DNA from: Litoreibacter halocynthiae
GTDB taxonomy: Bacteria; Pseudomonadota; Alphaproteobacteria; Rhodobacterales; Rhodobacteraceae
DNA: 64,000 nt
Direction: 5' to 3'
NCBI RefSeq assembly: GCF_004365635.1
Contig: NZ_SOBH01000001.1
Coordinates: forward strand, 248,001-312,000
Position numbers and translations under genes: made by a program. Of this stretch, positions 1-64,000 are shown piece after piece. The notes under the pieces were generated by a model. It saw only the letters and a program-made list of their open reading frames with translations. It did no database searches and was not told the DNA's origin. Each line of letters starts with the position of its first letter. Positions within the stretch are counted from its first letter, which is position 1.

Positions 1-506
1 AAAGCTACCTCACTCACTTCCCAGGCTACTACGAAACGGGCGATGCGGGCATGATCGACAAGGACGGCTATCTCTACATCATGGCGCGCACCGATGACGT
101 GATCAACGTGGCGGGCCACCGTCTGTCCACGGGCGGCATGGAGGAGGTTCTGGCGGGTCATCCTGACGTTGCTGAATGCGCCGTTATCGGTGTCAGCGAC
201 GAGTTGAAGGGCCAGTTGCCCATGGGCTTCCTCTGCCTCAGCAACGGGGTGAACCGTCCCCATGACGAGATCGTCAAAGAGGTCGTAAAGCGCGTCCGCG
301 ACCAGATCGGCCCTGTGGCCGCGTTCAAGCTGGCTTGCGTGGTCGACCGGCTGCCAAAAACGCGGTCCGGCAAGATTTTGCGCGCCACGATGGTGGCGAT
401 TGCCGACGGCAAGGATTTCAAAATGCCCGCAACGATCGACGATCCGGCGATCCTTGACGAGATTGCAGAGGCGCTGAAAACCTTGGGCTACCCGCACGGG
501 TCTTGA
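1..506 (+). CDS. prpE: Propionyl-CoA synthetase (PrpE type), 5' truncated by the window edge
   Basis: C-terminal part of an AMP-forming acyl-CoA synthetase of the PrpE/Acs family, which activates propionate (or acetate) with ATP and CoA. The open frame runs from base 3 through the window edge, so the N-terminal adenylation domain lies outside. Visible are the hinge motif YETGDAG, the RTDDVINVAGHRLSTG motif typical of propionyl/acetyl-CoA synthetases, and the C-terminal PKTRSGKI motif with the catalytic lysine. No gene follows in the same operon within 140 bases; cdd starts at 648. PrpE rather than acetyl-CoA synthetase is inferred from the short C-terminus and the LPMGFLCL stretch; the assignment between the two is fairly but not fully certain. 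Confidence 0.85.
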   Translation, partial: SYLTHFPGYYETGDAGMIDKDGYLYIMARTDDVINVAGHRLSTGGMEEVLAGHPDVAECAVIGVSDELKGQLPMGFLCLSNGVNRPHDEIVKEVVKRVRDQIGPVAAFKLACVVDRLPKTRSGKILRATMVAIADGKDFKMPATIDDPAILDEIAEALKTLGYPHGS

Positions 507-647
507 TGCTGCACGGGCGGGGGTAACCTCGCCCGCAATCCATACTTTTCGAAAATTTAACCGACCCCGTGCTTTTCCCCGTAACCGAGGCATTGAAACT
601 CCGCGCCGCGCGCTTCACTATCGGCTGAAACGTCTTGGGGGACATTC

Positions 648-1037
648 ATGTCTGATTTGCTGCCACACGCGCTGTCTGTTCGCGAGAACGCGCACGCGCC
701 GTATTCCAAATTTCAGGTCGGAGCAGCGCTGCGCACGAAATCCGGATCGGTCTTTGTCGGTTGCAATGTCGAAAATGTCGCCTTTCCCGAAGGCACCTGT
801 GCCGAAGCCGGAGCCATCGCCGCCATGGTCGCGGCAGGCGAGCGCGAGATCGCGGAGGTTTGCGTCGTCGCCGGATCTCCGACCCCTGTGCCGCCCTGTG
901 GCGGCTGTCGCCAAAAGCTGGCCGAGTTTGCCGCAGGTGACGTGCGGGTGACGCTGGCCACCACGGCGGGAACGCTCGAACACACCACCGTGGCTGCCTT
1001 GCTGCCCGGCGCGTTTGACGCGGGGCATATGGCATAA
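648..1037 (+). CDS. cdd: Cytidine deaminase
   Basis: A 129-residue cytosolic zinc enzyme that deaminates cytidine and deoxycytidine to uridine and deoxyuridine. The family signature is complete: FQVGAAL near residue 24, the NVENVAFPEGTCAE block with the zinc Cys and catalytic Glu, and PPCGGCRQKLAEF with the two further zinc cysteines. The length matches the short homotetrameric type. It is the first gene of a salvage operon with deoA (2-base gap), deoB, add and upp, all with touching or overlapping ends. The start is preceded by a GGGGGAC-like ribosome site. No regulator gene lies next to the operon. Confidence 0.95.
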   Translation: MSDLLPHALSVRENAHAPYSKFQVGAALRTKSGSVFVGCNVENVAFPEGTCAEAGAIAAMVAAGEREIAEVCVVAGSPTPVPPCGGCRQKLAEFAAGDVRVTLATTAGTLEHTTVAALLPGAFDAGHMA

Positions 1038-1039
1038 TT

Positions 1040-2353
1040 ATGGACGCGGCACAGATCATAGGCAAAATTCGGACCCGCCAGCCCGTCAGCGCGGCGGAAT
1101 GCCGTTGGTTCGGCAAGGCCTTGGCCGAGCAATCTGGCGTGAGTGACGCGCAAGCAGGTGCTTTCGCAATGGCCGTAGCGATGGAAGGTCTTGGGGCGGA
1201 CGGGCGCGTGGGCTTGACCGAAGGCATGCGTGACAGCGGCGAGGTGTTGCGCTGGAAGCTTCCTGGCCCGGTGCTTGACAAGCATTCAACAGGCGGCGTC
1301 GGTGATCCGGTCTCGATGGTCTTGGCCCCCGCCTTGGCGGTGTGTGGTGCCTACGTTCCGATGGTGTCGGGGAGGGGCTTGGGGCACACGGGTGGAACGC
1401 TCGACAAGTTGGAGGCCATTCCGGGCTATACCAGCAACGTCAGCACATCGAAGTTGCAACATGTTGTCCGTGAGATTGGGTGTGCCATCGTTGGTGCCTC
1501 GGGGCAGGTTGCCCCCGCCGACCGTCGCCTTTACGCGATCCGTGACGTGACTGCGACGGTGGACAGTATAGACCTGATCACTGCCTCGATCCTCGCCAAG
1601 AAGCTGGCGGCGGGCCTGCAAGGGTTGGTGCTGGATGTGAAGACCGGCAACGGTGCAATCCTGCAAGACGCGGCACAAGCCAAACGGCTGGCATACTCGT
1701 TGGTAGAGGTTGCCTCGGGTGCGGGCTGCCCGACAACCGCCCTGATCACCGACATGTCGCAGCCATTGGCAACCGCTGCGGGCAATGCCGTTGAAATTCG
1801 CGCTGTGATGGAAGCCCTCAGCGGTACCGGACAAAAACGATTGCGGGAAGTAGCGCTCGCTTTAGGGGCAGAGCTTCTGGGCAACAACAAGCACATGAAG
1901 GTCGACGCCGAGGCAGCTTGGGTCATGCTCAACGATGCCATCACATCCGGCGCTGCGATGGAGCAGTTTTGCCGCATGGTCGCCTATCTGGGCGGCCCCA
2001 CGGATTTCGACCAAAGCTGGCGCTTCTGCTTGCCGGAAGCCAATATCGTGCGAGAGGTCCTGCCGCTTGCAACCGGTCATATCCGTGCGGTTGATACGCG
2101 GGCCTTGGGCTTGGCAGTGGTTGAACTTGGTGGCGGGCGTCGTCGCGAGATGGACAAGATCGATCCGTCGGTTGGTTTATCCGCGTTCAAACGCATCGGT
2201 GATGCCGTCGACAAAACCACGCCCCTTGCGATGGTCCATGCCGCCACCGAGGAAGCCGCCGCGAAAGCGGAACGCGCCGTGCGCAAAGCTTTCCAGATCG
2301 GGGCGGCGAAAGTTGCAGCGCCGGAATTGTTCGTTGATCGGGTGGCAGTATGA
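1040..2353 (+). CDS. deoA: Thymidine phosphorylase
   Basis: A 437-residue pyrimidine-nucleoside phosphorylase that splits thymidine or deoxyuridine with phosphate into base and deoxyribose-1-phosphate. The glycosyltransferase family 3 fold shows in DKHSTGGVGD (phosphate binding), the LGHTGGTLDKLE block and the VKTGNGA loop. The length agrees with proteobacterial DeoA. It begins 2 bases after cdd and its stop overlaps the deoB start by 4 bases (ATGA), so translation is likely coupled. Its product feeds the phosphopentomutase encoded next. Confidence 0.95.
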   Translation: MDAAQIIGKIRTRQPVSAAECRWFGKALAEQSGVSDAQAGAFAMAVAMEGLGADGRVGLTEGMRDSGEVLRWKLPGPVLDKHSTGGVGDPVSMVLAPALAVCGAYVPMVSGRGLGHTGGTLDKLEAIPGYTSNVSTSKLQHVVREIGCAIVGASGQVAPADRRLYAIRDVTATVDSIDLITASILAKKLAAGLQGLVLDVKTGNGAILQDAAQAKRLAYSLVEVASGAGCPTTALITDMSQPLATAAGNAVEIRAVMEALSGTGQKRLREVALALGAELLGNNKHMKVDAEAAWVMLNDAITSGAAMEQFCRMVAYLGGPTDFDQSWRFCLPEANIVREVLPLATGHIRAVDTRALGLAVVELGGGRRREMDKIDPSVGLSAFKRIGDAVDKTTPLAMVHAATEEAAAKAERAVRKAFQIGAAKVAAPELFVDRVAV

Positions 2354-3489
2354 GCCGTGCCTTTCTTGTCGTTCTGGATTCGGCTGGCTGCGGCCATGCC
2401 CCTGACGCGGCCAGCTTCGGAGATGAAGGCGCCAATACGTTGCTGCATATCCACGAACGCGTCGGGTTGAAAATGCCAAACCTGATGCGGTTGGGGTTGG
2501 GGCAGGCTGTTGGGATTTCCGATGTGAAGCCCGAAGGCCTGCACGGCGTTGCACGCGAAGTGTCGCTGGGCAAGGATACGCCCTCGGGCCATTGGGAACT
2601 GTCCGGCGTTCCGGTTCCTTGGGACTGGCACTACTTTCCTGATACAACCCCAAGTTTCCCCCAAAAGATCAGCGCGGAAGTCGCCAAGTTTTGTGGCACG
2701 GACGGTATCTTGGGCGATTGTCATGCCTCTGGTACGGCAATCATCGAACGCTTGGGCGAGGAGCATATGCGAACGGGCAAGCCGATTTGCTATACCTCAG
2801 CCGACAGCGTGTTCCAGATCGCAGCACATGAAGAAAGCTTTGGCCTTGATCGGTTACAGCAACTTTGCCAGCACATGGCACCAATCCTGCACGCGATGAA
2901 TGTGGGGCGCGTCATCGCGCGGCCTTTCGTTGGTGCGGATGCTGCCAGCTTCGAGCGCACCAAGAACCGCCACGACTACGCAATGGAGGTTCCGTCACCG
3001 ACGCTGCTGGATTGGGCCAAGGCCGACGGTCGCGCGACCTATGGCATCGGTAAGATCGGGGACATCTTCTCTGGTCGCGGTGTCGACGAAAACCGCAAAG
3101 GGTTCGACGATGTGCTCATGGGCCATCTGTCAGACTTGGTCGATGAGGCACCTGACGGTGCTCTGGTCTTCGCAAATTTCGTGGAATTCGACAGCCTCTA
3201 TGGCCACCGCCGCGACCCCGAAGGCTACGCGGCGCATCTGGAATGGTTTGATGCTGCCATCGGCCCTATTCTGGCCAAGCTGCGGACAGGTGATTTGATG
3301 CTGTTCACCGCGGATCACGGCAACGATCCGACATGGGAGGGCACCGAACATACCCGCGAGCAAGTGCCCGTTGTTGCTGCTGGAGTTGGAACGAAAGATA
3401 TCGGGCAGGTCATGTTCGTGGACGTTGCCGCATCCGTTGCGGATCATTTGGGGCTGTCAGAGCGCGGTCCGGGGCGGAGTTTCCTATGA
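2350..3489 (+). CDS. deoB: Phosphopentomutase
   Basis: A 379-residue alkaline-phosphatase-superfamily mutase that converts (deoxy)ribose-1-phosphate to (deoxy)ribose-5-phosphate. Metal ligands are evident in VVLDSAGCGHAPDA at the N-terminus and in ADHGNDPTWEGTEHTRE near the C-terminus; GKDTPSGHWELSG is the hallmark of DeoB. It overlaps deoA upstream and add downstream (start at 3486) by 4 bases each. Together with deoA it channels nucleoside sugars into central metabolism; deoC, the aldolase for the next step, is not in this window. Confidence 0.95.
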   Translation: MSRAFLVVLDSAGCGHAPDAASFGDEGANTLLHIHERVGLKMPNLMRLGLGQAVGISDVKPEGLHGVAREVSLGKDTPSGHWELSGVPVPWDWHYFPDTTPSFPQKISAEVAKFCGTDGILGDCHASGTAIIERLGEEHMRTGKPICYTSADSVFQIAAHEESFGLDRLQQLCQHMAPILHAMNVGRVIARPFVGADAASFERTKNRHDYAMEVPSPTLLDWAKADGRATYGIGKIGDIFSGRGVDENRKGFDDVLMGHLSDLVDEAPDGALVFANFVEFDSLYGHRRDPEGYAAHLEWFDAAIGPILAKLRTGDLMLFTADHGNDPTWEGTEHTREQVPVVAAGVGTKDIGQVMFVDVAASVADHLGLSERGPGRSFL

Positions 3490-4457
3490 GCATTCCAAAA
3501 ATCGAGCTGCATTTGCATATCGAAGGTGCTGCTCCACCTGCGTTCATCCGTGGATTGGCGCAAGAGAAGGGCACCAACCTGGAAGGTGTGTTCAATCACG
3601 ACGGTTCCTACCGCTTCGAGAACTTCAAGCAGTTCCTCAGTGTTTACGAGGCCGCATGCACCGTGCTCACCGGCCCCGAGGATTTTGGCCGCCTGACCAC
3701 CGCAGTGCTGGAGCAGTCGATAGAGCAGGGCGTGATCTATACCGAGGCTTTCCTGTCCCCCGACTTTTGCGGTGGAGGCGATGTCGGCGCGTGGCGCGAA
3801 TATATGCACGCCATGCAGGAAGCCGCTGCCAAACTTCCCCAGATCGAGATGCGCGGCATCATCACCTGTATTCGCCATTTCGGGCCGGATCAGGCCAAGA
3901 CCGCAGCCATTTGCGCCCGCGAAACGGCAGGTGATTTCATCACCGGTTTCGGCATGGGCGGGGACGAGATGCAAGGCGCGCAGGGCGATTTCGCCTACAG
4001 TTTCGACATGGCCCGCGAGGCGGGCCTTCGTCTGACGACCCATGCGGGTGAGTGGGGCGGTGCGGAAAGCGTCTGGCAGGCTGTGCGTGACCTCAAGGTG
4101 GAGCGTGTTGGCCACGGCGTTCAGGCCATTGACGATCCGGCATTGGTCGATCATCTGGCAGAACACCAGATCGTGCTGGAGGTCTGCCCCGGCTCGAATG
4201 TGGCGCTTGGCGTTTACGCCGACTGGCGCTCGCACCCGATCGAAAAGCTGCGTGAGCGCGGTGTACCGGTGACGGTATCAACGGACGATCCGCCTTTTTT
4301 CCACACCACTCTTAGCGAGGAATATGACCTGTTGGGTCATCATTTCGGCTGGGAGGACGAAACAATTCGCGCGGTGAACGTCACCGCTGCAAACGCGGCA
4401 TTCTGCGACGCCGCGACCCGCGATAAATTACTCAAAGCACTGGAGCCAGCCTCATGA
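3486..4457 (+). CDS. add: Adenosine deaminase
   Basis: A 323-residue amidohydrolase-fold enzyme that turns adenosine into inosine. The zinc HxH pair is in ELHLHIEG at the very N-terminus; a third His is in TTHAGEWGG, the RVGHGVQA motif follows, and the STDDPPFF motif carries the catalytic aspartates. I chose the ATG at 3486 ([11 protein letters not shown]) because it overlaps the deoB stop in an ATGA and puts the HxH motif at its usual position; the frame is open further upstream but without family similarity. Its end overlaps upp by 4 bases. Confidence 0.93.
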
Positions 4458-5092
4458 CCGATATCCCTCACCTAACCGTCGTGGATCACCCTTTGGTGCA
4501 GCACAAACTGACCTTGATGCGCGAGAAGGACACCCCCACAGCAGTGTTCCGGCAATTGCTGCGCGAGATCAGCCAGTTTCTGGCCTATGAGGTCACGCGC
4601 AATCTGGAAATGGAAACCAAACGCATCGAAACCCCGATGGAGGAGATGGACGCGCCCACATTGGCAGGCCGCAAACTGGCTTTGATTTCCATCCTGCGGG
4701 CGGGCAACGGCTTGCTCGACGGGATGTTGGAGTTGATCCCAAGCGCCCGTGTCGGGTTCGTGGGCCTCTATCGTGACGAAGAAACGCTTCAGCCCGTGCA
4801 GTACTATTTCAAGGTGCCGGAATTTATGGACGAGCGGATGGTGATCGCCGTGGACCCGATGCTGGCGACCGGAAACTCGTCCGTGGCGGCGATAGATTTG
4901 CTAAAAAAAGCAGGGGCGACAAACATCCGATTCTTATGCTTGCTGGCCGCGCCTGAAGGCATCGCCCGCATGAAGGAAGCACATCCGGATGTACCGATTG
5001 TGACAGCTTCAGTGGATAGTCACTTGAATGACAATGGATATATTGTCCCTGGGCTAGGGGATGCGGGTGACCGTATGTTTGGCACAAAATAA
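4454..5092 (+). CDS. upp: Uracil phosphoribosyltransferase
   Basis: A 212-residue enzyme that makes UMP from uracil and PRPP. The PRPP-binding loop is in [14 protein letters not shown], and the C-terminal uracil-binding segment [13 protein letters not shown] is intact. The length matches the bacterial Upp family. It is the last gene of the salvage operon and recovers the uracil released by the preceding deaminase and phosphorylase steps. No strong terminator hairpin is visible in the 68 bases before the next gene. Confidence 0.95.
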
Positions 5093-5160
5093 GGTAGTTT
5101 CCGACTTTACTTGGTAGTGTCGCTGTTGCATTGTGACCACTATATTTAGTGGGGACTGAT

Positions 5161-6084
5161 ATGCGACTTCTGCGACTGCTTTCCGTGTCGATACTGGCGC
5201 TGAGCATGGGGCTCATTGGTGCTGATGCACAAAATTTGCGCCGTGATAACGGCCCGGCAGAGACACCGCCCGCTTCCTTTAAAGGCAAGCAATATGTCGA
5301 CAGCCGCGGCTGCGTTTATATTCGCGCGGGCTACAGCGGGAACGTGACATGGGTTCCGCGCGTGACGCGGTCTCGCAAAGTTGTCTGTGGTCAGCAACCG
5401 AGCCTTCGCACTGCTGCGCCAGCGGCCCCGAAAGCAGCGGTCCGTCAGGCGACAGCTCCACGCATCCCTGCTGGTGCTAAGATCGTTAAAAGAACGACCA
5501 AGGTCATCCCTACACCTGCCAAGGCAACGACGCGCGTCGTGCGCAAGGCCGCACCGAAGGCGCAAACCCGCGTCGTGCGCAAAGCGGTGCCAAAGGCTCA
5601 AACCCGCGTGGTCCGCAGAGTGGCACCTGCGCCTGCGCCGCAAGCCCAACCCCGCGCTGTGCGCACGCAGGTCAACCCGAAGCGCGGCACTGTCCAACCA
5701 AGGGTCGTTTATCGCTGCGGTGCCAGCGAGTTCAGCTCGCAGTTCATCAATGACGGGGCGCGTTGCGGTCCGCAAAGCGGCGGGTCTCGCAGTGTTGTCC
5801 GCGAGGAAGTCTCGCCCCAAAGCAACAACCAGCATATTCAGGGTCAAAGAATTGGCCCGAAAGGCGCGAACCGCAGAATAGCAGAGGCGCGGATGCCCGT
5901 TCCCAAGGGCTACAAGAGGGCCTGGGACGATGACCGCTTGAACCCGTTGCGCGGTGTGGGCACAACATCCGGTAAGGCGCAGATGAGCTTGGTGTGGTCC
6001 AACACGGTGCCACAGTATCTGATCGACCCGTCGACCGGAAAGCGCGCTACGGCCAAGCAAAAACGGATACTCGGCATCTTCTAA
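5161..6084 (+). CDS. Secreted Lys/Arg/Ala/Pro-rich envelope protein of unknown function
   Basis: A 307-residue protein with a clear signal peptide (hydrophobic segment about residues 4-22, cleavage near ADA-QN). A short conserved block near residues 45-80 (DSRGCVYIRAGYSGNVTWVPR, then a second Cys) is followed by a basic linker with a repeated KAQTRVVRKA unit (about residues 118-155), and then a C-terminal conserved part with a Cys pair and PVPKGYKRAWDDDRLNP. I chose the ATG at 5161 over an upstream in-frame GTG at 5149 because a GGGGA ribosome site precedes it. The pattern looks like a cell-wall-associated protein of Rhodobacteraceae, but I recognise no enzymatic domain. Confidence 0.75.
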   Translation: MRLLRLLSVSILALSMGLIGADAQNLRRDNGPAETPPASFKGKQYVDSRGCVYIRAGYSGNVTWVPRVTRSRKVVCGQQPSLRTAAPAAPKAAVRQATAPRIPAGAKIVKRTTKVIPTPAKATTRVVRKAAPKAQTRVVRKAVPKAQTRVVRRVAPAPAPQAQPRAVRTQVNPKRGTVQPRVVYRCGASEFSSQFINDGARCGPQSGGSRSVVREEVSPQSNNQHIQGQRIGPKGANRRIAEARMPVPKGYKRAWDDDRLNPLRGVGTTSGKAQMSLVWSNTVPQYLIDPSTGKRATAKQKRILGIF

Positions 6085-6098
6085 GCCGGCGTCGCGGG

Positions 6099-7115
6099 CT
6101 ATTCCGCGCAGATTTCCTGAAGGCTGATCCAATCTCCGTCCGAGATAAGTCGCGGCGCTTCAATTCCGCGATATGGGTCGGCTTCGATCAAATCAATTGT
6201 GCTCTCGCCAGTGACATCTACTGCATACGCGTAAGGGCTGGCCGCAACTTTCGCAGTGGCAAACCGGTCGAGCAGCACATCGGTGTTGAGCGCAGGCGGC
6301 TCGGTCGACAGAAGCGTCTCGGCGTAGTCGCGCAGCACGTCATCCTCAATCTGACCACTGGTCAGCAAATGCAACGTCGCGGCTCCTCCGGCTTCTTTCA
6401 ACAATAGCTCCATCGGATCAACCATGCGGGCCTGCTCGCTGGCCGCAAGCATGTAGCCCGCTGCAACATCCGCCGCATCATGATCCTCGACGACCGTGCG
6501 GTTCAAAAGCAGCAACCCGCCGGGCAGCGACAATGAACCCTCCGGCCCAGATGGCACCACATATGCTTTGCGCAGCCCGTCTCCCAAGACCCGCGCTTTC
6601 AGTCGTGCTAAGGCGGCGGTGCCAAGGTTGGAGCGGCAGGTGTCTCCGGTAAGTCGGGTCATGTGCCCCAGAAGCGCGGTCCCAATGGCAAGCCTCTTGC
6701 TCTCTGGCACGACTGTCACCGTGTGGCGCACCAACGCGCCCGGCAGCCAGAAGAAGCCAAGCGCGCCAATGGCGGCAACCAATCCTGTAAAGATATAAAG
6801 CCGGAGGCGGCCGCGATGCGGGCGTCGTCGCGCAACGGTCCGCCGGACCTTCTCGATTGCGTCGATGAGTGTGCCGTCTTCAAGTTCCAACTCCTCGCCC
6901 GCGTCGGGACCGGGGCGGAACAGCGCGGGCCGCGCACCGGGGTTCAGACGCTCAATTGCAGGCAAGGACCAATGGGCCAGCGCGGTGTCGGTCTTGTCAC
7001 GGATGATCAGAGTGGCATCGCCGAAGGAAATCAGAACGTCACGACGCTGGGCGTCCGGGCTTTCGCGCCAGATCCCTGTCGACTCCAGACGATCATACTC
7101 TTTCAACGCCGTCAT
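6099..7115 (-). CDS. Single-pass membrane protein with degenerate M48-like peptidase region
   Basis: A 338-residue protein with a cytoplasmic N-terminal part of about 105 residues, a basic stretch, one transmembrane segment (about residues 106-128), and an exported C-terminal domain. That domain has LSLPGGLLLLNRTVVE (about 195-210) followed by a helix DAADVAAGYMLAASEQAR, which reads like the substrate-strand and zinc-helix region of M48 peptidases but without any HExxH. It is therefore most likely a non-catalytic relative; this family link is my inference from pattern only. It is convergent with 5161-6084 with 14 bases between stops and stands alone on this strand. Confidence 0.7.
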   Translation of the reverse strand: MTALKEYDRLESTGIWRESPDAQRRDVLISFGDATLIIRDKTDTALAHWSLPAIERLNPGARPALFRPGPDAGEELELEDGTLIDAIEKVRRTVARRRPHRGRLRLYIFTGLVAAIGALGFFWLPGALVRHTVTVVPESKRLAIGTALLGHMTRLTGDTCRSNLGTAALARLKARVLGDGLRKAYVVPSGPEGSLSLPGGLLLLNRTVVEDHDAADVAAGYMLAASEQARMVDPMELLLKEAGGAATLHLLTSGQIEDDVLRDYAETLLSTEPPALNTDVLLDRFATAKVAASPYAYAVDVTGESTIDLIEADPYRGIEAPRLISDGDWISLQEICAE

Positions 7116-7231
7116 TTTACGCGGCTGCCTGCTCTTTTTTTATTGTGTGGGGAAACGATAGCTTGAAAGTGATTCTTGCTCAACGTGTTTGAACGGCGCG
7201 CTCGGTCTTTTCACGCGCGCCACGTCGCTGG

Positions 7232-8857
7232 TTACAGTGACTTTGCCAAATGACGCAGCTCGAATTTCTGGATTTTGCCCGTAGAGGTCTTGGGCAGGTC
7301 TTGAAACAGGACCTGCTTGGGTGTCTTGAAGCCTGCCAGTTGCGCACGCACATGCGTGATCAGATCAGCCTCGGATGCCGTCCCTCCGGGTTTCAACTCA
7401 ACGAAAGCGCAAGGAACCTCGCCCCATTTGTCGTCGGGTTTGGCCACCACCGCGCAAAGCGAAACAGCCGGATGGGACATCAACACGCTTTCAACTTCCA
7501 CCGACGAGACGTTTTCACCACCCGAAATAATGATATCCTTGGCGCGATCCGCGATTTGGATATGGCCATCAGCGTGCTGAATGGCGATGTCGCCGGAATG
7601 GAAATGCCCCCCCGCAAAGGCCTCCTCGGTGGCTGCAGGGTTTTTGTAGTACCCTTTCATCACCGAATTCCCGCGCATGACAATTTCGCCTTGGGTGGTC
7701 TTATCCATCGGCACCTGCTCGTTTTGGTCATCAACAACCGTCACATATTCCATCATCGGCATCGGCAGACCCTGGCGGGATTTGAGCGCGGCTTTGTCGG
7801 CATCCGGCTGGGTGTCCCAATCGGGGTTCCAAAGGCATTCGGTGATGTGGCCGTAGGTTTCGGTCAGGCCGTAGACATGGGTCACATTGAAGCCAAGTGC
7901 TTCGATTGCCGCCAGCGTGGTCGGGGCAGGGGGAGCGCCCGCCGTAAAGACCTCGACCAGATGGTCAAACGACTTCCGCTCCGCCTCCGGCGCATTCACA
8001 ATCATGTTCAACACAATCGGCGCGCCGCCGAAATGGGTGACGCCTTCATCCGCAATAGCACTGTAAATCGCTTTGGCAGTCACATCTCGACAGCAATGCA
8101 CGGTGCCGCCCAAGACCGGCATCATCCATGTGTGGTTCCACCCGTTGCAATGAAACAGCGGCACAATGGCCAGAAACTTCGGGTAAAGCTGCATCCGCCA
8201 AGAGATCACGGTACCCATGGTCATCAGATATGCGCCACGATGGTGATACACGACGCCCTTGGGCCGCCCTGTGGTGCCGGATGTGTAGTTCAGCGCAAGG
8301 CTTTCCCACTCGTCCTCGGGCATGTGCCACGGGGCGGTCGGATCCCCTTCGGCCAGCAGCTCTTCATAGGTTGGAAAACGACCTGTCGCGGGGTAGTCCG
8401 CCTGATCATCCGGCACCTCGATAATTCTCGGCCCGTCCCCATCGCAGGCGGCCTTCGCGGCCTCGACCATTGGCAGAAACTGCGTGTCGCACAGCACGAT
8501 CTTCGCGGCGCCATGATCAAAGATGTAGGCGACAGTTCCGGCGTCAAGGCGGGTGTTGATCGTGTTGAGGACAGCGCCACAGGCAGGCACACCGAAATGT
8601 GCCTCGGCCTGTGCAGGCAGGTTGGGGATGACGGTCGAGACCACGTCACCCGGCGTAATCCCGCGCTTTGCCAGTGCCGATGCCAGACGGGAAACTCGCG
8701 CGTGATACTCCGCGTAGCTGTGGCGGGTCGTGCCATAGACGATGGCTTCGCGATCCGGAAACACTGCGCGTGCGCGGTTCAGGTGGGAAAGGGGCGTCAA
8801 GGGAACGTAATTTGCGTCACGTTTCTCAAGCCCGGTTTCGTCCGACATCCAACCCAT
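7232..8857 (-). CDS. AMP-forming acyl-CoA synthetase
   Basis: A 541-residue adenylating enzyme that activates a carboxylic acid with ATP and CoA. Motifs are complete: YTSGTTGRPKG (P-loop, about residue 185), YGLTETYG, the hinge region SGDIAIQHADGH and the C-terminal KTSTGKIQK lysine. I chose the ATG at 8857 because GGGGGA stands at ideal spacing before it; another ATG lies two codons upstream and the open frame extends much further without coding character. Length and the N-terminal MSDETGLEKRxANYVPLTP pattern resemble medium-chain and methylmercaptopropionate (DmdB-type) ligases of Roseobacters, but the substrate cannot be read from the sequence. Divergent from the sulfotransferase gene. Confidence 0.9.
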   Translation of the reverse strand: MGWMSDETGLEKRDANYVPLTPLSHLNRARAVFPDREAIVYGTTRHSYAEYHARVSRLASALAKRGITPGDVVSTVIPNLPAQAEAHFGVPACGAVLNTINTRLDAGTVAYIFDHGAAKIVLCDTQFLPMVEAAKAACDGDGPRIIEVPDDQADYPATGRFPTYEELLAEGDPTAPWHMPEDEWESLALNYTSGTTGRPKGVVYHHRGAYLMTMGTVISWRMQLYPKFLAIVPLFHCNGWNHTWMMPVLGGTVHCCRDVTAKAIYSAIADEGVTHFGGAPIVLNMIVNAPEAERKSFDHLVEVFTAGAPPAPTTLAAIEALGFNVTHVYGLTETYGHITECLWNPDWDTQPDADKAALKSRQGLPMPMMEYVTVVDDQNEQVPMDKTTQGEIVMRGNSVMKGYYKNPAATEEAFAGGHFHSGDIAIQHADGHIQIADRAKDIIISGGENVSSVEVESVLMSHPAVSLCAVVAKPDDKWGEVPCAFVELKPGGTASEADLITHVRAQLAGFKTPKQVLFQDLPKTSTGKIQKFELRHLAKSL

Positions 8858-8971
8858 TGTCATTTCCCCCGTTGCACGTAACTCTAAGGGACAAGAGTGC
8901 CGAAGCCGAATGCACTTGGGAAGTAGAATTCTGCGCGGTATGGTAAATTGTATGACAATTGATTGGGCCGC

Positions 8972-9616
8972 ATGATAATTTCCCCCGGACGAAACTACAT
9001 TTTCGTACACATCCCGAAGACAGGCGGCACGTCAATGGCGCTGGCATTGGAAGCCAAAGCCAAGGCCGATGACATCATGTTGGGCGACACGCCCAAAGCG
9101 GTAAAGCGGCGGCGGCGGTTGAAGGATGTGCAAGCCGCCGGGCGGCTTTGGAAGCACGCGACCTTGCGCGATATTGTAGGTCTGGTGCCGGAAAGCCGGA
9201 TCGAGGCGGCAAACGTGTTTACCATGGTCCGCAATCCGTGGGATCGCGTCGTCAGCTACTACCACTGGCTACGAACACAATCATTCGACCATCCAGCGGT
9301 GCACTTGGCGCAGGACTTGGACTTCAGCCCGTTCTTGAATCACCCGCAAACCGTCGTGTCGCTGCGGGCCTCGCCCTACAGCTCCTATGTCACGACGGCA
9401 AAGGGGGAAGAACACTGCGCGTTATTCGTTCGCCTGGAGCATCTCGACGAAGACTTGCCAAAGCTGGAAACGTTGATCGGCTGCAGGCTTGGTGCGTTCC
9501 CGCATGACAACCGGTCGGAGCGCGGGGCGTATAAAGATGCCTATAGTTCCGCCGACCGTGATTTGATGACCGAGATTGCCGCGCCGGACATCGCGCGCTT
9601 CGACTATCGGTTCTGA
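8972..9616 (+). CDS. Sulfotransferase-fold protein
   Basis: A 214-residue PAPS-dependent sulfotransferase-like protein. The 5'-phosphosulfate loop is HIPKTGGTS (about residues 13-21) and the 3'-phosphate motif is MVRNPWDRVVSYYHWL (about 90-105), both as in the Golgi-type/bacterial sulfotransferase family 2. The start at 8972 (ATG) puts the PKTGGTS motif at its normal distance from the N-terminus; a TTG lies three codons upstream. It would transfer sulfate to a carbohydrate or other hydroxyl acceptor, perhaps a surface polymer, but the acceptor is unknown and no glycan genes flank it. Confidence 0.82.
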   Translation: MIISPGRNYIFVHIPKTGGTSMALALEAKAKADDIMLGDTPKAVKRRRRLKDVQAAGRLWKHATLRDIVGLVPESRIEAANVFTMVRNPWDRVVSYYHWLRTQSFDHPAVHLAQDLDFSPFLNHPQTVVSLRASPYSSYVTTAKGEEHCALFVRLEHLDEDLPKLETLIGCRLGAFPHDNRSERGAYKDAYSSADRDLMTEIAAPDIARFDYRF

Positions 9617-9729
9617 CTGTTCCCAATTCGGACACAATTCGCCCCAAAATGACCTTTTTGAGGTCCAACCTCTGACGTGAGCGGGGCGCATCTTCACCTC
9701 AATCAGAAATGAACTGACAGGTGTGGGAC

Positions 9730-10344
9730 ATGTTTTTCAAATCTAGCCGTAAGGCCTCCAAAGTAGAGCCATTGGTCCTCTCGACCGCCCCGAGTGCGGG
9801 CATTTTCGCAGGAACCAAGATCGCAACCCGCCATCGCTGGGCGCGTGTCGAAGACCTCTCGGTCGGGGATAAGGTTCTGACCGCCGAAAACGGCGAACAG
9901 GTGATTGCCGATATCGAAGTTGCGACCTTGTCGCTGGCCTCGGCCAAGGCAAATGCAGGCCAATGGCCGTTACTGGTGCCTGAGGGTGCAATTGGCAACG
10001 ACCATGCGATGATGGTGTCTCCGGACACGCGCCTTGTCATCGAAGATGACGCCGCAGGCGTTTTGTTCGGCGAAGCCTGCGTGACCGTTCGGGCAGAAAA
10101 CCTCATCGGCTATCGCGGCATTGCCCGCGCCCGTGTGAAGGGGGAGTTGACCCATGTCACGATCCGCTTCGAAGGGGCCGAGACTTTGGTTGTCGAAGGC
10201 GGTGTATTTATCGACCTGCCAGCACCAAACGGGTTGCTGCGTTTCACTCCGCTCAACGACCGTCAGTCCCGCCTTCTGACGCGCAACATGGGCGAGAGCG
10301 ACCGTAAAACCCGCGCCCGCCCTGTGGCTGCAGGCTGGATTTAG
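9730..10344 (+). CDS. Orphan Hint (hedgehog/intein) domain protein
   Basis: A 204-residue protein with the Hint domain common in Rhodobacteraceae: GTKIATRHRWARVEDLSVGDKVLTAENG (about residues 28-55), PEGAIGNDHAMMVSPDTRLVIEDD, LFGEACVTVRAENLIG, then a C-terminal extension. It has no nucleophilic Cys or Ser directly at the domain start, no exteins and no secreted passenger, so protein splicing is not supported. The ATG at 9730 is preferred to a GTG three codons upstream. Function is unknown. A strong hairpin terminator follows at 10391. Confidence 0.75.
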   Translation: MFFKSSRKASKVEPLVLSTAPSAGIFAGTKIATRHRWARVEDLSVGDKVLTAENGEQVIADIEVATLSLASAKANAGQWPLLVPEGAIGNDHAMMVSPDTRLVIEDDAAGVLFGEACVTVRAENLIGYRGIARARVKGELTHVTIRFEGAETLVVEGGVFIDLPAPNGLLRFTPLNDRQSRLLTRNMGESDRKTRARPVAAGWI

Positions 10345-10390
10345 AACGATCCAGAGTTTCTCTTGAAGAAATTGGTCCCGCTCAAGAAAA

Positions 10391-10420
10391 AAGCCCGGCA
10401 CTAGGCCGGGCTTTCTCGTT
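10391..10420. terminator. Bidirectional rho-independent terminator
   Basis: AAGCCCGGC (10391-10399) pairs with GCCGGGCTT (10405-10413) around a 5-base loop, followed by TCTCGTTTT on the plus strand and preceded by an A-rich run (T-rich on the minus strand). It lies between the convergent Hint gene and the FadJ-like gene and can serve both. Confidence 0.85.
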
Positions 10421-10426
10421 TTCGGG

Positions 10427-12616
10427 TCAGGCTGCTTTCGCGGGATCAAACCGCCCGTAAAAGCTTTGGTTCTTCTTCGCCATATCTTCCAGCAGATCAG
10501 GCGCTTTGAACCGCTCGCCGAACTTGTCAGCCAGCGCGTTAGTGGTTTCCGCCGCCCACGGTGTGCCGACCATGTCGAGCCATGACAGTGGCCCGCCGGA
10601 CCAAGGCGCGAAGCCCCAGCCTAGGATCGCACCCACGTCACCCTCGCGGATGTCCATCAACACGTCTTCCTCGATGGCACGCACAGCCTCCAGAACCTGT
10701 GCGAACAAAAGCCGGTTTTGGACCTCGGTCAGATCAGGCTGTTCATCTGCCACGGGATACTTGGCCTCAAGGCCATCCCACAGCAACTGGCGTTTGCCTT
10801 TGGCATCATACTCGTAGAAGCCTGCGTTGGTTTTGCGGCCCAAGCGGCCTTCGTCCGCCATCCAGAACAGCAACTCGTCCACTGCGTCGTCATAGGCGTC
10901 GCCCATAGCGGCTTTGGTGGCCTTTGCGATCTTCACCCCCAAGTCGATGGAGGTCTCGTCCACCAGTTGCAGCGGGCCCAACGGCATGCCGACCAGCTTC
11001 GCCGCGTTTTCGATCAAGGCAGGCTTCACGCCTTCTTTGACCATGCGGATGCCCTCGTTGATATAGGGGATGATGCAGCGGTTGGCGTAGAAGAAGCGCG
11101 CATCATTGACCACAATCGGCGTTTTGCGGATCTGGCGGGTGAAGTCCAACGCTTTCGCCACCGCACGGTCGCCAGTGCCCTTGCCTTTGATGATCTCGAC
11201 CAGCATCATCTTCTCGACAGGCGAGAAGAAGTGGATGCCGATAAAGTTCTCGGCGCTCTCGGACGCCTTCGCCAACTCGGTGATCGGTAGGGTCGAAGTG
11301 TTGGTTGCAAAGATGCAGTCAGGACCAACAACATCCTGCACCTTCTTGGTAACCTCGGCTTTGACACCGACGTCCTCGAACACCGCTTCCACGATCAGAT
11401 CGCAGCCCTTGAGGGCGGCGTAATCGGTGGTCGCAGTGATCAGGGCCAGTGCGGCCTCTTTCTTCTCGGGCGTCGCTTTCTTGCGCGCGATGCCTTTGTC
11501 CATGTAGTCAGCGGTGTAGGCTTTGCCCTTGTCCGCAGATTCCTGCTTGGCGTCGATCAGCACCACTTCGATACCAGCCATGGCAGACACCAGCGCAATG
11601 CCAGCGCCCATCATGCCTGCACCGATGATGCCGACCTTTTTAACTTTCTCGTCTGCCACGTCAGGGCGCACAGCGCCTTTTTCCAGTGCTTCCTTGTTGA
11701 TGAAGAGCGTCCGGATCATGTTGGCGGAGCTCGGGTTCAGCAGCACATTAGTAAACCAGCGGGCCTCGATCTTCAGCGCGGTATCAAACGGCACCATCGC
11801 GCCTTCATAGACTGCCGACAGCAGCGCTTTTGCAGCAGGGTAGACGCCCTTGGTGTTGCCATTGACCATGGCGGATGCACCAACGAAGGTCATGAAGCCC
11901 GCAGGGTGGTACGGCGCGCCGCCGGGCATTTTGTAGCCCTTTTCGTCCCATGGTTTAACGATGGAGGGCGAAGACAAAACCCACTCTTTCGCGGCGGACA
12001 GCAACTCGTCAGCTGGCACAACTTCGTGGACCAGACCAGCGGCCTTGGCCTTCTGCGGGTTCGACAGCTTACCTTCCAACAGGAACGGCGAGGCCCCCAT
12101 CGCGCCCAACATGCGAGTCACACGGGTGGTGCCGCCCATGCCGGGGAAGATGCCGACCATGATTTCCGGCAGGCCGATCTTGGCCTTCGGATTGTCGGCC
12201 ACAAAGATGCGGTGGCAGGCCAGCGGAATCTCGAACCCGATGCCAAGGCCGGTGCCCTGCATGGCGCAGGCAATCGGCTTGCCGCCCTTGTTCTTATCGT
12301 CCATGCCGCCGCGCTCGATTTTGCGTAAGACAGCATGGGTTGCCATCAGCCCGTCCATCAGGCCGCGGGCAGGGTCGTCGCCCGCGCTTTCCTTCATCTT
12401 GGCGATGATGTTGAGGTCCATGCCGCCCGCAAAGCTGTCCGGCTTGCCGGATGTGATGATGATGCCCTTGACGGCATCATCTGCCAGTGCCTGATCAACC
12501 AGCGCATCAAGGTCGTAAAACCCTTGCTGGTTCATCACGTTCATGGACTTGCCAACGGTGTCCCAGGTGATTGTCGCGACGCCGTCGGCGTCTGTTTTCA
12601 TAGTGAAGTCAGTCAT
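10427..12616 (-). CDS. Bifunctional enoyl-CoA hydratase / 3-hydroxyacyl-CoA dehydrogenase (FadJ/FadB-like)
   Basis: A 729-residue beta-oxidation protein. The N-terminal crotonase domain (residues about 5-190) includes KAKIGLPEIMVGIFPGMGG. The NAD-binding domain starts near residue 310 with VGIIGAGMMGAGIA, and the C-terminal dehydrogenase domains follow (NTSTLPITELA, HFFSPVEKMMLVEII). It hydrates enoyl-CoA and oxidises L-3-hydroxyacyl-CoA. The ATG at 12616 has an AGGGAT site upstream; the open frame extends past it into the thiolase gene. It is last in the operon, 11 bases after the thiolase. Confidence 0.95.
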   Translation of the reverse strand: MTDFTMKTDADGVATITWDTVGKSMNVMNQQGFYDLDALVDQALADDAVKGIIITSGKPDSFAGGMDLNIIAKMKESAGDDPARGLMDGLMATHAVLRKIERGGMDDKNKGGKPIACAMQGTGLGIGFEIPLACHRIFVADNPKAKIGLPEIMVGIFPGMGGTTRVTRMLGAMGASPFLLEGKLSNPQKAKAAGLVHEVVPADELLSAAKEWVLSSPSIVKPWDEKGYKMPGGAPYHPAGFMTFVGASAMVNGNTKGVYPAAKALLSAVYEGAMVPFDTALKIEARWFTNVLLNPSSANMIRTLFINKEALEKGAVRPDVADEKVKKVGIIGAGMMGAGIALVSAMAGIEVVLIDAKQESADKGKAYTADYMDKGIARKKATPEKKEAALALITATTDYAALKGCDLIVEAVFEDVGVKAEVTKKVQDVVGPDCIFATNTSTLPITELAKASESAENFIGIHFFSPVEKMMLVEIIKGKGTGDRAVAKALDFTRQIRKTPIVVNDARFFYANRCIIPYINEGIRMVKEGVKPALIENAAKLVGMPLGPLQLVDETSIDLGVKIAKATKAAMGDAYDDAVDELLFWMADEGRLGRKTNAGFYEYDAKGKRQLLWDGLEAKYPVADEQPDLTEVQNRLLFAQVLEAVRAIEEDVLMDIREGDVGAILGWGFAPWSGGPLSWLDMVGTPWAAETTNALADKFGERFKAPDLLEDMAKKNQSFYGRFDPAKAA

Positions 12617-12627
12617 ATCCCTAATCC

Positions 12628-13839
12628 TCAAACGCGTTCGATGATGGTGGCGGCACCCATGCCGGAGGCAACGCAAAGCGTGGCAAGACCCACCTCTTTG
12701 TCGCTGCGTTCCAGCTCGTCCAGCAACGTGCCAATGATGATCGCGCCGGTCGCCCCCAGCGGGTGACCCATCGCAATTGAACCGCCGTTCACATTGACCT
12801 TGCTGTCATCCACATCAAAGGCCTGCATGAAACGCAGCACAACGGAGGCAAACGCCTCGTTGACCTCGAACAGGTCAATGTCGGAGATGCTCATGCCCGA
12901 TTGCTTCATGATATGCTCGGTTACCGGAACCGGGCCGGTCAGCATGATGGTCGGGTCAGTGCCGATCTTGGCTGTCGCACGGATGCGCGCGCGCGGCTTC
13001 AGCCCGTGGGCCTCGCCGAACTCCTTGGAGCCGATCAGCACAGCCGCCGAGCCGTCCACGATGCCGGACGAGTTGCCCGCATGGTGGATGTGGTTGATCT
13101 TCTCCAGATGCGGGTATTTCATCAGCGCGACCTTGTCGAAGCCCGGCATCACCTCGCCCATGGCCTGGAATGCAGGGTTCAAACCGCCAAGGCTTTGCAT
13201 GTCGGTCTGAGGCCGCATGTACTCGTCAGTGCTGAGGATTTCCAAACCGTTCTGGTCGCGGATGGTGATGATCGACTTGGCGAAACGGTTGTCGTCCCAA
13301 GCGGCCTTCGCGCGCTTCTGCGATTCCACCGCCAGTTTGTCTGCCTCGTCGCGGCTGAAGCCATACTCGGTGGCGATAATGTCGGCCGAGATGCCCTGCG
13401 GCACGAAATAGGTGTCCATGGCAATCGACGGGTCCACGGCAATTGCCGCCCCGTCAGAGCCCATGGCCACGCGGCCCATCATCTCCACGCCGCCTGCGAT
13501 GTAGCCGTCGCCCGCGCCGCCCTTGATCTGGTTTGCGGCGAGGTTCACAGCTTCCATGCCCGACGCGCAGAAGCGGTTGATCGACAGGCCGGGGATGCGC
13601 TGATCCAGCTCGGACGCCAGAACGGCGGTCCGCGCAAGGCAGCCGCCTTGCTCCATCACTTGGGTGGCGTTGCCCCAGATCACGTCCTCGACGGCGTGGC
13701 CCTCAAGGCCGTTGCGGTCCTTGATTGCGTTCAGGATGTTCGCGGACAGACGTGCCGCGGTCACCTCGTGCAAGCTGCCGTCTTTACGGCCTTTGCCGCG
13801 GGGCGAGCGCACGGCGTCATAAATATAGGCTTCAGCCAT
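12628..13839 (-). CDS. Acetyl-CoA C-acyltransferase (FadA-like thiolase)
   Basis: A 403-residue thiolase that cleaves 3-ketoacyl-CoA to acetyl-CoA and a shortened acyl-CoA. The active-site Cys is in NRFCASGMEAVN (about residue 90); the C-terminal GHPLGATG and CVASGMGAA motifs hold the His and second Cys. The start overlaps the stop of the small membrane-protein gene by 8 bases. With the FadJ-like gene 11 bases downstream it forms the core beta-oxidation pair. FadA rather than biosynthetic PhaA is inferred from this pairing. Confidence 0.94.
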   Translation of the reverse strand: MAEAYIYDAVRSPRGKGRKDGSLHEVTAARLSANILNAIKDRNGLEGHAVEDVIWGNATQVMEQGGCLARTAVLASELDQRIPGLSINRFCASGMEAVNLAANQIKGGAGDGYIAGGVEMMGRVAMGSDGAAIAVDPSIAMDTYFVPQGISADIIATEYGFSRDEADKLAVESQKRAKAAWDDNRFAKSIITIRDQNGLEILSTDEYMRPQTDMQSLGGLNPAFQAMGEVMPGFDKVALMKYPHLEKINHIHHAGNSSGIVDGSAAVLIGSKEFGEAHGLKPRARIRATAKIGTDPTIMLTGPVPVTEHIMKQSGMSISDIDLFEVNEAFASVVLRFMQAFDVDDSKVNVNGGSIAMGHPLGATGAIIIGTLLDELERSDKEVGLATLCVASGMGAATIIERV

Positions 13840-14170
13840 AGGGAATTTCCTCCATTAGATTCAGGACCCCGATCCAGGCCAGAACGCTGCAAACCAGCGC
13901 CCCAACCCCGAACGGGAGTTTATACGAGGCCAAGGCACCAAGCCGTTGGCCGAATTTCTGAGTACGCAGCGCCAGCACGATGCCGCCTGCAATTGCGGGC
14001 AAAACCAGCCCCAAGCCGTAAACACCTGCCATTAGCAACATGCCAAAGGCGCACCACGCGGAAAACATCGCAGCGGCAGAGCCAAACTTGTCGAACGTGT
14101 CCTCCGCGCGGATCAGCGCAAGGGTGACACCGCAAAGTGTCATGCCGATGATGAACGCCGCGAGGATCAT
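13832..14170 (-). CDS. Small integral membrane protein of unknown function
   Basis: A 112-residue protein with three or four predicted transmembrane segments (about residues 1-20, 33-67, 83-105) and no recognisable catalytic motif. It lies inside the fatty-acid oxidation operon, 9 bases after the YidD-like gene, and its stop overlaps the thiolase start by 8 bases, which supports it being translated. It may be a housekeeping passenger rather than a lipid enzyme. Confidence 0.7.
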   Translation of the reverse strand: MILAAFIIGMTLCGVTLALIRAEDTFDKFGSAAAMFSAWCAFGMLLMAGVYGLGLVLPAIAGGIVLALRTQKFGQRLGALASYKLPFGVGALVCSVLAWIGVLNLMEEIPYG

Positions 14171-14179
14171 GGCGCAGCC

Positions 14180-14665
14180 CTAGCCGCAGGAGCAGCCCCC
14201 ACAGTCGCAGGACGCGCAGTCGCAGCCGCCGAACCCGATATCCCCGTCACACGGGTTGATATCGCAGCCCTTACTGGCTGCGGCTTTACTTGCACCTGCG
14301 CGACCCAAACAGCCAAGCGGGGCGGAGCCACATTCACAGGCGCCAGCGCTACAGCAGTCGCATTTGTTGTACCATCTGTCGTCGCGGCGGCGGCGCTCCA
14401 GTTCGGCGCGCTCGTCTTCGTCCAGCGGGGCCTCGTTGCAGACGCAATCCGCCTTGATGGCCAGATGTGCTGTGCGGCAGTCACGAAAACGCTGGCGGAT
14501 GGCCGGCAGCGCCCGCCAGAGCCCAAGATCGCGGATCGCATACTTGGCGTAGCCCGAACAGCCGGTGCCACCATGGCGCACCGCGTACGCGCAGCGGAAG
14601 CCTTTGCTTGGCGACAGGTATTGCTGGTAGGCCCAGATGCCGCCAAGGGCCATTTTGCTGAACAT
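14180..14665 (-). CDS. YidD-like protein with a long cysteine-rich C-terminal tail
   Basis: A 161-residue protein. Residues 5-75 resemble the YidD membrane-insertion-efficiency factor family: an amphipathic N-terminus, then YQQYLSPSKGFRCAYAVRHGGTGCSGYAKYAI and a final Arg-Cys near 61-63. A charged linker (80-100) is followed by a tail of about 60 residues with 14 cysteines (first at 102, last at 160), many as CxC or CxxC separated by Gly and Asp. Such a tail is not part of normal YidD and could bind metal or be lipid- or disulfide-modified. It sits between the GST and small membrane-protein genes in the beta-oxidation operon, with no obvious link to fatty acids. Confidence 0.75.
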   Translation of the reverse strand: MFSKMALGGIWAYQQYLSPSKGFRCAYAVRHGGTGCSGYAKYAIRDLGLWRALPAIRQRFRDCRTAHLAIKADCVCNEAPLDEDERAELERRRRDDRWYNKCDCCSAGACECGSAPLGCLGRAGASKAAASKGCDINPCDGDIGFGGCDCASCDCGGCSCG

Positions 14666-14738
14666 GACTTCTCCGTCTCTTGGCCCGCATAATTGCGGCC
14701 AAGGCGAGGGATATCCAGCAAAATGTTGGCACTTGTTG

Positions 14739-15365
14739 TCATGCAGGCAACGCCCGTTGCATCAAATCATAGGGGTGCTTCCAGCCCGGCGTTTCACTGA
14801 TACGCGTCAACCATGCGTCGATATTAGGCCACTCGGCGCGGTCGAACCCGAACGGCTCATCATAAAACAGATAACCGCAGCAAGACAGGTCCGCGACGGT
14901 CAGGCTATCACCTGCCACCCAGTCGCGCCCCGCCAATTGAGCGTCCAGCACCGCATAGGCCGTTTTCAAGCGGCCTTGCATGAAGGCGATCACGTCACGG
15001 GGGCGTTTGTCTTCTGGCAGGAAGTGCATCAGGAACCGCGTCATCCCTGCTTGCGAGGACAGCTTGTGGTTGTCCCACAGCACCCACCGCAGCACCTCGT
15101 ATTTGTCCGCCGCTGCGCCGCCCAGCTTGCCTGTCTGGTCGACGACATATTGCTGGATCACACCCGATTGGGTCAGGGTCAAATCGCCGTCGACCAGCAC
15201 AGGCACTTCGCCCATGCGGTTGATTGCCTTGAACGCGTCGGTGCGGGCCTCGCCTTTAAAAAAGTCCACAAAGACCTGCTCGTAGTCGAAGCCGGCCAGC
15301 TCCATAGTCAGCGCCGCCTTGTAGGCGTTGCCGCTTTCGCCAAAGCAATAAAGTTTCGCTGTCAT
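14739..15365 (-). CDS. Glutathione S-transferase family protein
   Basis: A 208-residue cytosolic GST. The thioredoxin-fold N-terminus (residues 1-80) carries the glutathione-binding segment INRMGEVPVLVDGDLTLTQSGVI, and the helical C-domain has the GDSLTVADLS folding motif. It belongs to the beta-oxidation operon, 73 bases before the YidD-like gene. Its likely role is conjugation or glutathione-dependent processing of a reactive electrophile; the substrate is unknown. Confidence 0.9.
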   Translation of the reverse strand: MTAKLYCFGESGNAYKAALTMELAGFDYEQVFVDFFKGEARTDAFKAINRMGEVPVLVDGDLTLTQSGVIQQYVVDQTGKLGGAAADKYEVLRWVLWDNHKLSSQAGMTRFLMHFLPEDKRPRDVIAFMQGRLKTAYAVLDAQLAGRDWVAGDSLTVADLSCCGYLFYDEPFGFDRAEWPNIDAWLTRISETPGWKHPYDLMQRALPA

Positions 15366-15449
15366 CGCCGGATCTCCCTTAACCCTTGTGACTTCATCTT
15401 GGCAGAAATATTCCCGCCGGAGGCATCCAACCTTGCAAACCGCGCGCCG

Positions 15450-15662
15450 TTACTTTTTCCGCGCCTCCAGCTCGGAATTGAAAATCCGCAGGCGATGGGT
15501 GAGGTTGCTCTCATCCGTCACGCTGCTGAAATTCTCGAACAGAAACGACAAGGCTTCCCCTTCGTCCAATCCCGCCTCTGCGCTGAATTTCTTCAACTTG
15601 CGCCACGCGTCTTCGGTCATGGCAAGATTTACACGGCGGGTCAGTTTCAGGCGTTTGGGCAT
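15450..15662 (-). CDS. Small ribbon-helix-helix-like protein
   Basis: A 70-residue basic protein beginning MPKRLKLTRRVNLAMTEDAWRKLKKFS, with a strand followed by two helices as in short ribbon-helix-helix DNA-binding proteins, and a charged end (ELEARKK). It is placed between the acyl-CoA dehydrogenase and GST genes on the same strand, 47 bases after the former. It could be a small regulator of the operon; no direct proof is visible. Confidence 0.6.
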   Translation of the reverse strand: MPKRLKLTRRVNLAMTEDAWRKLKKFSAEAGLDEGEALSFLFENFSSVTDESNLTHRLRIFNSELEARKK

Positions 15663-15709
15663 TGGCGTCTCCGAAAAAAGGGTAGGGCGGGGTTCACCCC
15701 GCCACCACC

Positions 15710-17488
15710 TTAGAAATTCGCCGCGTCGAGCGCCATAACCGTATCCGCTCCGCTCTCGATGCGGGCCAGATGCATTCCCGTCGCAGGCAGTTGGCGGGCC
15801 ATGTAGTATTTACCCGTCGCGATCTTGGTCTCGTAGAACTCGGTGTCAGATGCGCCGCCTTCAAGTGCGTCCATCGCGGCTTTGCCCATCTTCGCCCACA
15901 TCAAGCCAAGGCAGACATGGCCGAACATGTGCATGAAATCATACGAGCCGGCCAAGGCATGGTTCGGGTTCTTCATGCCGTTTTGCATGAAATACATACC
16001 TGCGGCTTGCAAATCCTTGGACGCGGTTTTCAGAGGCTCAAGGAAGGCTTTGTCAAACTCTTCATTGCCGCCGTTTTCCTTGATGAAACTCTTCACCAAG
16101 TCAAAGAACGCCATCACATGCTTGCCGCCATCCTGCGCCAGCTTGCGGCCCACAAGGTCCAGCGCCTGAACGCCGTTGGCACCTTCATAGATCATCGCAA
16201 TCCGGGCATCGCGGGCGAATTGGGACATGCCCCATTCTTCGATATAGCCGTGGCCGCCATAGACTTGCTGCGCCGCAACTGCATACTCGAAGCCCTTGTC
16301 GGTCTGGAAGCCCTTGATAACGGGTGTCAGCAGCGAGATGAGGCCGTCAGCCGCCTCGTCGCCACCACGCACATGGCGGTCGATCAGATGCGCGCCCCAG
16401 AAGGTGAAGGCGCGGGCTCCTTCCACAAAGGACTTCTGGTCCATCAGGTTGCGGCGAATATCCGGATGCACGATCAGCGGATCGGCTGGCCCGTCAGGGT
16501 TTTCCGCACCGGTGACGGCACGCCCTTGCAGGCGGTCATTGGCGTAGATCACGGCGTTCTCGTAAGCGACGGCGGCTTGCGCGTAGCCTTGCAGCCCCAC
16601 ACCCAGACGCGCTTCGTTCATCATGGTGAACATGGCACGCATGCCTTTGTGCTCGGTCCCCAGCAGATAACCGGTGGCCTCGTCGTAATTCATCACGCAG
16701 GTGGAGTTGCCGTGGATGCCCATCTTTTCCTCGATGGACCCCACCGACACGCCATTGCGCGCGCCGACCGAATTGTCGTCGTTCACCATGAACTTCGGCA
16801 CGATAAACAGCGACACGCCTTTAATGCCCTCGGGGCCGCCTTCGATCTTGGCCAGCACCAGATGGATGATGTTGTCGGCCATGTCATGCTCGCCTGCCGA
16901 GATGAAGATTTTCTGGCCGGTAATCTTGTAGCTGCCATCCTCTTGTGGGGCGGCTTTGGTGCGCATCAGGCCCAGATCGGTGCCGCAATGCGGCTCCGTC
17001 AGGTTCATGGTGCCGGTCCATTCGCAGCTGACCATCTTGGGTAGATACTTGGCTTTCTGCTCGTCCGTGCCATGGGCGTGGATAGCGGAATAGGCACCGT
17101 GGGTCAGGCCCTGATACATGTTAAACGCCATGTTGGCCGAGACCATCATTTCGCCGACCGCAGTCCCCATAATATACGGCATGCCTTGCCCGCCATATTC
17201 AGGGTCGCAATCCAACGCGGTCCAGCCGCCTTCTTTCATCTGCTCGAAGGCTTCCTTGAAACCTGTAGGCGTGCGGACGACCCCGTTTTCCAATACGCAG
17301 CCCTCTTTGTCGCCCACCACGTTCAGCGGCTGCAACACTTCGGACGAGATTTTGCCCGCCTCTTCCAGAATGGCGGAGGTGAAATCGGCCTCCAATTCGT
17401 CATATCCGGGGATGTCCTGTTCGGTCACTTTCAGGACGTCGTGCAGGACGAATTGCATGTCTTTTACTGGAGCGGTGTAGCTGGGCAT
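15710..17488 (-). CDS. Long acyl-CoA dehydrogenase (FadE-like, C-terminal extended)
   Basis: A 592-residue flavoprotein that oxidises acyl-CoA to trans-2-enoyl-CoA. It has the long form found in Rhodobacteraceae: an N-terminal extension (residues 1-60), the medial [16 protein letters not shown]/substrate segment, the [21 protein letters not shown] block with [13 protein letters not shown] holding the catalytic Glu, and a C-terminal helical domain. The closest annotated relatives include fatty acyl-CoA and methylmercaptopropionyl-CoA (DmdC) dehydrogenases; I cannot separate these. It is preceded 31 bases upstream by a MerR gene and followed by the rest of the beta-oxidation operon. Confidence 0.92.
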
Positions 17489-17519
17489 GTGAGTCTCTCT
17501 GCGAAATTGAAAATCGGGG

Positions 17520-17921
17520 TTAGCTGTTGGCCGCTTTTGGCATGTGAAGCGAGGCGATCATCTTTTCGCCCCAGTTCAACTGGGCGGTCAGGTCTTCAAT
17601 GGCTTCGTTCAACTCGTCGCGCTGTTTGATCATGTCTGACAAGCGCTTCTTGCCGATATCATATGTCAGAGCCAGTTGAGTCGCTTGCTGGTCGCCGATA
17701 TTATAAAGGTCCAGAAGTTGACGGATTTCTTCAAGGGAAAATCCGAAACGCTTGCCGCGCAAGATCAGTTTCAGGCGGGCGCGGTCGCTTTTGGTGAAAA
17801 GGCGGCGTTGGCCCTCCCGAATAGGGAACAGCAGCTCTTTGGCTTCGTAGAAACGCAAGGTGCGGGGGGTAACCCCGTATGCATCGCACATTTCCCGAAT
17901 GGTCATAGTATCCTCAGACAT
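17520..17921 (-). CDS. MerR-family transcriptional regulator of the beta-oxidation operon
   Basis: A 133-residue MerR-type regulator: helix-turn-helix [25 protein letters not shown] at the N-terminus, the second wing [26 protein letters not shown], and a coiled-coil dimerisation helix, with no metal-binding Cys cluster. The ATG at 17921 has GGAGGA upstream. It heads the operon with the acyl-CoA dehydrogenase, and an ACGT-centred palindrome 71 bases upstream fits autoregulated control as in LiuR/PsrA-like lipid and branched-chain regulons. The ligand is probably an acyl-CoA. Confidence 0.85.
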
Positions 17922-18228
17922 TTGGATGTCCTCCACTTTACAGTTTCGATGTGATGGACATGTTGAACGTGGGGCCACCTTACAAGCATTGTTGACGTTA
18001 ACGTAAATGTAACGTGGCGTCAGAACTGCGTTGACGTAATGTCAGGAAAGGTAAGGCAGGTTTTCGCGCAACTTTCTGAAGGCCAAAGCGCTTTGAAATG
18101 TGATGCGCGGATCTCGGAATTCCCCGTAAAACCTATAAAAATAAGGGGAGCGGGCGCGTTTCATTCCCCGCCATTGCTCCCAAAGCCGGCCAATTGTCGC
18201 TCTAAACCCCAGTGTCGGGTGCCCGACA
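17922..18228. other. Regulatory gap between the two MerR genes
   Basis: This 307-base stretch has no convincing gene. It holds the palindromes at 17992-18007 and 18032-18044 and a hairpin at 18211-18230 that closes the upstream MerR gene. The middle part (about 18050-18210) shows nothing I can name. Confidence 0.6.
17992..18007. promoter_or_regulatory. Candidate MerR operator (ACGT palindrome)
   Basis: TTGACGTTAACGTAAA is a near-perfect palindrome (7 of 8 arm positions). It resembles the ACGT-containing sites I recall for LiuR-type MerR regulators of acyl-CoA catabolism. A weaker related element, TGAC-GTAAT-GTCA, follows at 18032-18044. It lies 71 bases upstream of the MerR start. Confidence 0.55.
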
Positions 18229-18230
18229 CT
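18211..18230 (-). terminator. Hairpin at the end of the second MerR gene
   Basis: AGTGTCGG pairs with CCGACACT around GTGC, overlapping the stop codon of the MerR gene at 18229. On the minus strand it is followed by GGGGTTTAGAG, so the T-run is weak, but the stem is perfect and probably insulates the two MerR transcription units. Confidence 0.5.
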
Positions 18231-18600
18231 AAAGTCCTTTGGCAACCTGATCGCGCAAAGCCTGCAACTCGGAAATCGCCTCCTCAATCTGCTGCCTGCG
18301 GTTCTGCAACTCTTCCATTTGCCCGTCGGCGAACGCGATCATGGCTTCCATCTGGGCGCGGTTTTGCGGGTCCGAGTTATACATATCCAGCCATTGGCGG
18401 ATGTCTTCCAGCGAGAATCCGAATTTCCGGCCCCGCATAATAAGCTTCATCCGGGCCACTTCGCGGGGGTGATAAAAACGCGAACGCCCGTCGCGCTCGG
18501 GGCTCAGCAGTTCAATATACTCGTAGTAGCGCAATGTACGTGGCGTCACGTCAAACTTCGCACACATTTCCTTAAAGGTGAGGCGATTGTCTGAAGTCAT
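18229..18600 (-). CDS. Second MerR-family regulator
   Basis: A 123-residue MerR-type protein clearly paralogous to the one at 17520: TFKEMCAKFDVTPRTLRYYEYIELL helix-turn-helix, then RMKLIMRGRKFGFSLEDIRQWLDMYN, then a Gln/Glu-rich coiled coil. It lacks metal-ligand cysteines. It ends at a hairpin and is separated from the next MerR gene by about 300 bases, so it is likely a separate unit. It stands divergent from the thioesterase pair starting at 18751, which it could control. Confidence 0.85.
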   Translation of the reverse strand: MTSDNRLTFKEMCAKFDVTPRTLRYYEYIELLSPERDGRSRFYHPREVARMKLIMRGRKFGFSLEDIRQWLDMYNSDPQNRAQMEAMIAFADGQMEELQNRRQQIEEAISELQALRDQVAKGL

Positions 18601-18750
18601 CGAAGATTCCCTGTCTCGTTAAACAAGCTGCGCATACCATATCCTCGCATAGGTTCGTGCGCCAATCCAGCCGCTGATACGACGTAAAAAAGATTAAAGC
18701 GGACATCGCACGGCTTGGCCACGGCAAAGAAAGCTGCCACAGATGACGGC

Positions 18751-19188
18751 ATGATCACACAAAACGACCGCATTAAGCTTGCCCGCCAGTTCATCGAAGC
18801 GATCCCCCATTCCCGCGCCTTGGGGATGCGCCTTGAGGAAATCGGCGATGGCATTGCCATAATCTCCATGCCCTATGACGAACGTCTCGTCGGCAACCCT
18901 GCAACGGGTGTGATCCATGGTGGCGCGGTGTCCGCGTTGATGGACACCTGCGGCGGGGCTGCGGTGATGTCTCATGGCGACGCGCCGGTGGGAACGGCAA
19001 CGATTGATCTGCGCATCGACTACATGCGCGCCGCGACGCCCGGCCAGCGTATCCGCGCACGGGCCGAGTGCTACCACGTCACGCGCTCGGTCGCCTTTGT
19101 GCGGGCGACGGCGCTGGATGACGATGACGACAACCCAGTGGCGGCGGCGACAGGCGCGTTCACCTTCCAGCGCGCGAAAGGGGCCTGA
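18751..19188 (+). CDS. Hotdog-fold thioesterase (PaaI type)
   Basis: A 145-residue PaaI-like acyl-CoA thioesterase: GNPATGVIHGGAVSALMDTCGGAA carries the HGG motif and the helix Asp, and TIDLRIDYMRAATPGQ is the second conserved block. I chose the ATG at 18751; an in-frame TTG lies 12 codons upstream. It is 3 bases before a second thioesterase gene on the same strand. Such enzymes release CoA from stalled acyl-CoA intermediates, which fits the neighbouring beta-oxidation operon. Confidence 0.85.
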   Translation: MITQNDRIKLARQFIEAIPHSRALGMRLEEIGDGIAIISMPYDERLVGNPATGVIHGGAVSALMDTCGGAAVMSHGDAPVGTATIDLRIDYMRAATPGQRIRARAECYHVTRSVAFVRATALDDDDDNPVAAATGAFTFQRAKGA

Positions 19189-19191
19189 GCC

Positions 19192-19683
19192 ATGCGGAAA
19201 CCCGAACCCGTTCAGGTCATCAAAACCCGCCGCGATGCCGCCCTGCGCGGTCTCGTCGAAAGCGTGCCATATATCCAGTATCTCGGCGTCCAGTTCGACC
19301 GTCGCGGTGATGAGCTCACCGCCGTGCTGCCCTACCGCGAAGACCTGATCGGCAACCCGCTGCTGCCCGCGATCCATGGCGGCGTTACGGCGGCCTTTCT
19401 GGAAATCACCTCGATCATCGAGCTGACATGGTCGTCGCAATGGGCCGACATGGAGGAGGGCAAGCTGGCCGGCGACACCCTGCCGCCAATGCCCAAAACC
19501 ATCGACTTCACCGTGGACTATCTGCGCACAGGGCTTCCGCGTGATGCCTATGCTCGGGCGCGGGTGAACCGCTCCGGCAGACGCTACGCTTCGGTGCATG
19601 TGGAGGCTTGGCAGGACAATCACGACCGTATATTCGCGCAGGCCACAGGGCATTTTCTGATGCCCACCCGCGACGATGGCTAA
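19192..19683 (+). CDS. Second hotdog-fold thioesterase (PaaI-like)
   Basis: A 163-residue PaaI-related protein: LIGNPLLPAIHGGVTAAFLEITSIIEL contains the HGG motif with a Glu on the following helix where the upstream paralog has Asp, then TIDFTVDYLRTGLPRDAYARA. It follows the first thioesterase by 3 bases and overlaps the MATE gene by 8 bases, so the three genes form one operon. The pair may act on different acyl chains or as a heteromer; this is inference. Confidence 0.85.
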   Translation: MRKPEPVQVIKTRRDAALRGLVESVPYIQYLGVQFDRRGDELTAVLPYREDLIGNPLLPAIHGGVTAAFLEITSIIELTWSSQWADMEEGKLAGDTLPPMPKTIDFTVDYLRTGLPRDAYARARVNRSGRRYASVHVEAWQDNHDRIFAQATGHFLMPTRDDG

Positions 19684-20983
19684 CAGCCTGACTCACGGGC
19701 GCGTCCTCAAAATCGCCCTTCCCATCGTGATCTCCAACGCCACCGTCCCCATTTTGGGCGCGGTGGATACGGGTGTCGTAGGCCAGCTGGGTCTTGCCGC
19801 CCCCATCGGGGCGGTTGGCATTGGCGCGATCATCCTGTCGGGGTTCTACTGGCTGTTCGGTTTTCTGCGCATGGGAACGGCTGGGCTTACCGCGCAGGCG
19901 CACGGGGCAGGGCAGGCGGGCGAGGTCTCGGCCATGCTGTCGCGCTCCTTGATGATCGGTATCGCCGCAGGCCTTGCCATCATGGTATTGCAAATTCCGC
20001 TGTTCTGGGGCGCGTTCCAGCTGTCCCCTGCCAGTGCCGAGGTCGAGAGCCTCGCCCGTGACTATATGGGCATCCGCATCTTTTCCGCCCCCGCCGCGAT
20101 TGCGCTTTTCGGCATCACCGGTTGGCTCATCGCGCTGGAGCGTACCCGCGCAGTGCTGGTCATGCAGCTTTGGATGAACGGGCTCAACATCGCGCTTGAT
20201 TTAGTCTTCGTGCTGCAACTGGGCTGGGGTGTGGAGGGCGTGGCCGTCGCGACGTTCATAGCAGAGTGGACAGGTCTGGGCCTTGGCCTGTGGCTTTGCC
20301 GTGATGCGTTCCAAACCCCTGCGTGGAAAGACTGGCCCCGCGTGTTCGATCGCGTGCGGCTCAGGCGTATGGCCTCGGTGAACTCGGATATCCTGCTCCG
20401 CTCTGTACTGTTACAGGCTGCGTTCATCTCGTTCCTGTTCTTCGGTGCGCGTTTTGGCGACGTCACGCTGGCGGCCAACCAGATACTGTTGCAGTTCCTT
20501 CACATCACAGCCTATGCGCTAGACGGTTTCGCCTTCGCGGCGGAGGCGTTGGTCGGTCAAGCGCTGGGTGCGCGCAATCGGTCACGCTTGCGGCGCAGCG
20601 CCTATCTGACCTCGGTTTGGGGGGTGATTGTTACGGTGCTTTTAAGCGTTTCTTTCGCCCTGCTCGGCCCGCAGGTTATTGATATCATGACCACCGCCCC
20701 CGAGGTTCAGGCCGAAGCACGCAACTATCTTTCTTACATGATCGTGGCCCCGGTGTTGGGGGTGGCGGCCTATATGCTGGACGGCATTTTCATAGGGGCC
20801 ACGCGCACCCGCGATATGCGCAACATGATGGCGATCTCTTTCGCGGTCTATTGCGCGGCGCTGGCGGTGCTGATGCCCGCCTTCGGCAACCATGGCCTGT
20901 GGCTCAGCCTGCTGGTCCTGTTCGTCGCCCGCGCGGTAACGTTGGGACTGCGTTACCCTGCACTGGAGGCGGAGGCCGCCTAA
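19676..20983 (+). CDS. MATE-family efflux transporter (DinF/NorM-like)
   Basis: A 435-residue inner-membrane exporter with about twelve hydrophobic segments arranged as two repeats. The first repeat starts [29 protein letters not shown], the usual MATE opening with a conserved Pro and Asp, and the second begins around [16 protein letters not shown]. It would exchange a cationic or amphipathic compound for H+ or Na+. It overlaps the second thioesterase by 8 bases and converges with pyrD, the stops overlapping by 4 bases. Confidence 0.9.
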
Positions 20984-22038
20984 AGCCAGTCGCCACGCCC
21001 CGTGCCAACCGCGTCCGCGACATGCGCATAGCCGTCGCGTTCCAGCAATTGATCCAAGCCTTGCGCAATTTCGCCCGCCAAAGACAGCCCGCCATAGACC
21101 ATGGCGGTATAGATTTGCACAGCCGATGCGCCCACGCGGATCTTGGCATAGGCTTGCTCGGCAGAGCCGACCCCACCCACGCCCACCAACGGCATCGCGC
21201 CGTCCAGCAACTCCGACAGCCGCGCCAGAACGCGGGTGCTTTTCTCAAACACAGGCTGGCCGGACAGCCCGCCCGCCTCTACTTTATGAGGCGACTTCAG
21301 CCCATCGCGCGATAAGGTCGTGTTGGTCGCGATGATCCCCGCAAGGCCCGTCTCAACGGCAACCTCGGCAATCTCGCTCAGGGCGTCGTCGTCCAGATCA
21401 GGCGCGATCTTCAGGAACACCGGAATGGGGGTGCGCAGCTCGGCCCGTGCCTCCATCACACCTGCCAGCAACGCCGACAACGCCGCACGCCCTTGCAGAT
21501 CGCGTAGCTTCTCGGTGTTGGGCGACGACACGTTGACCGTGGCGAAATCCACATGCGGCCCGCAGCGGCGCAGTACGGTGGCGAAGTCCTGCGCGCGGTC
21601 CGCGCTGTCCTTGTTGGCCCCGAGATTCAACCCCACAGGCACACCGACAACACGCGACGCAAGCCGCTCCGCGATCACCTCCATGCCCTCGTTGTTGAAC
21701 CCGAAACGGTTGATCGCCGCTTGGTCCTCGGTCAGCCGGAACAGGCGCGGCTTAGGGTTGCCCGGTTGCGGGCGCGGGGTCGCGGCGCCGACTTCCAGAA
21801 AGCCGAAGCCTGCCTGCGCCAAGGGGCCAACCACTTCGGCATTCTTGTCAAAGCCAGCGGCCAAACCAACGGGGTTTGCCAGATTCATTCCGGCCAATGA
21901 CGTGCTCAGGCGGGGCGAGGAGACCGGCCCTCGCCCGAACCCCAATCCCATCTTTAGTGATTGCACAGCCAGACCATGCGCCCTTTCAGGGGCCACGCAA
22001 TGCATTCCCGCAAGGGCAATCCGTTCTAAAACCTTCAT
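20980..22038 (-). CDS. pyrD: Dihydroorotate dehydrogenase (quinone), class 2
   Basis: A 352-residue membrane-associated flavoprotein for the fourth step of pyrimidine synthesis, passing electrons to quinone. Class 2 is shown by the N-terminal helical extension ([21 protein letters not shown]) and the [43 protein letters not shown] (catalytic Ser) and [10 protein letters not shown] motifs. I chose the ATG at 22038, which overlaps the DUF952 gene stop by 4 bases; the open frame continues upstream without similarity. Confidence 0.95.
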
Positions 22039-22370
22039 GCCATTCCCTCTGGGAACACATGTGCGGTGCCAGTCCATGGCAGCGGCGCGTTGCCGGACAC
22101 TTCGGACAACAACCAGTCGCGATACAAATGCGGGAACTCGGCTCCGCCTCGCGACACTTCCCATTTCAACGCGGCGTCGGCGGGGGCCTCCCCCCACACC
22201 AGCCACAAATCCTTCTGTCCCGCAAAATGCTTGGCAGCGGTTTCTTGCGCCTGTCGGGCGGTGGAGAAATGGATGTAACCGTCCGTCAGGTCAATCGGCG
22301 CGCCGGTAAAGCGGCCTTTCGTCTGAAATTCGGACCACGCGTCGGCGGTCATGATCTTGTAAATAAGCAT
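22035..22370 (-). CDS. DUF952-family protein
   Basis: A 111-residue protein of the DUF952 family (ADP-ribosyltransferase-like fold by general knowledge): [44 protein letters not shown], then LRWEV-like strands and an HLYRDW motif. Function is unknown. The ATG at 22370 gives the standard family length; a TTG lies eight codons upstream. It overlaps pyrD by 4 bases, an arrangement often seen in Rhodobacteraceae. Confidence 0.85.
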
Positions 22371-22514
22371 GCGGTTCACATGCCTGCTGCCCAAGTTCTG
22401 GTCAAGTCATAGACCTGTCATAAGGTGACGTTACGCCAACTCGCGACGGGGCTTTGACTCCGGCAATTAATAGCGCCACTCTATCGGCAGATATCCAATT
22501 GGGGGACCATCCAA

Positions 22515-24089
22515 ATGCTTAAGACCCTTCTCACCAGTGCTGCAGCCCTGACCCTGACATCAGGGATTGCTGCAGCCGACTACTCGCTGACCATCCTGCA
22601 CACCAACGACTTCCACGCGCGGTTCGAGCCGATCAGCAAATACGATTCCGGCTGCTCTGCCGAGGACAATACCGAGGGCAAGTGCTTCGGTGGTTGGGCC
22701 CGTTTGGTCAATGCCGTGAAGGACGCGCGGTCGCGCTCCAACAACTCCATCCTTGTGGATGGCGGCGACCAGTTCCAAGGCACGCTGTTTTATACCTACT
22801 ATAAAGGCAAGGTCGCGGCCGAGATGATGAACGGCCTCGAATATGACGGCATGACCGTCGGCAACCACGAATTCGACGACGGCCCCGAAGTGCTGGCCGG
22901 CTTCATGGATTCGGTGGGCTTCCCGGTTCTGATGTCCAACGCGGACGTCTCGGGAGAGCCTGCGCTGGCCGACAAGCTGATGAAATCCACCACCATCGAG
23001 CGCGGCGGCGAGAAAATCGGCCTGATCGGCCTGACACCGCAGGACACGCCCGATTTGGCGTCCCCCGGCAAAAATATCATTTTCACCGATCCTTCCGAAG
23101 CGGTGCAGGGTGAGGTCGACAAGCTGACCGCCGAGGGCGTGAACAAGATCATCGTGCTGAGCCACTCCGGTTTCGTGGTCGACAAGCTGGTCGCAGCCAA
23201 CACCACCGGCGTCGACGTCATCGTTGGCGGCCACTCCAACACGCTGCTGTCCAACACCCAAGAACGTGCGGTCGACATCTATCCAGTGATGGTGAATGAT
23301 ACAGCCATCGTACAAGCCTACGCTTACGGCAAATTCTTGGGCGAGCTGAACGTCACCTTCGACGATGACGGCAAAATCACCGAAGCCAAAGGCGAGCCGA
23401 TCCTGATCGACGGTCAGGTGGTCGAAGACACGACCATTCTGTCCCGCATCGGTGAATTGGCCGCGCCGCTGGATGAAATCCGCAACAAGGTCGTTGCCGA
23501 GGCCGCTGATACCCTCAACGGTGATCGCGACGTCTGCCGTGTCGAGGAATGCTCGATGGGCAACCTGATCGCCGACGCCATGCTGGCTCGCGTAAAGAAC
23601 CAGGGTGTCACCATCGCCATCGCCAACTCCGGCGGTATCCGCTCCTCGATCGACGCAGGCGAAGTGACGATGGGCGAGGTGCTGACCGTGCTGCCGTTCC
23701 AGAACACGCTGTCGACATTCGAGGTGTCGGGCCAAACGGTCATCGACGCATTGGAAAATGGTGTGAGTCAGGTTGAGGAGGTCAAAGGTCGCTTCCCACA
23801 AGTGGCAGGGCTGCAATTCAGCTGGGACCCATCCGTGGCCCCGAACGAGGGGCGCATTCAGGATGTATCGGTGAAGGATGGTGACGCATGGGTCGCGATT
23901 GATCCTGCGGCGACCTACAAGCTGGTCTCCAACAACTTCGTGCGCGGCGGGGGTGATGGCTTCAGCATGTTCACCACAGCGGATAATGCCTATGATTTCG
24001 GGCCTGACGTGGCGGACGTGTTGGCGGAATACATGGCGGCCAACGGCCCTGTGGCACCGTATACGGACGGGCGCATCGTCAAGAAGTAA
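22515..24089 (+). CDS. Secreted 5'-nucleotidase / UshA-type metallophosphatase
   Basis: A 524-residue periplasmic enzyme. A signal peptide (about residues 1-22) is followed by the calcineurin-like domain with ILHTNDFHARFEP (metal Asp/His), DGGDQFQGTLFY, VGNHEFDDG and GGHSNT motifs, then the C-terminal nucleotidase domain with SGGIRSSIDAGEVT and FVRGGGDGFSMF (substrate stacking). It releases phosphate and nucleosides from nucleotides outside the cytoplasm, supplying the salvage operon at the left end. Single gene, preceded by GGGGGACC and followed by a strong terminator. Confidence 0.93.
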   Translation: MLKTLLTSAAALTLTSGIAAADYSLTILHTNDFHARFEPISKYDSGCSAEDNTEGKCFGGWARLVNAVKDARSRSNNSILVDGGDQFQGTLFYTYYKGKVAAEMMNGLEYDGMTVGNHEFDDGPEVLAGFMDSVGFPVLMSNADVSGEPALADKLMKSTTIERGGEKIGLIGLTPQDTPDLASPGKNIIFTDPSEAVQGEVDKLTAEGVNKIIVLSHSGFVVDKLVAANTTGVDVIVGGHSNTLLSNTQERAVDIYPVMVNDTAIVQAYAYGKFLGELNVTFDDDGKITEAKGEPILIDGQVVEDTTILSRIGELAAPLDEIRNKVVAEAADTLNGDRDVCRVEECSMGNLIADAMLARVKNQGVTIAIANSGGIRSSIDAGEVTMGEVLTVLPFQNTLSTFEVSGQTVIDALENGVSQVEEVKGRFPQVAGLQFSWDPSVAPNEGRIQDVSVKDGDAWVAIDPAATYKLVSNNFVRGGGDGFSMFTTADNAYDFGPDVADVLAEYMAANGPVAPYTDGRIVKK

Positions 24090-24101
24090 CTTCTAAACGG
24101 A

Positions 24102-24133
24102 GGCCGCGCGGGGACGACCGCGCGGCCTTTCTT
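24102..24133 (+). terminator. Rho-independent terminator after the 5'-nucleotidase
   Basis: Perfect 10-bp stem GGCCGCGCGG (24102-24111) with CCGCGCGGCC (24118-24127) and loop GGACGA, followed by TTTCTT. Confidence 0.9.
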
Positions 24134-24167
24134 ATGCATTACTTCCGCGATGAGCGCGCAGAAATGC

Positions 24168-24199
24168 AAAAGGCCCCGCCGTTTCCGGCAGGGCCTTTT
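24168..24199 (-). terminator. Rho-independent terminator of the cupredoxin-like gene
   Basis: AAAAGGCCCCGCCG (24168-24181) pairs with CGGCAGGGCCTTTT (24186-24199), 13 of 14 positions, loop TTTC. On the minus strand the stem ends in TTTT, as expected for termination of the gene at 24234; it may also act as a second stop on the plus strand. Confidence 0.85.
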
Positions 24200-24233
24200 C
24201 TAATTCCAGAGCGGTTAAACCAATCAGACTTGA

Positions 24234-24662
24234 TTAGTTCTGGCCGTCGTTGCTGCCATCGCCAGCGCCGGACAGCTCGAAACACTCAGGAGCTTCGCCG
24301 GTCTCTACGGAGCCGAACGCACCCTTGTATTCTTCGTTATAGGTCGATTTGAAGCACAAGATCATGTCTGCACCGACAGTGACTTCAGCAACGGCACCGG
24401 GCTGGATCGGTCCGGTTGTCCAGCTGCCGTCAATCGCCGTGGCGTCATGCACTACGTCTTCTTCGTTGCGGATGGTGATCACTTCACCAGCGCTCGCCAA
24501 AATCATCGGAGGAAAGAAAACGCCGCCTTTGATATCAACACGGCGCTCGTCCATCTGTGCACCGAGGCCGGAAGAACCTTCGCCGTCCAGTCCGGTTGCG
24601 CCGGCAATGCCAGCAGTCAGTGCAAGCGCACATGCGGCGCAGCTCATTACTAATTTACGCAT
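24234..24662 (-). CDS. Secreted cupredoxin-like protein with incomplete copper site
   Basis: A 142-residue exported protein: signal peptide (about residues 1-22, ATG-LD), then a beta-sandwich-like domain DIKGGVFFPPMILASAGEVITIRNEEDVVHDATAIDGSWTTGPIQPGAVAEVTV, and LCFKSTYNEEY. The N-terminal His (VVHDA) and the Cys (ILCFKS) fall where two cupredoxin copper ligands would, but no second His or Met follows the Cys. So copper binding would be atypical or lost. The C-terminus is short and acidic. It is monocistronic with its own terminator. Cupredoxin fold is inferred from pattern. Confidence 0.65.
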   Translation of the reverse strand: MRKLVMSCAACALALTAGIAGATGLDGEGSSGLGAQMDERRVDIKGGVFFPPMILASAGEVITIRNEEDVVHDATAIDGSWTTGPIQPGAVAEVTVGADMILCFKSTYNEEYKGAFGSVETGEAPECFELSGAGDGSNDGQN

Positions 24663-24836
24663 CGTTCAAGTCCTCACGGGTTACTTCAAGGCGGTTTTCA
24701 CGCCAAATATCTGGGAATAGTTAATGCAAAAAGAATTAGGCAATTCTGGGGCATCAGAGGCCGGATATGGAAACAGCGCGTTGCCAAATCAGGGACAACG
24801 ACGGGCCCTTGCGGTGTCAGATCGCAGCGCCGTCGT

Positions 24837-25925
24837 TCACTTTTGCTCAAACGGGGTCAGTTGGTCCCAGTCGAAAACCACTCCGGTCCCTGCGGTGTTC
24901 GGTGCCACCGCCATGTGCTCTTCGATCACAACCGGCCGAGTTGTGTAGCGCTCGATCGGGAACGAGTGCATCTCGATCCAGCCCGCATTGGGCTGGGCCG
25001 CCACAAGGCTTACATGCAGTTCCTGCATCCCGTGCGAGCAGGGGGAGATCCCGTTCTCGTGGCACAGTGCGGCCACTTGCAGCCATCCGGTGATCCCGCC
25101 GCAGTTCGACGCGTCAGGTTGCAGATAGGTCAATTTGGCATCGGCCACCGCATATTCGAACTCGTGAATCGTATGAAGGTTCTCTCCCATCGCAAGCGGC
25201 ATGCCGGTCGCTTCAGCGATGCGGCCAAAACCTTTGTAGTCGTCGGGGATGGTCGGCTCTTCGAACCACATCAGGTCAAACGGCTTGAACGCATTCGCCG
25301 CCTTGATCGCCTGATCGACGCTCATCGAATAATTGGCGTCCACCGCAAAAGCCACATCCGGCCCGATCATCTTCCGCACAGCAGCGATGCGTTCAATATC
25401 CTCGGCCAAGGTCGGCTGCCCGATCTTGATCTTCACCCCGTTCAACCCGCGATCCAGAAACGCCTGCAAGCTGTCCAGCAGCTTGGGTAAAGCAAACCCC
25501 AGATCAATTCCGCCGCCATAGGCCCGGCATCTATCCGACGCGCCGCCTGCCATTTTCCACAATGGCTCGCCAAGCGCCTTGCCCCGCAAATCCCACAGCG
25601 CAATATCCACCGCAGAAATGGCAAAAGAGGCGATCCCACCCCGCGCCACGTAATGCACATGCCACTGCATGGCGTCATTCAACGCCTCAACGTCGCTTGC
25701 ATCTTGGCCAACCAGAAACGGGGTCAGGTCGTCGCGGATCATCGCGGCAATCGCGGTGCCGCCTTTTCCGCCGGTATAGGTATAGCCCGTCCCCTCGGAG
25801 CCATCTTCCAGCCGCACCGTCGCGGTGATCAGTTGGAAAAAATGGTGGTCGCCATGCTTGGCATCCACCAGCACCTCGTCCAGTGGCACATTAAAAAGCC
25901 GCGTCTGGACCGAGGCGATTTTCAT
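24837..25925 (-). CDS. Enolase-superfamily acid-sugar dehydratase (mandelate racemase group)
   Basis: A 362-residue enzyme that abstracts the alpha-proton of a sugar acid and usually dehydrates it. Mandelate-racemase-group residues are in place: KIK at 165-167, metal ligands D196, E222 (in FEEP) and E248 (GENL), D271 ([10 protein letters not shown]) and H298 (SHGMQELH), giving a His-Asp dyad. The ATG at 25925 overlaps the stop of the 2-hydroxyacid dehydrogenase gene by 4 bases; a longer frame upstream is not supported. It is the last gene of a five-gene acid-sugar operon. Exact substrate (fuconate-, arabonate- or talarate-like) is not readable. Confidence 0.88.
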
Positions 25926-26878
25926 AGATGCGCGCATTCCGGCACTGGCGTCTTCAACGAGCCGTCTGCTTTCCATTGCAGCAAGTTGTCCACCGTCAGC
26001 GCGCCCATGGCCGCACGTGTCTCATGCGTGGCGGAGCCGACATGCGGCAACAGCACCGTGCGATCCGATGCCTTCAACGCGTCAGGAATATGCGGCTCCC
26101 GCTCGAACACGTCCAAGCCCGCCAGCCCCAGCTTGCCGCTGTCCAAGGCCGCAATCAAGGCGTCCTCGTCTACGACAGAGCCGCGCGAGACGTTGATCAA
26201 CATGCCCTTTGGCCCCAGAGCTTCCAACACATCTTTGTTCACGATCTTGCTGGTCGACGGCCCACCAGGCGTGATGCACACCAACACGTCGCAAGCTTTC
26301 GCCATCTCCACCAGATCGGCGTAATAGGTATACGGCACGTCTTTCTTGGTCCGTGTGTGGTACACGATGGTCGGGTTGAACACCGACAAGCGGTCGGCAA
26401 TCTCCTGCCCGATGCGCCCCAGCCCCAAAATCCCGATGGTCTTGCCATCGGGCGAGTTGGACAAAGGAGCGTTGCCCTTGGCCTCCCAATCGCCCGACCG
26501 CGCCCATGCTTCGTCATGGCGGAAGTTCCGCAAGCCCGCGAGCAGCAACAGCAGGGTGGTATTGGCCACCTCGCCATTCAGCACATTCGGCGTGTGCGAG
26601 ACTTTAATCCCCCGCGCCACGCAGGCATCGGTGTCCACCGCGTCATAGCCGACGCCATAACCGGACACAGCCTTCAGGTTTGGCAATGCCGCCATAACCG
26701 CAGGCGGAACCCCGTCATGGCCATTGGTCATCACCGCCTCGACAGAGGCCCCGTGTTCCCTTGCCCACGCATCCAAATCTGAAATTTCGGAAAGCTCGTG
26801 TATGGTGAATTCCGGCGTAAGGCGCGACATCATCTCTTCAGTCGCGCCGCCAATCTTCAAAAGGCCGGGATTGCTCAT
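25922..26878 (-). CDS. D-isomer-specific 2-hydroxyacid dehydrogenase (glyoxylate/hydroxypyruvate reductase-like)
   Basis: A 318-residue NAD(P)-dependent oxidoreductase: [18 protein letters not shown] nucleotide fold near residue 150, [17 protein letters not shown], then the [12 protein letters not shown] motif with the catalytic His; Arg and Glu of the triad are in the expected places. It would interconvert a 2-keto acid (glyoxylate, hydroxypyruvate or pyruvate) and its D-hydroxy acid. It lies between the diketo-acid hydrolase and the dehydratase genes with 4-base overlaps on both sides, so it likely handles the glycolate- or lactate-level product of the pathway. Confidence 0.9.
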
Positions 26879-27723
26879 GTGTCTTCGCCCACAGTCTGGC
26901 GCTGCGTCCCAAGGCCTTCAATCGTCAGCTCCATCACGTCACCTTTCTTAAGGTAAACCGGCTCCGGCTTGATCCCCATTCCCACACCCGGAGGGGTGCC
27001 GGTGGTGATCACATCGCCTGGATACAGGGTCATCAGGCCAGACAAATGCTCGATGATCTGCGCCACGGTGAAGATCATCGTGTTCGTGTTACCAGTCTGC
27101 ATGCGCTTGCCGTTCACGTCCAACGACATCGCAAGGTTTTGCACGTCGCCAACTTCGTCCTTGGTGACAAGCCACGGGCCGGTCGGCCCGAACGTGTCGC
27201 AGGATTTGCCCTTGGTCCATTGGCCGGTCAGTTGTGTTTGGAAGTGCCGCTCGGAGACGTCATTGATCACGCAGTAGCCTGCGACATAGTCCAAGGCGTC
27301 GGCCTCGGAGACGTATTTGCACTTCTTGCCAATGACAACACCCAGCTCGACCTCCCAATCCGTATGGGTGGAGCCGCGGGGCATTATGACGTCGTCATTC
27401 GGCCCCACGATGGCAGAATTCGCCTTGAAAAACAGGATCGGATGTTCGGGGATCGCAGCGCCCGTTTCCGCCGCGTGGTCCGAGTAATTCAGCCCGATGC
27501 ACAGAAACTTGCCAATATTGCCGACGCAGGCCCCAAGGCGCGGGTTGCCTTTCACCTCGGGCAGGTGGTCAGGTTTCACTTCGCTCAACGCATGCAACAC
27601 CGCGTCACCCAGATGCGCGCCGTCGATATCCTTCACATGATCGCTCAGATCACGAAGCACGCCATCAGCGTCAATCATGCCGGGTTTTTCTTCGCCTTTT
27701 TTTCCGTATCGAACCAGTTTCAT
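26875..27723 (-). CDS. Fumarylacetoacetate hydrolase family; probable 2,4-diketo-3-deoxy-sugar-acid hydrolase
   Basis: A 282-residue FAH-fold enzyme: KFLCIGLNYSDHAAETG, the metal motif THTDWEVELGVVIG (E, E, D ligands), SCDTFGPTGPWLVT and ITTGTPPGVGMG. This length and the IGLNYSDHAAETGA pattern are those of proteins acting as 2,4-diketo-3-deoxy-L-fuconate (or pentonate) hydrolases that release pyruvate plus a hydroxy acid. Context fits: the DHRS6-like dehydrogenase and dehydratases lie in the same operon. It overlaps the hydroxyacid dehydrogenase by 4 bases. Confidence 0.85.
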   Translation of the reverse strand: MKLVRYGKKGEEKPGMIDADGVLRDLSDHVKDIDGAHLGDAVLHALSEVKPDHLPEVKGNPRLGACVGNIGKFLCIGLNYSDHAAETGAAIPEHPILFFKANSAIVGPNDDVIMPRGSTHTDWEVELGVVIGKKCKYVSEADALDYVAGYCVINDVSERHFQTQLTGQWTKGKSCDTFGPTGPWLVTKDEVGDVQNLAMSLDVNGKRMQTGNTNTMIFTVAQIIEHLSGLMTLYPGDVITTGTPPGVGMGIKPEPVYLKKGDVMELTIEGLGTQRQTVGEDT

Positions 27724-27735
27724 CTCACATCTCCC

Positions 27736-29523
27736 TTAATGGTTGTCGCGCGGCATATATTTGCGCGCAATGTCTTGGTATTTGGTGGCACCTTCCAGCG
27801 TCATCCCCTCCGAGAACGGACGCACCATGGCGCGGAAAATCTCCTGCCACGGGGTCTGGCTGTCCGGCACCTCGATGGAGCCGTTCACCAGCTTCTCCGC
27901 GCGGCGCTTTAACTCGGCATCATCCACCAGCATATCAGCCGTGCATTTACGCAGATCAATCCGCACACCGTCACCGGTTTTAACCAAGGCCAATCCGCCA
28001 CCATCCGCCGCCTCGGGCGATGCGTTCAGGATCGACGGCGACCCCGACGTTCCCGATTGCCGCCCGTCACCGACACAGGGCAGGGCGTGGATACCTTTCT
28101 TCAACAGGTATGCCGGTGGCCGCATATTCACCACCTCCGCACCGCCCGGATATCCTTTCGGCCCCGCGCCGCGCATGATCAGGATGCAATGCTCGTCAAC
28201 GCCAAGGCTCTCGTCGTCGATCTTGTGATGGAAATCCTCCGGCCCGTCGAACACAATGGCACGCCCCTCGAAGGCCTCAGGATCATCTGGATTCGACAAA
28301 TATCGCGTTCGAAATTCCTCGGAAATCACGCTGGTCTTCATGATCGCGCTGTCGAACAAGTTGCCCTTGAGGTTGATGAAGCCCGCATCCTTCAACATCG
28401 GCGCGTCAATCGAATAGATCACGTCGTCATTGCCCGTCAGCACCCCGTCGCAATTCTCCGCCATGGTCTTGCCATTGGCGGTCACCGCATCCGGATGAGG
28501 CAGCAGCCCCGCCTTCAACAACTCGCCGATTACCGCAGGCACGCCGCCCGCGCGGTGATAATCCTCGCCCAGATACTTGCCCGCCGGTTGCAAGTTCACC
28601 AGCAACGGCACCTTATGCCCGATGCCCTGCCAGTCGTCATTGGTTAGCTCGATGCCTAAGTGTTTAGCCACCCCGTTCAAATGGATCGGCGCATTGGTAG
28701 ACCCGCCAATGGCCGAGTTGATAACGATAGCGTTTTCAAAGGCTTCCCGCGTCATGATGTCAGATGGCCTTAAGTCCTCATGCACCATTTCCACAATGCG
28801 TTGACCGGTGTGGTAGCTGATCTGCCCCCGCTCGCGATAGGGCGCGGGGATGGCGGCAGAGCCGGGCAATTGCATCCCCAAAGCCTCCGCCAGAGAGTTC
28901 ATCGTGGTCGCCGTCCCCATAGTGTTACAATAGCCCACAGACGGCGTCGAGGACGCCACCAGATCCATGAACCCGTCATCGTCGATCTCCCCCGCCGCCT
29001 GCATCTCACGGGCCTTCCATACGATGGTGCCGGAGCCCGTGCGCTCGCCATTGAACCAGCCGTTCAGCATCGGGCCCACGCTCAGGGCAATCGCAGGTAT
29101 GTTCACGGTTGCCGCCGCCATCAGCAGGGCAGGGGTGGTCTTGTCGCAGCCGATATTCAGCACGACGCCGTCAATCGGGTAGCCGAACAACGTCTCCACC
29201 AAGGACAGATAGGCAAGGTTCCGGTCCAGCATCGCGGTGGGCCGCTTGCCGGTCTCCTGAATGGGATGCACAGGTATCTCGATCACCGTGCCGCCCGCCG
29301 CAATCACCCCGTCGCGCACCCGCTTGGTCAGCTCGATATGGTGGCGGTTGCAAGGCGACAAATCGGACCCTGTCTGCGCAATCCCGATAATCGGCTTGCC
29401 CGATTGCAACTCCTCGCGGGTCAGCCCGTAGTTCAGATACCGCTCCAAATACAAAGCGGTCATTTCCTGATTGTCAGGGTTGTTAAACCACTTCTGCGAT
29501 CTCAGCTTCGACTTATCCGCCAT
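27736..29523 (-). CDS. IlvD/Edd-family aldonate dehydratase
   Basis: A 595-residue Fe-S dehydratase. The N-terminal [27 protein letters not shown] and [22 protein letters not shown] blocks are those of L-arabonate/D-xylonate dehydratases rather than IlvD proper; further cluster cysteines are in [13 protein letters not shown] and in [15 protein letters not shown]. It would turn a pentonate or hexonate into the 2-keto-3-deoxy acid. I chose the ATG at 29523 with GGGA upstream; a GTG lies two codons before. It gives the operon two alternative dehydratases, this one and the enolase-superfamily enzyme. Confidence 0.9.
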
Positions 29524-29607
29524 CTTCACATCCCGTTAAGGTTAACGCGCGCCGCTCAGAGCAACACCCTTGTTTCCATTTGGTCAAAAATACTCAAATT
29601 CCGGACC

Positions 29608-30357
29608 CTAGCCGGACCACCCGCCGTCGATGATATGCGGCTGACCCGTCGTGAACCCGCTCTCGTCGCTGGCCAGATACACCACCAGAGCCGCGATCTC
29701 GTCCGCCGTCGCGATCCGCCCCATTGGCTGGCGCGCCACGAACTGTTTCTTCGCTTCTTCATAGCCGCCGACCTGCTTGCCCAATGCGTGCAAGCGGTCT
29801 TCAAGCGACGGGCTTTCCACCGTGCCGGGGCAGATGCAATTGCAGCGGATTCCCTTGGTGATGTAGTCCACCGCCACCGATTTTGTCATCCCGATCACCG
29901 CCGCTTTTGTGGTGCCATAAATGAACCGGTTCGGCGCACCGATAATCGACGAGCATGCACTCGACATGTTCACGATCGAACCACCGCCCCGCTCCAGCAT
30001 CCCCGGCAGCGCCGCCTGAATCATCCGCCACATGGCCCGCACGTTCAGGTCGAACGCAAAGTCCCATTCCGCGTCCGTCGCGTCCAGAACGGTCCCGTGG
30101 TGCACGAACCCCGCGCAGTTGAACAACACGTCCGGATTAGCCCGCGCCACGCCGTCTTTCACCGATACCCCGTCACGCACATCCAGCACGAAAGTTTCCA
30201 CGTTGTCATGTATCAAATCCGCCAGCGCATCCGCATTCACATCGGTGGCAAACACCTTCGCCCCCTCGTCGGCCATCGCCAGCGCCGAGGCGCGTCCGAT
30301 ACCCTGCGCCGCCGCAGTGACGATTACGCGCTTTCCCGCAAGTCTCTGACGTTCCAC
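29608..30357 (-). CDS. Short-chain dehydrogenase, DHRS6 / 2-keto-3-deoxy-L-fuconate dehydrogenase type
   Basis: A 249-residue SDR: T14AAAQGIG cofactor loop, VLFNCAGFVHHGTVLD, catalytic Ser133, Tyr147 and Lys151, and the C-terminal HIIDGGWSG. The TAAAQGIG, CAGFVHHGTVLD and RCNCICPGTVESPSLEDR blocks are those of the DHRS6 group, which includes bacterial 2-keto-3-deoxy-L-fuconate 4-dehydrogenases. It would oxidise C4 of a 2-keto-3-deoxy acid to the 2,4-diketo acid. First gene of the minus-strand operon, 84 bases before the dehydratase, divergent from the dehydrogenase gene at 30528. Confidence 0.88.
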   Translation of the reverse strand: MERQRLAGKRVIVTAAAQGIGRASALAMADEGAKVFATDVNADALADLIHDNVETFVLDVRDGVSVKDGVARANPDVLFNCAGFVHHGTVLDATDAEWDFAFDLNVRAMWRMIQAALPGMLERGGGSIVNMSSACSSIIGAPNRFIYGTTKAAVIGMTKSVAVDYITKGIRCNCICPGTVESPSLEDRLHALGKQVGGYEEAKKQFVARQPMGRIATADEIAALVVYLASDESGFTTGQPHIIDGGWSG

Positions 30358-30527
30358 GAAAAATCCCCCAATTCTTGCTGTAAATCGACGCGGCAGTCAG
30401 GCAGATAACCCTGCGTCATACGTCAATGCCTAGAACCAAATTTAGCGGGCTTCAATGCTTTTCACGCCCGACACCATGCCCTACTGTTACCGCAAACAGC
30501 AAAAACAGGGCTTCCACGGGGACATTC

Positions 30528-31412
30528 ATGCAAAACCAGAAAATCACTCTTCTCGGCACCGGTCTCATGGGGGCGCCCATGTCGCGAAACATCGCCAAGG
30601 CGGGGTTCCCACTTGCGGTCTGGAACCGGTCCCGTAGCAAGGCGGAACCGCTGTCCGAGGCCGGCGCAACTGTGCACGACACGGTGCCGGAAGCTGTCGA
30701 GAATGCGGACATTGTGATCTCCATGCTTGCTGACGGGATCGTTGTCGGCAGCCTCGTCAACGATTCCGCCGTAACCGGCGCGATGAAGGCAGGAGCGCTC
30801 TGGATCGACATGTCATCCGCCAAGCCGGAAGAGGCCCGCGCGCAAGCCGCGCATCTGTCGGGCCTAGGCTTCCAACACCTTGATGCGCCCGTGTCCGGCG
30901 GCACCAAAGGCGCGGAGGCGGGCACGCTCGCCATCATGGCAGGCGGCGATGCGGACGCGTTCGCCCGCGCCGAGCCTGTGCTCAACGCAATGGGACGCCC
31001 CGTCCATGTCGGCCCCACCGGTTCCGGACAGCTCGCCAAGCTCGCCAATCAGGCGATCGTCGCCGTCACCATTGCGGCAGTGGCCGAGGCGATGTTGCTC
31101 GTTCAAAAGGGCGGCGCCGACCCTGCCGCCGTCCGCGCGGCACTCAAAGGCGGCTTCGCCGACAGCACCATCCTGCAACAGCATGGCGCGCGGATGACCG
31201 AGGGCAACTTCGCCCCCGGCGGTCTGTCCAAATTCCAGCTCAAGGACCTCGACAACCTGCTGAACGAGAGCGGCCAGCTGGGCCTGAAACTCCCAGTCTC
31301 CGAGATGACCCGTGACCGCTTCGCTGATTTCGTCGAGAACATGGACGGCGCCGACAAGGATCACTCCGGCCTCTATCTCGAACTGTTAAAGCGCAACGGG
31401 GTGACAGCATGA
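30528..31412 (+). CDS. Beta-hydroxyacid dehydrogenase (LtnD / tartronate-semialdehyde reductase type)
   Basis: A 294-residue NAD(P)-dependent enzyme of the 3-hydroxyisobutyrate dehydrogenase family: TLLGTGLMGAPMSRNIAKAG nucleotide fold, DAPVSGGTKGAEAGTLAIMAGG substrate loop, GSGQLAKLANQ with the catalytic Lys. The ATG at 30528 has GGGGAC upstream; an earlier start in the frame is unsupported. It overlaps the DenD-like gene by 4 bases. That pairing, seen in threonate/erythronate catabolic loci (LtnD with DenD), suggests oxidation of a four-carbon or similar sugar acid. Confidence 0.88.
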   Translation: MQNQKITLLGTGLMGAPMSRNIAKAGFPLAVWNRSRSKAEPLSEAGATVHDTVPEAVENADIVISMLADGIVVGSLVNDSAVTGAMKAGALWIDMSSAKPEEARAQAAHLSGLGFQHLDAPVSGGTKGAEAGTLAIMAGGDADAFARAEPVLNAMGRPVHVGPTGSGQLAKLANQAIVAVTIAAVAEAMLLVQKGGADPAAVRAALKGGFADSTILQQHGARMTEGNFAPGGLSKFQLKDLDNLLNESGQLGLKLPVSEMTRDRFADFVENMDGADKDHSGLYLELLKRNGVTA

Positions 31413-32380
31413 GGACCCTCATCCTCGGTGGCGGCGGCATGGTCGGCCAGAAACTGGCCCGTCACATTGTGGCAAACGGATTGAACGGCCAACAGGTCGA
31501 CATCACCCTGCACGACATTGCGTTCCCACCGGACCCCATCGCCGGTGCCACTCAGATCAACGGCTCCATCGCCGATGTAGGCACGCTCGAAGCTCTAGCC
31601 AAAACCAAACCGGACGTCATTTTCCACCTCGCCTCCATCGTGTCGGGGGAGGCCGAGGCCGATTTCGCCAAAGGCTGGGCCATCAACATGCACCCGACCT
31701 GGGCGCTGCTCGAAGCGCTGCGTGCGGAGCATGAGGCCGACCCCAGTTACCGCCCGCGCATCGTTTTCACGTCCTCCATCGCGGTGTTCGGCGGGCCGTA
31801 TCCCGACAAAATCAGCGACGACTTCCTGTCCGCCCCGCAAACCAGCTACGGCGCGCAAAAGTCGATCTGCGAGACGCTGATCTCTGACTTTTCCCGCAAG
31901 GGCTTCATCGACGGCATCTCCATCCGCTTGCCCACCATCTGCGTGCGCCCCGGCAAACCCAACGCCGCCGCGTCGTCGTTCTTTTCGGGCATCATCCGCG
32001 AGCCGCTGAACAGGCAGGAGGCCATTCTGCCGGTCGCCGACACGACGCGCCACTGGCACGCCAGCCCACGCTCCGCGACCGGCTTTCTGACCCACGCCGC
32101 AACCCTCGACACCGATCTGCTACAGAATCGCCGCGCCCTGAACCTGCCGGGCGTCAGCTGCACCGTGGCCGAACAAATCGAGGCGCTGCGCGACATTGCT
32201 GGCAATGACATGGTGAAACTGATCAAGCCACAGCCCGATCCGGTGATCCAGAAAATCGTCGAAGGCTGGCCGCGCAACTTCGCGCCGGAGCGCGCGCTTG
32301 CGTTGGGCTTCAAGGCGGAAAGCAGCTTCAAGGAGATCATTCAGGTCTATCTCGATGACGACCTGAAACGACTAACCTAG
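31409..32380 (+). CDS. NAD-dependent epimerase/dehydratase family; D-erythronate dehydrogenase-like
   Basis: A 323-residue extended SDR: GGGGMVGQKLARHI at the N-terminus, VIFHLASIVSGEAEADF, the TSSIAVFGGPYPD Ser region and YGAQKSICETLI containing the catalytic Tyr and Lys, then IRLPTICVRPGKPN. This pattern is characteristic of the DenD group (D-erythronate dehydrogenase and relatives). It overlaps the preceding dehydrogenase by 4 bases and converges with the GntR gene, 12 bases between the stops. Substrate assignment is by family only. Confidence 0.85.
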   Translation: MRTLILGGGGMVGQKLARHIVANGLNGQQVDITLHDIAFPPDPIAGATQINGSIADVGTLEALAKTKPDVIFHLASIVSGEAEADFAKGWAINMHPTWALLEALRAEHEADPSYRPRIVFTSSIAVFGGPYPDKISDDFLSAPQTSYGAQKSICETLISDFSRKGFIDGISIRLPTICVRPGKPNAAASSFFSGIIREPLNRQEAILPVADTTRHWHASPRSATGFLTHAATLDTDLLQNRRALNLPGVSCTVAEQIEALRDIAGNDMVKLIKPQPDPVIQKIVEGWPRNFAPERALALGFKAESSFKEIIQVYLDDDLKRLT

Positions 32381-32392
32381 GCGCGGTCAGCC

Positions 32393-33052
32393 TTAGCTGA
32401 TCATGTTGCGCGCAAGGTGGTCATGGATGTGCTGGCGGCAAAGCGCCTCATCGCGGGCAAGGGCGGCTTCTAGGATCGCGCGATGCTCCTCGATATTGTC
32501 GACATAGTAGCCGTAATTGCTGGCGCGGGACACCAGCTGCTGGCGGAACTGGTCGTAGATCGTTTTGTAGGTCTCGCGCAGCAGTGGCGAATTGCAGGCC
32601 GAAATCAACGTGTCATGGAATTCCCATTCGGCGCTCGACCAAAGCGGCAGTACATTCTCGACTGAGCCTGTGCGACGGACCTTGCCCTCGATATGGCTCA
32701 GTTTGTGATGCGCCGCCGAAAGCCGCGCTTCCCATTCGATGTCGCCGTGTTTCATCGACAGGCTTGCGCCTTCCTGCTCCAGCAAAATGCGGAACTGCGT
32801 CAGGTCATGCTGGCGCTCGCGTGAGGTGCGTCGGGCGCGAAAGCCGCGTTGTTCCTCGAAGGCCACAAGCCCCGCGGTGGACAGCCGGAACAGCACCTCG
32901 CGGATGGTGTTGGCCGAGCAGCCATAGAGGTGGCGCAGCTCTTCGGATTTCAGCTTCTCGCCATGGTCGAATTGCGCGGTGACCAGTTTTCTATGAAGGT
33001 CGTCATAGATCGCAGGCGTATCCATTTTCGGGACTGTCGCGGTGTTGGTCAT
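32393..33052 (-). CDS. GntR-family (FCD domain) transcriptional regulator
   Basis: A 219-residue regulator: winged helix-turn-helix in residues about 10-75 (LYGCSANTIREVLFRLSTAGLVAFEEQRGF), then an all-helical FCD-type ligand domain with EFHDTLISACNSPLL and a C-terminal HIHDHLARN motif, the His residues of which usually hold a metal near the carboxylate effector. The ATG at 33052 has AGGAGAG upstream. It is divergent from the TRAP operon, and a 13-bp inverted repeat lies in the 251-base gap, so it probably represses that operon until its sugar-acid effector is present. Confidence 0.9.
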   Translation of the reverse strand: MTNTATVPKMDTPAIYDDLHRKLVTAQFDHGEKLKSEELRHLYGCSANTIREVLFRLSTAGLVAFEEQRGFRARRTSRERQHDLTQFRILLEQEGASLSMKHGDIEWEARLSAAHHKLSHIEGKVRRTGSVENVLPLWSSAEWEFHDTLISACNSPLLRETYKTIYDQFRQQLVSRASNYGYYVDNIEEHRAILEAALARDEALCRQHIHDHLARNMIS

Positions 33053-33139
33053 CAATGCTCTCCTGCTCGGGGCCGATCTAGCGCAGCTTTGCGGCGAATG
33101 CCAGTTGTGCGGTCGGGCTGACTACAAAGCTATCCCAAA

Positions 33140-33172
33140 TAATTTTGAAATTGCAATGAAATTTCAAAATTA
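33140..33172. promoter_or_regulatory. 13-bp inverted repeat, probable GntR operator
   Basis: TAATTTTGAAATT (33140-33152) and AATTTCAAAATTA (33160-33172) are perfect complements with a 7-base spacer. The element lies in an AT-rich patch between the divergent GntR and TRAP genes, 88 bases upstream of the GntR start and 132 bases before dctP. It lacks the G+C of a terminator, so an operator is more likely. Confidence 0.7.
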
Positions 33173-33303
33173 GTGAAAAATTAGAATATTTGTTGGCAGC
33201 GCCAGATTCGGTTGCTAGGGTCATCGGACGCAGGGTCAACATTGGGGGGAGGCCTCCGCCTGATCTGAAATGCGAAAACAGTATATTCGTCTGGGAGGAC
33301 ACC

Positions 33304-34329
33304 ATGAAGATTTTGAACACCGCCGCGAGTTCAGTCGCGGCTTTGGCTCTGCTTGCCACCGGCGCGGTCGCTGACGGCCACGCGACCACCAAGCTCCGCA
33401 TCCAAACGCACTACGCTCCGGAATCGATTTCGGGCAAGCTAGCGACCGAATATGTGGAAAACATCAAAGCCATGTCCGGCGGCGCCATCGACGTCGAGAT
33501 GTTCTACGCCTCCTCCGTTGTGAAGTCGGTGGAAACCTTTGACGCCGCCGCTTCCGGCATTCTGGATTGCGACATGACAGGCGGCGCTTACCAGACCGGT
33601 AAGAACCCTGCCTTCCAGTTCGTGGGCGACATCATGGGCGGCTACGACACGCCTTACCAGCAGCTGTCCTGGCTGTATTACGGTGGCGGTCTGGAAGCAG
33701 CAGCGCAGCTTTATAACAAATATGACATGGAGCTGATCGGCTGGTGGATTTACGGTCAGGAAAGCTTTGCCTCGACCAAGCCAATCGCCAAGGTCGCGGA
33801 CTTCAAGAACTGGAAGTTCCGCTCCCCTCCCGGCATGGAAACCAAGATCTTCGAGAAGCTGGGCGCATCGCCCATCGTGATGGACTTCACCGAGATTTTC
33901 ACCGCGCTGGAAACCGGTATCATCGACGGTGCGGACGCATCCGGTCTGGCAAACAACAAGTCCATGGGCCTGTATGACATTGCCAAATATGCCAACTTCC
34001 CGGGCTTCCACTCCATGCCGTCCGACCACCTTGCCTGTAACAAGGCGGTATTCGACGCCATGCCGGAAGCACATCAGCGCATCATGAAGGTTGCCATGGA
34101 ATCGCTGGCTCTGCGCACCGCGCTGACCTTCGAAAAGCTGAACGCCGAATCCGCATCGGAACTGCGCGCCAATGGTGTGACCCTGTCGCGTTGGGGTGAC
34201 GAAGACATGGCTGAGTTCCGCAAGGCGGCTCAAGCCACATGGCCCGAGTTTGCGACCACACCGGAAGCCAAGGCGCTGGTAGAGAGCCACATGGGCTACC
34301 TTACCCAGCTGGGCCTTGTGTCCGAGTAA
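33304..34329 (+). CDS. TRAP transporter solute-binding protein (DctP family)
   Basis: A 341-residue periplasmic binding protein with a signal peptide (residues 1-24, AVADG). TTKLRIQTHYAPESISGKLATEYVENIKAMSGG is the usual N-terminal lobe. The YGQESFASTKPIAKVADFKNWKFRSPPGMETKIFEKLGASPI block carries the conserved Arg that binds the substrate carboxylate. FTEIFTALETGIIDGAD is the family signature. The ATG at 33304 is preceded by GGGAGGA. It captures an organic or sugar acid for the membrane components downstream. Confidence 0.93.
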   Translation: MKILNTAASSVAALALLATGAVADGHATTKLRIQTHYAPESISGKLATEYVENIKAMSGGAIDVEMFYASSVVKSVETFDAAASGILDCDMTGGAYQTGKNPAFQFVGDIMGGYDTPYQQLSWLYYGGGLEAAAQLYNKYDMELIGWWIYGQESFASTKPIAKVADFKNWKFRSPPGMETKIFEKLGASPIVMDFTEIFTALETGIIDGADASGLANNKSMGLYDIAKYANFPGFHSMPSDHLACNKAVFDAMPEAHQRIMKVAMESLALRTALTFEKLNAESASELRANGVTLSRWGDEDMAEFRKAAQATWPEFATTPEAKALVESHMGYLTQLGLVSE

Positions 34330-34343
34330 GACCAAAACCTTGT

Positions 34344-34370
34344 GGGAGGTCGCGCGTGCCGCGACCTCCC
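34344..34370 (+). terminator. Intercistronic stem-loop between dctP and dctQ
   Basis: Perfect 11-bp stem GGGAGGTCGCG (34344-34354) with CGCGACCTCCC (34360-34370), loop CGTGC, followed by TCACATTTT. It could cause partial termination or protect the upstream mRNA end, giving more binding protein than permease. Confidence 0.75.
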
Positions 34371-34474
34371 TCACATTTTGGCCTGACGTTTGATCATTAC
34401 AATCAAAGTCTCCAATCCGCGTCATTCCAACGGCGTGGCAAGGGGGTCCGTTTCCAAAAACGATAGGGGGGCAG

Positions 34475-35380
34475 ATGAGCGACGCGACACAACACCCGAA
34501 ATCCGGCAGCCTGATCGAATGGGTCATGCCCTTGGCCTTCATCGCGGCGGCCGCGTGGCTGACATGGCACATGCCTGCCTTCATTCTCGACTTTGGCGGC
34601 CCGAACGATCAGCTTTCTGCGCTCTATGCCTCGCTGGACCTGACCCCCAATCTGCACACCCCGCTGACACCCAACGCCGACATCATCGACTGGATCGCGT
34701 TGATTTCGGTGCCGATCCTGTTCGTCTTCGGCGCACGCACGGTGCGCCGCGCCCCGATGGAGTTCGAAAGCTGGCGCGCCGCGGACCGCTCCTCGGTCTT
34801 CATCGGTCGGGTGACCATGATGCTGGTCGTGCTGCTCACCTCGGTGATGATGTTCGAGGTGGTGCTGCGCTACGTATTCGAGGCCCCGACGCTGTGGGCC
34901 AATGAGCTGTCGCTCTGGCTCGCGGGTTTTGTGTTCCTGTGCGCAGGGCTCTACGCGATGCAGCAGCGCAGCCATATCCGCATTTTCCTGCTCTACGATA
35001 TGATGCCCCGCGGCCTGCAACGGGTTTGCGACGTGATCTCAACCCTGCTGATCGTCACTTTCACCTTCTTCCTGATCTATGGCGGCTACGGCGAGGCATT
35101 CACCAAATTCATGCGCTGGGAAACGTTTGGCACGGCTTTCGATCCGCCGATTCCCGCGACGCTGAAACCCATGGTGCTGATCGTGGTGGCATTGGTGGCA
35201 GTTCAGGCAGTGGTCAACCTGTTCTCGGACTGGAACGCCGAGCCGGTGATGCACTCCGCCGCCGATGACATCGACGCGGATGAAATCGAGCGCTTGAAAA
35301 AAGCCGTCGGCGCCGACGGTATCGGGGACATGGACGTCACCCGCAGCGCGGTACAACACACAAAGGCGGGGCAAGACTAA
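34475..35380 (+). CDS. TRAP transporter small permease (DctQ family), N-terminally extended
   Basis: A 301-residue membrane protein. The DctQ domain proper (about residues 110-235) has four hydrophobic segments with the MMFEVVLRYVFEAPTLWANELSLWL signature. Ahead of it stand about 100 extra residues with two further transmembrane segments (about 15-35 and 70-90), and the C-terminus is acidic and soluble. Ordinary DctQ proteins are 160-200 residues. Its stop overlaps the large-permease start (TAATG). Confidence 0.9.
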   Translation: MSDATQHPKSGSLIEWVMPLAFIAAAAWLTWHMPAFILDFGGPNDQLSALYASLDLTPNLHTPLTPNADIIDWIALISVPILFVFGARTVRRAPMEFESWRAADRSSVFIGRVTMMLVVLLTSVMMFEVVLRYVFEAPTLWANELSLWLAGFVFLCAGLYAMQQRSHIRIFLLYDMMPRGLQRVCDVISTLLIVTFTFFLIYGGYGEAFTKFMRWETFGTAFDPPIPATLKPMVLIVVALVAVQAVVNLFSDWNAEPVMHSAADDIDADEIERLKKAVGADGIGDMDVTRSAVQHTKAGQD

Positions 35381-37005
35381 TGGATATCGGCACAATCTCT
35401 CTGGTCCTGATGCTGGGCCTGATGGTCCTGCTGGCCATCGGCATGCCGCTCGGCTTCGCCTCTGCAATCCTCGCCGCACTGGTGTTGGTGATGAAGTTCG
35501 AGCCCACTCTGCTCGCCAACCCCTTCACCTTCGGGGAGGGCATGCTGACAGGCAGGCCCGGCTCGGGGCCGCTGAATATTCTGGCGCAGAAAATATACGG
35601 GCTCTTAACGGACTACGTCCTCATATCCATCCCGCTGTTCATCTTCATGGCGTCCTTGCTGGAACGCTCCGGCATTGCCAAGGACATGTATTCGTCGCTC
35701 AACGTCTGGCTGAACCGCACCCGTGGCGGCATCGCCATCGTCACGTCGATCATGGCCGTGATCATGGCCGCCATGTCCGGCATCATCGGCGGTGAAGTTG
35801 TCCTGCTGGGCCTGATTGCGCTGCCGCAAATGCTGCGCTTGGGCTACAACCAGAACCTTGCCATCGGCACGATCTGCGCGTCGGGTTGCCTCGGCACCAT
35901 GATCCCGCCCTCCATCGTTCTCATCATTTACGGCTTGATTACCGAAACCTCGATCAAGGCGCTATTCACCGCGTCCTTCCTGCCGGGCTTCATGCTGGCG
36001 TCGTTCATCATCATCTACATCATCATCCGCACGCAGCTGAAGCCGGAAGACGCGCCATTGCCGGAGACCGTTGCGGGCGAGCCGCGAGGTCGCGAAAAGC
36101 TGATGCTGTTTCTCGCCTTCCTGTCGCGCCTCGTGTCGGGCTTCTCTGCCTTCTTCTTGCTGCGCGTTTTGTTCTTCGAATTCTCCGGCCAGAACGCGGG
36201 CAACACGGGTGCGGATATCCGCTTCGGCACCATGGACTACGCGCCATGGTTCGGCGGCGCGGTTCTGATAACGCTGGTGCTGAGCTACTTCGTCTTCGGT
36301 CGCGAGCGATCGCGCCTGGGCTGGAAAATGGGCAAGGGCCTCGTGCCGCCGATCATCATCATCGGCGTGGTTCTGGGCTCCATCTACATGGGTATCACGG
36401 GCATCACAGAAGCCGCTGGCATGGGCGCAGTTGCCGTGCTGGTCATGTCCGCCCTGCGCGGCGAGGCGTCGTTCGATCTGGTCTGGGACTCGCTGATGCG
36501 GACGCTGAAATCCACTGGTACGATCATCTGGGTGACAATCGGTGCTGCGGCCCTGGCAGGGGCCTATACAATCGCGGGTGGTCCGGTCTTCGTGGCGGAC
36601 CTCGTGGTCGGCTCCGATCTACCAAGCATGGGTATCATCCTGCTGATGATGCTGATCTTGTTGTTCATGGGCGCGTTCATGGACTGGGTCGGCATCGTGC
36701 TGCTGATTATCCCCGTCTTCCTGCCCATCGTGCAGCGCTTGCCCATCGAGGATATCGGCATCTTCGGAGAGCTGAACCCGCGCCACCTTTCGATCTGGTT
36801 CGGCGTGGTGTTCTGTATGAACATGCAGGTCAGCTTCCTGTCGCCGCCCTTCGGCCCCGCCGCGTTCTACCTGAAATCGGTGGCTCCGGCGCACATCTCG
36901 CTGACCGACATCTTCAAAGGCTTCCTGCCGTTCATCTGCATCCAGATGGCCGCGCTGTCGGTGCTGCTGATCTGGCCACCCATCGTCTCAGTCCTGTTGC
37001 CGTAG
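35380..37005 (+). CDS. TRAP transporter large permease (DctM family)
   Basis: A 541-residue permease with at least twelve hydrophobic segments: VLLAIGMPLGFASAI at the N-terminus, the IGGEVVLLGLIALPQMLRLGYN helix-hairpin, GCLGTMIPPSIVLIIYG and GAFMDWVGIVLLIIPVFLP. It is longer than the common DctM (about 425), with an insert around residues 220-330 containing additional membrane segments; similar long forms pair with long DctQ proteins. It couples Na+ flow to uptake of the acid bound by DctP. Confidence 0.93.
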   Translation: MDIGTISLVLMLGLMVLLAIGMPLGFASAILAALVLVMKFEPTLLANPFTFGEGMLTGRPGSGPLNILAQKIYGLLTDYVLISIPLFIFMASLLERSGIAKDMYSSLNVWLNRTRGGIAIVTSIMAVIMAAMSGIIGGEVVLLGLIALPQMLRLGYNQNLAIGTICASGCLGTMIPPSIVLIIYGLITETSIKALFTASFLPGFMLASFIIIYIIIRTQLKPEDAPLPETVAGEPRGREKLMLFLAFLSRLVSGFSAFFLLRVLFFEFSGQNAGNTGADIRFGTMDYAPWFGGAVLITLVLSYFVFGRERSRLGWKMGKGLVPPIIIIGVVLGSIYMGITGITEAAGMGAVAVLVMSALRGEASFDLVWDSLMRTLKSTGTIIWVTIGAAALAGAYTIAGGPVFVADLVVGSDLPSMGIILLMMLILLFMGAFMDWVGIVLLIIPVFLPIVQRLPIEDIGIFGELNPRHLSIWFGVVFCMNMQVSFLSPPFGPAAFYLKSVAPAHISLTDIFKGFLPFICIQMAALSVLLIWPPIVSVLLP

Positions 37006-37014
37006 GAGGGGCCC

Positions 37015-37944
37015 ATGCTCAGTACAGACCAGATCGCCGCGTTCAATCGGGACGGCTATCTGGTCGTCCCCGATGTGGTGCCGCAAGATGTGCTGGGGCG
37101 CGTGCGGGCGGAATATGCAGCATTGCTGGATGACCTCTATGCGGGCTGGGATCTGCCCGCGGCGACCAGCTTCGAGGAAAAGCTTATCACCGCCTACCGC
37201 GCGGGCCGCGACTGGTTCCAACCGATGGACATATCGCTGCCGGGTGACCGCATCGCGGCAGATACGCCCATGCATTTCGGCCCCGCCGTGTTCGAGATGG
37301 CCACGCATCCCCGCCTGCTTGATATGGTCGAGGATTTGATCGGGCCGGAGATCACCTCCAACCCGATCCAGCACGTGCGCATCAAGCCCCCCGCGACCGA
37401 CCTCAAGGCTGACGAGGTGCGCGCGCATATCACCTCCACCGACTGGCATCAGGACCGCGCGGTGGCCTTGGAGGAGGCAGACCAGACCGAGATGGTCACC
37501 GTCTGGCTTGCCGTCACCGACGCCACCGTGGAAAACGGCTGCCTGAAAGTGCAGCCTTTCAACGGCCCGCAAGACATCCTGCCTCATTGCCCGAAAAAGC
37601 AAACCGCCATCGCGGATCAGTTCATCGACGAAGACGGTGCCGTGCCGTTGCCTGTGCCCTCCGGCGGGGCGGTTCTGTTCCACCCGCTGGTCCCGCACGC
37701 ATCTTTGCCGAACACTTCGCAAGGCATCCGCTGGTCGTTCGACCTGCGCTTCAACAAGACCGGCCAGCCCACCGGCCGCAGCCATTTCCCCGATTTCATA
37801 GCCCGCTCCCGCGCGCGGCCTGAAACCGAGTTGCACGACTGGAAGGCATGGCGCAGCATGTGGCAAGACGCCCGCGCACGCCTTTCTGCCGAGCCTCATA
37901 TCGACATTCACCGCTGGACCTCCGACGCGCCCTATTGCGCTTGA
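37015..37944 (+). CDS. PhyH-family Fe(II)/2-oxoglutarate dioxygenase (first copy)
   Basis: A 309-residue phytanoyl-CoA-dioxygenase-type protein. The iron triad is visible as H145 and D147 in TDWHQD and H228 in LVPHASLPN, with the 2-oxoglutarate Arg in GIRWSFDLRF. The DGYLVVPDVV N-terminus is typical of PhyH proteins. It would hydroxylate, and possibly thereby demethylate, a small imported compound. It follows dctM by 9 bases and precedes uxaA by 11 bases, so it is part of the TRAP operon. A second PhyH gene lies at 40511. Confidence 0.88.
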   Translation: MLSTDQIAAFNRDGYLVVPDVVPQDVLGRVRAEYAALLDDLYAGWDLPAATSFEEKLITAYRAGRDWFQPMDISLPGDRIAADTPMHFGPAVFEMATHPRLLDMVEDLIGPEITSNPIQHVRIKPPATDLKADEVRAHITSTDWHQDRAVALEEADQTEMVTVWLAVTDATVENGCLKVQPFNGPQDILPHCPKKQTAIADQFIDEDGAVPLPVPSGGAVLFHPLVPHASLPNTSQGIRWSFDLRFNKTGQPTGRSHFPDFIARSRARPETELHDWKAWRSMWQDARARLSAEPHIDIHRWTSDAPYCA

Positions 37945-37955
37945 AAGTAGACCCA

Positions 37956-39458
37956 ATGAAAGACACCATTCGCCTAGATGCAGACGACAATGTCGTCACC
38001 GCCACCCGTGCCTTGGAGGCCGGAGCCTCCGTCGAAGATGTGACAACCACCGGCCTGATCCCGTCGGGCCACAAGATCGCCACCCGCGCCATCGCCAAGG
38101 GCGCGCAGATCCGCAAATACGCGCAGATGATCGGCGTGGCATCGCAAGACATCGCGGCGGGCGATCACGTCCACACGCAGAATTGCGACTTCGTGCCGAC
38201 CGCGCAGAACTACGAATTCGGCACCGACATGCGCCCCGTTACGCCTGCGACGGGCGACACCTTCATGGGCTACCGCCGCGACAATGGCAGCGTCGGGACG
38301 CGCAACTACATTGCAATCGTCACCTCGGTGAACTGCTCGGCAACCGCCGCGCGGCGCATCGCGGATCACTTCACGCCGGAGCGGCTGGCGGATTATCCCA
38401 ACGTCGATGGCGTCTGCGCCTTCGTGCATGGCACCGGCTGCGGCATGGCGGGCGACGGCGACGGGTTCGAGGCACTGCAACGCGTCATGTGGGGCTACGC
38501 CCGCCACCCAAACCATGCGGGCGTGCTGATGGTCGGCTTGGGCTGCGAGATGAACCAGATCGATTGGCTGCTGGACGCCTACGGGCTGAAGCAATCGGAG
38601 ACGTTTCAGGTGATGAACATCCAAGGCGTCGCGGGCCTGCAAAAGACCATTGAGCTGGGCATCAAGAAAGTCGAGGCGATGCTGCCCATTGCCAATCAGG
38701 CGACGCGTACGGAATGCCCCGCCTCGGAATTGAAGGTCGCCCTGCAATGCGGCGGCTCGGATGCGTGGTCCGGCGTCACGGCCAATCCGGCTTTGGGCTA
38801 CGCTTGCGACCTGCTCGCGGCCCAAAGCGGCACCGGCGTGCTGGCGGAAACGCCCGAGATTTACGGTGCCGAACATTTGCTGACCCGCCGCGCGGTCTCG
38901 CCGGAAGTGGGGCAAAAACTCATCGGCCTGATCGAGTGGTGGAAGGATTACACCGAGCGCAACAAGGGCTCCATGGACAACAACCCCAGCCCCGGCAACA
39001 AGAAGGGTGGACTGACCACCATTCTGGAAAAGTCGCTGGGGGCGGCAGCTAAGGGCGGCACCTCGCCTCTGACCGGCGTCTATAAATACGCGGAGCCTAT
39101 AACCGCCAAGGGGTTCACCTTCATGGACAGCCCCGGCTACGATCCGGCCTCCGTCACGGGACAAATCGCGGGGGGCTGTCAGGTGGTGGTGTTCACCACC
39201 GGGCGCGGGTCGGCGTTTGGGTCCAAGCCCAGCCCGACTATCAAAGTGTCCACCAATACCGAGATGTATAAACGCATGACCGACGACATGGACGTGAACG
39301 CAGGCGACATGCTGACCGCTGGCGTGTCACTGGAGGAAAAAGGCCGCGAGATATACGAGCTGATCCTGCGCGTGGCGTCGGGCGAGGTCTCCAAGTCCGA
39401 GGCGCAGGGTCTGGGCGACTTCGAGTTCGTCCCATGGCAGATCGGCGCGGTCATGTAA
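37956..39458 (+). CDS. Altronate/galactarate dehydratase family (UxaA type)
   Basis: A 500-residue dehydratase: N-terminal SAF domain (residues about 1-85, with ATRAIAKGAQIRKYAQMIG and GDHVHTQN), then the UxaA/GarD catalytic domain with GYRRDNGSVGTRNYIAIVTSVNCSATAARRI, THGTGCGM-like FVHGTGCGMAGDGDG, LGCEMNQ and CGGSDAWSGVTANPALG. It dehydrates an aldonate or aldarate to its 2-keto-3-deoxy form. The ATG at 37956 follows the PhyH stop by 11 bases; the open frame extends into that gene. Its stop and the next start share one base (TAATG). Confidence 0.92.
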   Translation: MKDTIRLDADDNVVTATRALEAGASVEDVTTTGLIPSGHKIATRAIAKGAQIRKYAQMIGVASQDIAAGDHVHTQNCDFVPTAQNYEFGTDMRPVTPATGDTFMGYRRDNGSVGTRNYIAIVTSVNCSATAARRIADHFTPERLADYPNVDGVCAFVHGTGCGMAGDGDGFEALQRVMWGYARHPNHAGVLMVGLGCEMNQIDWLLDAYGLKQSETFQVMNIQGVAGLQKTIELGIKKVEAMLPIANQATRTECPASELKVALQCGGSDAWSGVTANPALGYACDLLAAQSGTGVLAETPEIYGAEHLLTRRAVSPEVGQKLIGLIEWWKDYTERNKGSMDNNPSPGNKKGGLTTILEKSLGAAAKGGTSPLTGVYKYAEPITAKGFTFMDSPGYDPASVTGQIAGGCQVVVFTTGRGSAFGSKPSPTIKVSTNTEMYKRMTDDMDVNAGDMLTAGVSLEEKGREIYELILRVASGEVSKSEAQGLGDFEFVPWQIGAVM

Positions 39459-40498
39459 TGCGGCTGCTGGTTGCAGGCATAGGTCTGATCGGAGCGCGAC
39501 ATCTGGCACATGCGCTGGAGATGCCGCAGATCGAGGTGGTCGGCGTCATCGACCCGCAACTGACGCAAAGCCATGTGCCGCATTTCGATAGCATAGACGC
39601 GGTGGATGTTGGGGCCGATGCTATCCTGATCGCCACGCCCTCGCATCTGCACGCCGACCACGCCGAAGCTGCGGCGGCGCGGGGGTGGCATATGCTCATC
39701 GAAAAGCCCGTGGCCCATTCGCTGAACGCCGCTGACCGCATCGTCGCGGCGGCGGAGCGGGCAGGGGTGCAGACCTTGGTGGGCCACCATCGCCGCCACC
39801 ACGCCGCCGTGGCCAAGCTAAAGGCGCTGCTTGACGCGGGTGCGATTGGCACGCCGGTGCTGGCATCAATGATCTGGGCGCTGAAGAAGCCTGATCCTTA
39901 TTTCGAGGTGCCATGGCGGGCGGGGCCGGACGGCTCGCCCGTTCTGATAAACCTCGTCCACGAGGTCGACCTGCTGCGCCATCTTTTTGGTGAGGTAACC
40001 TCGGTGCAAGGCATAGGTTCGAACACTCAGCGCGGGGCGGCGCGGGTGGAAAGCGGTGCAGCGCTTCTGGGGTTCGAAGGCGGGCTGGCGGCAAGCATCA
40101 GTTTTGCCGACACCACCGCGTCACCCTACAGTTTCGAGGCAGGGACGGGGGAGAACCCCAACATCGCTACGACCGGTGAGGACTACCTGCGCATTTGCGG
40201 CACCGAAGGCGCCATCGCCTTTCCGTCGCTCACTGTCTGGTCGGGGGCGGCGGACTGGTCGCAAAAGCCTCAACGCGCGGAACATGGCGTCAGCCCCAAC
40301 GTGCCGCTGGTGGCGCAGCTGGCGCATTTTGCGAAGGTCTGTGCTGGAGAAGCAGCGCCTCTGGTTCGCGCGCTGGAAGGGCGCAAGACGCTTGAGGTGA
40401 CGCTGGCGATTGCAGCGGCGGTCGCGCCTGATCGCGCACGGGTGACCTCGCCTGCGGCCTCGGCCCACCCGCCCGCGCCATCCCGTTCAACCGCCTAG
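39458..40498 (+). CDS. Gfo/Idh/MocA family oxidoreductase (first copy)
   Basis: A 346-residue NAD(P)-dependent oxidoreductase: LLVAGIGLIGARHLAHAL cofactor fold, ATPSHLHADHAEAAAARGWHMLIEKPVAHS with the catalytic Lys of EKP, and NLVHEVDLLRHLFG with the conserved His/Asp. Such enzymes oxidise or reduce a hydroxyl of inositols or sugars. The start at 39458 shares one base with the uxaA stop. It belongs to the TRAP/UxaA operon. Confidence 0.9.
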   Translation: MRLLVAGIGLIGARHLAHALEMPQIEVVGVIDPQLTQSHVPHFDSIDAVDVGADAILIATPSHLHADHAEAAAARGWHMLIEKPVAHSLNAADRIVAAAERAGVQTLVGHHRRHHAAVAKLKALLDAGAIGTPVLASMIWALKKPDPYFEVPWRAGPDGSPVLINLVHEVDLLRHLFGEVTSVQGIGSNTQRGAARVESGAALLGFEGGLAASISFADTTASPYSFEAGTGENPNIATTGEDYLRICGTEGAIAFPSLTVWSGAADWSQKPQRAEHGVSPNVPLVAQLAHFAKVCAGEAAPLVRALEGRKTLEVTLAIAAAVAPDRARVTSPAASAHPPAPSRSTA

Positions 40499-40510
40499 AG
40501 AGGACACGAC

Positions 40511-41401
40511 ATGAGTTTCGAGACCCTGACCCAAGCGCAAAAGGACTTCTACGACAAGGAAGGCTATCTGATCCTTGAAAAGCGCATTCCGGACGATATC
40601 ATGGCCGACCTGCATGCGGAAATTGCCAAGTATCAGGAACAGGCCAAAAGCCTGACCGAGAGCACCGACCAGATTGATCTGGAGGACAGCCACACACCGG
40701 AAAACCCCCGCGTCAGGCGCATCAAGCAGCCGCATACCCATAACAAGGTGATGCGCGACTTGATGTATTCCGATCTGATCCTCGCCCCCGCCCGCGACCT
40801 GATCGGGCCGGATTTGCGGTTGCACACGACCAAGCTGAACATGAAATCGGCTGGCTTCGGCGCGGCGGTGGAATGGCATCAGGACTTTGCCTTCTACCCG
40901 CATACAAATGACGACGTGCTGGCGATTGCGGTGATCCTTGACGACATGGACAGCGAGAACGGCCCGCTGATGGTCTTTCCGGGATCACACAAACACAAGA
41001 TCTATGACCACCATGTCGACGGGGTATTTGCAGGCGCGATCGACCTTGCCGCCTGCGGCTTCGACATGAAGGACGCGGTGGAGTTGAAGGGGCCTGCGGG
41101 CTCGGTGTCGATCCATCACGGGCGGATCGTGCATGGCTCGTCGCTCAACAAATCCACGCAGGACCGCCGCCTGCTGTTCTACGAGATGATGGCGGCGGAT
41201 GCGTTCCCGATCATGGGCTCGCTGACCCGCTGGAGCGACATAAAGGAGTATAACGACCGGATGCTCTGCGGCGACCCGACGCTGGAGCCGCGTGTCCAAA
41301 GCATTGGCGCGCGCATCCCCGCGCCGCTGCCCACCGACAATTTCACCATTTACGAAATCCAGAAACGCCTTCACGCGCGATCCTTCGAGGTGGCCAAGTG
41401 A
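40511..41401 (+). CDS. PhyH-family Fe(II)/2-oxoglutarate dioxygenase (second copy)
   Basis: A 296-residue PhyH-type dioxygenase: iron ligands H123 and D125 in VEWHQDFAFYPHTND and H208 in RIVHGSSLNKS, and a following Arg near 220 for 2-oxoglutarate. PGSHKHKIYDHHVDG and VSIHHGRIVHGS resemble ectoine- and small-osmolyte-hydroxylating family members. It differs strongly from the copy at 37015, so it is not a recent duplicate. It begins 12 bases after the Gfo gene and overlaps the FAD oxidoreductase by 4 bases. Confidence 0.88.
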   Translation: MSFETLTQAQKDFYDKEGYLILEKRIPDDIMADLHAEIAKYQEQAKSLTESTDQIDLEDSHTPENPRVRRIKQPHTHNKVMRDLMYSDLILAPARDLIGPDLRLHTTKLNMKSAGFGAAVEWHQDFAFYPHTNDDVLAIAVILDDMDSENGPLMVFPGSHKHKIYDHHVDGVFAGAIDLAACGFDMKDAVELKGPAGSVSIHHGRIVHGSSLNKSTQDRRLLFYEMMAADAFPIMGSLTRWSDIKEYNDRMLCGDPTLEPRVQSIGARIPAPLPTDNFTIYEIQKRLHARSFEVAK

Positions 41402-42507
41402 GCATAGCCGTCATCGGTCGGGGGCTTTGGGGTGCGGCAGCGGCGCGGCATCTGGCGATGGCGGGCCACGACGTAACCCTGATTGGCCCGCCCGAGCCGC
41501 GCGACAAGCGCAGCCACCAAGGCGTGTTCGGCTCGCATTATGACGAGGGTCGGATCACCCGCAAGAACGCGCTGGATGAGTACTGGGTCGGGGTCTCGAC
41601 GGCGGCGATTGACCGGTATGCCGAGATCGAACGCCAGAGCGGTATCCGCTTCTACACGGAGATCGGCGCGGTGATGGCGGGGGGCAAGGCGTTCATGGCC
41701 CGCGTCGATGTGGGCCGCCTGAAGCACAATGTCCCATGTGATGTTCTGGACCACCAAGAGCTGGCTCAACGGTTCCCGTTCTTCCGCTTCCCCGACCACT
41801 TCACCGGCTATCACGAACCGACGCGCGCGGGCCATGTCAGCCCGCGCAATCTGGTCGCGGCCCAGACCAAGGCGGCGCAATCTTTCAACGCCAAACTGGT
41901 GGAGGAAACTGTCACCGGGCTGGACGAGCACGGCGATCATGTGGAGGTGACCACCGATCAGGGCCGCCACCGCTTCGACCAAGTTCTGGTCGCCGCCGGC
42001 TACAACACAGACACGGTTCTGGCGCGCCCGCCAAAGCTGGAGGTCTACGCGCGTACAGTTGCGTTCTTTGAGGTCAGCGAGGCGGAGGCCGCACGGTTGA
42101 GTGCCATGCCGACGCTGGTCTATGACACGCCGGAGGACCCGTATCTTTTGCCGCCAATCCGCTACCCGGACGGGAAGCTCTACATCAAACTGGGGGGCGA
42201 TCCGGAAGATGTACCCTTGGTCACAGCGACAGATATCCGCGACTGGTTCCAAGGGGGCGGCAACGCGCAGGTCCGCGACCACCTGCACGCGATGATCCGC
42301 ACTCTGATGCCGGAGCTTGACATACTAGCTGTAAGCATGGAGGCCTGCGTGACCTCTTGGACGCAGGACCGGCTGCCGGAGATCGCGCGATTGTCCGACC
42401 GCCTTGTGGTTTGCACAGGCGGCAACGGGGCAGGGGCCAAATGCAGCGACGAGATAGGCCGCCAAGGCGCGGCGCTGATATTAAATGAAACTGGAGTGAA
42501 CAGATGA
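41398..42507 (+). CDS. FAD-dependent oxidoreductase (DAO / sarcosine-oxidase-like)
   Basis: A 369-residue flavoprotein: IAVIGRGLWGAAAARHLAMAGHDVTLIG dinucleotide fold, HQGVFGSHYDEGRITR near residue 40, GHVSPRNLVAAQ, and a C-terminal CTGGNGAGAKCSDEIGR FAD-binding stretch containing a Cys as in monomeric sarcosine oxidases that carry covalent flavin. It probably oxidises a C-N bond of a secondary amine or amino acid, or a related hydroxy acid. It overlaps both neighbours by 4 bases. Confidence 0.85.
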   Translation: MSIAVIGRGLWGAAAARHLAMAGHDVTLIGPPEPRDKRSHQGVFGSHYDEGRITRKNALDEYWVGVSTAAIDRYAEIERQSGIRFYTEIGAVMAGGKAFMARVDVGRLKHNVPCDVLDHQELAQRFPFFRFPDHFTGYHEPTRAGHVSPRNLVAAQTKAAQSFNAKLVEETVTGLDEHGDHVEVTTDQGRHRFDQVLVAAGYNTDTVLARPPKLEVYARTVAFFEVSEAEAARLSAMPTLVYDTPEDPYLLPPIRYPDGKLYIKLGGDPEDVPLVTATDIRDWFQGGGNAQVRDHLHAMIRTLMPELDILAVSMEACVTSWTQDRLPEIARLSDRLVVCTGGNGAGAKCSDEIGRQGAALILNETGVNR

Positions 42508-43385
42508 GCAAAATCGGATTTATCGGCCTTGGCCTGATGGGTGGCGCAATGGTGGGGCGGTTGCAGGACAAGGGCCACGATCTGGTGGTCTTGGGCAACC
42601 GCGACCGCACCTATCTGGATCAGGCACTTGCCCGCGGCGCGACCGAGGCCGCGAACGCACGGGAGGTGGCCGAAGCTTGCGACATCGTCATGCTGTGCAT
42701 GGGAACGTCGGATCAGGTCGAAGGCCGGATGCATGGTGCGGACGGCGTGATCGCCGGGCTGAAACCCGGCGCGGTGGTACTTGATTTCGGCACCTCGCTG
42801 CCTGCCTCGACCAAAGCCTTGGGCGAAGAGGTTGCGGCCGCAGGTGGCGCCTATCTGGACGCGCCGCTGGGCCGCACGCCGTCGCACGCCAAAGACGGTT
42901 TGCTGAATATCATGTGCGCGGGCGACAAGGCGGCGTTCGACAACGTCAAGCCTGTGCTGGATGATCTGGGCGAAAACGTCTTCCATCTGGGCGCGCTTGG
43001 GTCCGGCCATACGATCAAGCTGATCAACAACTTCTTTGGGATGACCGTCGCCAACGCGATGGCCGAGGCGTTTGCCATGGCGGATGTTCAGGGCGTTGAC
43101 CGCAAGGGGCTCTATGACGTGATGAGCGCGGGGCCGCTGCATTCCGGCATGATGGATTTCGTCAAGGCCTATGGGGTGGATAACGACCCGAACCAATTGG
43201 CCTTCGCGATCAAAAACGCGGCAAAGGATGTGGGGTATTACGCCAAGATGGCGGATGATGCGGGCGTGGATTCGATCATGTCGAAAAGCACCCTGACCGC
43301 GTTGGAAACGGCGCGCGACGAAGGTCGCGGAGAGGACATGGTGTCCCAGATGGTGGACTTCTACGCTGCCAAGCTGAAGTCGTAA
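42504..43385 (+). CDS. Beta-hydroxyacid dehydrogenase (second HIBADH-family copy)
   Basis: A 293-residue NAD(P)-dependent dehydrogenase: IGFIGLGLMGGAMVGRLQDKGHD cofactor fold, DAPLGRTPSHAKDGLLNIMCAGD (in place of the usual DAPVSGG), and GSGHTIKLINNFFG with the catalytic Lys. The altered substrate loop suggests a different substrate from the paralog at 30528. It overlaps the FAD oxidoreductase by 4 bases and precedes the EamA gene by 3 bases. Confidence 0.88.
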   Translation: MSKIGFIGLGLMGGAMVGRLQDKGHDLVVLGNRDRTYLDQALARGATEAANAREVAEACDIVMLCMGTSDQVEGRMHGADGVIAGLKPGAVVLDFGTSLPASTKALGEEVAAAGGAYLDAPLGRTPSHAKDGLLNIMCAGDKAAFDNVKPVLDDLGENVFHLGALGSGHTIKLINNFFGMTVANAMAEAFAMADVQGVDRKGLYDVMSAGPLHSGMMDFVKAYGVDNDPNQLAFAIKNAAKDVGYYAKMADDAGVDSIMSKSTLTALETARDEGRGEDMVSQMVDFYAAKLKS

Positions 43386-43388
43386 CAC

Positions 43389-44303
43389 ATGAGCCGCGTC
43401 GCCGTTCCTGCGCTGGAAGATCGGGCAACCCTTGGCATCGGGATGATGCTGGCGGCGTGGCTATTTTTCTCGATGATCGACACCTCGGTGAAGTGGCTGG
43501 TGCTGGCGGGGCTGCCTGCGTTGCAACTGGCCTTCATGCGCTATGTCGGGCATTTCGTCATCTCCACTTGGGCCGTGGCGCGCGGCGGCATGGATGTCGA
43601 GCGCTTCAAAACCGACCGTCTGGGGCTGGTGTTGTTCCGCGCCTATCTGCTGACCTCGTCGACCGCGTTGAACTTCATCGCGCTGCTCTACCTGCCGCTA
43701 ACCGTCACGGCGTCGATCATGTTCACTTCGCCCATTCTGGTGTGTCTGCTGGGCCGGCCCTTGCTGGGCGAGCGGGCGGGGCCATGGCGCATCTTCGGTA
43801 TCGTTCTGGGCTTTGTCGGCGTGCTGGTGGTGATGCGGCCCTTCGGGACGGAGTTCCACTGGGCCATGCTATTGTCGCTCAACAACGCGCTGGCGATGGC
43901 GCTGTATTCGATCCTGACGCGCAAGCTGTCGGGGGTGGTGTCGACCGAGATCATGCAGTTCTATATGGGGCTGTTCGGCACGGTGGTTTTGCTGCCCACG
44001 GCGATCTGGACATGGACCAACCCGACGACGACACTGGATTGGGTGTTGCTGGTCCTGTTGGGGGTTTTCGGCTGGGCGGGCCACGAGCTTCTGACCCGCG
44101 CCCACCGCTTCGCCACGGCCAACACGCTGATGCCTTACGCCTATTTCTTCCTGCTGTTTCTGTCGATTTCCAGCTACCTGATCTGGGGCCATATCCCCGA
44201 TGCCGCGACGCTGATCGGGGCGGCGATCATCATCGGCTCCGGCCTGTTGATCTGGGTGCGCACGCGCAAGCGCGCGGTGCTGCGCACGCCGCCCGGCGTG
44301 TAG
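43389..44303 (+). CDS. EamA/DMT-family transporter
   Basis: A 304-residue inner-membrane protein with ten hydrophobic segments in two EamA repeats (LQLAFMRYVGHFVISTWAV; LNFIALLYLPLTVTASIMFTSPILVCLLGRPLLGE; GWAGHELLTRAHRFATANTLMPYAYFFLLFLSIS). Members export metabolites or amino acids. It is the last gene of the plus-strand acid-sugar operon, 3 bases after the dehydrogenase, and may export an intermediate or take up substrate. Confidence 0.88.
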   Translation: MSRVAVPALEDRATLGIGMMLAAWLFFSMIDTSVKWLVLAGLPALQLAFMRYVGHFVISTWAVARGGMDVERFKTDRLGLVLFRAYLLTSSTALNFIALLYLPLTVTASIMFTSPILVCLLGRPLLGERAGPWRIFGIVLGFVGVLVVMRPFGTEFHWAMLLSLNNALAMALYSILTRKLSGVVSTEIMQFYMGLFGTVVLLPTAIWTWTNPTTTLDWVLLVLLGVFGWAGHELLTRAHRFATANTLMPYAYFFLLFLSISSYLIWGHIPDAATLIGAAIIIGSGLLIWVRTRKRAVLRTPPGV

Positions 44304-44641
44304 CAACGCACGCATGGTTAATGTAGTCTCAACGGGAGGGGCGTAGAACATCTCTCGACGTCACAAGAGTGGTTAATCAGGATCCCGCCAGCCGGCCGCG
44401 ACCAGCATGGGCAGCGGGGCACCCGATCAAATCGCGCGATACATATCCGGCCAAAAGCCGGACGGGATGCGGGGGTAAAACCCTGTCCGGCAGCACACCA
44501 CGCTTCGGCGGCGCCGCCACCCTTACTACTTCCGAATAGAGCATTTTTGCCCACCCTCGATGGTTTCATACCAGCTCGGGGGCTTGTGGCGTTGACCCGT
44601 ATCAAGGTTTGGCGCACGGTCCACCCGACTGGGAGGATCAC
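44304..44641. other. Non-coding gap of 338 bases upstream of a Gfo gene
   Basis: I found no plausible gene here. A 6-bp hairpin TCCGGC-CAAAA-GCCGGA stands at 44446-44462 and a GC-rich self-complementary patch near 44500-44518. A ribosome site GGGAGGA precedes the gene at 44642. No recognised riboswitch motif was seen; the length suggests an untranslated leader or decayed sequence. Confidence 0.4.
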
Positions 44642-45658
44642 ATGAAAAACGCCGTATTGTTCGGGGTGGGCATGGTGTCGGACACACATCGTCTGGCGCT
44701 GGAGGCGTCCTCGCATGCCCGCTTGGCCGCCGTCTGCGCCCGCAGGCCAGAGCGCGCCGCCGCCTTTGCCGAAACGCATGGATTGCGGGCGGTCACGCTG
44801 GCCGAAGCCTGCACCGATCCCGACCTTGATTTTGCCATTGTCGCCACGCCGCCCAATGCCCGCACAGAAATCGTCTCGGCACTGGTGCAGGCGGGCAAAC
44901 CTATCTTGATGGAAAAGCCTGTCGAGCGCGGTTTGACCGCCGCGACGGCCCTTGTGGAGCGTTGCGAAGCCTCGGGCGTGCCGCTTGGCATCGTCTTTCA
45001 ACACCGTATGCGGGAGGCGTCACAGAAGCTGACCCAGCTCATGGCAGAGGGCGCGTTTGGGCCGTTGGCGATGGTCCAGATAGACGTGCCTTGGTGGCGC
45101 GATCAGGACTATTACAGCACCCCCGGTCGCGGCACGATTGCGCAAGATGGCGGCGGGGTGCTGATCACGCAGGCGATCCATACGCTTGATCTGGCGCTGT
45201 CGCTTACCGGCCCCGTGTCACAGGTACAGGCGCTGGCGCGCACGACCAAGTTGCACAAAATGGAGGCCGAAGATGTCGTGGCCGCAGGGCTAGACTTTGC
45301 GAACGGCGCGGTGGGCATGCTGACCGCCACCACAGCGGCGTTCCCGGGGACGGCGGAAAGCATTACGCTCCATTGCGCCGATGCCTCGGCGCGTTTGCAA
45401 TCTGGGGAGCTGCATATTCACTGGCAGGATGGTCGCCACGAGACGTTCGGCGAAAACGCCGAGACCGGCGGCGGGGCCGACCCGATGGCCTTCACCCATG
45501 CGTGGCATCAAGGCGTGCTCGATGACTTCGTGCAAGCCTTGGACGCGGGCCGCCCACCCCTTGTGACAGGCCGCGCGGCGCTGAAGACCCATGCGTTGAT
45601 CGAGGCGCTGATGGATTCCTCGCTGGAAGGCAAGCGCATGAAGGTCCGGAATGTCTAG
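44642..45658 (+). CDS. Gfo/Idh/MocA family oxidoreductase (second copy)
   Basis: A 338-residue NAD(P)-dependent oxidoreductase: AVLFGVGMVSDTHRLALEASSHARLAAVCARRPERAAAFAE, ATPPNARTEIVSALVQAGKPILMEKPVERG with the catalytic Lys, and GVLITQAIHTLDLALSLTG with the conserved His/Asp pair. The start at 44642 has GGGAGGA at good distance. It is a single gene after a 338-base gap and converges with the sulfide operon; it may act on a sugar or inositol-type substrate as the copy at 39458 does. Confidence 0.9.
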   Translation: MKNAVLFGVGMVSDTHRLALEASSHARLAAVCARRPERAAAFAETHGLRAVTLAEACTDPDLDFAIVATPPNARTEIVSALVQAGKPILMEKPVERGLTAATALVERCEASGVPLGIVFQHRMREASQKLTQLMAEGAFGPLAMVQIDVPWWRDQDYYSTPGRGTIAQDGGGVLITQAIHTLDLALSLTGPVSQVQALARTTKLHKMEAEDVVAAGLDFANGAVGMLTATTAAFPGTAESITLHCADASARLQSGELHIHWQDGRHETFGENAETGGGADPMAFTHAWHQGVLDDFVQALDAGRPPLVTGRAALKTHALIEALMDSSLEGKRMKVRNV

Positions 45659-45693
45659 GTCTTAAGCCGCAGCCTTAGGGCTGAGTTTACCCG

Positions 45694-46047
45694 TCACTGC
45701 TCCGGTGCTTTGCGCACCAGAGATTGCGCGGTATAGACGAGGATCGCAGACCCGACCGCTCCCATTGCCGCAATCCCCAGCAGCACGATGACGTCGACCG
45801 GCCCGCCAATGTCGCGCAGGCCTGAATGGGTCATGGCCTGCACGAACACCACCGCAAGCACCGCACCGAACGGCATCGACAGCTGCGCCCACAGGAATTT
45901 GCGCATCGATAATTCCCGATCACGGATCAGCACGTAAAGATAGGCCAGCGTGACGACGACCGCCGCCACGACCATTGCCCAAAACAGGCCGCGCCCGAAG
46001 ATTTCCTCGAACACGGCGAACATGGTTTCGAATGTCAGTTGTTCCAT
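45694..46047 (-). CDS. DUF5368-like membrane protein
   Basis: A 117-residue membrane protein with three hydrophobic segments (about residues 20-42, 55-72, 84-106) and the N-terminal FAVFEEIFGRGLFWAMVV motif that I associate with the DUF5368 family of Rhodobacteraceae. It is the last gene of the sulfide operon, 12 bases after the SQR gene. Function is unknown; it could be a membrane partner of the oxidoreductase. Confidence 0.75.
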   Translation of the reverse strand: MEQLTFETMFAVFEEIFGRGLFWAMVVAAVVVTLAYLYVLIRDRELSMRKFLWAQLSMPFGAVLAVVFVQAMTHSGLRDIGGPVDVIVLLGIAAMGAVGSAILVYTAQSLVRKAPEQ

Positions 46048-46059
46048 GGGGCGTCCTCC

Positions 46060-47376
46060 TCAGGCTTTGCCGCGCAGCATTGCGTTATAGGTGGCTTTCA
46101 GCGCCACCTCCTTCATCAGCCAGCTGATCCACAGCTCCTCCAGCGGTGCGATCATGCCGGGGAAGGACGGGGTCAGGTTGTTGTTGTAGTCGAACTCCAC
46201 CAGCATCGCGCGACCCACACGGGTGATCAGCGGGCAGGACGTATAGCCGTTATAGCTGGCACTGCCTTCGCGCCCCTCGATGGCAGCGATCAGGTGGTCC
46301 TCGACCACCGGCACCTGCCACTTCACCGAGGCCGCGGTTTTGCCTTTCGGCACGCCAGCCACGTCGCCCAAGGCGAAGATTTCGGGGTAACGCAGATGGC
46401 GCAGCGAATGCTTGTCCACCTCGACCCAACCCTGATCGGTCCACTTGTCGGCCCAGCTTAGGCCCGACTGGCGGATCACCTCCGGCGCGCGCTGCGGCGG
46501 AATGACATGCAGGTAGTCATAAGCCATCTCTGTGTCGCCCTCCGGCGTGGCGAAGGTGGCGCGTTTCTTGCCCGGATCAACGGCTTTCAGCACATGGCTG
46601 TAATGCGGGGTGATGCCGCGATCGGTGAACAGCATCCGCACCTTCTCGGACACAATCGGCACCCCGAACAGCGCGCCGTCATGGGCCGCGTAGTGCATCT
46701 GGTGCTTGCCTGCGCCTGCGGTGCGTGTGGCGATGTCCTCGATCAGGAACGTATGCTTGAGCGGCGCACCCGCGCATTTCATTTCCGTAGCGGGTCGGGT
46801 GAAGATGCCCACGCCGCCGTCTTCTGCAAACTTCGACGCGGCCTCCCATGTCTTGGCGGCGTATTGCGGCCCCGCATACAGCGCGCCGATGCCATTGGTG
46901 CCAACCAGATCCAACGAGAAGCCTTCGATGGCGTCATGGTCCAGCACAAGGCCGGGTGCCACGACAAGGAAGTCATACGGCACTGTTGTGCCGCCGGTCG
47001 TGTCCACTGTTTTGGCAATCGGGTCGATGGCGGCGGCAGCCTCTGCGATATGCGTGATCCCTTTGGGCAGCCATTGGGTGGTTTTCGACTGCGTGTAGGA
47101 CGCGGGCTTGAGCCCTGCGGCGACCAGCGACAAACCGGGCTGGTACAGATGCACCGCACTGGGGTCGAGGATGGTTATGTCTGCGCCGTCCAGCCGGTCC
47201 ATCAACCGGTTGACCAGTGACGTCCCGGCAGCACCCGCGCCGATCATCACGATGCGGGCCTTGGTCGGGAGCTTGGCGGCTGGCGCGGGCTGCACTGCCG
47301 CTGCCGTTGCCAATCCCCCCGCGATAAGGCCCAGAAAGGCGCGGCGCGAGCTGTGCAGGTCATGTAGGTCGGTCAT
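46060..47376 (-). CDS. Tat-exported sulfide:quinone oxidoreductase-like flavoprotein
   Basis: A 438-residue FAD protein that should oxidise sulfide to sulfane sulfur and reduce quinone. A twin-arginine signal SSRRAFLGL (residues 9-17) with a hydrophobic stretch and APAA precedes the FAD fold RIVMIGAGAAGTSLVNRL (41-58). Two redox cysteines are present: C201 in MKCAGAPLKH and C381 in TSCPLITRVG, and no third one, so it is of a two-Cys type. GDVAGVPKGKTAA is the second FAD motif and the C-terminal amphipathic helices fit membrane attachment. The ATG at 47376 is chosen because it gives a proper Tat N-region. Flavocytochrome c-like FccB/SoxF is the main alternative. Confidence 0.88.
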   Translation of the reverse strand: MTDLHDLHSSRRAFLGLIAGGLATAAAVQPAPAAKLPTKARIVMIGAGAAGTSLVNRLMDRLDGADITILDPSAVHLYQPGLSLVAAGLKPASYTQSKTTQWLPKGITHIAEAAAAIDPIAKTVDTTGGTTVPYDFLVVAPGLVLDHDAIEGFSLDLVGTNGIGALYAGPQYAAKTWEAASKFAEDGGVGIFTRPATEMKCAGAPLKHTFLIEDIATRTAGAGKHQMHYAAHDGALFGVPIVSEKVRMLFTDRGITPHYSHVLKAVDPGKKRATFATPEGDTEMAYDYLHVIPPQRAPEVIRQSGLSWADKWTDQGWVEVDKHSLRHLRYPEIFALGDVAGVPKGKTAASVKWQVPVVEDHLIAAIEGREGSASYNGYTSCPLITRVGRAMLVEFDYNNNLTPSFPGMIAPLEELWISWLMKEVALKATYNAMLRGKA

Positions 47377-47436
47377 GGTCGTCTCCCCTGAAAATGCCCG
47401 TGTGCCACATGGGCACACGGGTGTGTGTGGCTGTCT

Positions 47437-47877
47437 CTAGAAGCTCATCACGGTGGTGTCGTCGCCAACAATTGCGGCCCCCATCGCGTCCGGGGCAGCG
47501 GCGGTGACGCCGTCCAGCAATACGGAGGCATCAACCCTCTTTCCGGGCAGATAGATCGCGCAGACCTGAACTTTCAGCCCCTGTTTCTCCATCAGCATTT
47601 TCATCAGGCCTTGCGGGCTGACGTCTTTCGGCGGCTGGCCTGTCGTGGCGGACGCAGGCGCGTCCTTCAGCGCGATGTCACCCGCAGGACCGCAAAGCAG
47701 CACCTCGGCTGACGAACCTGCGGCCATGGCGTTCATGGTCAGGACCATGGCCATCAGTTGGGTCTGTGGTTCGGGGGCGGTCAGGATGGTGATCAGCTTG
47801 TTCGGGTCATCCGCCTGGGCCGACGTGGCCAGCCCCAAGGCAAGCGCGGATGCGGTGAGGAATTTGGAAATACGCAT
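47437..47877 (-). CDS. Periplasmic DsrE-like sulfur-relay protein
   Basis: A 146-residue exported protein: signal peptide (residues 1-22, SAQAD), then a DsrE/DsrF-type alpha/beta domain NKLITILTAPEPQTQLMAMVLTMNAM and LLCGPAGDIAL (C62), and VQVCAIYLPGKR (C106). The two cysteines fit a persulfide carrier. The ATG at 47877 has AGGAGT upstream; the longer open frame upstream is not needed. It lies between the TDT and SQR genes (60 bases before SQR), so it may accept the sulfur produced by SQR in the periplasm. Confidence 0.8.
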   Translation of the reverse strand: MRISKFLTASALALGLATSAQADDPNKLITILTAPEPQTQLMAMVLTMNAMAAGSSAEVLLCGPAGDIALKDAPASATTGQPPKDVSPQGLMKMLMEKQGLKVQVCAIYLPGKRVDASVLLDGVTAAAPDAMGAAIVGDDTTVMSF

Positions 47878-47908
47878 TTGGATACTCCTTTGATGCGTTG
47901 AGAAACCT

Positions 47909-48883
47909 TTATTCAGGGACGCAGATTGCACCCGCGCGGACCGCCATGGCCGTACGCCAGATCAGCCCGAAGATGACGACCACCAACAGCGCCAGAAGAC
48001 CTGCGCCGATCCAGCGATGGGCGTCGGAGCCCGCCGCATGGGCGTAGCCGAAACTCGCGATGGACAGCGCCGCGATGGGGAAGGACAGCGCCCACCATGA
48101 CAGCGCGAAGGGCAGGTTCCGCAGTTTGGATGCCTGCGTGGCGACAAGCAGGGCGAAGATGTAACCGGCGTTTAGCAAGACCTGCCCGAATGGCCCGACC
48201 TCGCCTTCCAGACCCATCCACGCGGTGAAGGCCACTGCAGGGGGTGCCACGAGGATCATCAGCGTCGGCACCATTTTTCCCGGCATCGGGTCGTGAAACA
48301 TCAGGCGGTTCATCACCAAGGTCAGCAGGATGATCCAGAAGATCAGCCCGCCGGAGAAGAACAGCCATGACAGTTCCACATACCCCAGCTTGGTCCCCGC
48401 CAGCGGCACGATGACGTTGCCCACCGCGGGGATGAACCATGCAGGTGTCATCATCCCCGTCTGGAACGACCGGTGACCGATCCACGCGGACAAAACCGAC
48501 AGCGCAAGCACGCCTTGCAAGCCGGTCCCGAACAGCCACAAAGGCTCCGCCAGTGCAGGCGCGGTTTCCACCAGCGCCGTGGCGAGCAACAGCAGCGAGA
48601 TAGAGATCGCAGGGAAGAAGGCGATCTTCACCGGATGGTGCCAGTCCGCCGCCACCTCGGCGGAGTGGCGCAGGGCTTTAGCGATGTAGCCCGCAGAGAT
48701 CGCGATCAGCAAAAGGACCGAGAAGACCAGCACGGCCTGCGACAGGGTGTGGCTTCGGGCGAAGATCGTTTCAGCCGCCCGCATGGCAAGGGTGAAGCCC
48801 ATCATGCCCATGCCAATGGCGAAAAAGGTGATGGGAAAGTTGGCGAGCCGCGTCTGGCTCGCAGCTGTTGTGGAAACGGACAT
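47909..48883 (-). CDS. TDT-family (SLAC1/TehA/Ssu1-like) permease
   Basis: A 324-residue inner-membrane protein with ten hydrophobic segments; FPITFFAIGMGMMGFTLAMRAAETIF opens the TDT fold and AWIGHRSFQTGMMTPAWFIPAVGNVIVPLAG holds the conserved mid-part with its Gly/Pro signature. The family covers tellurite-resistance TehA, malate channels and sulfite pumps (Ssu1). Heading an operon with DsrE-like and SQR genes, it most likely exports sulfite or another anion formed during sulfide oxidation; this is inference. Confidence 0.85.
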   Translation of the reverse strand: MSVSTTAASQTRLANFPITFFAIGMGMMGFTLAMRAAETIFARSHTLSQAVLVFSVLLLIAISAGYIAKALRHSAEVAADWHHPVKIAFFPAISISLLLLATALVETAPALAEPLWLFGTGLQGVLALSVLSAWIGHRSFQTGMMTPAWFIPAVGNVIVPLAGTKLGYVELSWLFFSGGLIFWIILLTLVMNRLMFHDPMPGKMVPTLMILVAPPAVAFTAWMGLEGEVGPFGQVLLNAGYIFALLVATQASKLRNLPFALSWWALSFPIAALSIASFGYAHAAGSDAHRWIGAGLLALLVVVIFGLIWRTAMAVRAGAICVPE

Positions 48884-48925
48884 GATCAGACCTCTGGCGG
48901 CGGAAAACGACTCGCTCCGCTATAA

Positions 48926-48941
48926 ATTCAATTTAATGAAT
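48926..48941. promoter_or_regulatory. ATTC-N8-GAAT palindrome, candidate SqrR/BigR operator
   Basis: ATTCAATTTAATGAAT lies 43 bases upstream of the TDT start in an AT-rich patch. Its form ATTC-N8-GAAT is the one I recall for the sulfide-responsive ArsR-type repressors SqrR and BigR. No such regulator gene is in the window. Confidence 0.6.
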
Positions 48942-48964
48942 ATAAAGAAATTGCACCCGCGGCA

Positions 48965-48978
48965 TTGATCTGGGTCAA
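48965..48978. promoter_or_regulatory. FNR/CRP-family box
   Basis: TTGAT-CTGG-GTCAA matches the FNR/FnrL consensus TTGAT-N4-ATCAA at 9 of 10 defined positions. It lies 24 bases further from the sulfide operon than the ATTC-N8-GAAT site. Confidence 0.5.
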
Positions 48979-49098
48979 TCACGTTCAAGGCATGTACGAT
49001 GCGACGCTTCCTTCGATTTTTGAAGCCTGTCACCGCTCTGATCGGGTATTCCGCGCTTGACGCCCATCAGCCCATAAAATATAGCCTAAAACCTCTGA

Positions 49099-49172
49099 GC
49101 GGGTATGGTGAAATGGTATCATAAGAGCCTTCCAAGCTTAAGGTGCGGGTTCGATTCCCGCTACCCGCTCCA
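49099..49172 (+). tRNA. tRNA-Gly (anticodon TCC)
   Basis: A complete 74-nt cloverleaf: acceptor GCGGGTA/TACCCGC, T arm GCGGG-TTCGATT-CCCGC, anticodon loop CTTCCAA with anticodon TCC at 49131-49133, encoded CCA at 49170-49172. It reads GGA and GGG codons. The D stem is GTGA/TCAT and the anticodon stem AGAGC/GCTTA has a G-U pair and an A-A mismatch at its outer end, slightly weaker than usual. It stands alone between the sulfide operon promoter region and xylB. Confidence 0.93.
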
Positions 49173-49303
49173 GAATTCCCCACAGATGCGAACCGCCTTA
49201 TAACACTGCATAATTTGCGGTGCCGTTGCCGTTGATTGATCGTTCAAAACCTCTACAAAGATGCATCGGCATGGCGGGTGAGCGGTAACGGAAGGGCGGC
49301 GAT

Positions 49304-50749
49304 ATGACGTATCTTGGAATTGATCTTGGCACTTCGGGGCTGCGTGCTTTGCTGGTCGCCGCCGACGGGCAAATGATCGGAGCCGCCGAGCACCACTACG
49401 AGGTGGCGCATCCCCATTCCGGCTGGTCCGAGCAAGACCCCGCCGACTGGATTGCCGCCCTTGACGTTGCGATGGACGAGTTGCGATCTGCCCACCCCGA
49501 GTTTGCCGCGCTTAAAGGTATCGGCGTTGCGGGGCATATGCACGGCGCGACCTTGCTGGACGATGCGGGCTCCGTGCTGCGCCCGTGCATTTTATGGAAC
49601 GACACGCGCGCGTCGGCGGAGGCCGCGCGGCTGGACGGCACCGACAAGGTGCGAGCGCTGTCCGGCAATATCGTCTTTCCGGGCTTCACCGCCCCCAAGC
49701 TCGACTGGGTCCGCACCCACGAGCCGGAGGTTTTCGCTAAGACCGCCCGCGTGCTGCTGCCCGCGGCCTACCTCAACCACTACCTGACCGGTGACTACGT
49801 GGCCGACATGTCCGACAGTGCGGGCACCGCTTGGCTGGATGTGGGCAAGCGTGACTGGTCGGACCACCTGCTGGATGTCAGCCACATGCGCCGCGACCAG
49901 ATGCCCAGGCTGGTCGAAGGGTCGGAACCTGCTGGTTTGTTGCGCGATGACCTGGCGTCGAAATGGGGTGTGTCGGACGTGACGATTGCGGGCGGTGCTG
50001 GCGACAACGCCGCCGCCGCTTGCGGGATCGGCGCGATGGACGAAGGGCAGGGGTTCGTGTCCCTTGGCACCTCCGGCGTGGTGCTGGCCGCGCGGGACGG
50101 CTACCGCCCTGCGCCGGACACTGCGTTGCACACCTTCTGTCACGCGGTGCCGGATCGCTGGTATCAGATGGGCGTGATGCTGTCGGCAACCGACAGCCTG
50201 AACTGGTTGGCGCGGATCACCGACACCTCCCCGAAAGAGTTGACGGCGGACTTGGGCGAGGAGCTGCAAAAGCCAGGTTCGGTATGCTTCCTGCCCTACC
50301 TGTCGGGCGAGCGCACACCGCATAATGACGCGGAAATTCGCGGCAGTTTTACGGGGCTGTCCGCAGGAACCACGCGCGATGATATGACCCGCGCGGTGCT
50401 GGAAGGCGTGGCGTTCGGGCTGCGTGACAGTTTCGAGGCGTTGAAAGCCACGGGGGCTGAACTGGAGCAGTTGATCGCTATCGGCGGCGGCACCGGCTCG
50501 CGCTATTGGTTGCGCTTGATCGCGACCGTTTTGGGCGTACCGCTGGCCTTGCCTGCGGGCGGTGAGTTCGGTGCGGCGCTTGGGGCCGCACGGTTGGGGA
50601 TGGCGGCGACAGGGGCTTCACTCGATCAGATCATGACCACACCGGAAATCAGCGAAGTGATCCAGCCGGATCGTGCATTGCAGGCGGAGTATGATGCGGC
50701 CTACGTTAAGTTTCGCGCCGCCTATCCCATCATCAAGCAGGCTCAGTAA
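49304..50749 (+). CDS. xylB: Xylulokinase (FGGY kinase)
   Basis: A 481-residue sugar kinase that phosphorylates D-xylulose for the pentose phosphate pathway. The N-terminal phosphate loop YLGIDLGTSGLRALLV, the WSEQDPADWIAAL block, GVAGHMHGATLLD and the catalytic Asp region in LRPCILWNDTR are typical; IAIGGGTGSRYWLRLIA is the C-terminal adenosine motif. No xylose isomerase or xylose transporter is next to it, so it may instead serve xylulose from the pentose or polyol routes upstream. Its 3' end overlaps the opposite-strand gene at 50743 by 7 bases. Confidence 0.92.
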   Translation: MTYLGIDLGTSGLRALLVAADGQMIGAAEHHYEVAHPHSGWSEQDPADWIAALDVAMDELRSAHPEFAALKGIGVAGHMHGATLLDDAGSVLRPCILWNDTRASAEAARLDGTDKVRALSGNIVFPGFTAPKLDWVRTHEPEVFAKTARVLLPAAYLNHYLTGDYVADMSDSAGTAWLDVGKRDWSDHLLDVSHMRRDQMPRLVEGSEPAGLLRDDLASKWGVSDVTIAGGAGDNAAAACGIGAMDEGQGFVSLGTSGVVLAARDGYRPAPDTALHTFCHAVPDRWYQMGVMLSATDSLNWLARITDTSPKELTADLGEELQKPGSVCFLPYLSGERTPHNDAEIRGSFTGLSAGTTRDDMTRAVLEGVAFGLRDSFEALKATGAELEQLIAIGGGTGSRYWLRLIATVLGVPLALPAGGEFGAALGAARLGMAATGASLDQIMTTPEISEVIQPDRALQAEYDAAYVKFRAAYPIIKQAQ

Positions 50750-51939
50750 CCGCCGCGCGTTTGCGGCGTGCGGATGCCCAAGATGCTACCTGCGACTTGC
50801 GTGCGCAGGATCTGCGCGGTGCCGCCGCCGATGGTGAACATGCGCACGTCGCGGTACATCCGCTCCAGCGGCTCCTCGCTGCCGTAACCCCGTGCGCCAA
50901 ACATTTGCAAAGCATCATTGACCACCTTGATCGCCGCCTCGGAGGCGAACAGCTTTGCCCGCGCCGCCATAGCGATGTCGGGGAAGGGGGACCCGTTGGG
51001 GCCACGCGATTGCGCGGCCTCGTGCAGCATCAGGCGCGACGCGTGGACAGATGCGTCCATATCCGCCAGCATCCATTGCAAGCCTTGAAATTCCGCCAGC
51101 GGGCGGCCGAATTGTTCGCGCTCCAGCAGGTAGCGTTTGGCGTGGTCCAGCGCGCCTGCGGCGACGCCCATGGCGATGGTGCCAGCACCCACGCGCTGGC
51201 TGTTATAGGCGTTCATCAGATCGGCAAAGCCGCGCTTGAAGCCGGAGGGCGGGCGCAGCACATGGGCGTCTTCGATGAACACGTCTTTGAATTCCAGCGT
51301 CGTCTCCGGCATGCCGCACAGCCCCATGGTGCGTTCGCGGCTGACGACGGTGAAGCCGTCATGGTCCATGCCGTTCTCGGGGTCTTGGCACATGATGAAG
51401 CCGCCGATGCCTTGATCTTCTCCGTCCTCGTCCAGCACGCGGGCAAAGACCAGATGCAGCTTGGAGACCCCGCCGCCGGTGATCCAGTGCTTGGTGCCGT
51501 TCAGCACATAACCCCCATCTACGCGCCGCGCGGTGGTGGTCATCTGGGTGGCGGCGCTGCCTGCGTCAGGCTCGCTGATGCAGATGGCGGGCTTGTCGCC
51601 TGCCAGCACGTAAGGCGCGACGAATTCTTTTTGCGCCTCGGTCCCGTAGGCCATGATCGCGCTGATGCCGCCCATATTGGCCTCGACCACAATGCGTGCG
51701 CTGAGCGTGCAGGCTTTCGCCAGTTCCTCGACCACGATCACGGTGTCCAGCCATGAAGCGCCCTGACCGCCATACCGCGTGGACAGGGTCATGCCCATCA
51801 GGCCTGCGCTTGTCAGGTCTTTAATGTTGTCCCAGCAATAGCTGCGCTCTTGATCCCATTTCGCCGCACGGGGGGCGAATTTGGCGGCTAAGTCCCGCGC
51901 GATGGCACGGTAGGACTCGGAGGAAGAGGTGTGTTTCAT
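50743..51939 (-). CDS. Acyl-CoA-dehydrogenase-fold protein, probable 3-sulfinopropionyl-CoA desulfinase
   Basis: A 398-residue protein of the acyl-CoA dehydrogenase fold: CISEPDAGSAATQM, NGTKHWITGGGVSK (FAD contacts), REQFGRPLAEFQGLQWMLADMD and the C-terminal MFTIGGGTAQILRTQ. The usual catalytic Glu is absent: the IYEGT position reads IGGGT (Gly372) and the isovaleryl-type position in the LERL segment is Gln248. R82 sits where I recall the sulfinate-binding Arg84 of the Advenella 3-sulfinopropionyl-CoA desulfinase, whose sequence this resembles closely from memory. It would release sulfite and give propionyl-CoA. The ATG at 51939 is chosen over a longer frame. It is divergent from a LysR gene. 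Alternative: an ordinary dehydrogenase with an unusual base. Confidence 0.75.
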   Translation of the reverse strand: MKHTSSSESYRAIARDLAAKFAPRAAKWDQERSYCWDNIKDLTSAGLMGMTLSTRYGGQGASWLDTVIVVEELAKACTLSARIVVEANMGGISAIMAYGTEAQKEFVAPYVLAGDKPAICISEPDAGSAATQMTTTARRVDGGYVLNGTKHWITGGGVSKLHLVFARVLDEDGEDQGIGGFIMCQDPENGMDHDGFTVVSRERTMGLCGMPETTLEFKDVFIEDAHVLRPPSGFKRGFADLMNAYNSQRVGAGTIAMGVAAGALDHAKRYLLEREQFGRPLAEFQGLQWMLADMDASVHASRLMLHEAAQSRGPNGSPFPDIAMAARAKLFASEAAIKVVNDALQMFGARGYGSEEPLERMYRDVRMFTIGGGTAQILRTQVAGSILGIRTPQTRGGY

Positions 51940-52014
51940 AGCGCGATTGTGAAGTCTATGCTTTTCCAAAACAATCTAATAAGAATGAAGTGTAAGTTCA
52001 GGTAAATTGAAATA

Positions 52015-52878
52015 ATGCAAACCCGTGCGCTGGAGACCTTGGTTAGAATTTTGCAGGTGCAGTCCTTTAGCGAGGCGGCGCAGTTGCAGAATATGACGCT
52101 GTCGGCGCTGAGTATGCAGATGAAAGCGCTGGAGGCGGAATTGGACGCGGAACTGTTCGACCGCAGCTTCCGCCCGCCACGGCTGACGCCCTTGGGGCGG
52201 CAGGTGGCGGAACAGGCGAAGGGGGTCATCACCGGCGTGGCCGATTTGCACGATCTGGCCAATGCAGGGGCCGGCTTGAGCGGGTCGTTTCAACTTGGCT
52301 TCATCCAGTCCGCCAGCGCCCGCATCCTGCCGAAATTCGTGACCTTAGCGGCGGAGCGGGAGAAGAGGGCGAGCTTTCGATACAGCTCCAACCTGTCAGA
52401 GGCGCTGACCGAGCAAGTGTCGTTGGGGCAGCTCGACGCCGCGATTGTCACGCGGGTCGAGGGCGGGGCGCGGGGGTTGCATGTGGAGCTGATCGCGTCG
52501 GAGCCGATGGCGTTGGCGGTGCCTGTTGCACTGGCTGAACTGGATGCGGTGCAGCTTTCGCAGCAGGTGCCGTTCATCCATTTCCGCCCCAGCACAGGGA
52601 TCGGCAAACTGATCGCCGCATCATTGGGGGCGGGGGTGCCGCCGCAAAACACGCTGGTGCTGGACAGCATCGAGGCCTGCATGGAATGCGTCAAGGAAGG
52701 CGTCGGCTACACCGTTTTGCCCTTGCCTGACATCCGCCGCTACACGGACACGCGGGTGCATGTGGTGGAGGGCGCGTTGCAAGGGCTGACACGCGATCTG
52801 GTGATGCTGACCCGCGACGACGCGCAGGCGGGGCGGTGGCGGCCCAGATTGCTGTCGCTGGTCAGGGCCGCGTCCTAG
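52015..52878 (+). CDS. LysR-family transcriptional regulator (first)
   Basis: A 287-residue LysR regulator: N-terminal helix-turn-helix ALETLVRILQVQSFSEAAQLQNMTLSALSMQMKALEAEL (residues 5-45), LFDRSFRPPRLTPLGRQV, and a periplasmic-binding-like effector domain. It is divergent from the desulfinase-like gene (75 bases between starts) and convergent with tctA, the stops overlapping by 4 bases. It is the natural regulator of the desulfinase-like gene. Confidence 0.9.
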   Translation: MQTRALETLVRILQVQSFSEAAQLQNMTLSALSMQMKALEAELDAELFDRSFRPPRLTPLGRQVAEQAKGVITGVADLHDLANAGAGLSGSFQLGFIQSASARILPKFVTLAAEREKRASFRYSSNLSEALTEQVSLGQLDAAIVTRVEGGARGLHVELIASEPMALAVPVALAELDAVQLSQQVPFIHFRPSTGIGKLIAASLGAGVPPQNTLVLDSIEACMECVKEGVGYTVLPLPDIRRYTDTRVHVVEGALQGLTRDLVMLTRDDAQAGRWRPRLLSLVRAAS

Positions 52879-54374
52879 GCCCGCCGCTTCAGGTTCCGCG
52901 TGGCGCGGATGCCTGCGCGGATGATGGCGATGACAGTCAGCACCGTCAGACCCCAGAAGAACCATGTGATCGGCCCGCGGAACAGGATCGCGGGGGAGCT
53001 GCCGGACATAAGCATCGCTTGGCGGAAGTTGTCTTCCAGCAGCGGGCCGAGGATGAAGGCGATCAGGAAGGGCGCGGCGGGGATGTCGTTGCGCATCATC
53101 AGGAAGCCGACCCAGCCCATCACGAACATGACGCCCACATCGAAGATGTTGTTGTTTACCGCGAACACCCCGTAGACGCACAGCACCAGCACGCCGGGGA
53201 AGAGAACTCCGCGCGGGATGTCGGCCACGTATTTGAACCCGCGAATGGCGATGGAGCCGATGAAGAACAGGAAGACGGAGCTGACGATCAGGCCGATGAA
53301 CAACCCGTAGATGATGTCGACATTGAGGATGAACATCATGGGCCCCGGTTGCAGCCCGTGGACCATGAACGCGCCGATGATGATGGCGGTGATCACGTCG
53401 CCCGGCACGCCAAGCGCCAGAAGCGGGATCAGGGTGGCCCCTGCGACGCCGTTATTACCGGCCTCGGAGGCGGCGACCCCTTCTAGCTCGCCCTTGCCAA
53501 AGTTGTCACGGTTGGGCGATTTGCGCCGCGCCTCGCTATAGGACAGGAAGGCGGACGGGGCCGCGCCGATGCCGGGGATGGAGCCGAGGAACACCCCGAT
53601 GAAGCTGCCGCGCACGATGGATTTGAAGCAACGCTTGTATTCCCCGAAGGTGACCTTGTTGTCGCCCAGACTGCGGGTCTGGCCTTTGTGCGGCTTCGGG
53701 TCCCAGACCATGGCCAGCACCTCGGGGATAGCGAAAAGCCCGATGAGGACTGCGATGAAGTTGAGGCCGCCCATCATGCTGGGATCGCCGAAAGTGAAGC
53801 GGTTGGTGCCGTAGACCAGATCGAGGCCGACCGTTGCCAGCAGCAGCCCCAGCATCGCCGACAGCGCCCCGCGTAACAGGCTGGCACCAGAGACACCGGC
53901 GATGATGGTGAGCGAGAACAGGATCAGGGTGAAGAATTCCGGCGGTCCGAAGTTCAGCGCGAAGGATGCGAGCCAGCCCGCGAACAGGATCAGCGCGAGG
54001 TTGGAGATCAGATCGGCGGTGCAGGACGCCCAAAGGGCCATGCCGAGCGCCTTGCCCGCCTGGCCTTTCTCTGCCAGCGGATAGCCGTCCAGCACAGTGG
54101 CGCTGGAGGCGGGGGTGCCGGGGGTCTTGATCAGGATCGCGGGGATGGAGCCGCCGAAAATGCCGCCCTTGTAGACGCCCAGCAGCAGCAGAATGGCGAT
54201 GATCGGCTGCATGGAAAAGGTAAACGGCAGGGTCAGCGCCACGGCCATGGTGGCGGACATGCCGGGGATTGCGCCTGCAATGGTGCCGATGGCGACACCT
54301 GCGAACAGCGCCAGAAACGCCTCGAAATTGCCGACGAGGGACAGGCCTGCGAGGATGCTGTCGACAAAGCTCAT
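52875..54374 (-). CDS. tctA: Tripartite tricarboxylate transporter large permease (TctA)
   Basis: A 499-residue membrane protein with about twelve hydrophobic segments. GTIAGAIPGMSATMAVALTLPFTF is the TctA signature, VLDGYPLAEKGQAGKALGMAL and GSFIGVFLGSIPGIGAAPSAFLSY are the second repeat, and GVAGATLIPLLALGVPGDVITAI completes the double-repeat pattern. It is the main permease of a Tct/Bug-type importer for polycarboxylic or other organic acids. It overlaps tctB by 4 bases. Confidence 0.93.
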   Translation of the reverse strand: MSFVDSILAGLSLVGNFEAFLALFAGVAIGTIAGAIPGMSATMAVALTLPFTFSMQPIIAILLLLGVYKGGIFGGSIPAILIKTPGTPASSATVLDGYPLAEKGQAGKALGMALWASCTADLISNLALILFAGWLASFALNFGPPEFFTLILFSLTIIAGVSGASLLRGALSAMLGLLLATVGLDLVYGTNRFTFGDPSMMGGLNFIAVLIGLFAIPEVLAMVWDPKPHKGQTRSLGDNKVTFGEYKRCFKSIVRGSFIGVFLGSIPGIGAAPSAFLSYSEARRKSPNRDNFGKGELEGVAASEAGNNGVAGATLIPLLALGVPGDVITAIIIGAFMVHGLQPGPMMFILNVDIIYGLFIGLIVSSVFLFFIGSIAIRGFKYVADIPRGVLFPGVLVLCVYGVFAVNNNIFDVGVMFVMGWVGFLMMRNDIPAAPFLIAFILGPLLEDNFRQAMLMSGSSPAILFRGPITWFFWGLTVLTVIAIIRAGIRATRNLKRRA

Positions 54375-54853
54375 GGCAGCCTCACGAAGTTGCCTTGCGG
54401 GATCGCGACGCTGGCGATATGGGCGAAGAACACATAAAGCACCAGTGGCACGCAGATCGCGCAGATGAGCGCGGTTTTAGGATGCGAGGTGCGGACTAGG
54501 AAGGCGGTGGTCACGAAGGCCAGCATAGAGGTCCAGACCATGCCAAGGCGCGGAAGGCCGAACATGTAGATCACCATGACCACGGCCATGATGGCGAGGC
54601 GACCGTATCCGCCGGGGATTTCGGCTTTCTCTTGGGACATGTCTTCGGACGAGAAATGCCCCGTAATTGTCAGCCCCAAACCGATGACGATGGTGAGGGC
54701 GGACAAGGTATAGGGCCAGAACACCGGCGACAGGATGATGTTACGCACATTGCTAGGCGAGGACACCCAGTTCGGAATTGCCACAATCATCAGGAACAGG
54801 CCCGCGACGACCGCGAATAGTCCGATGAGCGTTTGCCGGTGGAGGTTTTGCAT
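54371..54853 (-). CDS. tctB: Tripartite tricarboxylate transporter small permease (TctB)
   Basis: A 160-residue membrane protein with four hydrophobic segments (about residues 9-28, 45-68, 84-104, 122-150) and low sequence conservation, as usual for TctB. Its place between tctC and tctA with a 4-base overlap to tctA gives the identification. The ATG at 54853 is taken because the longer open frame upstream (from 54913) lies in the hairpin region between tctC and tctB. Confidence 0.85.
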   Translation of the reverse strand: MQNLHRQTLIGLFAVVAGLFLMIVAIPNWVSSPSNVRNIILSPVFWPYTLSALTIVIGLGLTITGHFSSEDMSQEKAEIPGGYGRLAIMAVVMVIYMFGLPRLGMVWTSMLAFVTTAFLVRTSHPKTALICAICVPLVLYVFFAHIASVAIPQGNFVRLP

Positions 54854-54876
54854 GAACGGGCCTCGCTGGATAGAGA

Positions 54877-54910
54877 AACGGCGCGCAAAGGTTAAACCCC
54901 GCGCGCCGTT
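54877..54910 (-). terminator. Intercistronic stem-loop between tctC and tctB
   Basis: Perfect 10-bp stem AACGGCGCGC (54877-54886) with GCGCGCCGTT (54901-54910) and a 14-base loop. It lies directly after the binding-protein gene and before the permease genes, as the loop at 34344 does in the TRAP operon. Confidence 0.7.
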
Positions 54911-54923
54911 CATACGTTAGATC

Positions 54924-55901
54924 TTAGCCTTCGATCCGCATACCCAGTTTATCGACCAGCGCGCGGAATGTGTTGTATTGCTCCTGAATGAACGCGTTGG
55001 CGTCCTCGGGGCTCATCACGTCGATGATCGAGCCACGGGCTTCCATCGAGGATACGAATTCCTCGTCACCCGCGGCAGCAGCCATCCACTCGCCCCATTT
55101 TCCGGCGACCTCGTCAGAGATGTCGGCAGGGCCTGCGATGCCAGTCCAGCCCACAAGCTGGTGCAGCGCTGGCTTGCCCAGATCAGCGGCTGTCGGTGCG
55201 TCGAAGCCAACCACTGGTTCCTTTGTGGTGACCATCAAAGGCTTCATCTGGCCGTTGGCCACGAAGCTGGCGAGGGCCGAGGAGTTGGTGCACAAGAAGG
55301 TGGCCGTGCCGTTCAACACAGCCGTGACAGCCGCGCCACCGCCTTTTTGCGGGATGTGTGTCGCCGCGTTGAGCGGGTCTTCGACGCCAAACTCGTCGAG
55401 CACCATAGCGCCCGCCAAGTGTAGACCGGACCCGACGCCGGAGGAGGAGTAGCTGACGCCACCCTCGGCCACCTTGGCGATCAGGTCATCCATCGAATTG
55501 ATGTCGGAATTGGCCTCGACCGCGCAGGCAAACGGGTTGATTTCGTAGACCGTCACGAAGCGGAAATCGTCCAGCGTGTAGGGCAGGGTCGCCTTCATCG
55601 CAGGGTTGACCGAGTGTGAACCGACCCGTGCGAACAGCATGGTGTAGCCGTCTGCCTTGGCGTTTTTCACTGCGACGGAGCCTGTCGCCCCACCAGCACC
55701 AGTGACATTCGCCATGATCAGCGATTGGCCCACAGCTTTGCCCAAAGGCTCCGCAATCGTGCGCGCCGAGATGTCGGTGGCCCCGCCTGCGCCGTAAGGG
55801 ATGACCATATTGATCGGCCGCTCGGGGTAGTCCGCGGCGGATGCAGCCGTGGCAAGGCCGATTACCATTGCGCTCACGGCGCTGAATTTCGCAAATTTCA
55901 T
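54924..55901 (-). CDS. tctC: Tripartite tricarboxylate transporter binding protein (TctC/Bug family)
   Basis: A 325-residue periplasmic receptor: signal peptide (residues 1-22, ASAAD), YPERPINMVIPYGAGGATDISARTIAEPLGK and LIMANVTGAGGATGSVAVKNAKADGYTMLFA, both Bug-family hallmarks where the backbone loop binds the ligand carboxylate. Bug proteins bind a wide range of organic acids. It heads the tct operon and is divergent from the LysR gene at 56065. A related receptor class has been linked to dithiodipropionate uptake in Advenella (recalled). Confidence 0.92.
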   Translation of the reverse strand: MKFAKFSAVSAMVIGLATAASAADYPERPINMVIPYGAGGATDISARTIAEPLGKAVGQSLIMANVTGAGGATGSVAVKNAKADGYTMLFARVGSHSVNPAMKATLPYTLDDFRFVTVYEINPFACAVEANSDINSMDDLIAKVAEGGVSYSSSGVGSGLHLAGAMVLDEFGVEDPLNAATHIPQKGGGAAVTAVLNGTATFLCTNSSALASFVANGQMKPLMVTTKEPVVGFDAPTAADLGKPALHQLVGWTGIAGPADISDEVAGKWGEWMAAAAGDEEFVSSMEARGSIIDVMSPEDANAFIQEQYNTFRALVDKLGMRIEG

Positions 55902-56064
55902 AGTTTCCTCCCAAAAACTTCTGGCTGATGAGTGTGCAGCCTATGTTATCGACATGCTAAGGGCAGCGTCGATCCTTGACAAATGTTATTGGTAAGTCAT
56001 TCTTGTATAAAGCGGCAATTGATTACAATTACCGAAAGCCAAGCTAACATAAAGCCCGTCATCC

Positions 56065-56970
56065 ATGTCCATCCGAATGCTCCGCACGTTAATTGCCGTC
56101 GAGGAAAACGGCACCTTCAGCGCGGCTGGCGAAGCGGTGTTCGTCACCCATGCCGCCGTCAGCCAGCAGATGAAAGCACTAGAGGAAGGGTGGGGTATCA
56201 CTCTGTTTGATCGCACGCGCCGAACGCCCGAGCTTACCCCGGTCGGGCGCGCTATCGTCACCCGCGCCCGTGAAATTGTGGCGGCCTATGACAACCTGCT
56301 GCCTTCGGTTCTGGGCGATGACGGGTTGCGGGGCAACCTGTCGCTGGGCAGCGTGCCGACGGGGCTGACAAGCCTGATCCCTTTCGCTATCACCTCGATC
56401 AAGGCGCGCTTTCCCGACCTTCATATTGGCGTCACGCCGGGTCAAACCAAAGAACTGTTGATTGATCTGGAACGCGGGGTCTTGGACGCCGCCGTGATCA
56501 CCAAGCCGCATGTGATCCCGCATAATATGCGCTGGGCGCCGATCAGTCAGGAGCCGATGGAGCTGCTGGCGTCGGTCAACGTCACCTCGGACGACCCGTT
56601 CGAGATACTGGCGACGCAGCCCTACATCCGCTTCACCCGCAAGGCGTTGTTGAGCGACTTTATCGACAACTGGCTGCAAGAAAAGAACATCACGGTGAAG
56701 GACACCATGGAGCTGGAAAACCTCGAGATCATCTCCAGCATGGTGCATGCCGATCTGGGCGTCTCGATTGTGCCGCGCCGGAGTGTGCAACCGCCGAACC
56801 CGCTGCCGTTGAAACACATCCCGCTGGGTGACGACGCGCCGGTGCGGGAATTGGGACTGATGTCGCTGGCCAACACGGTGAAACTGCGCGTGCTGCAAGA
56901 GGTTGAGGCAGAGTTGTTAAACGCGGTTGCGGTGGGGCGGTTCGATCCGTTTCCACGAGGGGCGGGATAG
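56065..56970 (+). CDS. LysR-family transcriptional regulator (second)
   Basis: A 301-residue LysR regulator: MLRTLIAVEENGTFSAAGEAVFVTHAAVSQQMKALEEG helix-turn-helix, LFDRTRRTPELTPVGRAIVTRA, then an effector-binding domain. It is divergent from tctC with 163 bases between starts. That gap contains an ATTG-ATTA-CAAT palindrome (56018-56029) of the LysR T-N11-A kind. It starts an operon with the TauE and enolase-superfamily genes, 4 bases before the former. Confidence 0.9.
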   Translation: MSIRMLRTLIAVEENGTFSAAGEAVFVTHAAVSQQMKALEEGWGITLFDRTRRTPELTPVGRAIVTRAREIVAAYDNLLPSVLGDDGLRGNLSLGSVPTGLTSLIPFAITSIKARFPDLHIGVTPGQTKELLIDLERGVLDAAVITKPHVIPHNMRWAPISQEPMELLASVNVTSDDPFEILATQPYIRFTRKALLSDFIDNWLQEKNITVKDTMELENLEIISSMVHADLGVSIVPRRSVQPPNPLPLKHIPLGDDAPVRELGLMSLANTVKLRVLQEVEAELLNAVAVGRFDPFPRGAG

Positions 56971-56974
56971 GATC

Positions 56975-57718
56975 ATGACTTTGGATTTCTTCGTCATCCT
57001 CGCCCTTGGGGCGGCATCCGGCGGCTTTATCAACGGGCTGGCGGGCTTCGGCACCGCGCTGTTCGCCTTGGGCTTCTGGTTGCAGATCATGCCCCCCGCG
57101 CAGGCGGTGTCGGTCGTGGTGATCATGTCGGTCATCGCAGGGTTGCAGGGCGTGTGGCTGGTGCGCGCCTCGATCATGGACCAACCGCGCAGGTTGGCCC
57201 GCTTCGCGCTGCCCGCACTGGTCGGCGTGCCTTTGGGTGTGGCGGCCTTGTCGGTGCTGGAACCCGGAATACTAAAACTGATCATCGCGGGATTTCTGAT
57301 CCTCTATGGCGGGTTTTTCACCCTGCGTTCGTCCTTGCCGAAGCTGGAGCGCCCGACACCCGCGATCGACATGCTTGTCGGGTTTGCCGGGGGCGTATTG
57401 GGCGGGGCGGCGTCGCTGTCGGGTGCGTTGCCTACGATGTGGTGCGCGATGCGCCCGTGGCCCAAATCCGAGACGCGTGCGGTGCTGCAACCCTTCAACG
57501 TGATCGTGCTGGGCGTCACGGCTTTGGTTTTTGCGATCAATGGCACCTACACGGGCCAAACGCTGACCTATATCGCGATGGCCTTACCGGTGACGATGAT
57601 CTTCGCGCAGATCGGGATATCCGTGTTCAAACGCCTGACCGACGACCAGTTCCGCCGCTTGTTGATTGCGATGATGCTGGTGTCGGGGTTGGTCCTGATG
57701 GTGCGGGAGGTGCTTTAG
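56975..57718 (+). CDS. TauE/SafE-family exporter (probable sulfite exporter)
   Basis: A 247-residue membrane protein with eight hydrophobic segments; GAASGGFINGLAGFGTALFALGF and the repeated GGVLGGAASLSGALPTMWCAMRPWPK correspond to the two TauE/SafE halves. The ATG at 56975 gives the family length; the open frame upstream overlaps the LysR gene. The family exports sulfite or sulfoacetate and related organic anions. It lies in one transcription unit with the LysR gene and the enolase-superfamily gene (next start immediately after the stop). Exporting the sulfite made by the desulfinase-like protein is the attractive role. Confidence 0.88.
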   Translation: MTLDFFVILALGAASGGFINGLAGFGTALFALGFWLQIMPPAQAVSVVVIMSVIAGLQGVWLVRASIMDQPRRLARFALPALVGVPLGVAALSVLEPGILKLIIAGFLILYGGFFTLRSSLPKLERPTPAIDMLVGFAGGVLGGAASLSGALPTMWCAMRPWPKSETRAVLQPFNVIVLGVTALVFAINGTYTGQTLTYIAMALPVTMIFAQIGISVFKRLTDDQFRRLLIAMMLVSGLVLMVREVL

Positions 57719-58852
57719 ATGGCGCATGTGATCGAACGGGTCGAGGTGTTTTGCTACCGCGTGCCGGTGAAGGTGCCGGTGGCGACGTCATTCGGCGTGA
57801 TGCGGGACCGTCCGGCGGTGTTTGTGAAACTGACCGATCAGGACGGCTGCTTCGGCTGGGGAGAGATCTTCGCCAACTGGCCCGCTGCCGCCGCCGAACA
57901 CCGTGCGCAGCTTCTGGTGCGCGATATTTGCGATTTGGTGGTTGGGGCGATAGTGGCGCAGGCGGGCGACTTGTTCGAGCGCCTCACTACGCAGACCCAT
58001 ATCCGCGCGTTGCAATCGGGCGAATGGGGGCCGTTCGCTCAGGTGATTGCGGGGCTGGATATTGCGCTGCACGATATGTTCTCGCGGCGGGAGGGAGTCT
58101 CGGTGGCGCGGTTTCTGAATGCGGATGCGGCAAGCACCGTGCCGACCTATGCGAGCGGCATCGCCATAGGCGCGGCGCCCGAGTTGATCGCCCGCGCCCG
58201 AGCGGCGGGGCATGACGCGTTCAAAGTGAAGATCGGTTTCGGCGCGGATGATATGGACCAGTTGCGCGACCTGTCTGGCAGTTTGCAGGGTGGCGAAGCG
58301 CTCATGGCCGACGTCAATCAGGCGTGGTCGGTGGCGGACGCGTTGGCTCTTGCAGGCCGGATCGACGCCGTTGGGCTGGGTTGGCTGGAAGAGCCTATCC
58401 GTGCGGACCTTCCCGCAGAGGGCTGGGCGGCTTTGGCGGACACTTTCAACACCCCGCTGGCAGGCGGCGAAAACATCACCGGCCATGCGGATTTCGACGC
58501 CGCAATCGCCACGCGGCATCTGTCGGTGATCCAGCCCGACATCGTCAAATGGGGCGGGCTCGGCGGCTGTGCCGCCGTCGCTCGCAAGGTTCGTGACGCG
58601 GGCCTGCGCTACTGCCCGCATTTTCTGGGCGGCGGCATCGGGCTGATTGCGTCCGGGCATTTGCTGGCGGCGGTTGGCGGCGACGGGCTTTTGGAGGTCG
58701 ACGTGAACCCCAACCCGCTGCGCGACGCGTTTGGTGGCGCATTGGTGGAGGGTGGCATGTTCGACATTGCACACGCGCCGGGTTTGGGCGTTGAAAACCT
58801 GCCCGAAGAATTGGCGCAATTCCAGACGTTGGCGCTGGAAGCGCACGCCTAG
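57719..58852 (+). CDS. Enolase-superfamily enzyme (mandelate racemase/MLE group), second copy
   Basis: A 377-residue enolase-superfamily protein: KVK at 169-171, metal ligands D198, E224 (LEEP) and E251 (GGEN), then D274 (QPDIVKWGGLGG) and H301 (CPHFLGGGIG). These fit mandelate-racemase-type dehydratases or racemases of hydroxy acids. It begins directly after the tauE stop and converges with the fumarase beta gene, stops overlapping by 4 bases. It is unlike the copy at 24837 outside the catalytic motifs. The substrate is unknown. Confidence 0.87.
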   Translation: MAHVIERVEVFCYRVPVKVPVATSFGVMRDRPAVFVKLTDQDGCFGWGEIFANWPAAAAEHRAQLLVRDICDLVVGAIVAQAGDLFERLTTQTHIRALQSGEWGPFAQVIAGLDIALHDMFSRREGVSVARFLNADAASTVPTYASGIAIGAAPELIARARAAGHDAFKVKIGFGADDMDQLRDLSGSLQGGEALMADVNQAWSVADALALAGRIDAVGLGWLEEPIRADLPAEGWAALADTFNTPLAGGENITGHADFDAAIATRHLSVIQPDIVKWGGLGGCAAVARKVRDAGLRYCPHFLGGGIGLIASGHLLAAVGGDGLLEVDVNPNPLRDAFGGALVEGGMFDIAHAPGLGVENLPEELAQFQTLALEAHA

Positions 58853-59514
58853 ATAACTTCGTCGCTGCGGTCGTCCGTCTCGCCATAGCGCTTGAGCGTT
58901 GCGGGACGGGTGCCTTCGTAGACGCGGTGCAGGTTCTCGGCGATTTTGGCGTTTTCGCGCTCGAACAGGCAGTCGCCGTTTTTGTCAGAGGCCACGATGA
59001 ACGGCCCCATATTGTTGCACTTGATGACCCACATGGCTTGGGCGAGGCCTAGTTCCTCGTTCCAATGCACGGCCTCCACCTTCTCGACCCCGCGCCCCAG
59101 CAATGCGCCGGTGCCGTAGCCGACGGTGGACAGGTAGATCGCGCCGTTGGGGACGAAATAGGACTTGTAGTCCTTGGACGTCATGCCGCCCTTGCCGATG
59201 ATCAGCTTCGCGCCGGTCTTCTCCATCCATTCCGGCAACCATTTGGCGAAGCGGAAGGACGCGGTGGCGGTGACGGCCCCCATCTCGAAGCTGCCATCAG
59301 GGTTGATCCGCGCAGCGGGGGAGCAGTGGAAATTAGCCGCCGAGTCGCGGGGCAACTCCATGGGGATGTTGGCTTTTTCCTCCAGTGCGCGTTTGTAGAC
59401 GCCTTCGCGTCCGGTATACATCAGCCCGTCCAGATAGACGATGTCGCCAAGTTGCAGATCGTCAAGCGCCTCTTGCGTGGGCGTGGTGCTCAGGCGGGTT
59501 TTACGCGGGCTCAT
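58849..59514 (-). CDS. Class I fumarase/tartrate-dehydratase-like hydratase, beta subunit
   Basis: A 221-residue C-terminal-domain protein of the class I fumarase family: DLQLGDIVYLDGLMYTGREGVYKRALE, NFHCSPAARINPDGSFEMGAVTATASFR, LIIGKGGMTSKDY and HWNEELGLAQAMWVIKCNNMGPFIV. It pairs with the alpha subunit encoded at 60638 to add water to an unsaturated dicarboxylate (fumarate, mesaconate) or remove it from tartrate. It is the last gene of the SDH-like operon, overlapping the CoA-transferase by 4 bases. Confidence 0.88.
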   Translation of the reverse strand: MSPRKTRLSTTPTQEALDDLQLGDIVYLDGLMYTGREGVYKRALEEKANIPMELPRDSAANFHCSPAARINPDGSFEMGAVTATASFRFAKWLPEWMEKTGAKLIIGKGGMTSKDYKSYFVPNGAIYLSTVGYGTGALLGRGVEKVEAVHWNEELGLAQAMWVIKCNNMGPFIVASDKNGDCLFERENAKIAENLHRVYEGTRPATLKRYGETDDRSDEVI

Positions 59515-60641
59515 TGGGCGGCCTCCGGTGATGTAATTTCGTCCGTGTCGCGCCCGAAGGTGGGCGCGGGGTGAAGCTGTGTGGGCGCCCAAGGGGCGCG
59601 GAAACTGAGGCCGGGGGCGCGGACGGTCTGGTCCAGTTCCGGCACGGGGAGCTCATGCCAACAGGGGGAGTTTTGCATCTGCGGATGCGCCAGTGTTTCG
59701 CCCAAGCTGAGGACCGGACCAGCGGGGACATCGGCCTCCGCCAGCACGGTGTCCCAGTGGCTGGCGGGCTGCGTGGCGAAGATTTGTGTGAGCGTTTTCG
59801 TGACGGTTTCGGGGTCTGACTGCGCTAGTTCGGGGCGACCGAGCGCGAGGCACAAGCGGCGCGTTTGCGCGGGCGTGTTGGCGGTGATGACAAGCTGGCC
59901 TTCGGCACAGTCGAACCTGCCGGAAAACGGCGAATCCGAGAATGCGCGGTTACCGTCGAGCCCCCGCAAAGCGCCGGTGGTCTGGTGGTTGATCGCATAG
60001 GCGCCCATGAGATTGGTCATCGCGTCGAGCATGGAGACATGCAGCTCCTGCGGCTTCAGCGGCTGTTTGGCGCGTTGCAGGAGCGCCGCCAGAATGGCTG
60101 CAACCAGCGATTGCCCCGCGACATAGTCCACAATGGGAATGCCGACGCGCAGGGGGCCACTTTCAGGGCTTCCTGTCATCGCCATCAAGCCACTAACGCC
60201 TTGCAGGATATGGTCATAGGCAGGACGGGAGGCGAGGGGGCCGTCGGGGCCGTAGCCCGACAGGCTGGCATGGATCAGGTCTGGCTTGCGCCGCGTGGTG
60301 GCGTCAAAGCCAAGGCCAAGGCGGTCGGCGACGCCGGGGCGGAAGTTTTGCACCAAGACGTCTGCCTCGGCCACCAGCGACAAAGCGGCGTCCAGTCCGG
60401 CCTTGTCTTTGAGGTCCAGCACCACGGATTTCTTACCGGAGTTCTGGCTTAGGAACGACGCGCCCAACCCTGCGTCGCGCATCGCCTGCGTGCCGCCGTG
60501 TGTGCGCACGAAGTCGTCGCCGCCGGGACGCTCTATGCGGATGACCTCAGCGCCCATCAGCGCCAGTTGGCCCGTCGCATAAGGCCCCGCCAGCACATGG
60601 GTGAGGTCGACAATTCTTATGCCCGACAGGGGCTGGGTCAT
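59511..60641 (-). CDS. Class III (CaiB/BaiF) CoA-transferase
   Basis: A 376-residue CoA-transferase that moves CoA from an acyl-CoA (often succinyl-CoA) to another carboxylic acid. GIRIVDLTHVLAGPYATGQLALMGAEVIRIE opens the fold, and D143 in AYDHILQGVSG is the catalytic Asp. It is located between the two hydratase-subunit genes with 4-base overlaps, so it most likely activates the same dicarboxylate or its hydration product. It also resembles the class of succinyl-CoA:3-sulfinopropionate transferases, which are of this family. Confidence 0.9.
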   Translation of the reverse strand: MTQPLSGIRIVDLTHVLAGPYATGQLALMGAEVIRIERPGGDDFVRTHGGTQAMRDAGLGASFLSQNSGKKSVVLDLKDKAGLDAALSLVAEADVLVQNFRPGVADRLGLGFDATTRRKPDLIHASLSGYGPDGPLASRPAYDHILQGVSGLMAMTGSPESGPLRVGIPIVDYVAGQSLVAAILAALLQRAKQPLKPQELHVSMLDAMTNLMGAYAINHQTTGALRGLDGNRAFSDSPFSGRFDCAEGQLVITANTPAQTRRLCLALGRPELAQSDPETVTKTLTQIFATQPASHWDTVLAEADVPAGPVLSLGETLAHPQMQNSPCWHELPVPELDQTVRAPGLSFRAPWAPTQLHPAPTFGRDTDEITSPEAAQ

Positions 60642-61597
60642 TCCGCCGCCTCCATCGCGGGGGCGTCCCATTCGACGGTTTCACGGCGTTGATAGTCGGT
60701 GAACCAGTCGGGGTCGGTGCGGTATTCCACCCGCCCGTCCGCGAACACCCGCGCCACGGCGCGGCGCGATGACAGGCAGAAGGCGTGGACGGACATTTGC
60801 ATGCCGCCGGTATGGCAATAACCCACCTCGATGTTGCAATCGACGACCATGGATTTGCCGACGAAGCCCATGGCGCCCATGCCGATGGAGTTGCCCAGTT
60901 CCTTGAATTCCCGCTCCAGCTCCGCGATTTTCGGGTCGGAATTCTCGCTGCCCACTGTGCGCAGGCAGGCGGCGCGTTTGCCCAAGACCATGCAGGTGTC
61001 CTTGCAGCCGCCAAGACCGATGCCGATGATGGCAGGCTGGCAGGCAAGGCCGCGTTTGCCGAAGGCCACGAGGCTGTCGAGGTAGAACCGCTTGATCCCC
61101 TCGATCCCGTCGGAGGGGAACAGCATCCGGTAATCGGTGCCGAACAGCCCGCCTTTATGGACGGTGATCAGGTCGATCCATTCGCCGCCCGGCTCGTAGC
61201 CATACTCGATCTCCGGCGCGCCGATGCCGACGTTGTTGTTGTGATCCGTCCGCCAAAGCGGATGCACGCGGTTGGGGCGCAAAGGCACGCCGTTGGTGGC
61301 ATTCGCCGTGGCGCGGCGGAGGGCTTGTTCAAGGGCAATCGGCCCGCCTTCGATCTGCGTCTCGTTGCCCATTTTGACATACCAGCGCGGGGTGCCGGTG
61401 TCGCCACACATGGCGCGGCGGTCTTCCTTGGCGGCCTCGTAATTTTCCAGCATGGCCTGCAACACGAAGGAGGAAAGGTCGCCGTCCTCGACTGCGGCGC
61501 TGGCTTTGAGGCCGTCCAAATAGTCTTGCGGGATTTCGATTGCCGCCTTGTCCATCAGGGTCTCGGCGGTTTTCTGGATGATGTCGATGGGGATCAT
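60638..61597 (-). CDS. Class I fumarase/tartrate-dehydratase-like hydratase, alpha subunit
   Basis: A 319-residue Fe-S hydratase subunit: RRAMCGDTGTPRWYVKMG with C64, THGTDYRMLF-type segment VHKGGLFGTDYRMLFPSD, IGIGLGGCKDTC (C198) and VVDCNIEVGYCHTGGMQM (C254, C261), which supply the [4Fe-4S] ligands. It is the N-terminal half of class I fumarases, here split from the beta subunit by a CoA-transferase gene. The ATG at 61597 overlaps the flavoprotein stop by 4 bases. Confidence 0.9.
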   Translation of the reverse strand: MIPIDIIQKTAETLMDKAAIEIPQDYLDGLKASAAVEDGDLSSFVLQAMLENYEAAKEDRRAMCGDTGTPRWYVKMGNETQIEGGPIALEQALRRATANATNGVPLRPNRVHPLWRTDHNNNVGIGAPEIEYGYEPGGEWIDLITVHKGGLFGTDYRMLFPSDGIEGIKRFYLDSLVAFGKRGLACQPAIIGIGLGGCKDTCMVLGKRAACLRTVGSENSDPKIAELEREFKELGNSIGMGAMGFVGKSMVVDCNIEVGYCHTGGMQMSVHAFCLSSRRAVARVFADGRVEYRTDPDWFTDYQRRETVEWDAPAMEAAE

Positions 61598-63351
61598 TCT
61601 GCGGCCTCCACTAATGAGACGGGTTCGCCTTCGGGCAGGATGGTCTGGCCCGGCTTGACGATGGTGAACTGGACGTCCTCGCGGGTGACGTCGAGGGTGT
61701 CGCCTGTTTGGCGGGCGACGGTGAAATAGCTGCTTTCCATCGCGCCGCTCTCGGGGAAGTCCTCGCGGTAATGTGCGCCTCGGGAGTTTTCGCGGGCGAG
61801 GCCTGCTTTGGTGATGACCTCGGAAATTTCGCACAGCGACGCGAGGTTCAGCCAGTCGTGCCATGTCAGGTTGAAGGCGAGGTTGTCGCCTGCGACGCCT
61901 GCTTCTAGCAATTCGGCCTGAATGTCGGCGATGCGGGTCAGACCGCGCTCCATCCCCGTTTCGGTGCGCATGACGCCGACGTCTTCCCACATGGCTTCTT
62001 GCAGCTTGTCGCGCAGTGGCTGGATCGGGGCGATCTTGTTTTGCAGCGGGCGCAGCGCGCGGGCGATTTCAGCGTCCAATACAGCCTCGTCAGGATCGCG
62101 CAACGCGCCCATGTTACGAATATCCATGCCCATCACGTCGCCCGCGACGCCGCCATAGACGGTGGAGTTCGCCACCCCGTTGCCGCCCAAACGGTTGGAG
62201 CCGTGGGCGCCGCCCGCGTCTTCGCCCGCCACATAGAGACCTTCCAACGCGGTGCGGGTGTCGGGGTCGACCACGACGCCGCCCATGAAGTAATGCGCTG
62301 TGGGCACGACCTCGACCAGCCCGGCGGCCAGATCGAAGCCTGAATCGGCGCAGCGCTTGACCATGCCGGGGAATTTGGCGCGTACGTTTTCAGGGCCAAG
62401 ATGGGACATGGAGATGTATACGCCGCCATTGGGCGTTGTCGTGTTCGACTTGCGCATTTCGGCGAAGATGCCACGGCTGACCACGTCGCGGGTGGCGCGT
62501 TCGCCCTTGGCGTCATAGTCGAACATGAAGCGGTTTTCCGCGCCATTGAGCAATTGCCCGCCCGCGCCGCGCAGGCCTTCCTCCAGCACTGTGCCGGTCA
62601 TCTTGGTGTGATCGCCCGCCAGAAGTCCCGTGGGGTGAAACTGCACCATTTCCATGTCGCGGAGCGGCAGGCCGACGCGCAGGGCCATTGCTAGCCCGTC
62701 CATCGTTTTGTCGCCCGAGGGTGTGTGATACTTGTACATGGTCGGGCCGCCGCCGGTGCCCATCAGCACGGTCTTGGCGCGCACGAAGCGGAACTTGCCG
62801 CTGCGCATGTCGATCATCAAAACGCCCGCAAGCGCGGAGCCGTCCTTGGTCGGGATCAACCCGATGGCGCGGTGCTCTTGCAGTTTCTCGACGGGGCGGG
62901 ACAGGACTTGTTCCATCAACCGATTGATGATCTCAATGCCCGTCAGGTCGCCCTTATGCACCGTGCGGTCGGCAGTCTGGCCCGCAAACGCCTTCTGGTG
63001 CAGAGAGCCGTCGGGGTTGCGGTCGAAGAAGCAGCCGATTTCGTTTTCCAGCTCGCGGATGCGCACCACGGCCTGCTCGCACAGCTTCCACGCCATGTCC
63101 TGATTGGGCAGCCATTTGCCGCCTTGGATGGTGTCCATGAAATGCCGCTCGACCGTGTCGCCGCCGCCAAGGGCGACGTTGTAGCCGCCTTGCACCATGC
63201 GGGTGCAGCCGCATTTGCCGATCAGGCCTTTGACGGCGATGGTGATTTTGGTGCCTGCCGGTGCGCTTTGCTGGGCGTGCAGCGCGGCGAACATACCCGC
63301 GCCGCCGGTGCCGAGGATCAGGATGTCGGTGTCGTGTCTCTCGATCTGCAT
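61594..63351 (-). CDS. Succinate dehydrogenase/fumarate reductase-like flavoprotein without the FAD-linking His
   Basis: A 585-residue flavoprotein: LILGTGGAGMFAALHA FAD fold, QFHPTG (H239), LEEGLRGAGG (E258, R261), RATRDVVSRG (R288, R293), HYFMGG (H353) and GSNRLGGN (R387), i.e. the dicarboxylate-binding and proton-shuttle residues of SdhA/FrdA. Where SdhA has the histidine that covalently binds FAD (SHTxxAQGG), this protein has C49 (CTRMVQGG), so covalent 8-alpha-histidyl FAD is not expected. The ATG at 63351 shares one base with the anchor gene's TGA. No iron-sulfur subunit is in the window. Confidence 0.9.
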   Translation of the reverse strand: MQIERHDTDILILGTGGAGMFAALHAQQSAPAGTKITIAVKGLIGKCGCTRMVQGGYNVALGGGDTVERHFMDTIQGGKWLPNQDMAWKLCEQAVVRIRELENEIGCFFDRNPDGSLHQKAFAGQTADRTVHKGDLTGIEIINRLMEQVLSRPVEKLQEHRAIGLIPTKDGSALAGVLMIDMRSGKFRFVRAKTVLMGTGGGPTMYKYHTPSGDKTMDGLAMALRVGLPLRDMEMVQFHPTGLLAGDHTKMTGTVLEEGLRGAGGQLLNGAENRFMFDYDAKGERATRDVVSRGIFAEMRKSNTTTPNGGVYISMSHLGPENVRAKFPGMVKRCADSGFDLAAGLVEVVPTAHYFMGGVVVDPDTRTALEGLYVAGEDAGGAHGSNRLGGNGVANSTVYGGVAGDVMGMDIRNMGALRDPDEAVLDAEIARALRPLQNKIAPIQPLRDKLQEAMWEDVGVMRTETGMERGLTRIADIQAELLEAGVAGDNLAFNLTWHDWLNLASLCEISEVITKAGLARENSRGAHYREDFPESGAMESSYFTVARQTGDTLDVTREDVQFTIVKPGQTILPEGEPVSLVEAAE

Positions 63352-63692
63352 CAGATGGCCCTCAGAAGGAAAATGCCCGCAAGGAATGTCGACGCGGCGA
63401 CGGCGCTGGCGGCGGCGGTTTTCTGGCCCGACGTCCATGGCAGGAACTCCAGCGCCATCAGGCGGAGCCCGCCGAGCATGTGGACAGAGAGCAGGAACAC
63501 GAGGCCGAATTCTGCGAACTTGACGATGGGGGTTTCCGCCCAGTGCAGGAACCCGTCCAGTTTTTGCGGCGCGTTGAGCGCGTAGGACAGCACCCAGAAA
63601 TGCGCGGGTAGAAACAGCGCCAAAGCCACACCGGAGATGCGGTGCAGCAGGAACGCGATCCAGAGCGTGTGGGTGCGGTATCCGTGTATCAT
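63351..63692 (-). CDS. SDH-type membrane anchor subunit (SdhC/SdhD-like), second
   Basis: A 113-residue membrane protein with three hydrophobic segments and the HRISGVALALFLPAHFWVLSYALN segment of SdhC-like cytochrome b subunits, plus a further membrane His (VHMLGG) as a candidate heme ligand. It would pass electrons from the flavoprotein to quinone. The ATG at 63692 is used because the open frame before it lies inside the other anchor gene; 4 bases overlap with that gene. Confidence 0.85.
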   Translation of the reverse strand: MIHGYRTHTLWIAFLLHRISGVALALFLPAHFWVLSYALNAPQKLDGFLHWAETPIVKFAEFGLVFLLSVHMLGGLRLMALEFLPWTSGQKTAAASAVAASTFLAGIFLLRAI

Positions 63693-64000
63693 GTTGCCGT
63701 CACCCCATAGACGGCCTGCATCCCGAGGATCAGGAGCAGGGCGAGGACGGCCCATGCGACCGCGTTCAAAGCGGTGCCGCGCAAGCCTGCCCATTCCGAC
63801 AGCACCGTGCGCAGGCCTAAGGCCGCGTGGATGGACACGGCGACGACGAAAGTGCCGTAGAACGCGAACCACAGGATGCTGCCTTGGGTGCGGCCAAGGA
63901 TTTCCGCTGCTGATAGCCCGCCTTGGATGGCGTAGATCATCACCGCGATATGCATCAGCACCAGCGGCGCCATGATCAGCGCCGAGATGCGCTGCGCCAT
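63689..64000 (-). CDS. SDH-type membrane anchor subunit, first (5' end probably cut by the window edge)
   Basis: At least 103 residues with three hydrophobic segments: QRISALIMAPLVLMHIAVMIYA, GTFVVAVSIHAALGLRTVLSEW and a C-terminal helix; the His residues in LMHIA and SIHAALG are heme-ligand candidates. The frame is open to the window edge and the first Met is at the very end, while homologs usually have some residues before this point, so the start may lie outside. It overlaps the second anchor by 4 bases. Confidence 0.8.
   Translation of the reverse strand: MAQRISALIMAPLVLMHIAVMIYAIQGGLSAAEILGRTQGSILWFAFYGTFVVAVSIHAALGLRTVLSEWAGLRGTALNAVAWAVLALLLILGMQAVYGVTAT

Follow-up and report, generated by a model that had tools for sequence, protein, structure and literature searches.

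A probable 3-sulfinopropionyl-CoA desulfinase of Litoreibacter halocynthiae and its genomic context

According to published accounts, Advenella and Variovorax follow a short route in which Mdo (3-mercaptopropionate dioxygenase) oxidises 3-mercaptopropionate to 3-sulfinopropionate (3SP), SucCD or Act forms its CoA ester, 3-sulfinopropionyl-CoA (3SP-CoA), and Acd releases sulfite (PMC5373536, PMC6370202). In Variovorax paradoxus TBEA6, whose AcdA acts in 3,3'-thiodipropionate catabolism by turning 3SP-CoA, made from 3SP, into propionyl-CoA and sulfite, the same accounts place mdo, act and acdA in one cluster, together with ilvX, a gene for a putative acetolactate synthase, and in Advenella they describe LysR and TctC-type genes close to that for the desulfinase (PMC5373536, PMC6370202).

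The window analysed here is a 64,000-nt stretch of the Litoreibacter halocynthiae genome (G000, 99.99% complete), and all coordinates refer to it unless a contig is given. One of its genes, acd, encodes a protein with the same fold, diagnostic residues and clade as AcdDPN7 of Advenella mimigardefordensis DPN7; going by its published description, Variovorax AcdA is another close known counterpart. LysR and TctC-type genes accompany acd in Litoreibacter as they do in Advenella; however, the Litoreibacter locus differs in having the permease genes of a tripartite tricarboxylate (TTT) transporter next door and, nearby, a cluster of succinate-dehydrogenase (SDH)-like and fumarase-like genes. The enzyme type is already known, and the genomic context is less expected than the identity of the enzyme. 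Sulfite set free from small organic sulfur acids enters the sulfur cycle of the sea. Two points seem worth following up: where 3SP comes from, and the SDH-like/fumarase-like cluster with its links to sulfite.

The acd gene and its neighbours

The acd gene starts at the ATG at 51939, inside an open reading frame spanning 50743-51969 on the minus strand, and the same ATG is kept in three other Litoreibacter. The original prediction had the limits of the gene right and gave no strand, which is minus (Table 1). The divergent LysR regulator belongs to a group found in 62/80 named acd loci, and in 61 of these 62 it is encoded on the other strand from acd. The set of 80 comprises the loci kept of 277 relatives found; most come from Rhodobacterales and Rhizobiales-type Alphaproteobacteria and a few from Gammaproteobacteria, and the nearest, with 95-96% identity, are those of Litoreibacter arenae, L. 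ascidiaceicola and L. meonggei. A promoter scan of 50600-52100 gave no signal above that of shuffled sequence.

The TTT transporter (52875..55901) is a candidate importer of a sulfur acid. The prediction had also placed acd beside sulfite-export-type genes, and two genes of this description do lie nearby, for a TauE permease and a TDT/SLAC1 channel; the former goes with a neighbouring recurrent cluster, while none of the tests run linked the channel to acd.

Table 1. Genes around acd in the Litoreibacter halocynthiae window
Feature	Position	Strand	Remarks
TDT/SLAC1 channel	47909-48883		
xylB	49304-50749	+	convergent with acd; seven-base overlap with the acd end
acd, probable 3-sulfinopropionyl-CoA desulfinase of acyl-CoA-dehydrogenase fold	50743..51939	-	398 aa; family score, alignment, tree, fold match
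LysR regulator, divergent from acd	52015..52878	+	
TctA, large permease subunit of TTT transporter	52875..54374	-	homologues annotated as TTT permease
TctB, small TTT transporter subunit	54371..54913	-	
TctC/Bug-type periplasmic binding protein of TTT transporter	54924..55901	-	
Second LysR regulator	56065..56970	+	adjoins TauE
TauE/SafE family sulfite-exporter-type permease	56927..57718	+	PF01925
Mandelate racemase/muconate lactonizing enzyme (MLE) family protein	57719..58852	+	same place in Sulfitobacter THAF37
Class I fumarase-like beta subunit	58849..59592	-	likely ATG 59514
Family III CoA-transferase	59511..60671	-	second ATG 60641
Class I fumarase-like alpha subunit	60638..61990	-	likely ATG 61597
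SDH-like flavoprotein	61594..63438	-	likely ATG 63351; FHPTG, RDVVSR, PTAHYFMGG, HGSNRLGG
SdhC-like cytochrome b anchor	63351..63872	-	likely ATG 63692

Residues, family and tree

The product of acd drew attention because Gly372 replaces Glu in it (IGGGT for IYEGT), Gln248 stands at the isovaleryl-type Glu position and R82 is kept. All three readings were borne out by an alignment of 132 sequences, made up of 121 family rows (close relatives and near copies included, so that they are not independent), seven paralogous acyl-CoA dehydrogenases encoded in the same genome and four intermediate rows of 311-319 bits. G372, in the motif ...RMFTIGGGTAQ..., falls where ordinary acyl-CoA dehydrogenases have the Glu of their YEG motif, and Q248, within AYNSQRVGAG, at the isovaleryl-type position; the catalytic Glu is thus absent from both of its known positions. 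R82 is conserved in 121/121 family rows and Q248 and G372 each in 120/121, the single exception (L033) being a gap in a 101-residue piece that ends at an in-frame stop. In the seven paralogues, position 82 is never R, position 248 never Q and position 372 never G. Three of the intermediate rows show the isovaleryl pattern, G at 372 combined with E at 248; the remaining one carries E at 372, and R is missing from position 82 in all four. Being common to the family rows and absent from the paralogues, the R82/Q248/G372 pattern is a family trait and no chance variant.

The three residues align with R84, Q246 and G366 of the crystallised Advenella desulfinase, which agrees with the description, in the original prediction, of an enzyme without the base, with Gln in its place and an Arg near 84; we take Arg84 to be important for sulfinate. 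The triplet equivalent to YEG reads GGG in Litoreibacter and AGG in the Advenella enzyme of our alignment, AGG being the motif reported for the known desulfinase at this position (PMC8360864).

The assignment of acd as a 3SP-CoA desulfinase, which we consider well founded and probably correct, draws on these residues together with a curated family score, the closest solved structure and the clade. With the NCBIfam equivalog for 3-sulfinopropionyl-CoA desulfinase (NF042439) the protein scores 662.5 bits against a cutoff of 600, and its best match, both by sequence and by fold, is the structure of the desulfinase of A. mimigardefordensis DPN7 (PDB 5af7, 5ahs), with 53-56% identity in fold alignments. 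In a midpoint-rooted tree of 52 of the 132 aligned rows, whose outgroup branches are long, all 41 family rows included are set apart by a branch (support 99/98), the Advenella and Cupriavidus necator N-1 proteins among them. The betaproteobacterial sequences (Advenella, C. necator N-1, Paraburkholderia and Diaphorobacter) form a group of their own (100/100), and the Litoreibacter halocynthiae protein pairs with that of L. arenae (100/100). The original prediction, that the protein takes sulfinate off an acyl-CoA to give sulfite, is therefore supported at the level of sequence, structure match and clade, and the tree puts it with desulfinases, not firmly among dehydrogenases drawing their Glu from elsewhere.

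Isovaleryl-CoA dehydrogenase is likewise devoid of Glu at the YEG position, and its Glu sits, by the motif, where acd has Gln248, so that acd differs from it in carrying Gln instead of Glu. In the human enzyme (IVD) the catalytic base is reported to be E286 (PMC12369846). An ordinary or isovaleryl-type dehydrogenase is ruled out for acd by its residues, clade and curated score. A subtler version, an otherwise ordinary acyl-CoA dehydrogenase with the catalytic base at a third position, could appeal to the loss of the YEG Glu in isovaleryl-type enzymes and in benzylmalonyl-CoA dehydrogenase, as reported in two papers (PMC8360864, PMC11659651), and to E283, a conserved acid specific to the family. 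However, the Advenella desulfinase has this acid too, as E281, and clade and curated score both join the protein to the desulfinases, which makes this explanation very improbable. Still harder to credit is an inactive protein, or one that shares the fold but works as a reductase or oxygenase: acryloyl-CoA reductase is indeed the second-best NCBIfam match, but at 269.5 bits against a cutoff of 640, and R82, Q248 and G372 are kept in every family row that covers them, while one LysR group recurs in the 62 loci mentioned above.

As a 3SP-CoA desulfinase, then, the acd protein would hold bound FAD and bind 3SP-CoA, R82 would hold the sulfinate, and sulfite and propionyl-CoA would be released with no net redox step. 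Since the proton-abstracting Glu is absent (G372, Q248), an ordinary alpha,beta-dehydrogenation would not be started. The Advenella enzyme is the model for all that is said here of the substrate and products, of the cofactor and of what R82 does.

Distribution, partner genes and the source of 3SP

The NF042439 cutoff was passed by 25/295 genomes sampled from the family, each from a different genus, and by 7/398 genomes sampled from the phylum. In a plasmid collection, five of seven relatives bear names with desulfinase function, the other two being an unannotated record and a match without annotated feature. The suggestion that a Roseobacter case would widen the known range of the reaction holds in part: a desulfinase in a roseobacter is supported, yet this range is already in databases, where NCBI labels relatives from Ruegeria and Sulfitobacter as 3-sulfinopropanoyl-CoA desulfinase, so that the naming predates our finding.

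The first enzyme of the described route, present in Variovorax, appears to be missing in Litoreibacter. PF05995 had no match in 45 genomes of the family, 25 with acd among them, but it is a weak probe, giving only 31.1 and 20.9 bits with two dioxygenases that neighbour acd, and the search was therefore repeated with an acd-neighbouring dioxygenase as query, a protein from the acd cluster of Diaphorobacter that is annotated as a cysteine dioxygenase; PF07847 matched nothing, its controls included, and is uninformative. The query recovered its source record (W02, 100%) and a Paraburkholderia record (W01, 68%), and had no match in the L. halocynthiae genome, where PF05995 found none either. It also had no match in 25/27 acd-positive genomes of the family, the remaining two (G200 and G211) showing weak matches of 32-34% over ~100 residues; among the 25 acd-positive of the 295 sampled genomes, 23 had no match and two had weak matches only. 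In another 12 genomes or records, those labelled W being plasmids only, identities were 46% (and 28%) in G428 and 29-31% in G677, G678 and the C. necator N-1 plasmid (W03), with no match in W04, G341, G528, G563 and G679-G682. Mdo as the source of 3SP in L. halocynthiae is thus rejected: its genome gave no match to the known thiol dioxygenase, and the source would be another. The presence of acd in 25/295 family genomes, with no or only weak Mdo matches, leads to a testable question: where in the sea does 3SP, or whatever the true substrate is, naturally come from?

The CoA ester would probably be formed by an Act-type transferase, a term used here for the family III CoA-transferases encoded next to acd at ten marine loci and in Paraburkholderia, Diaphorobacter and Mesorhizobium; the comparison was with these and did not extend to the characterised Act of Variovorax. 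Unlike its Advenella counterpart, the Act-type gene of Litoreibacter is unlinked to acd: it lies 442 kb away, at G000:C1:742394-743605, 38 bases after an acetolactate-synthase-like TPP enzyme, which it directly follows, and its product is 61-70% identical to the ten acd-linked marine transferases, 61% to that of Mesorhizobium and 54-56% to those of Paraburkholderia and Diaphorobacter. The window's own CoA-transferase (59511-60671) is rejected as an Act orthologue, with 30-35% identity to Act-type enzymes against 54-70% for the distant gene (L120); among the 80 named loci it has homologues of >=50% only in the three of Litoreibacter.

Across the 295 family genomes (E limits 1e-150 and 1e-140), the TPP enzyme occurs in 16/25 acd-positive against 59/270 acd-negative genomes (p 2e-5), the Act-type gene in 15/25 against 54/270 (p 4e-5), and one or the other in 21/25 against 71/270 (p 1.7e-8), which leaves four acd-positive genomes with neither at these limits. 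One or both adjoin acd in 9/25 acd-positive genomes, the distance to acd being <=64 bases for the TPP gene in five and <=83 bases for the Act-type gene in five, including G224, where the acd copy holds a stop; moreover, three loci (L045, L052 and L063) show the order acd, TPP, aspartate-type aminotransferase, Act-type. Both genes are found in 52 genomes, <=200 bases apart in 51, and 42 of these 51 are without acd, so the pair must have some role of its own, and the TPP enzyme is ruled out as an acd-only partner by its occurrence in the acd-negative genomes. The clusters of Sulfitobacter and Methylobacterium have TPP enzymes of a different group, only ~26-27% identical. In Variovorax, deletion of the putative acetolactate synthase gene ilvX is reported to have left growth on thiodipropionate unchanged (PMC5373536, PMC6370202), which speaks against the need for such an enzyme there.

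These partners bear on another possibility, that the protein is a desulfinase for a different sulfino-acyl-CoA, branched or longer and belonging to another route, the marine branch having drifted in substrate. An identity of only 53-56% to the Advenella enzyme makes a shifted acyl substrate possible, and the GGG triplet, the lack of an Mdo match in 25/27 acd-positive genomes and the partners beyond the known clusters (TPP enzyme, aminotransferase and SDH-like/fumarase-like cluster) point the same way. On the other side, the diagnostic residues are those of Advenella, and plasmid pBB1 of C. necator N-1, presumably the bearer of a tested 3SP-CoA desulfinase, carries a member of the same family (betaproteobacterial branch, 59% identical to the Litoreibacter protein) with Act-type, TPP and SDH-like/fumarase-like genes within 23 kb, whereas 440 kb separate acd from the Act-type and TPP genes of Litoreibacter. 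We consider a different substrate distinctly unlikely, and 3SP-CoA remains the preferred one; from the positions of the genes, the adjacent TTT transporter may take up the sulfur acid and TauE may remove sulfite.

The SDH-like/fumarase-like cluster

At 58849-63872, on the minus strand, lie genes for an SdhC-like anchor, an SDH-like flavoprotein, fumarase-like alpha and beta subunits and the family III CoA-transferase rejected above, separated from acd by the genes for TauE, the MLE-family protein, the second LysR and the TTT transporter. Fumarase-like genes lie <=10 kb from acd in at least 8 of the 80 named loci, many of which are short (L034-L036, L043, L053, L058, L069 and L096). They share the acd plasmid in Sulfitobacter THAF37, ~9 kb apart, and in C. 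necator N-1, 10 kb apart and with an Act-type gene and a TPP enzyme (53% identical); in the 40 kb of C. necator N-1 read, neither TauE nor YeiH was found above thresholds.

The annotated surroundings of the SDH-like flavoprotein were read on 8 of the 17 plasmid records in which it was found. TauE or sulfate-exporter-type genes occur within 10 kb of it in seven of the eight: Paracoccus ferrooxidans, P. seriniphilus (YeiH only, ~9 kb off with unrelated genes between), Methylobacterium nodulans, M. oryzae, Pseudomonas MPC6, Pseudorhizobium NT-26 and Sulfitobacter THAF37. The eighth, Sulfitobacter S190, has a TTT transporter and neither kind of exporter gene. In M. nodulans the cluster is flanked by SoxC- and SorA-type sulfite dehydrogenases, both above cutoff (607.2 vs 420 and 695.9 vs 600), and in Pseudomonas MPC6 an annotated sulfite oxidase is near the flavoprotein. 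Given these exporter and sulfite dehydrogenase or oxidase companions, the cluster probably makes sulfite and, being often beside sulfite exporters in unrelated bacteria, it offers a second, possibly more novel, desulfonation lead.

We propose that this second cluster could free sulfite from a sulfo-dicarboxylate such as sulfosuccinate, since SDH plus fumarase chemistry would give oxaloacetate and sulfite: the SDH-like complex would oxidise sulfosuccinate to sulfofumarate, whose hydration would yield the bisulfite adduct of oxaloacetate and, from it, oxaloacetate and sulfite. A literature search of limited range found no paper on sulfosuccinate with fumarase or desulfonation. No sulfolactate genes were recognised beside the SDH-like cluster, where an Ldh-family protein of Paracoccus scored 205.3 against 500 for L-sulfolactate dehydrogenase and a UxaA-family protein of Methylobacterium matched galactarate dehydratase alone, below cutoff.

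A joint reading of all these genes, speculative and on balance doubtful as a whole, would be a marine alphaproteobacterial desulfinase pathway unlike that of soil Betaproteobacteria, in which 3SP arises without a thiol dioxygenase. It would be imported by the TTT or a TAXI-TRAP transporter, or made from an amino-acid sulfinate (e.g., homocysteine sulfinate) by the aspartate-type aminotransferase and the TPP enzyme, the latter in the role of a 2-oxo-acid decarboxylase; the Act-type transferase and Acd would follow. The acd gene would belong to a wider sulfite-releasing island, in which the SDH-like complex and the fumarase-like hydratase break down a sulfo-dicarboxylate.

Other sdh-like genes, if any, would fall past the window end. 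The four motifs listed for the flavoprotein in Table 1 are of the SDH type.

Genes arrayed with acd

At three loci of relatives (L045, L052 and L063), the desulfinase gene acd is followed in order by genes for an acetolactate-synthase-like TPP enzyme, an aspartate-type aminotransferase and a family III, Act-type CoA-transferase, and the union of these functions in one four-gene run suggests that the desulfinase substrate there is a sulfinate derived from an amino acid. The TPP and Act-type genes also adjoin each other in the genome of the window, and both are present in 52 of the 295 Rhodobacteraceae genomes sampled, lying less than 200 bases apart in 51 of them; most genomes with the pair lack acd. 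One genome, G224, carries two acd copies with 10 kb between them, the first having an in-frame stop inside the matched stretch.

Features and their positions
Feature	Locus	Position	Strand
acd copy 1, G224	L033	C13:809-1933	
acd copy 2, G224	L016	C13:12180-13310	
TPP enzyme	L146	7731-9359	
Act-type CoA-transferase	L146	9395-10609	
TPP/Act-type pair	G000	C1:740730-743608	
DUF5368 protein	window	45694-46047	-
Flavoprotein/small protein/channel run	window	46060-48883	-
Tripartite tricarboxylate transporter genes	window	52875-55901	
TauE/SafE-type permease	window	56927-57718	
SDH-like/fumarase-like cluster	window	58849-63872	-

A cluster shared with plasmids

The succinate dehydrogenase (SDH)-like/fumarase-like cluster, which the transporter and permease genes accompany in the window, also occurs plasmid-borne in Paracoccus, Methylobacterium, Pseudomonas, Pseudorhizobium, Cupriavidus and Sulfitobacter. 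Sulfite- or sulfate-exporter-type genes lie within 10 kb of it in seven of the eight annotated plasmid records examined, one record having adjoining SoxC- and SorA-type sulfite dehydrogenases. Sulfosuccinate-type desulfonation is a candidate role.

Other window genes

A single run encodes a sulfide:quinone-reductase-like flavoprotein (188 bits against a cutoff of 525), a small protein and a TDT/SLAC1 channel. The small protein, unmatched in the family search, has a start resembling a signal sequence.
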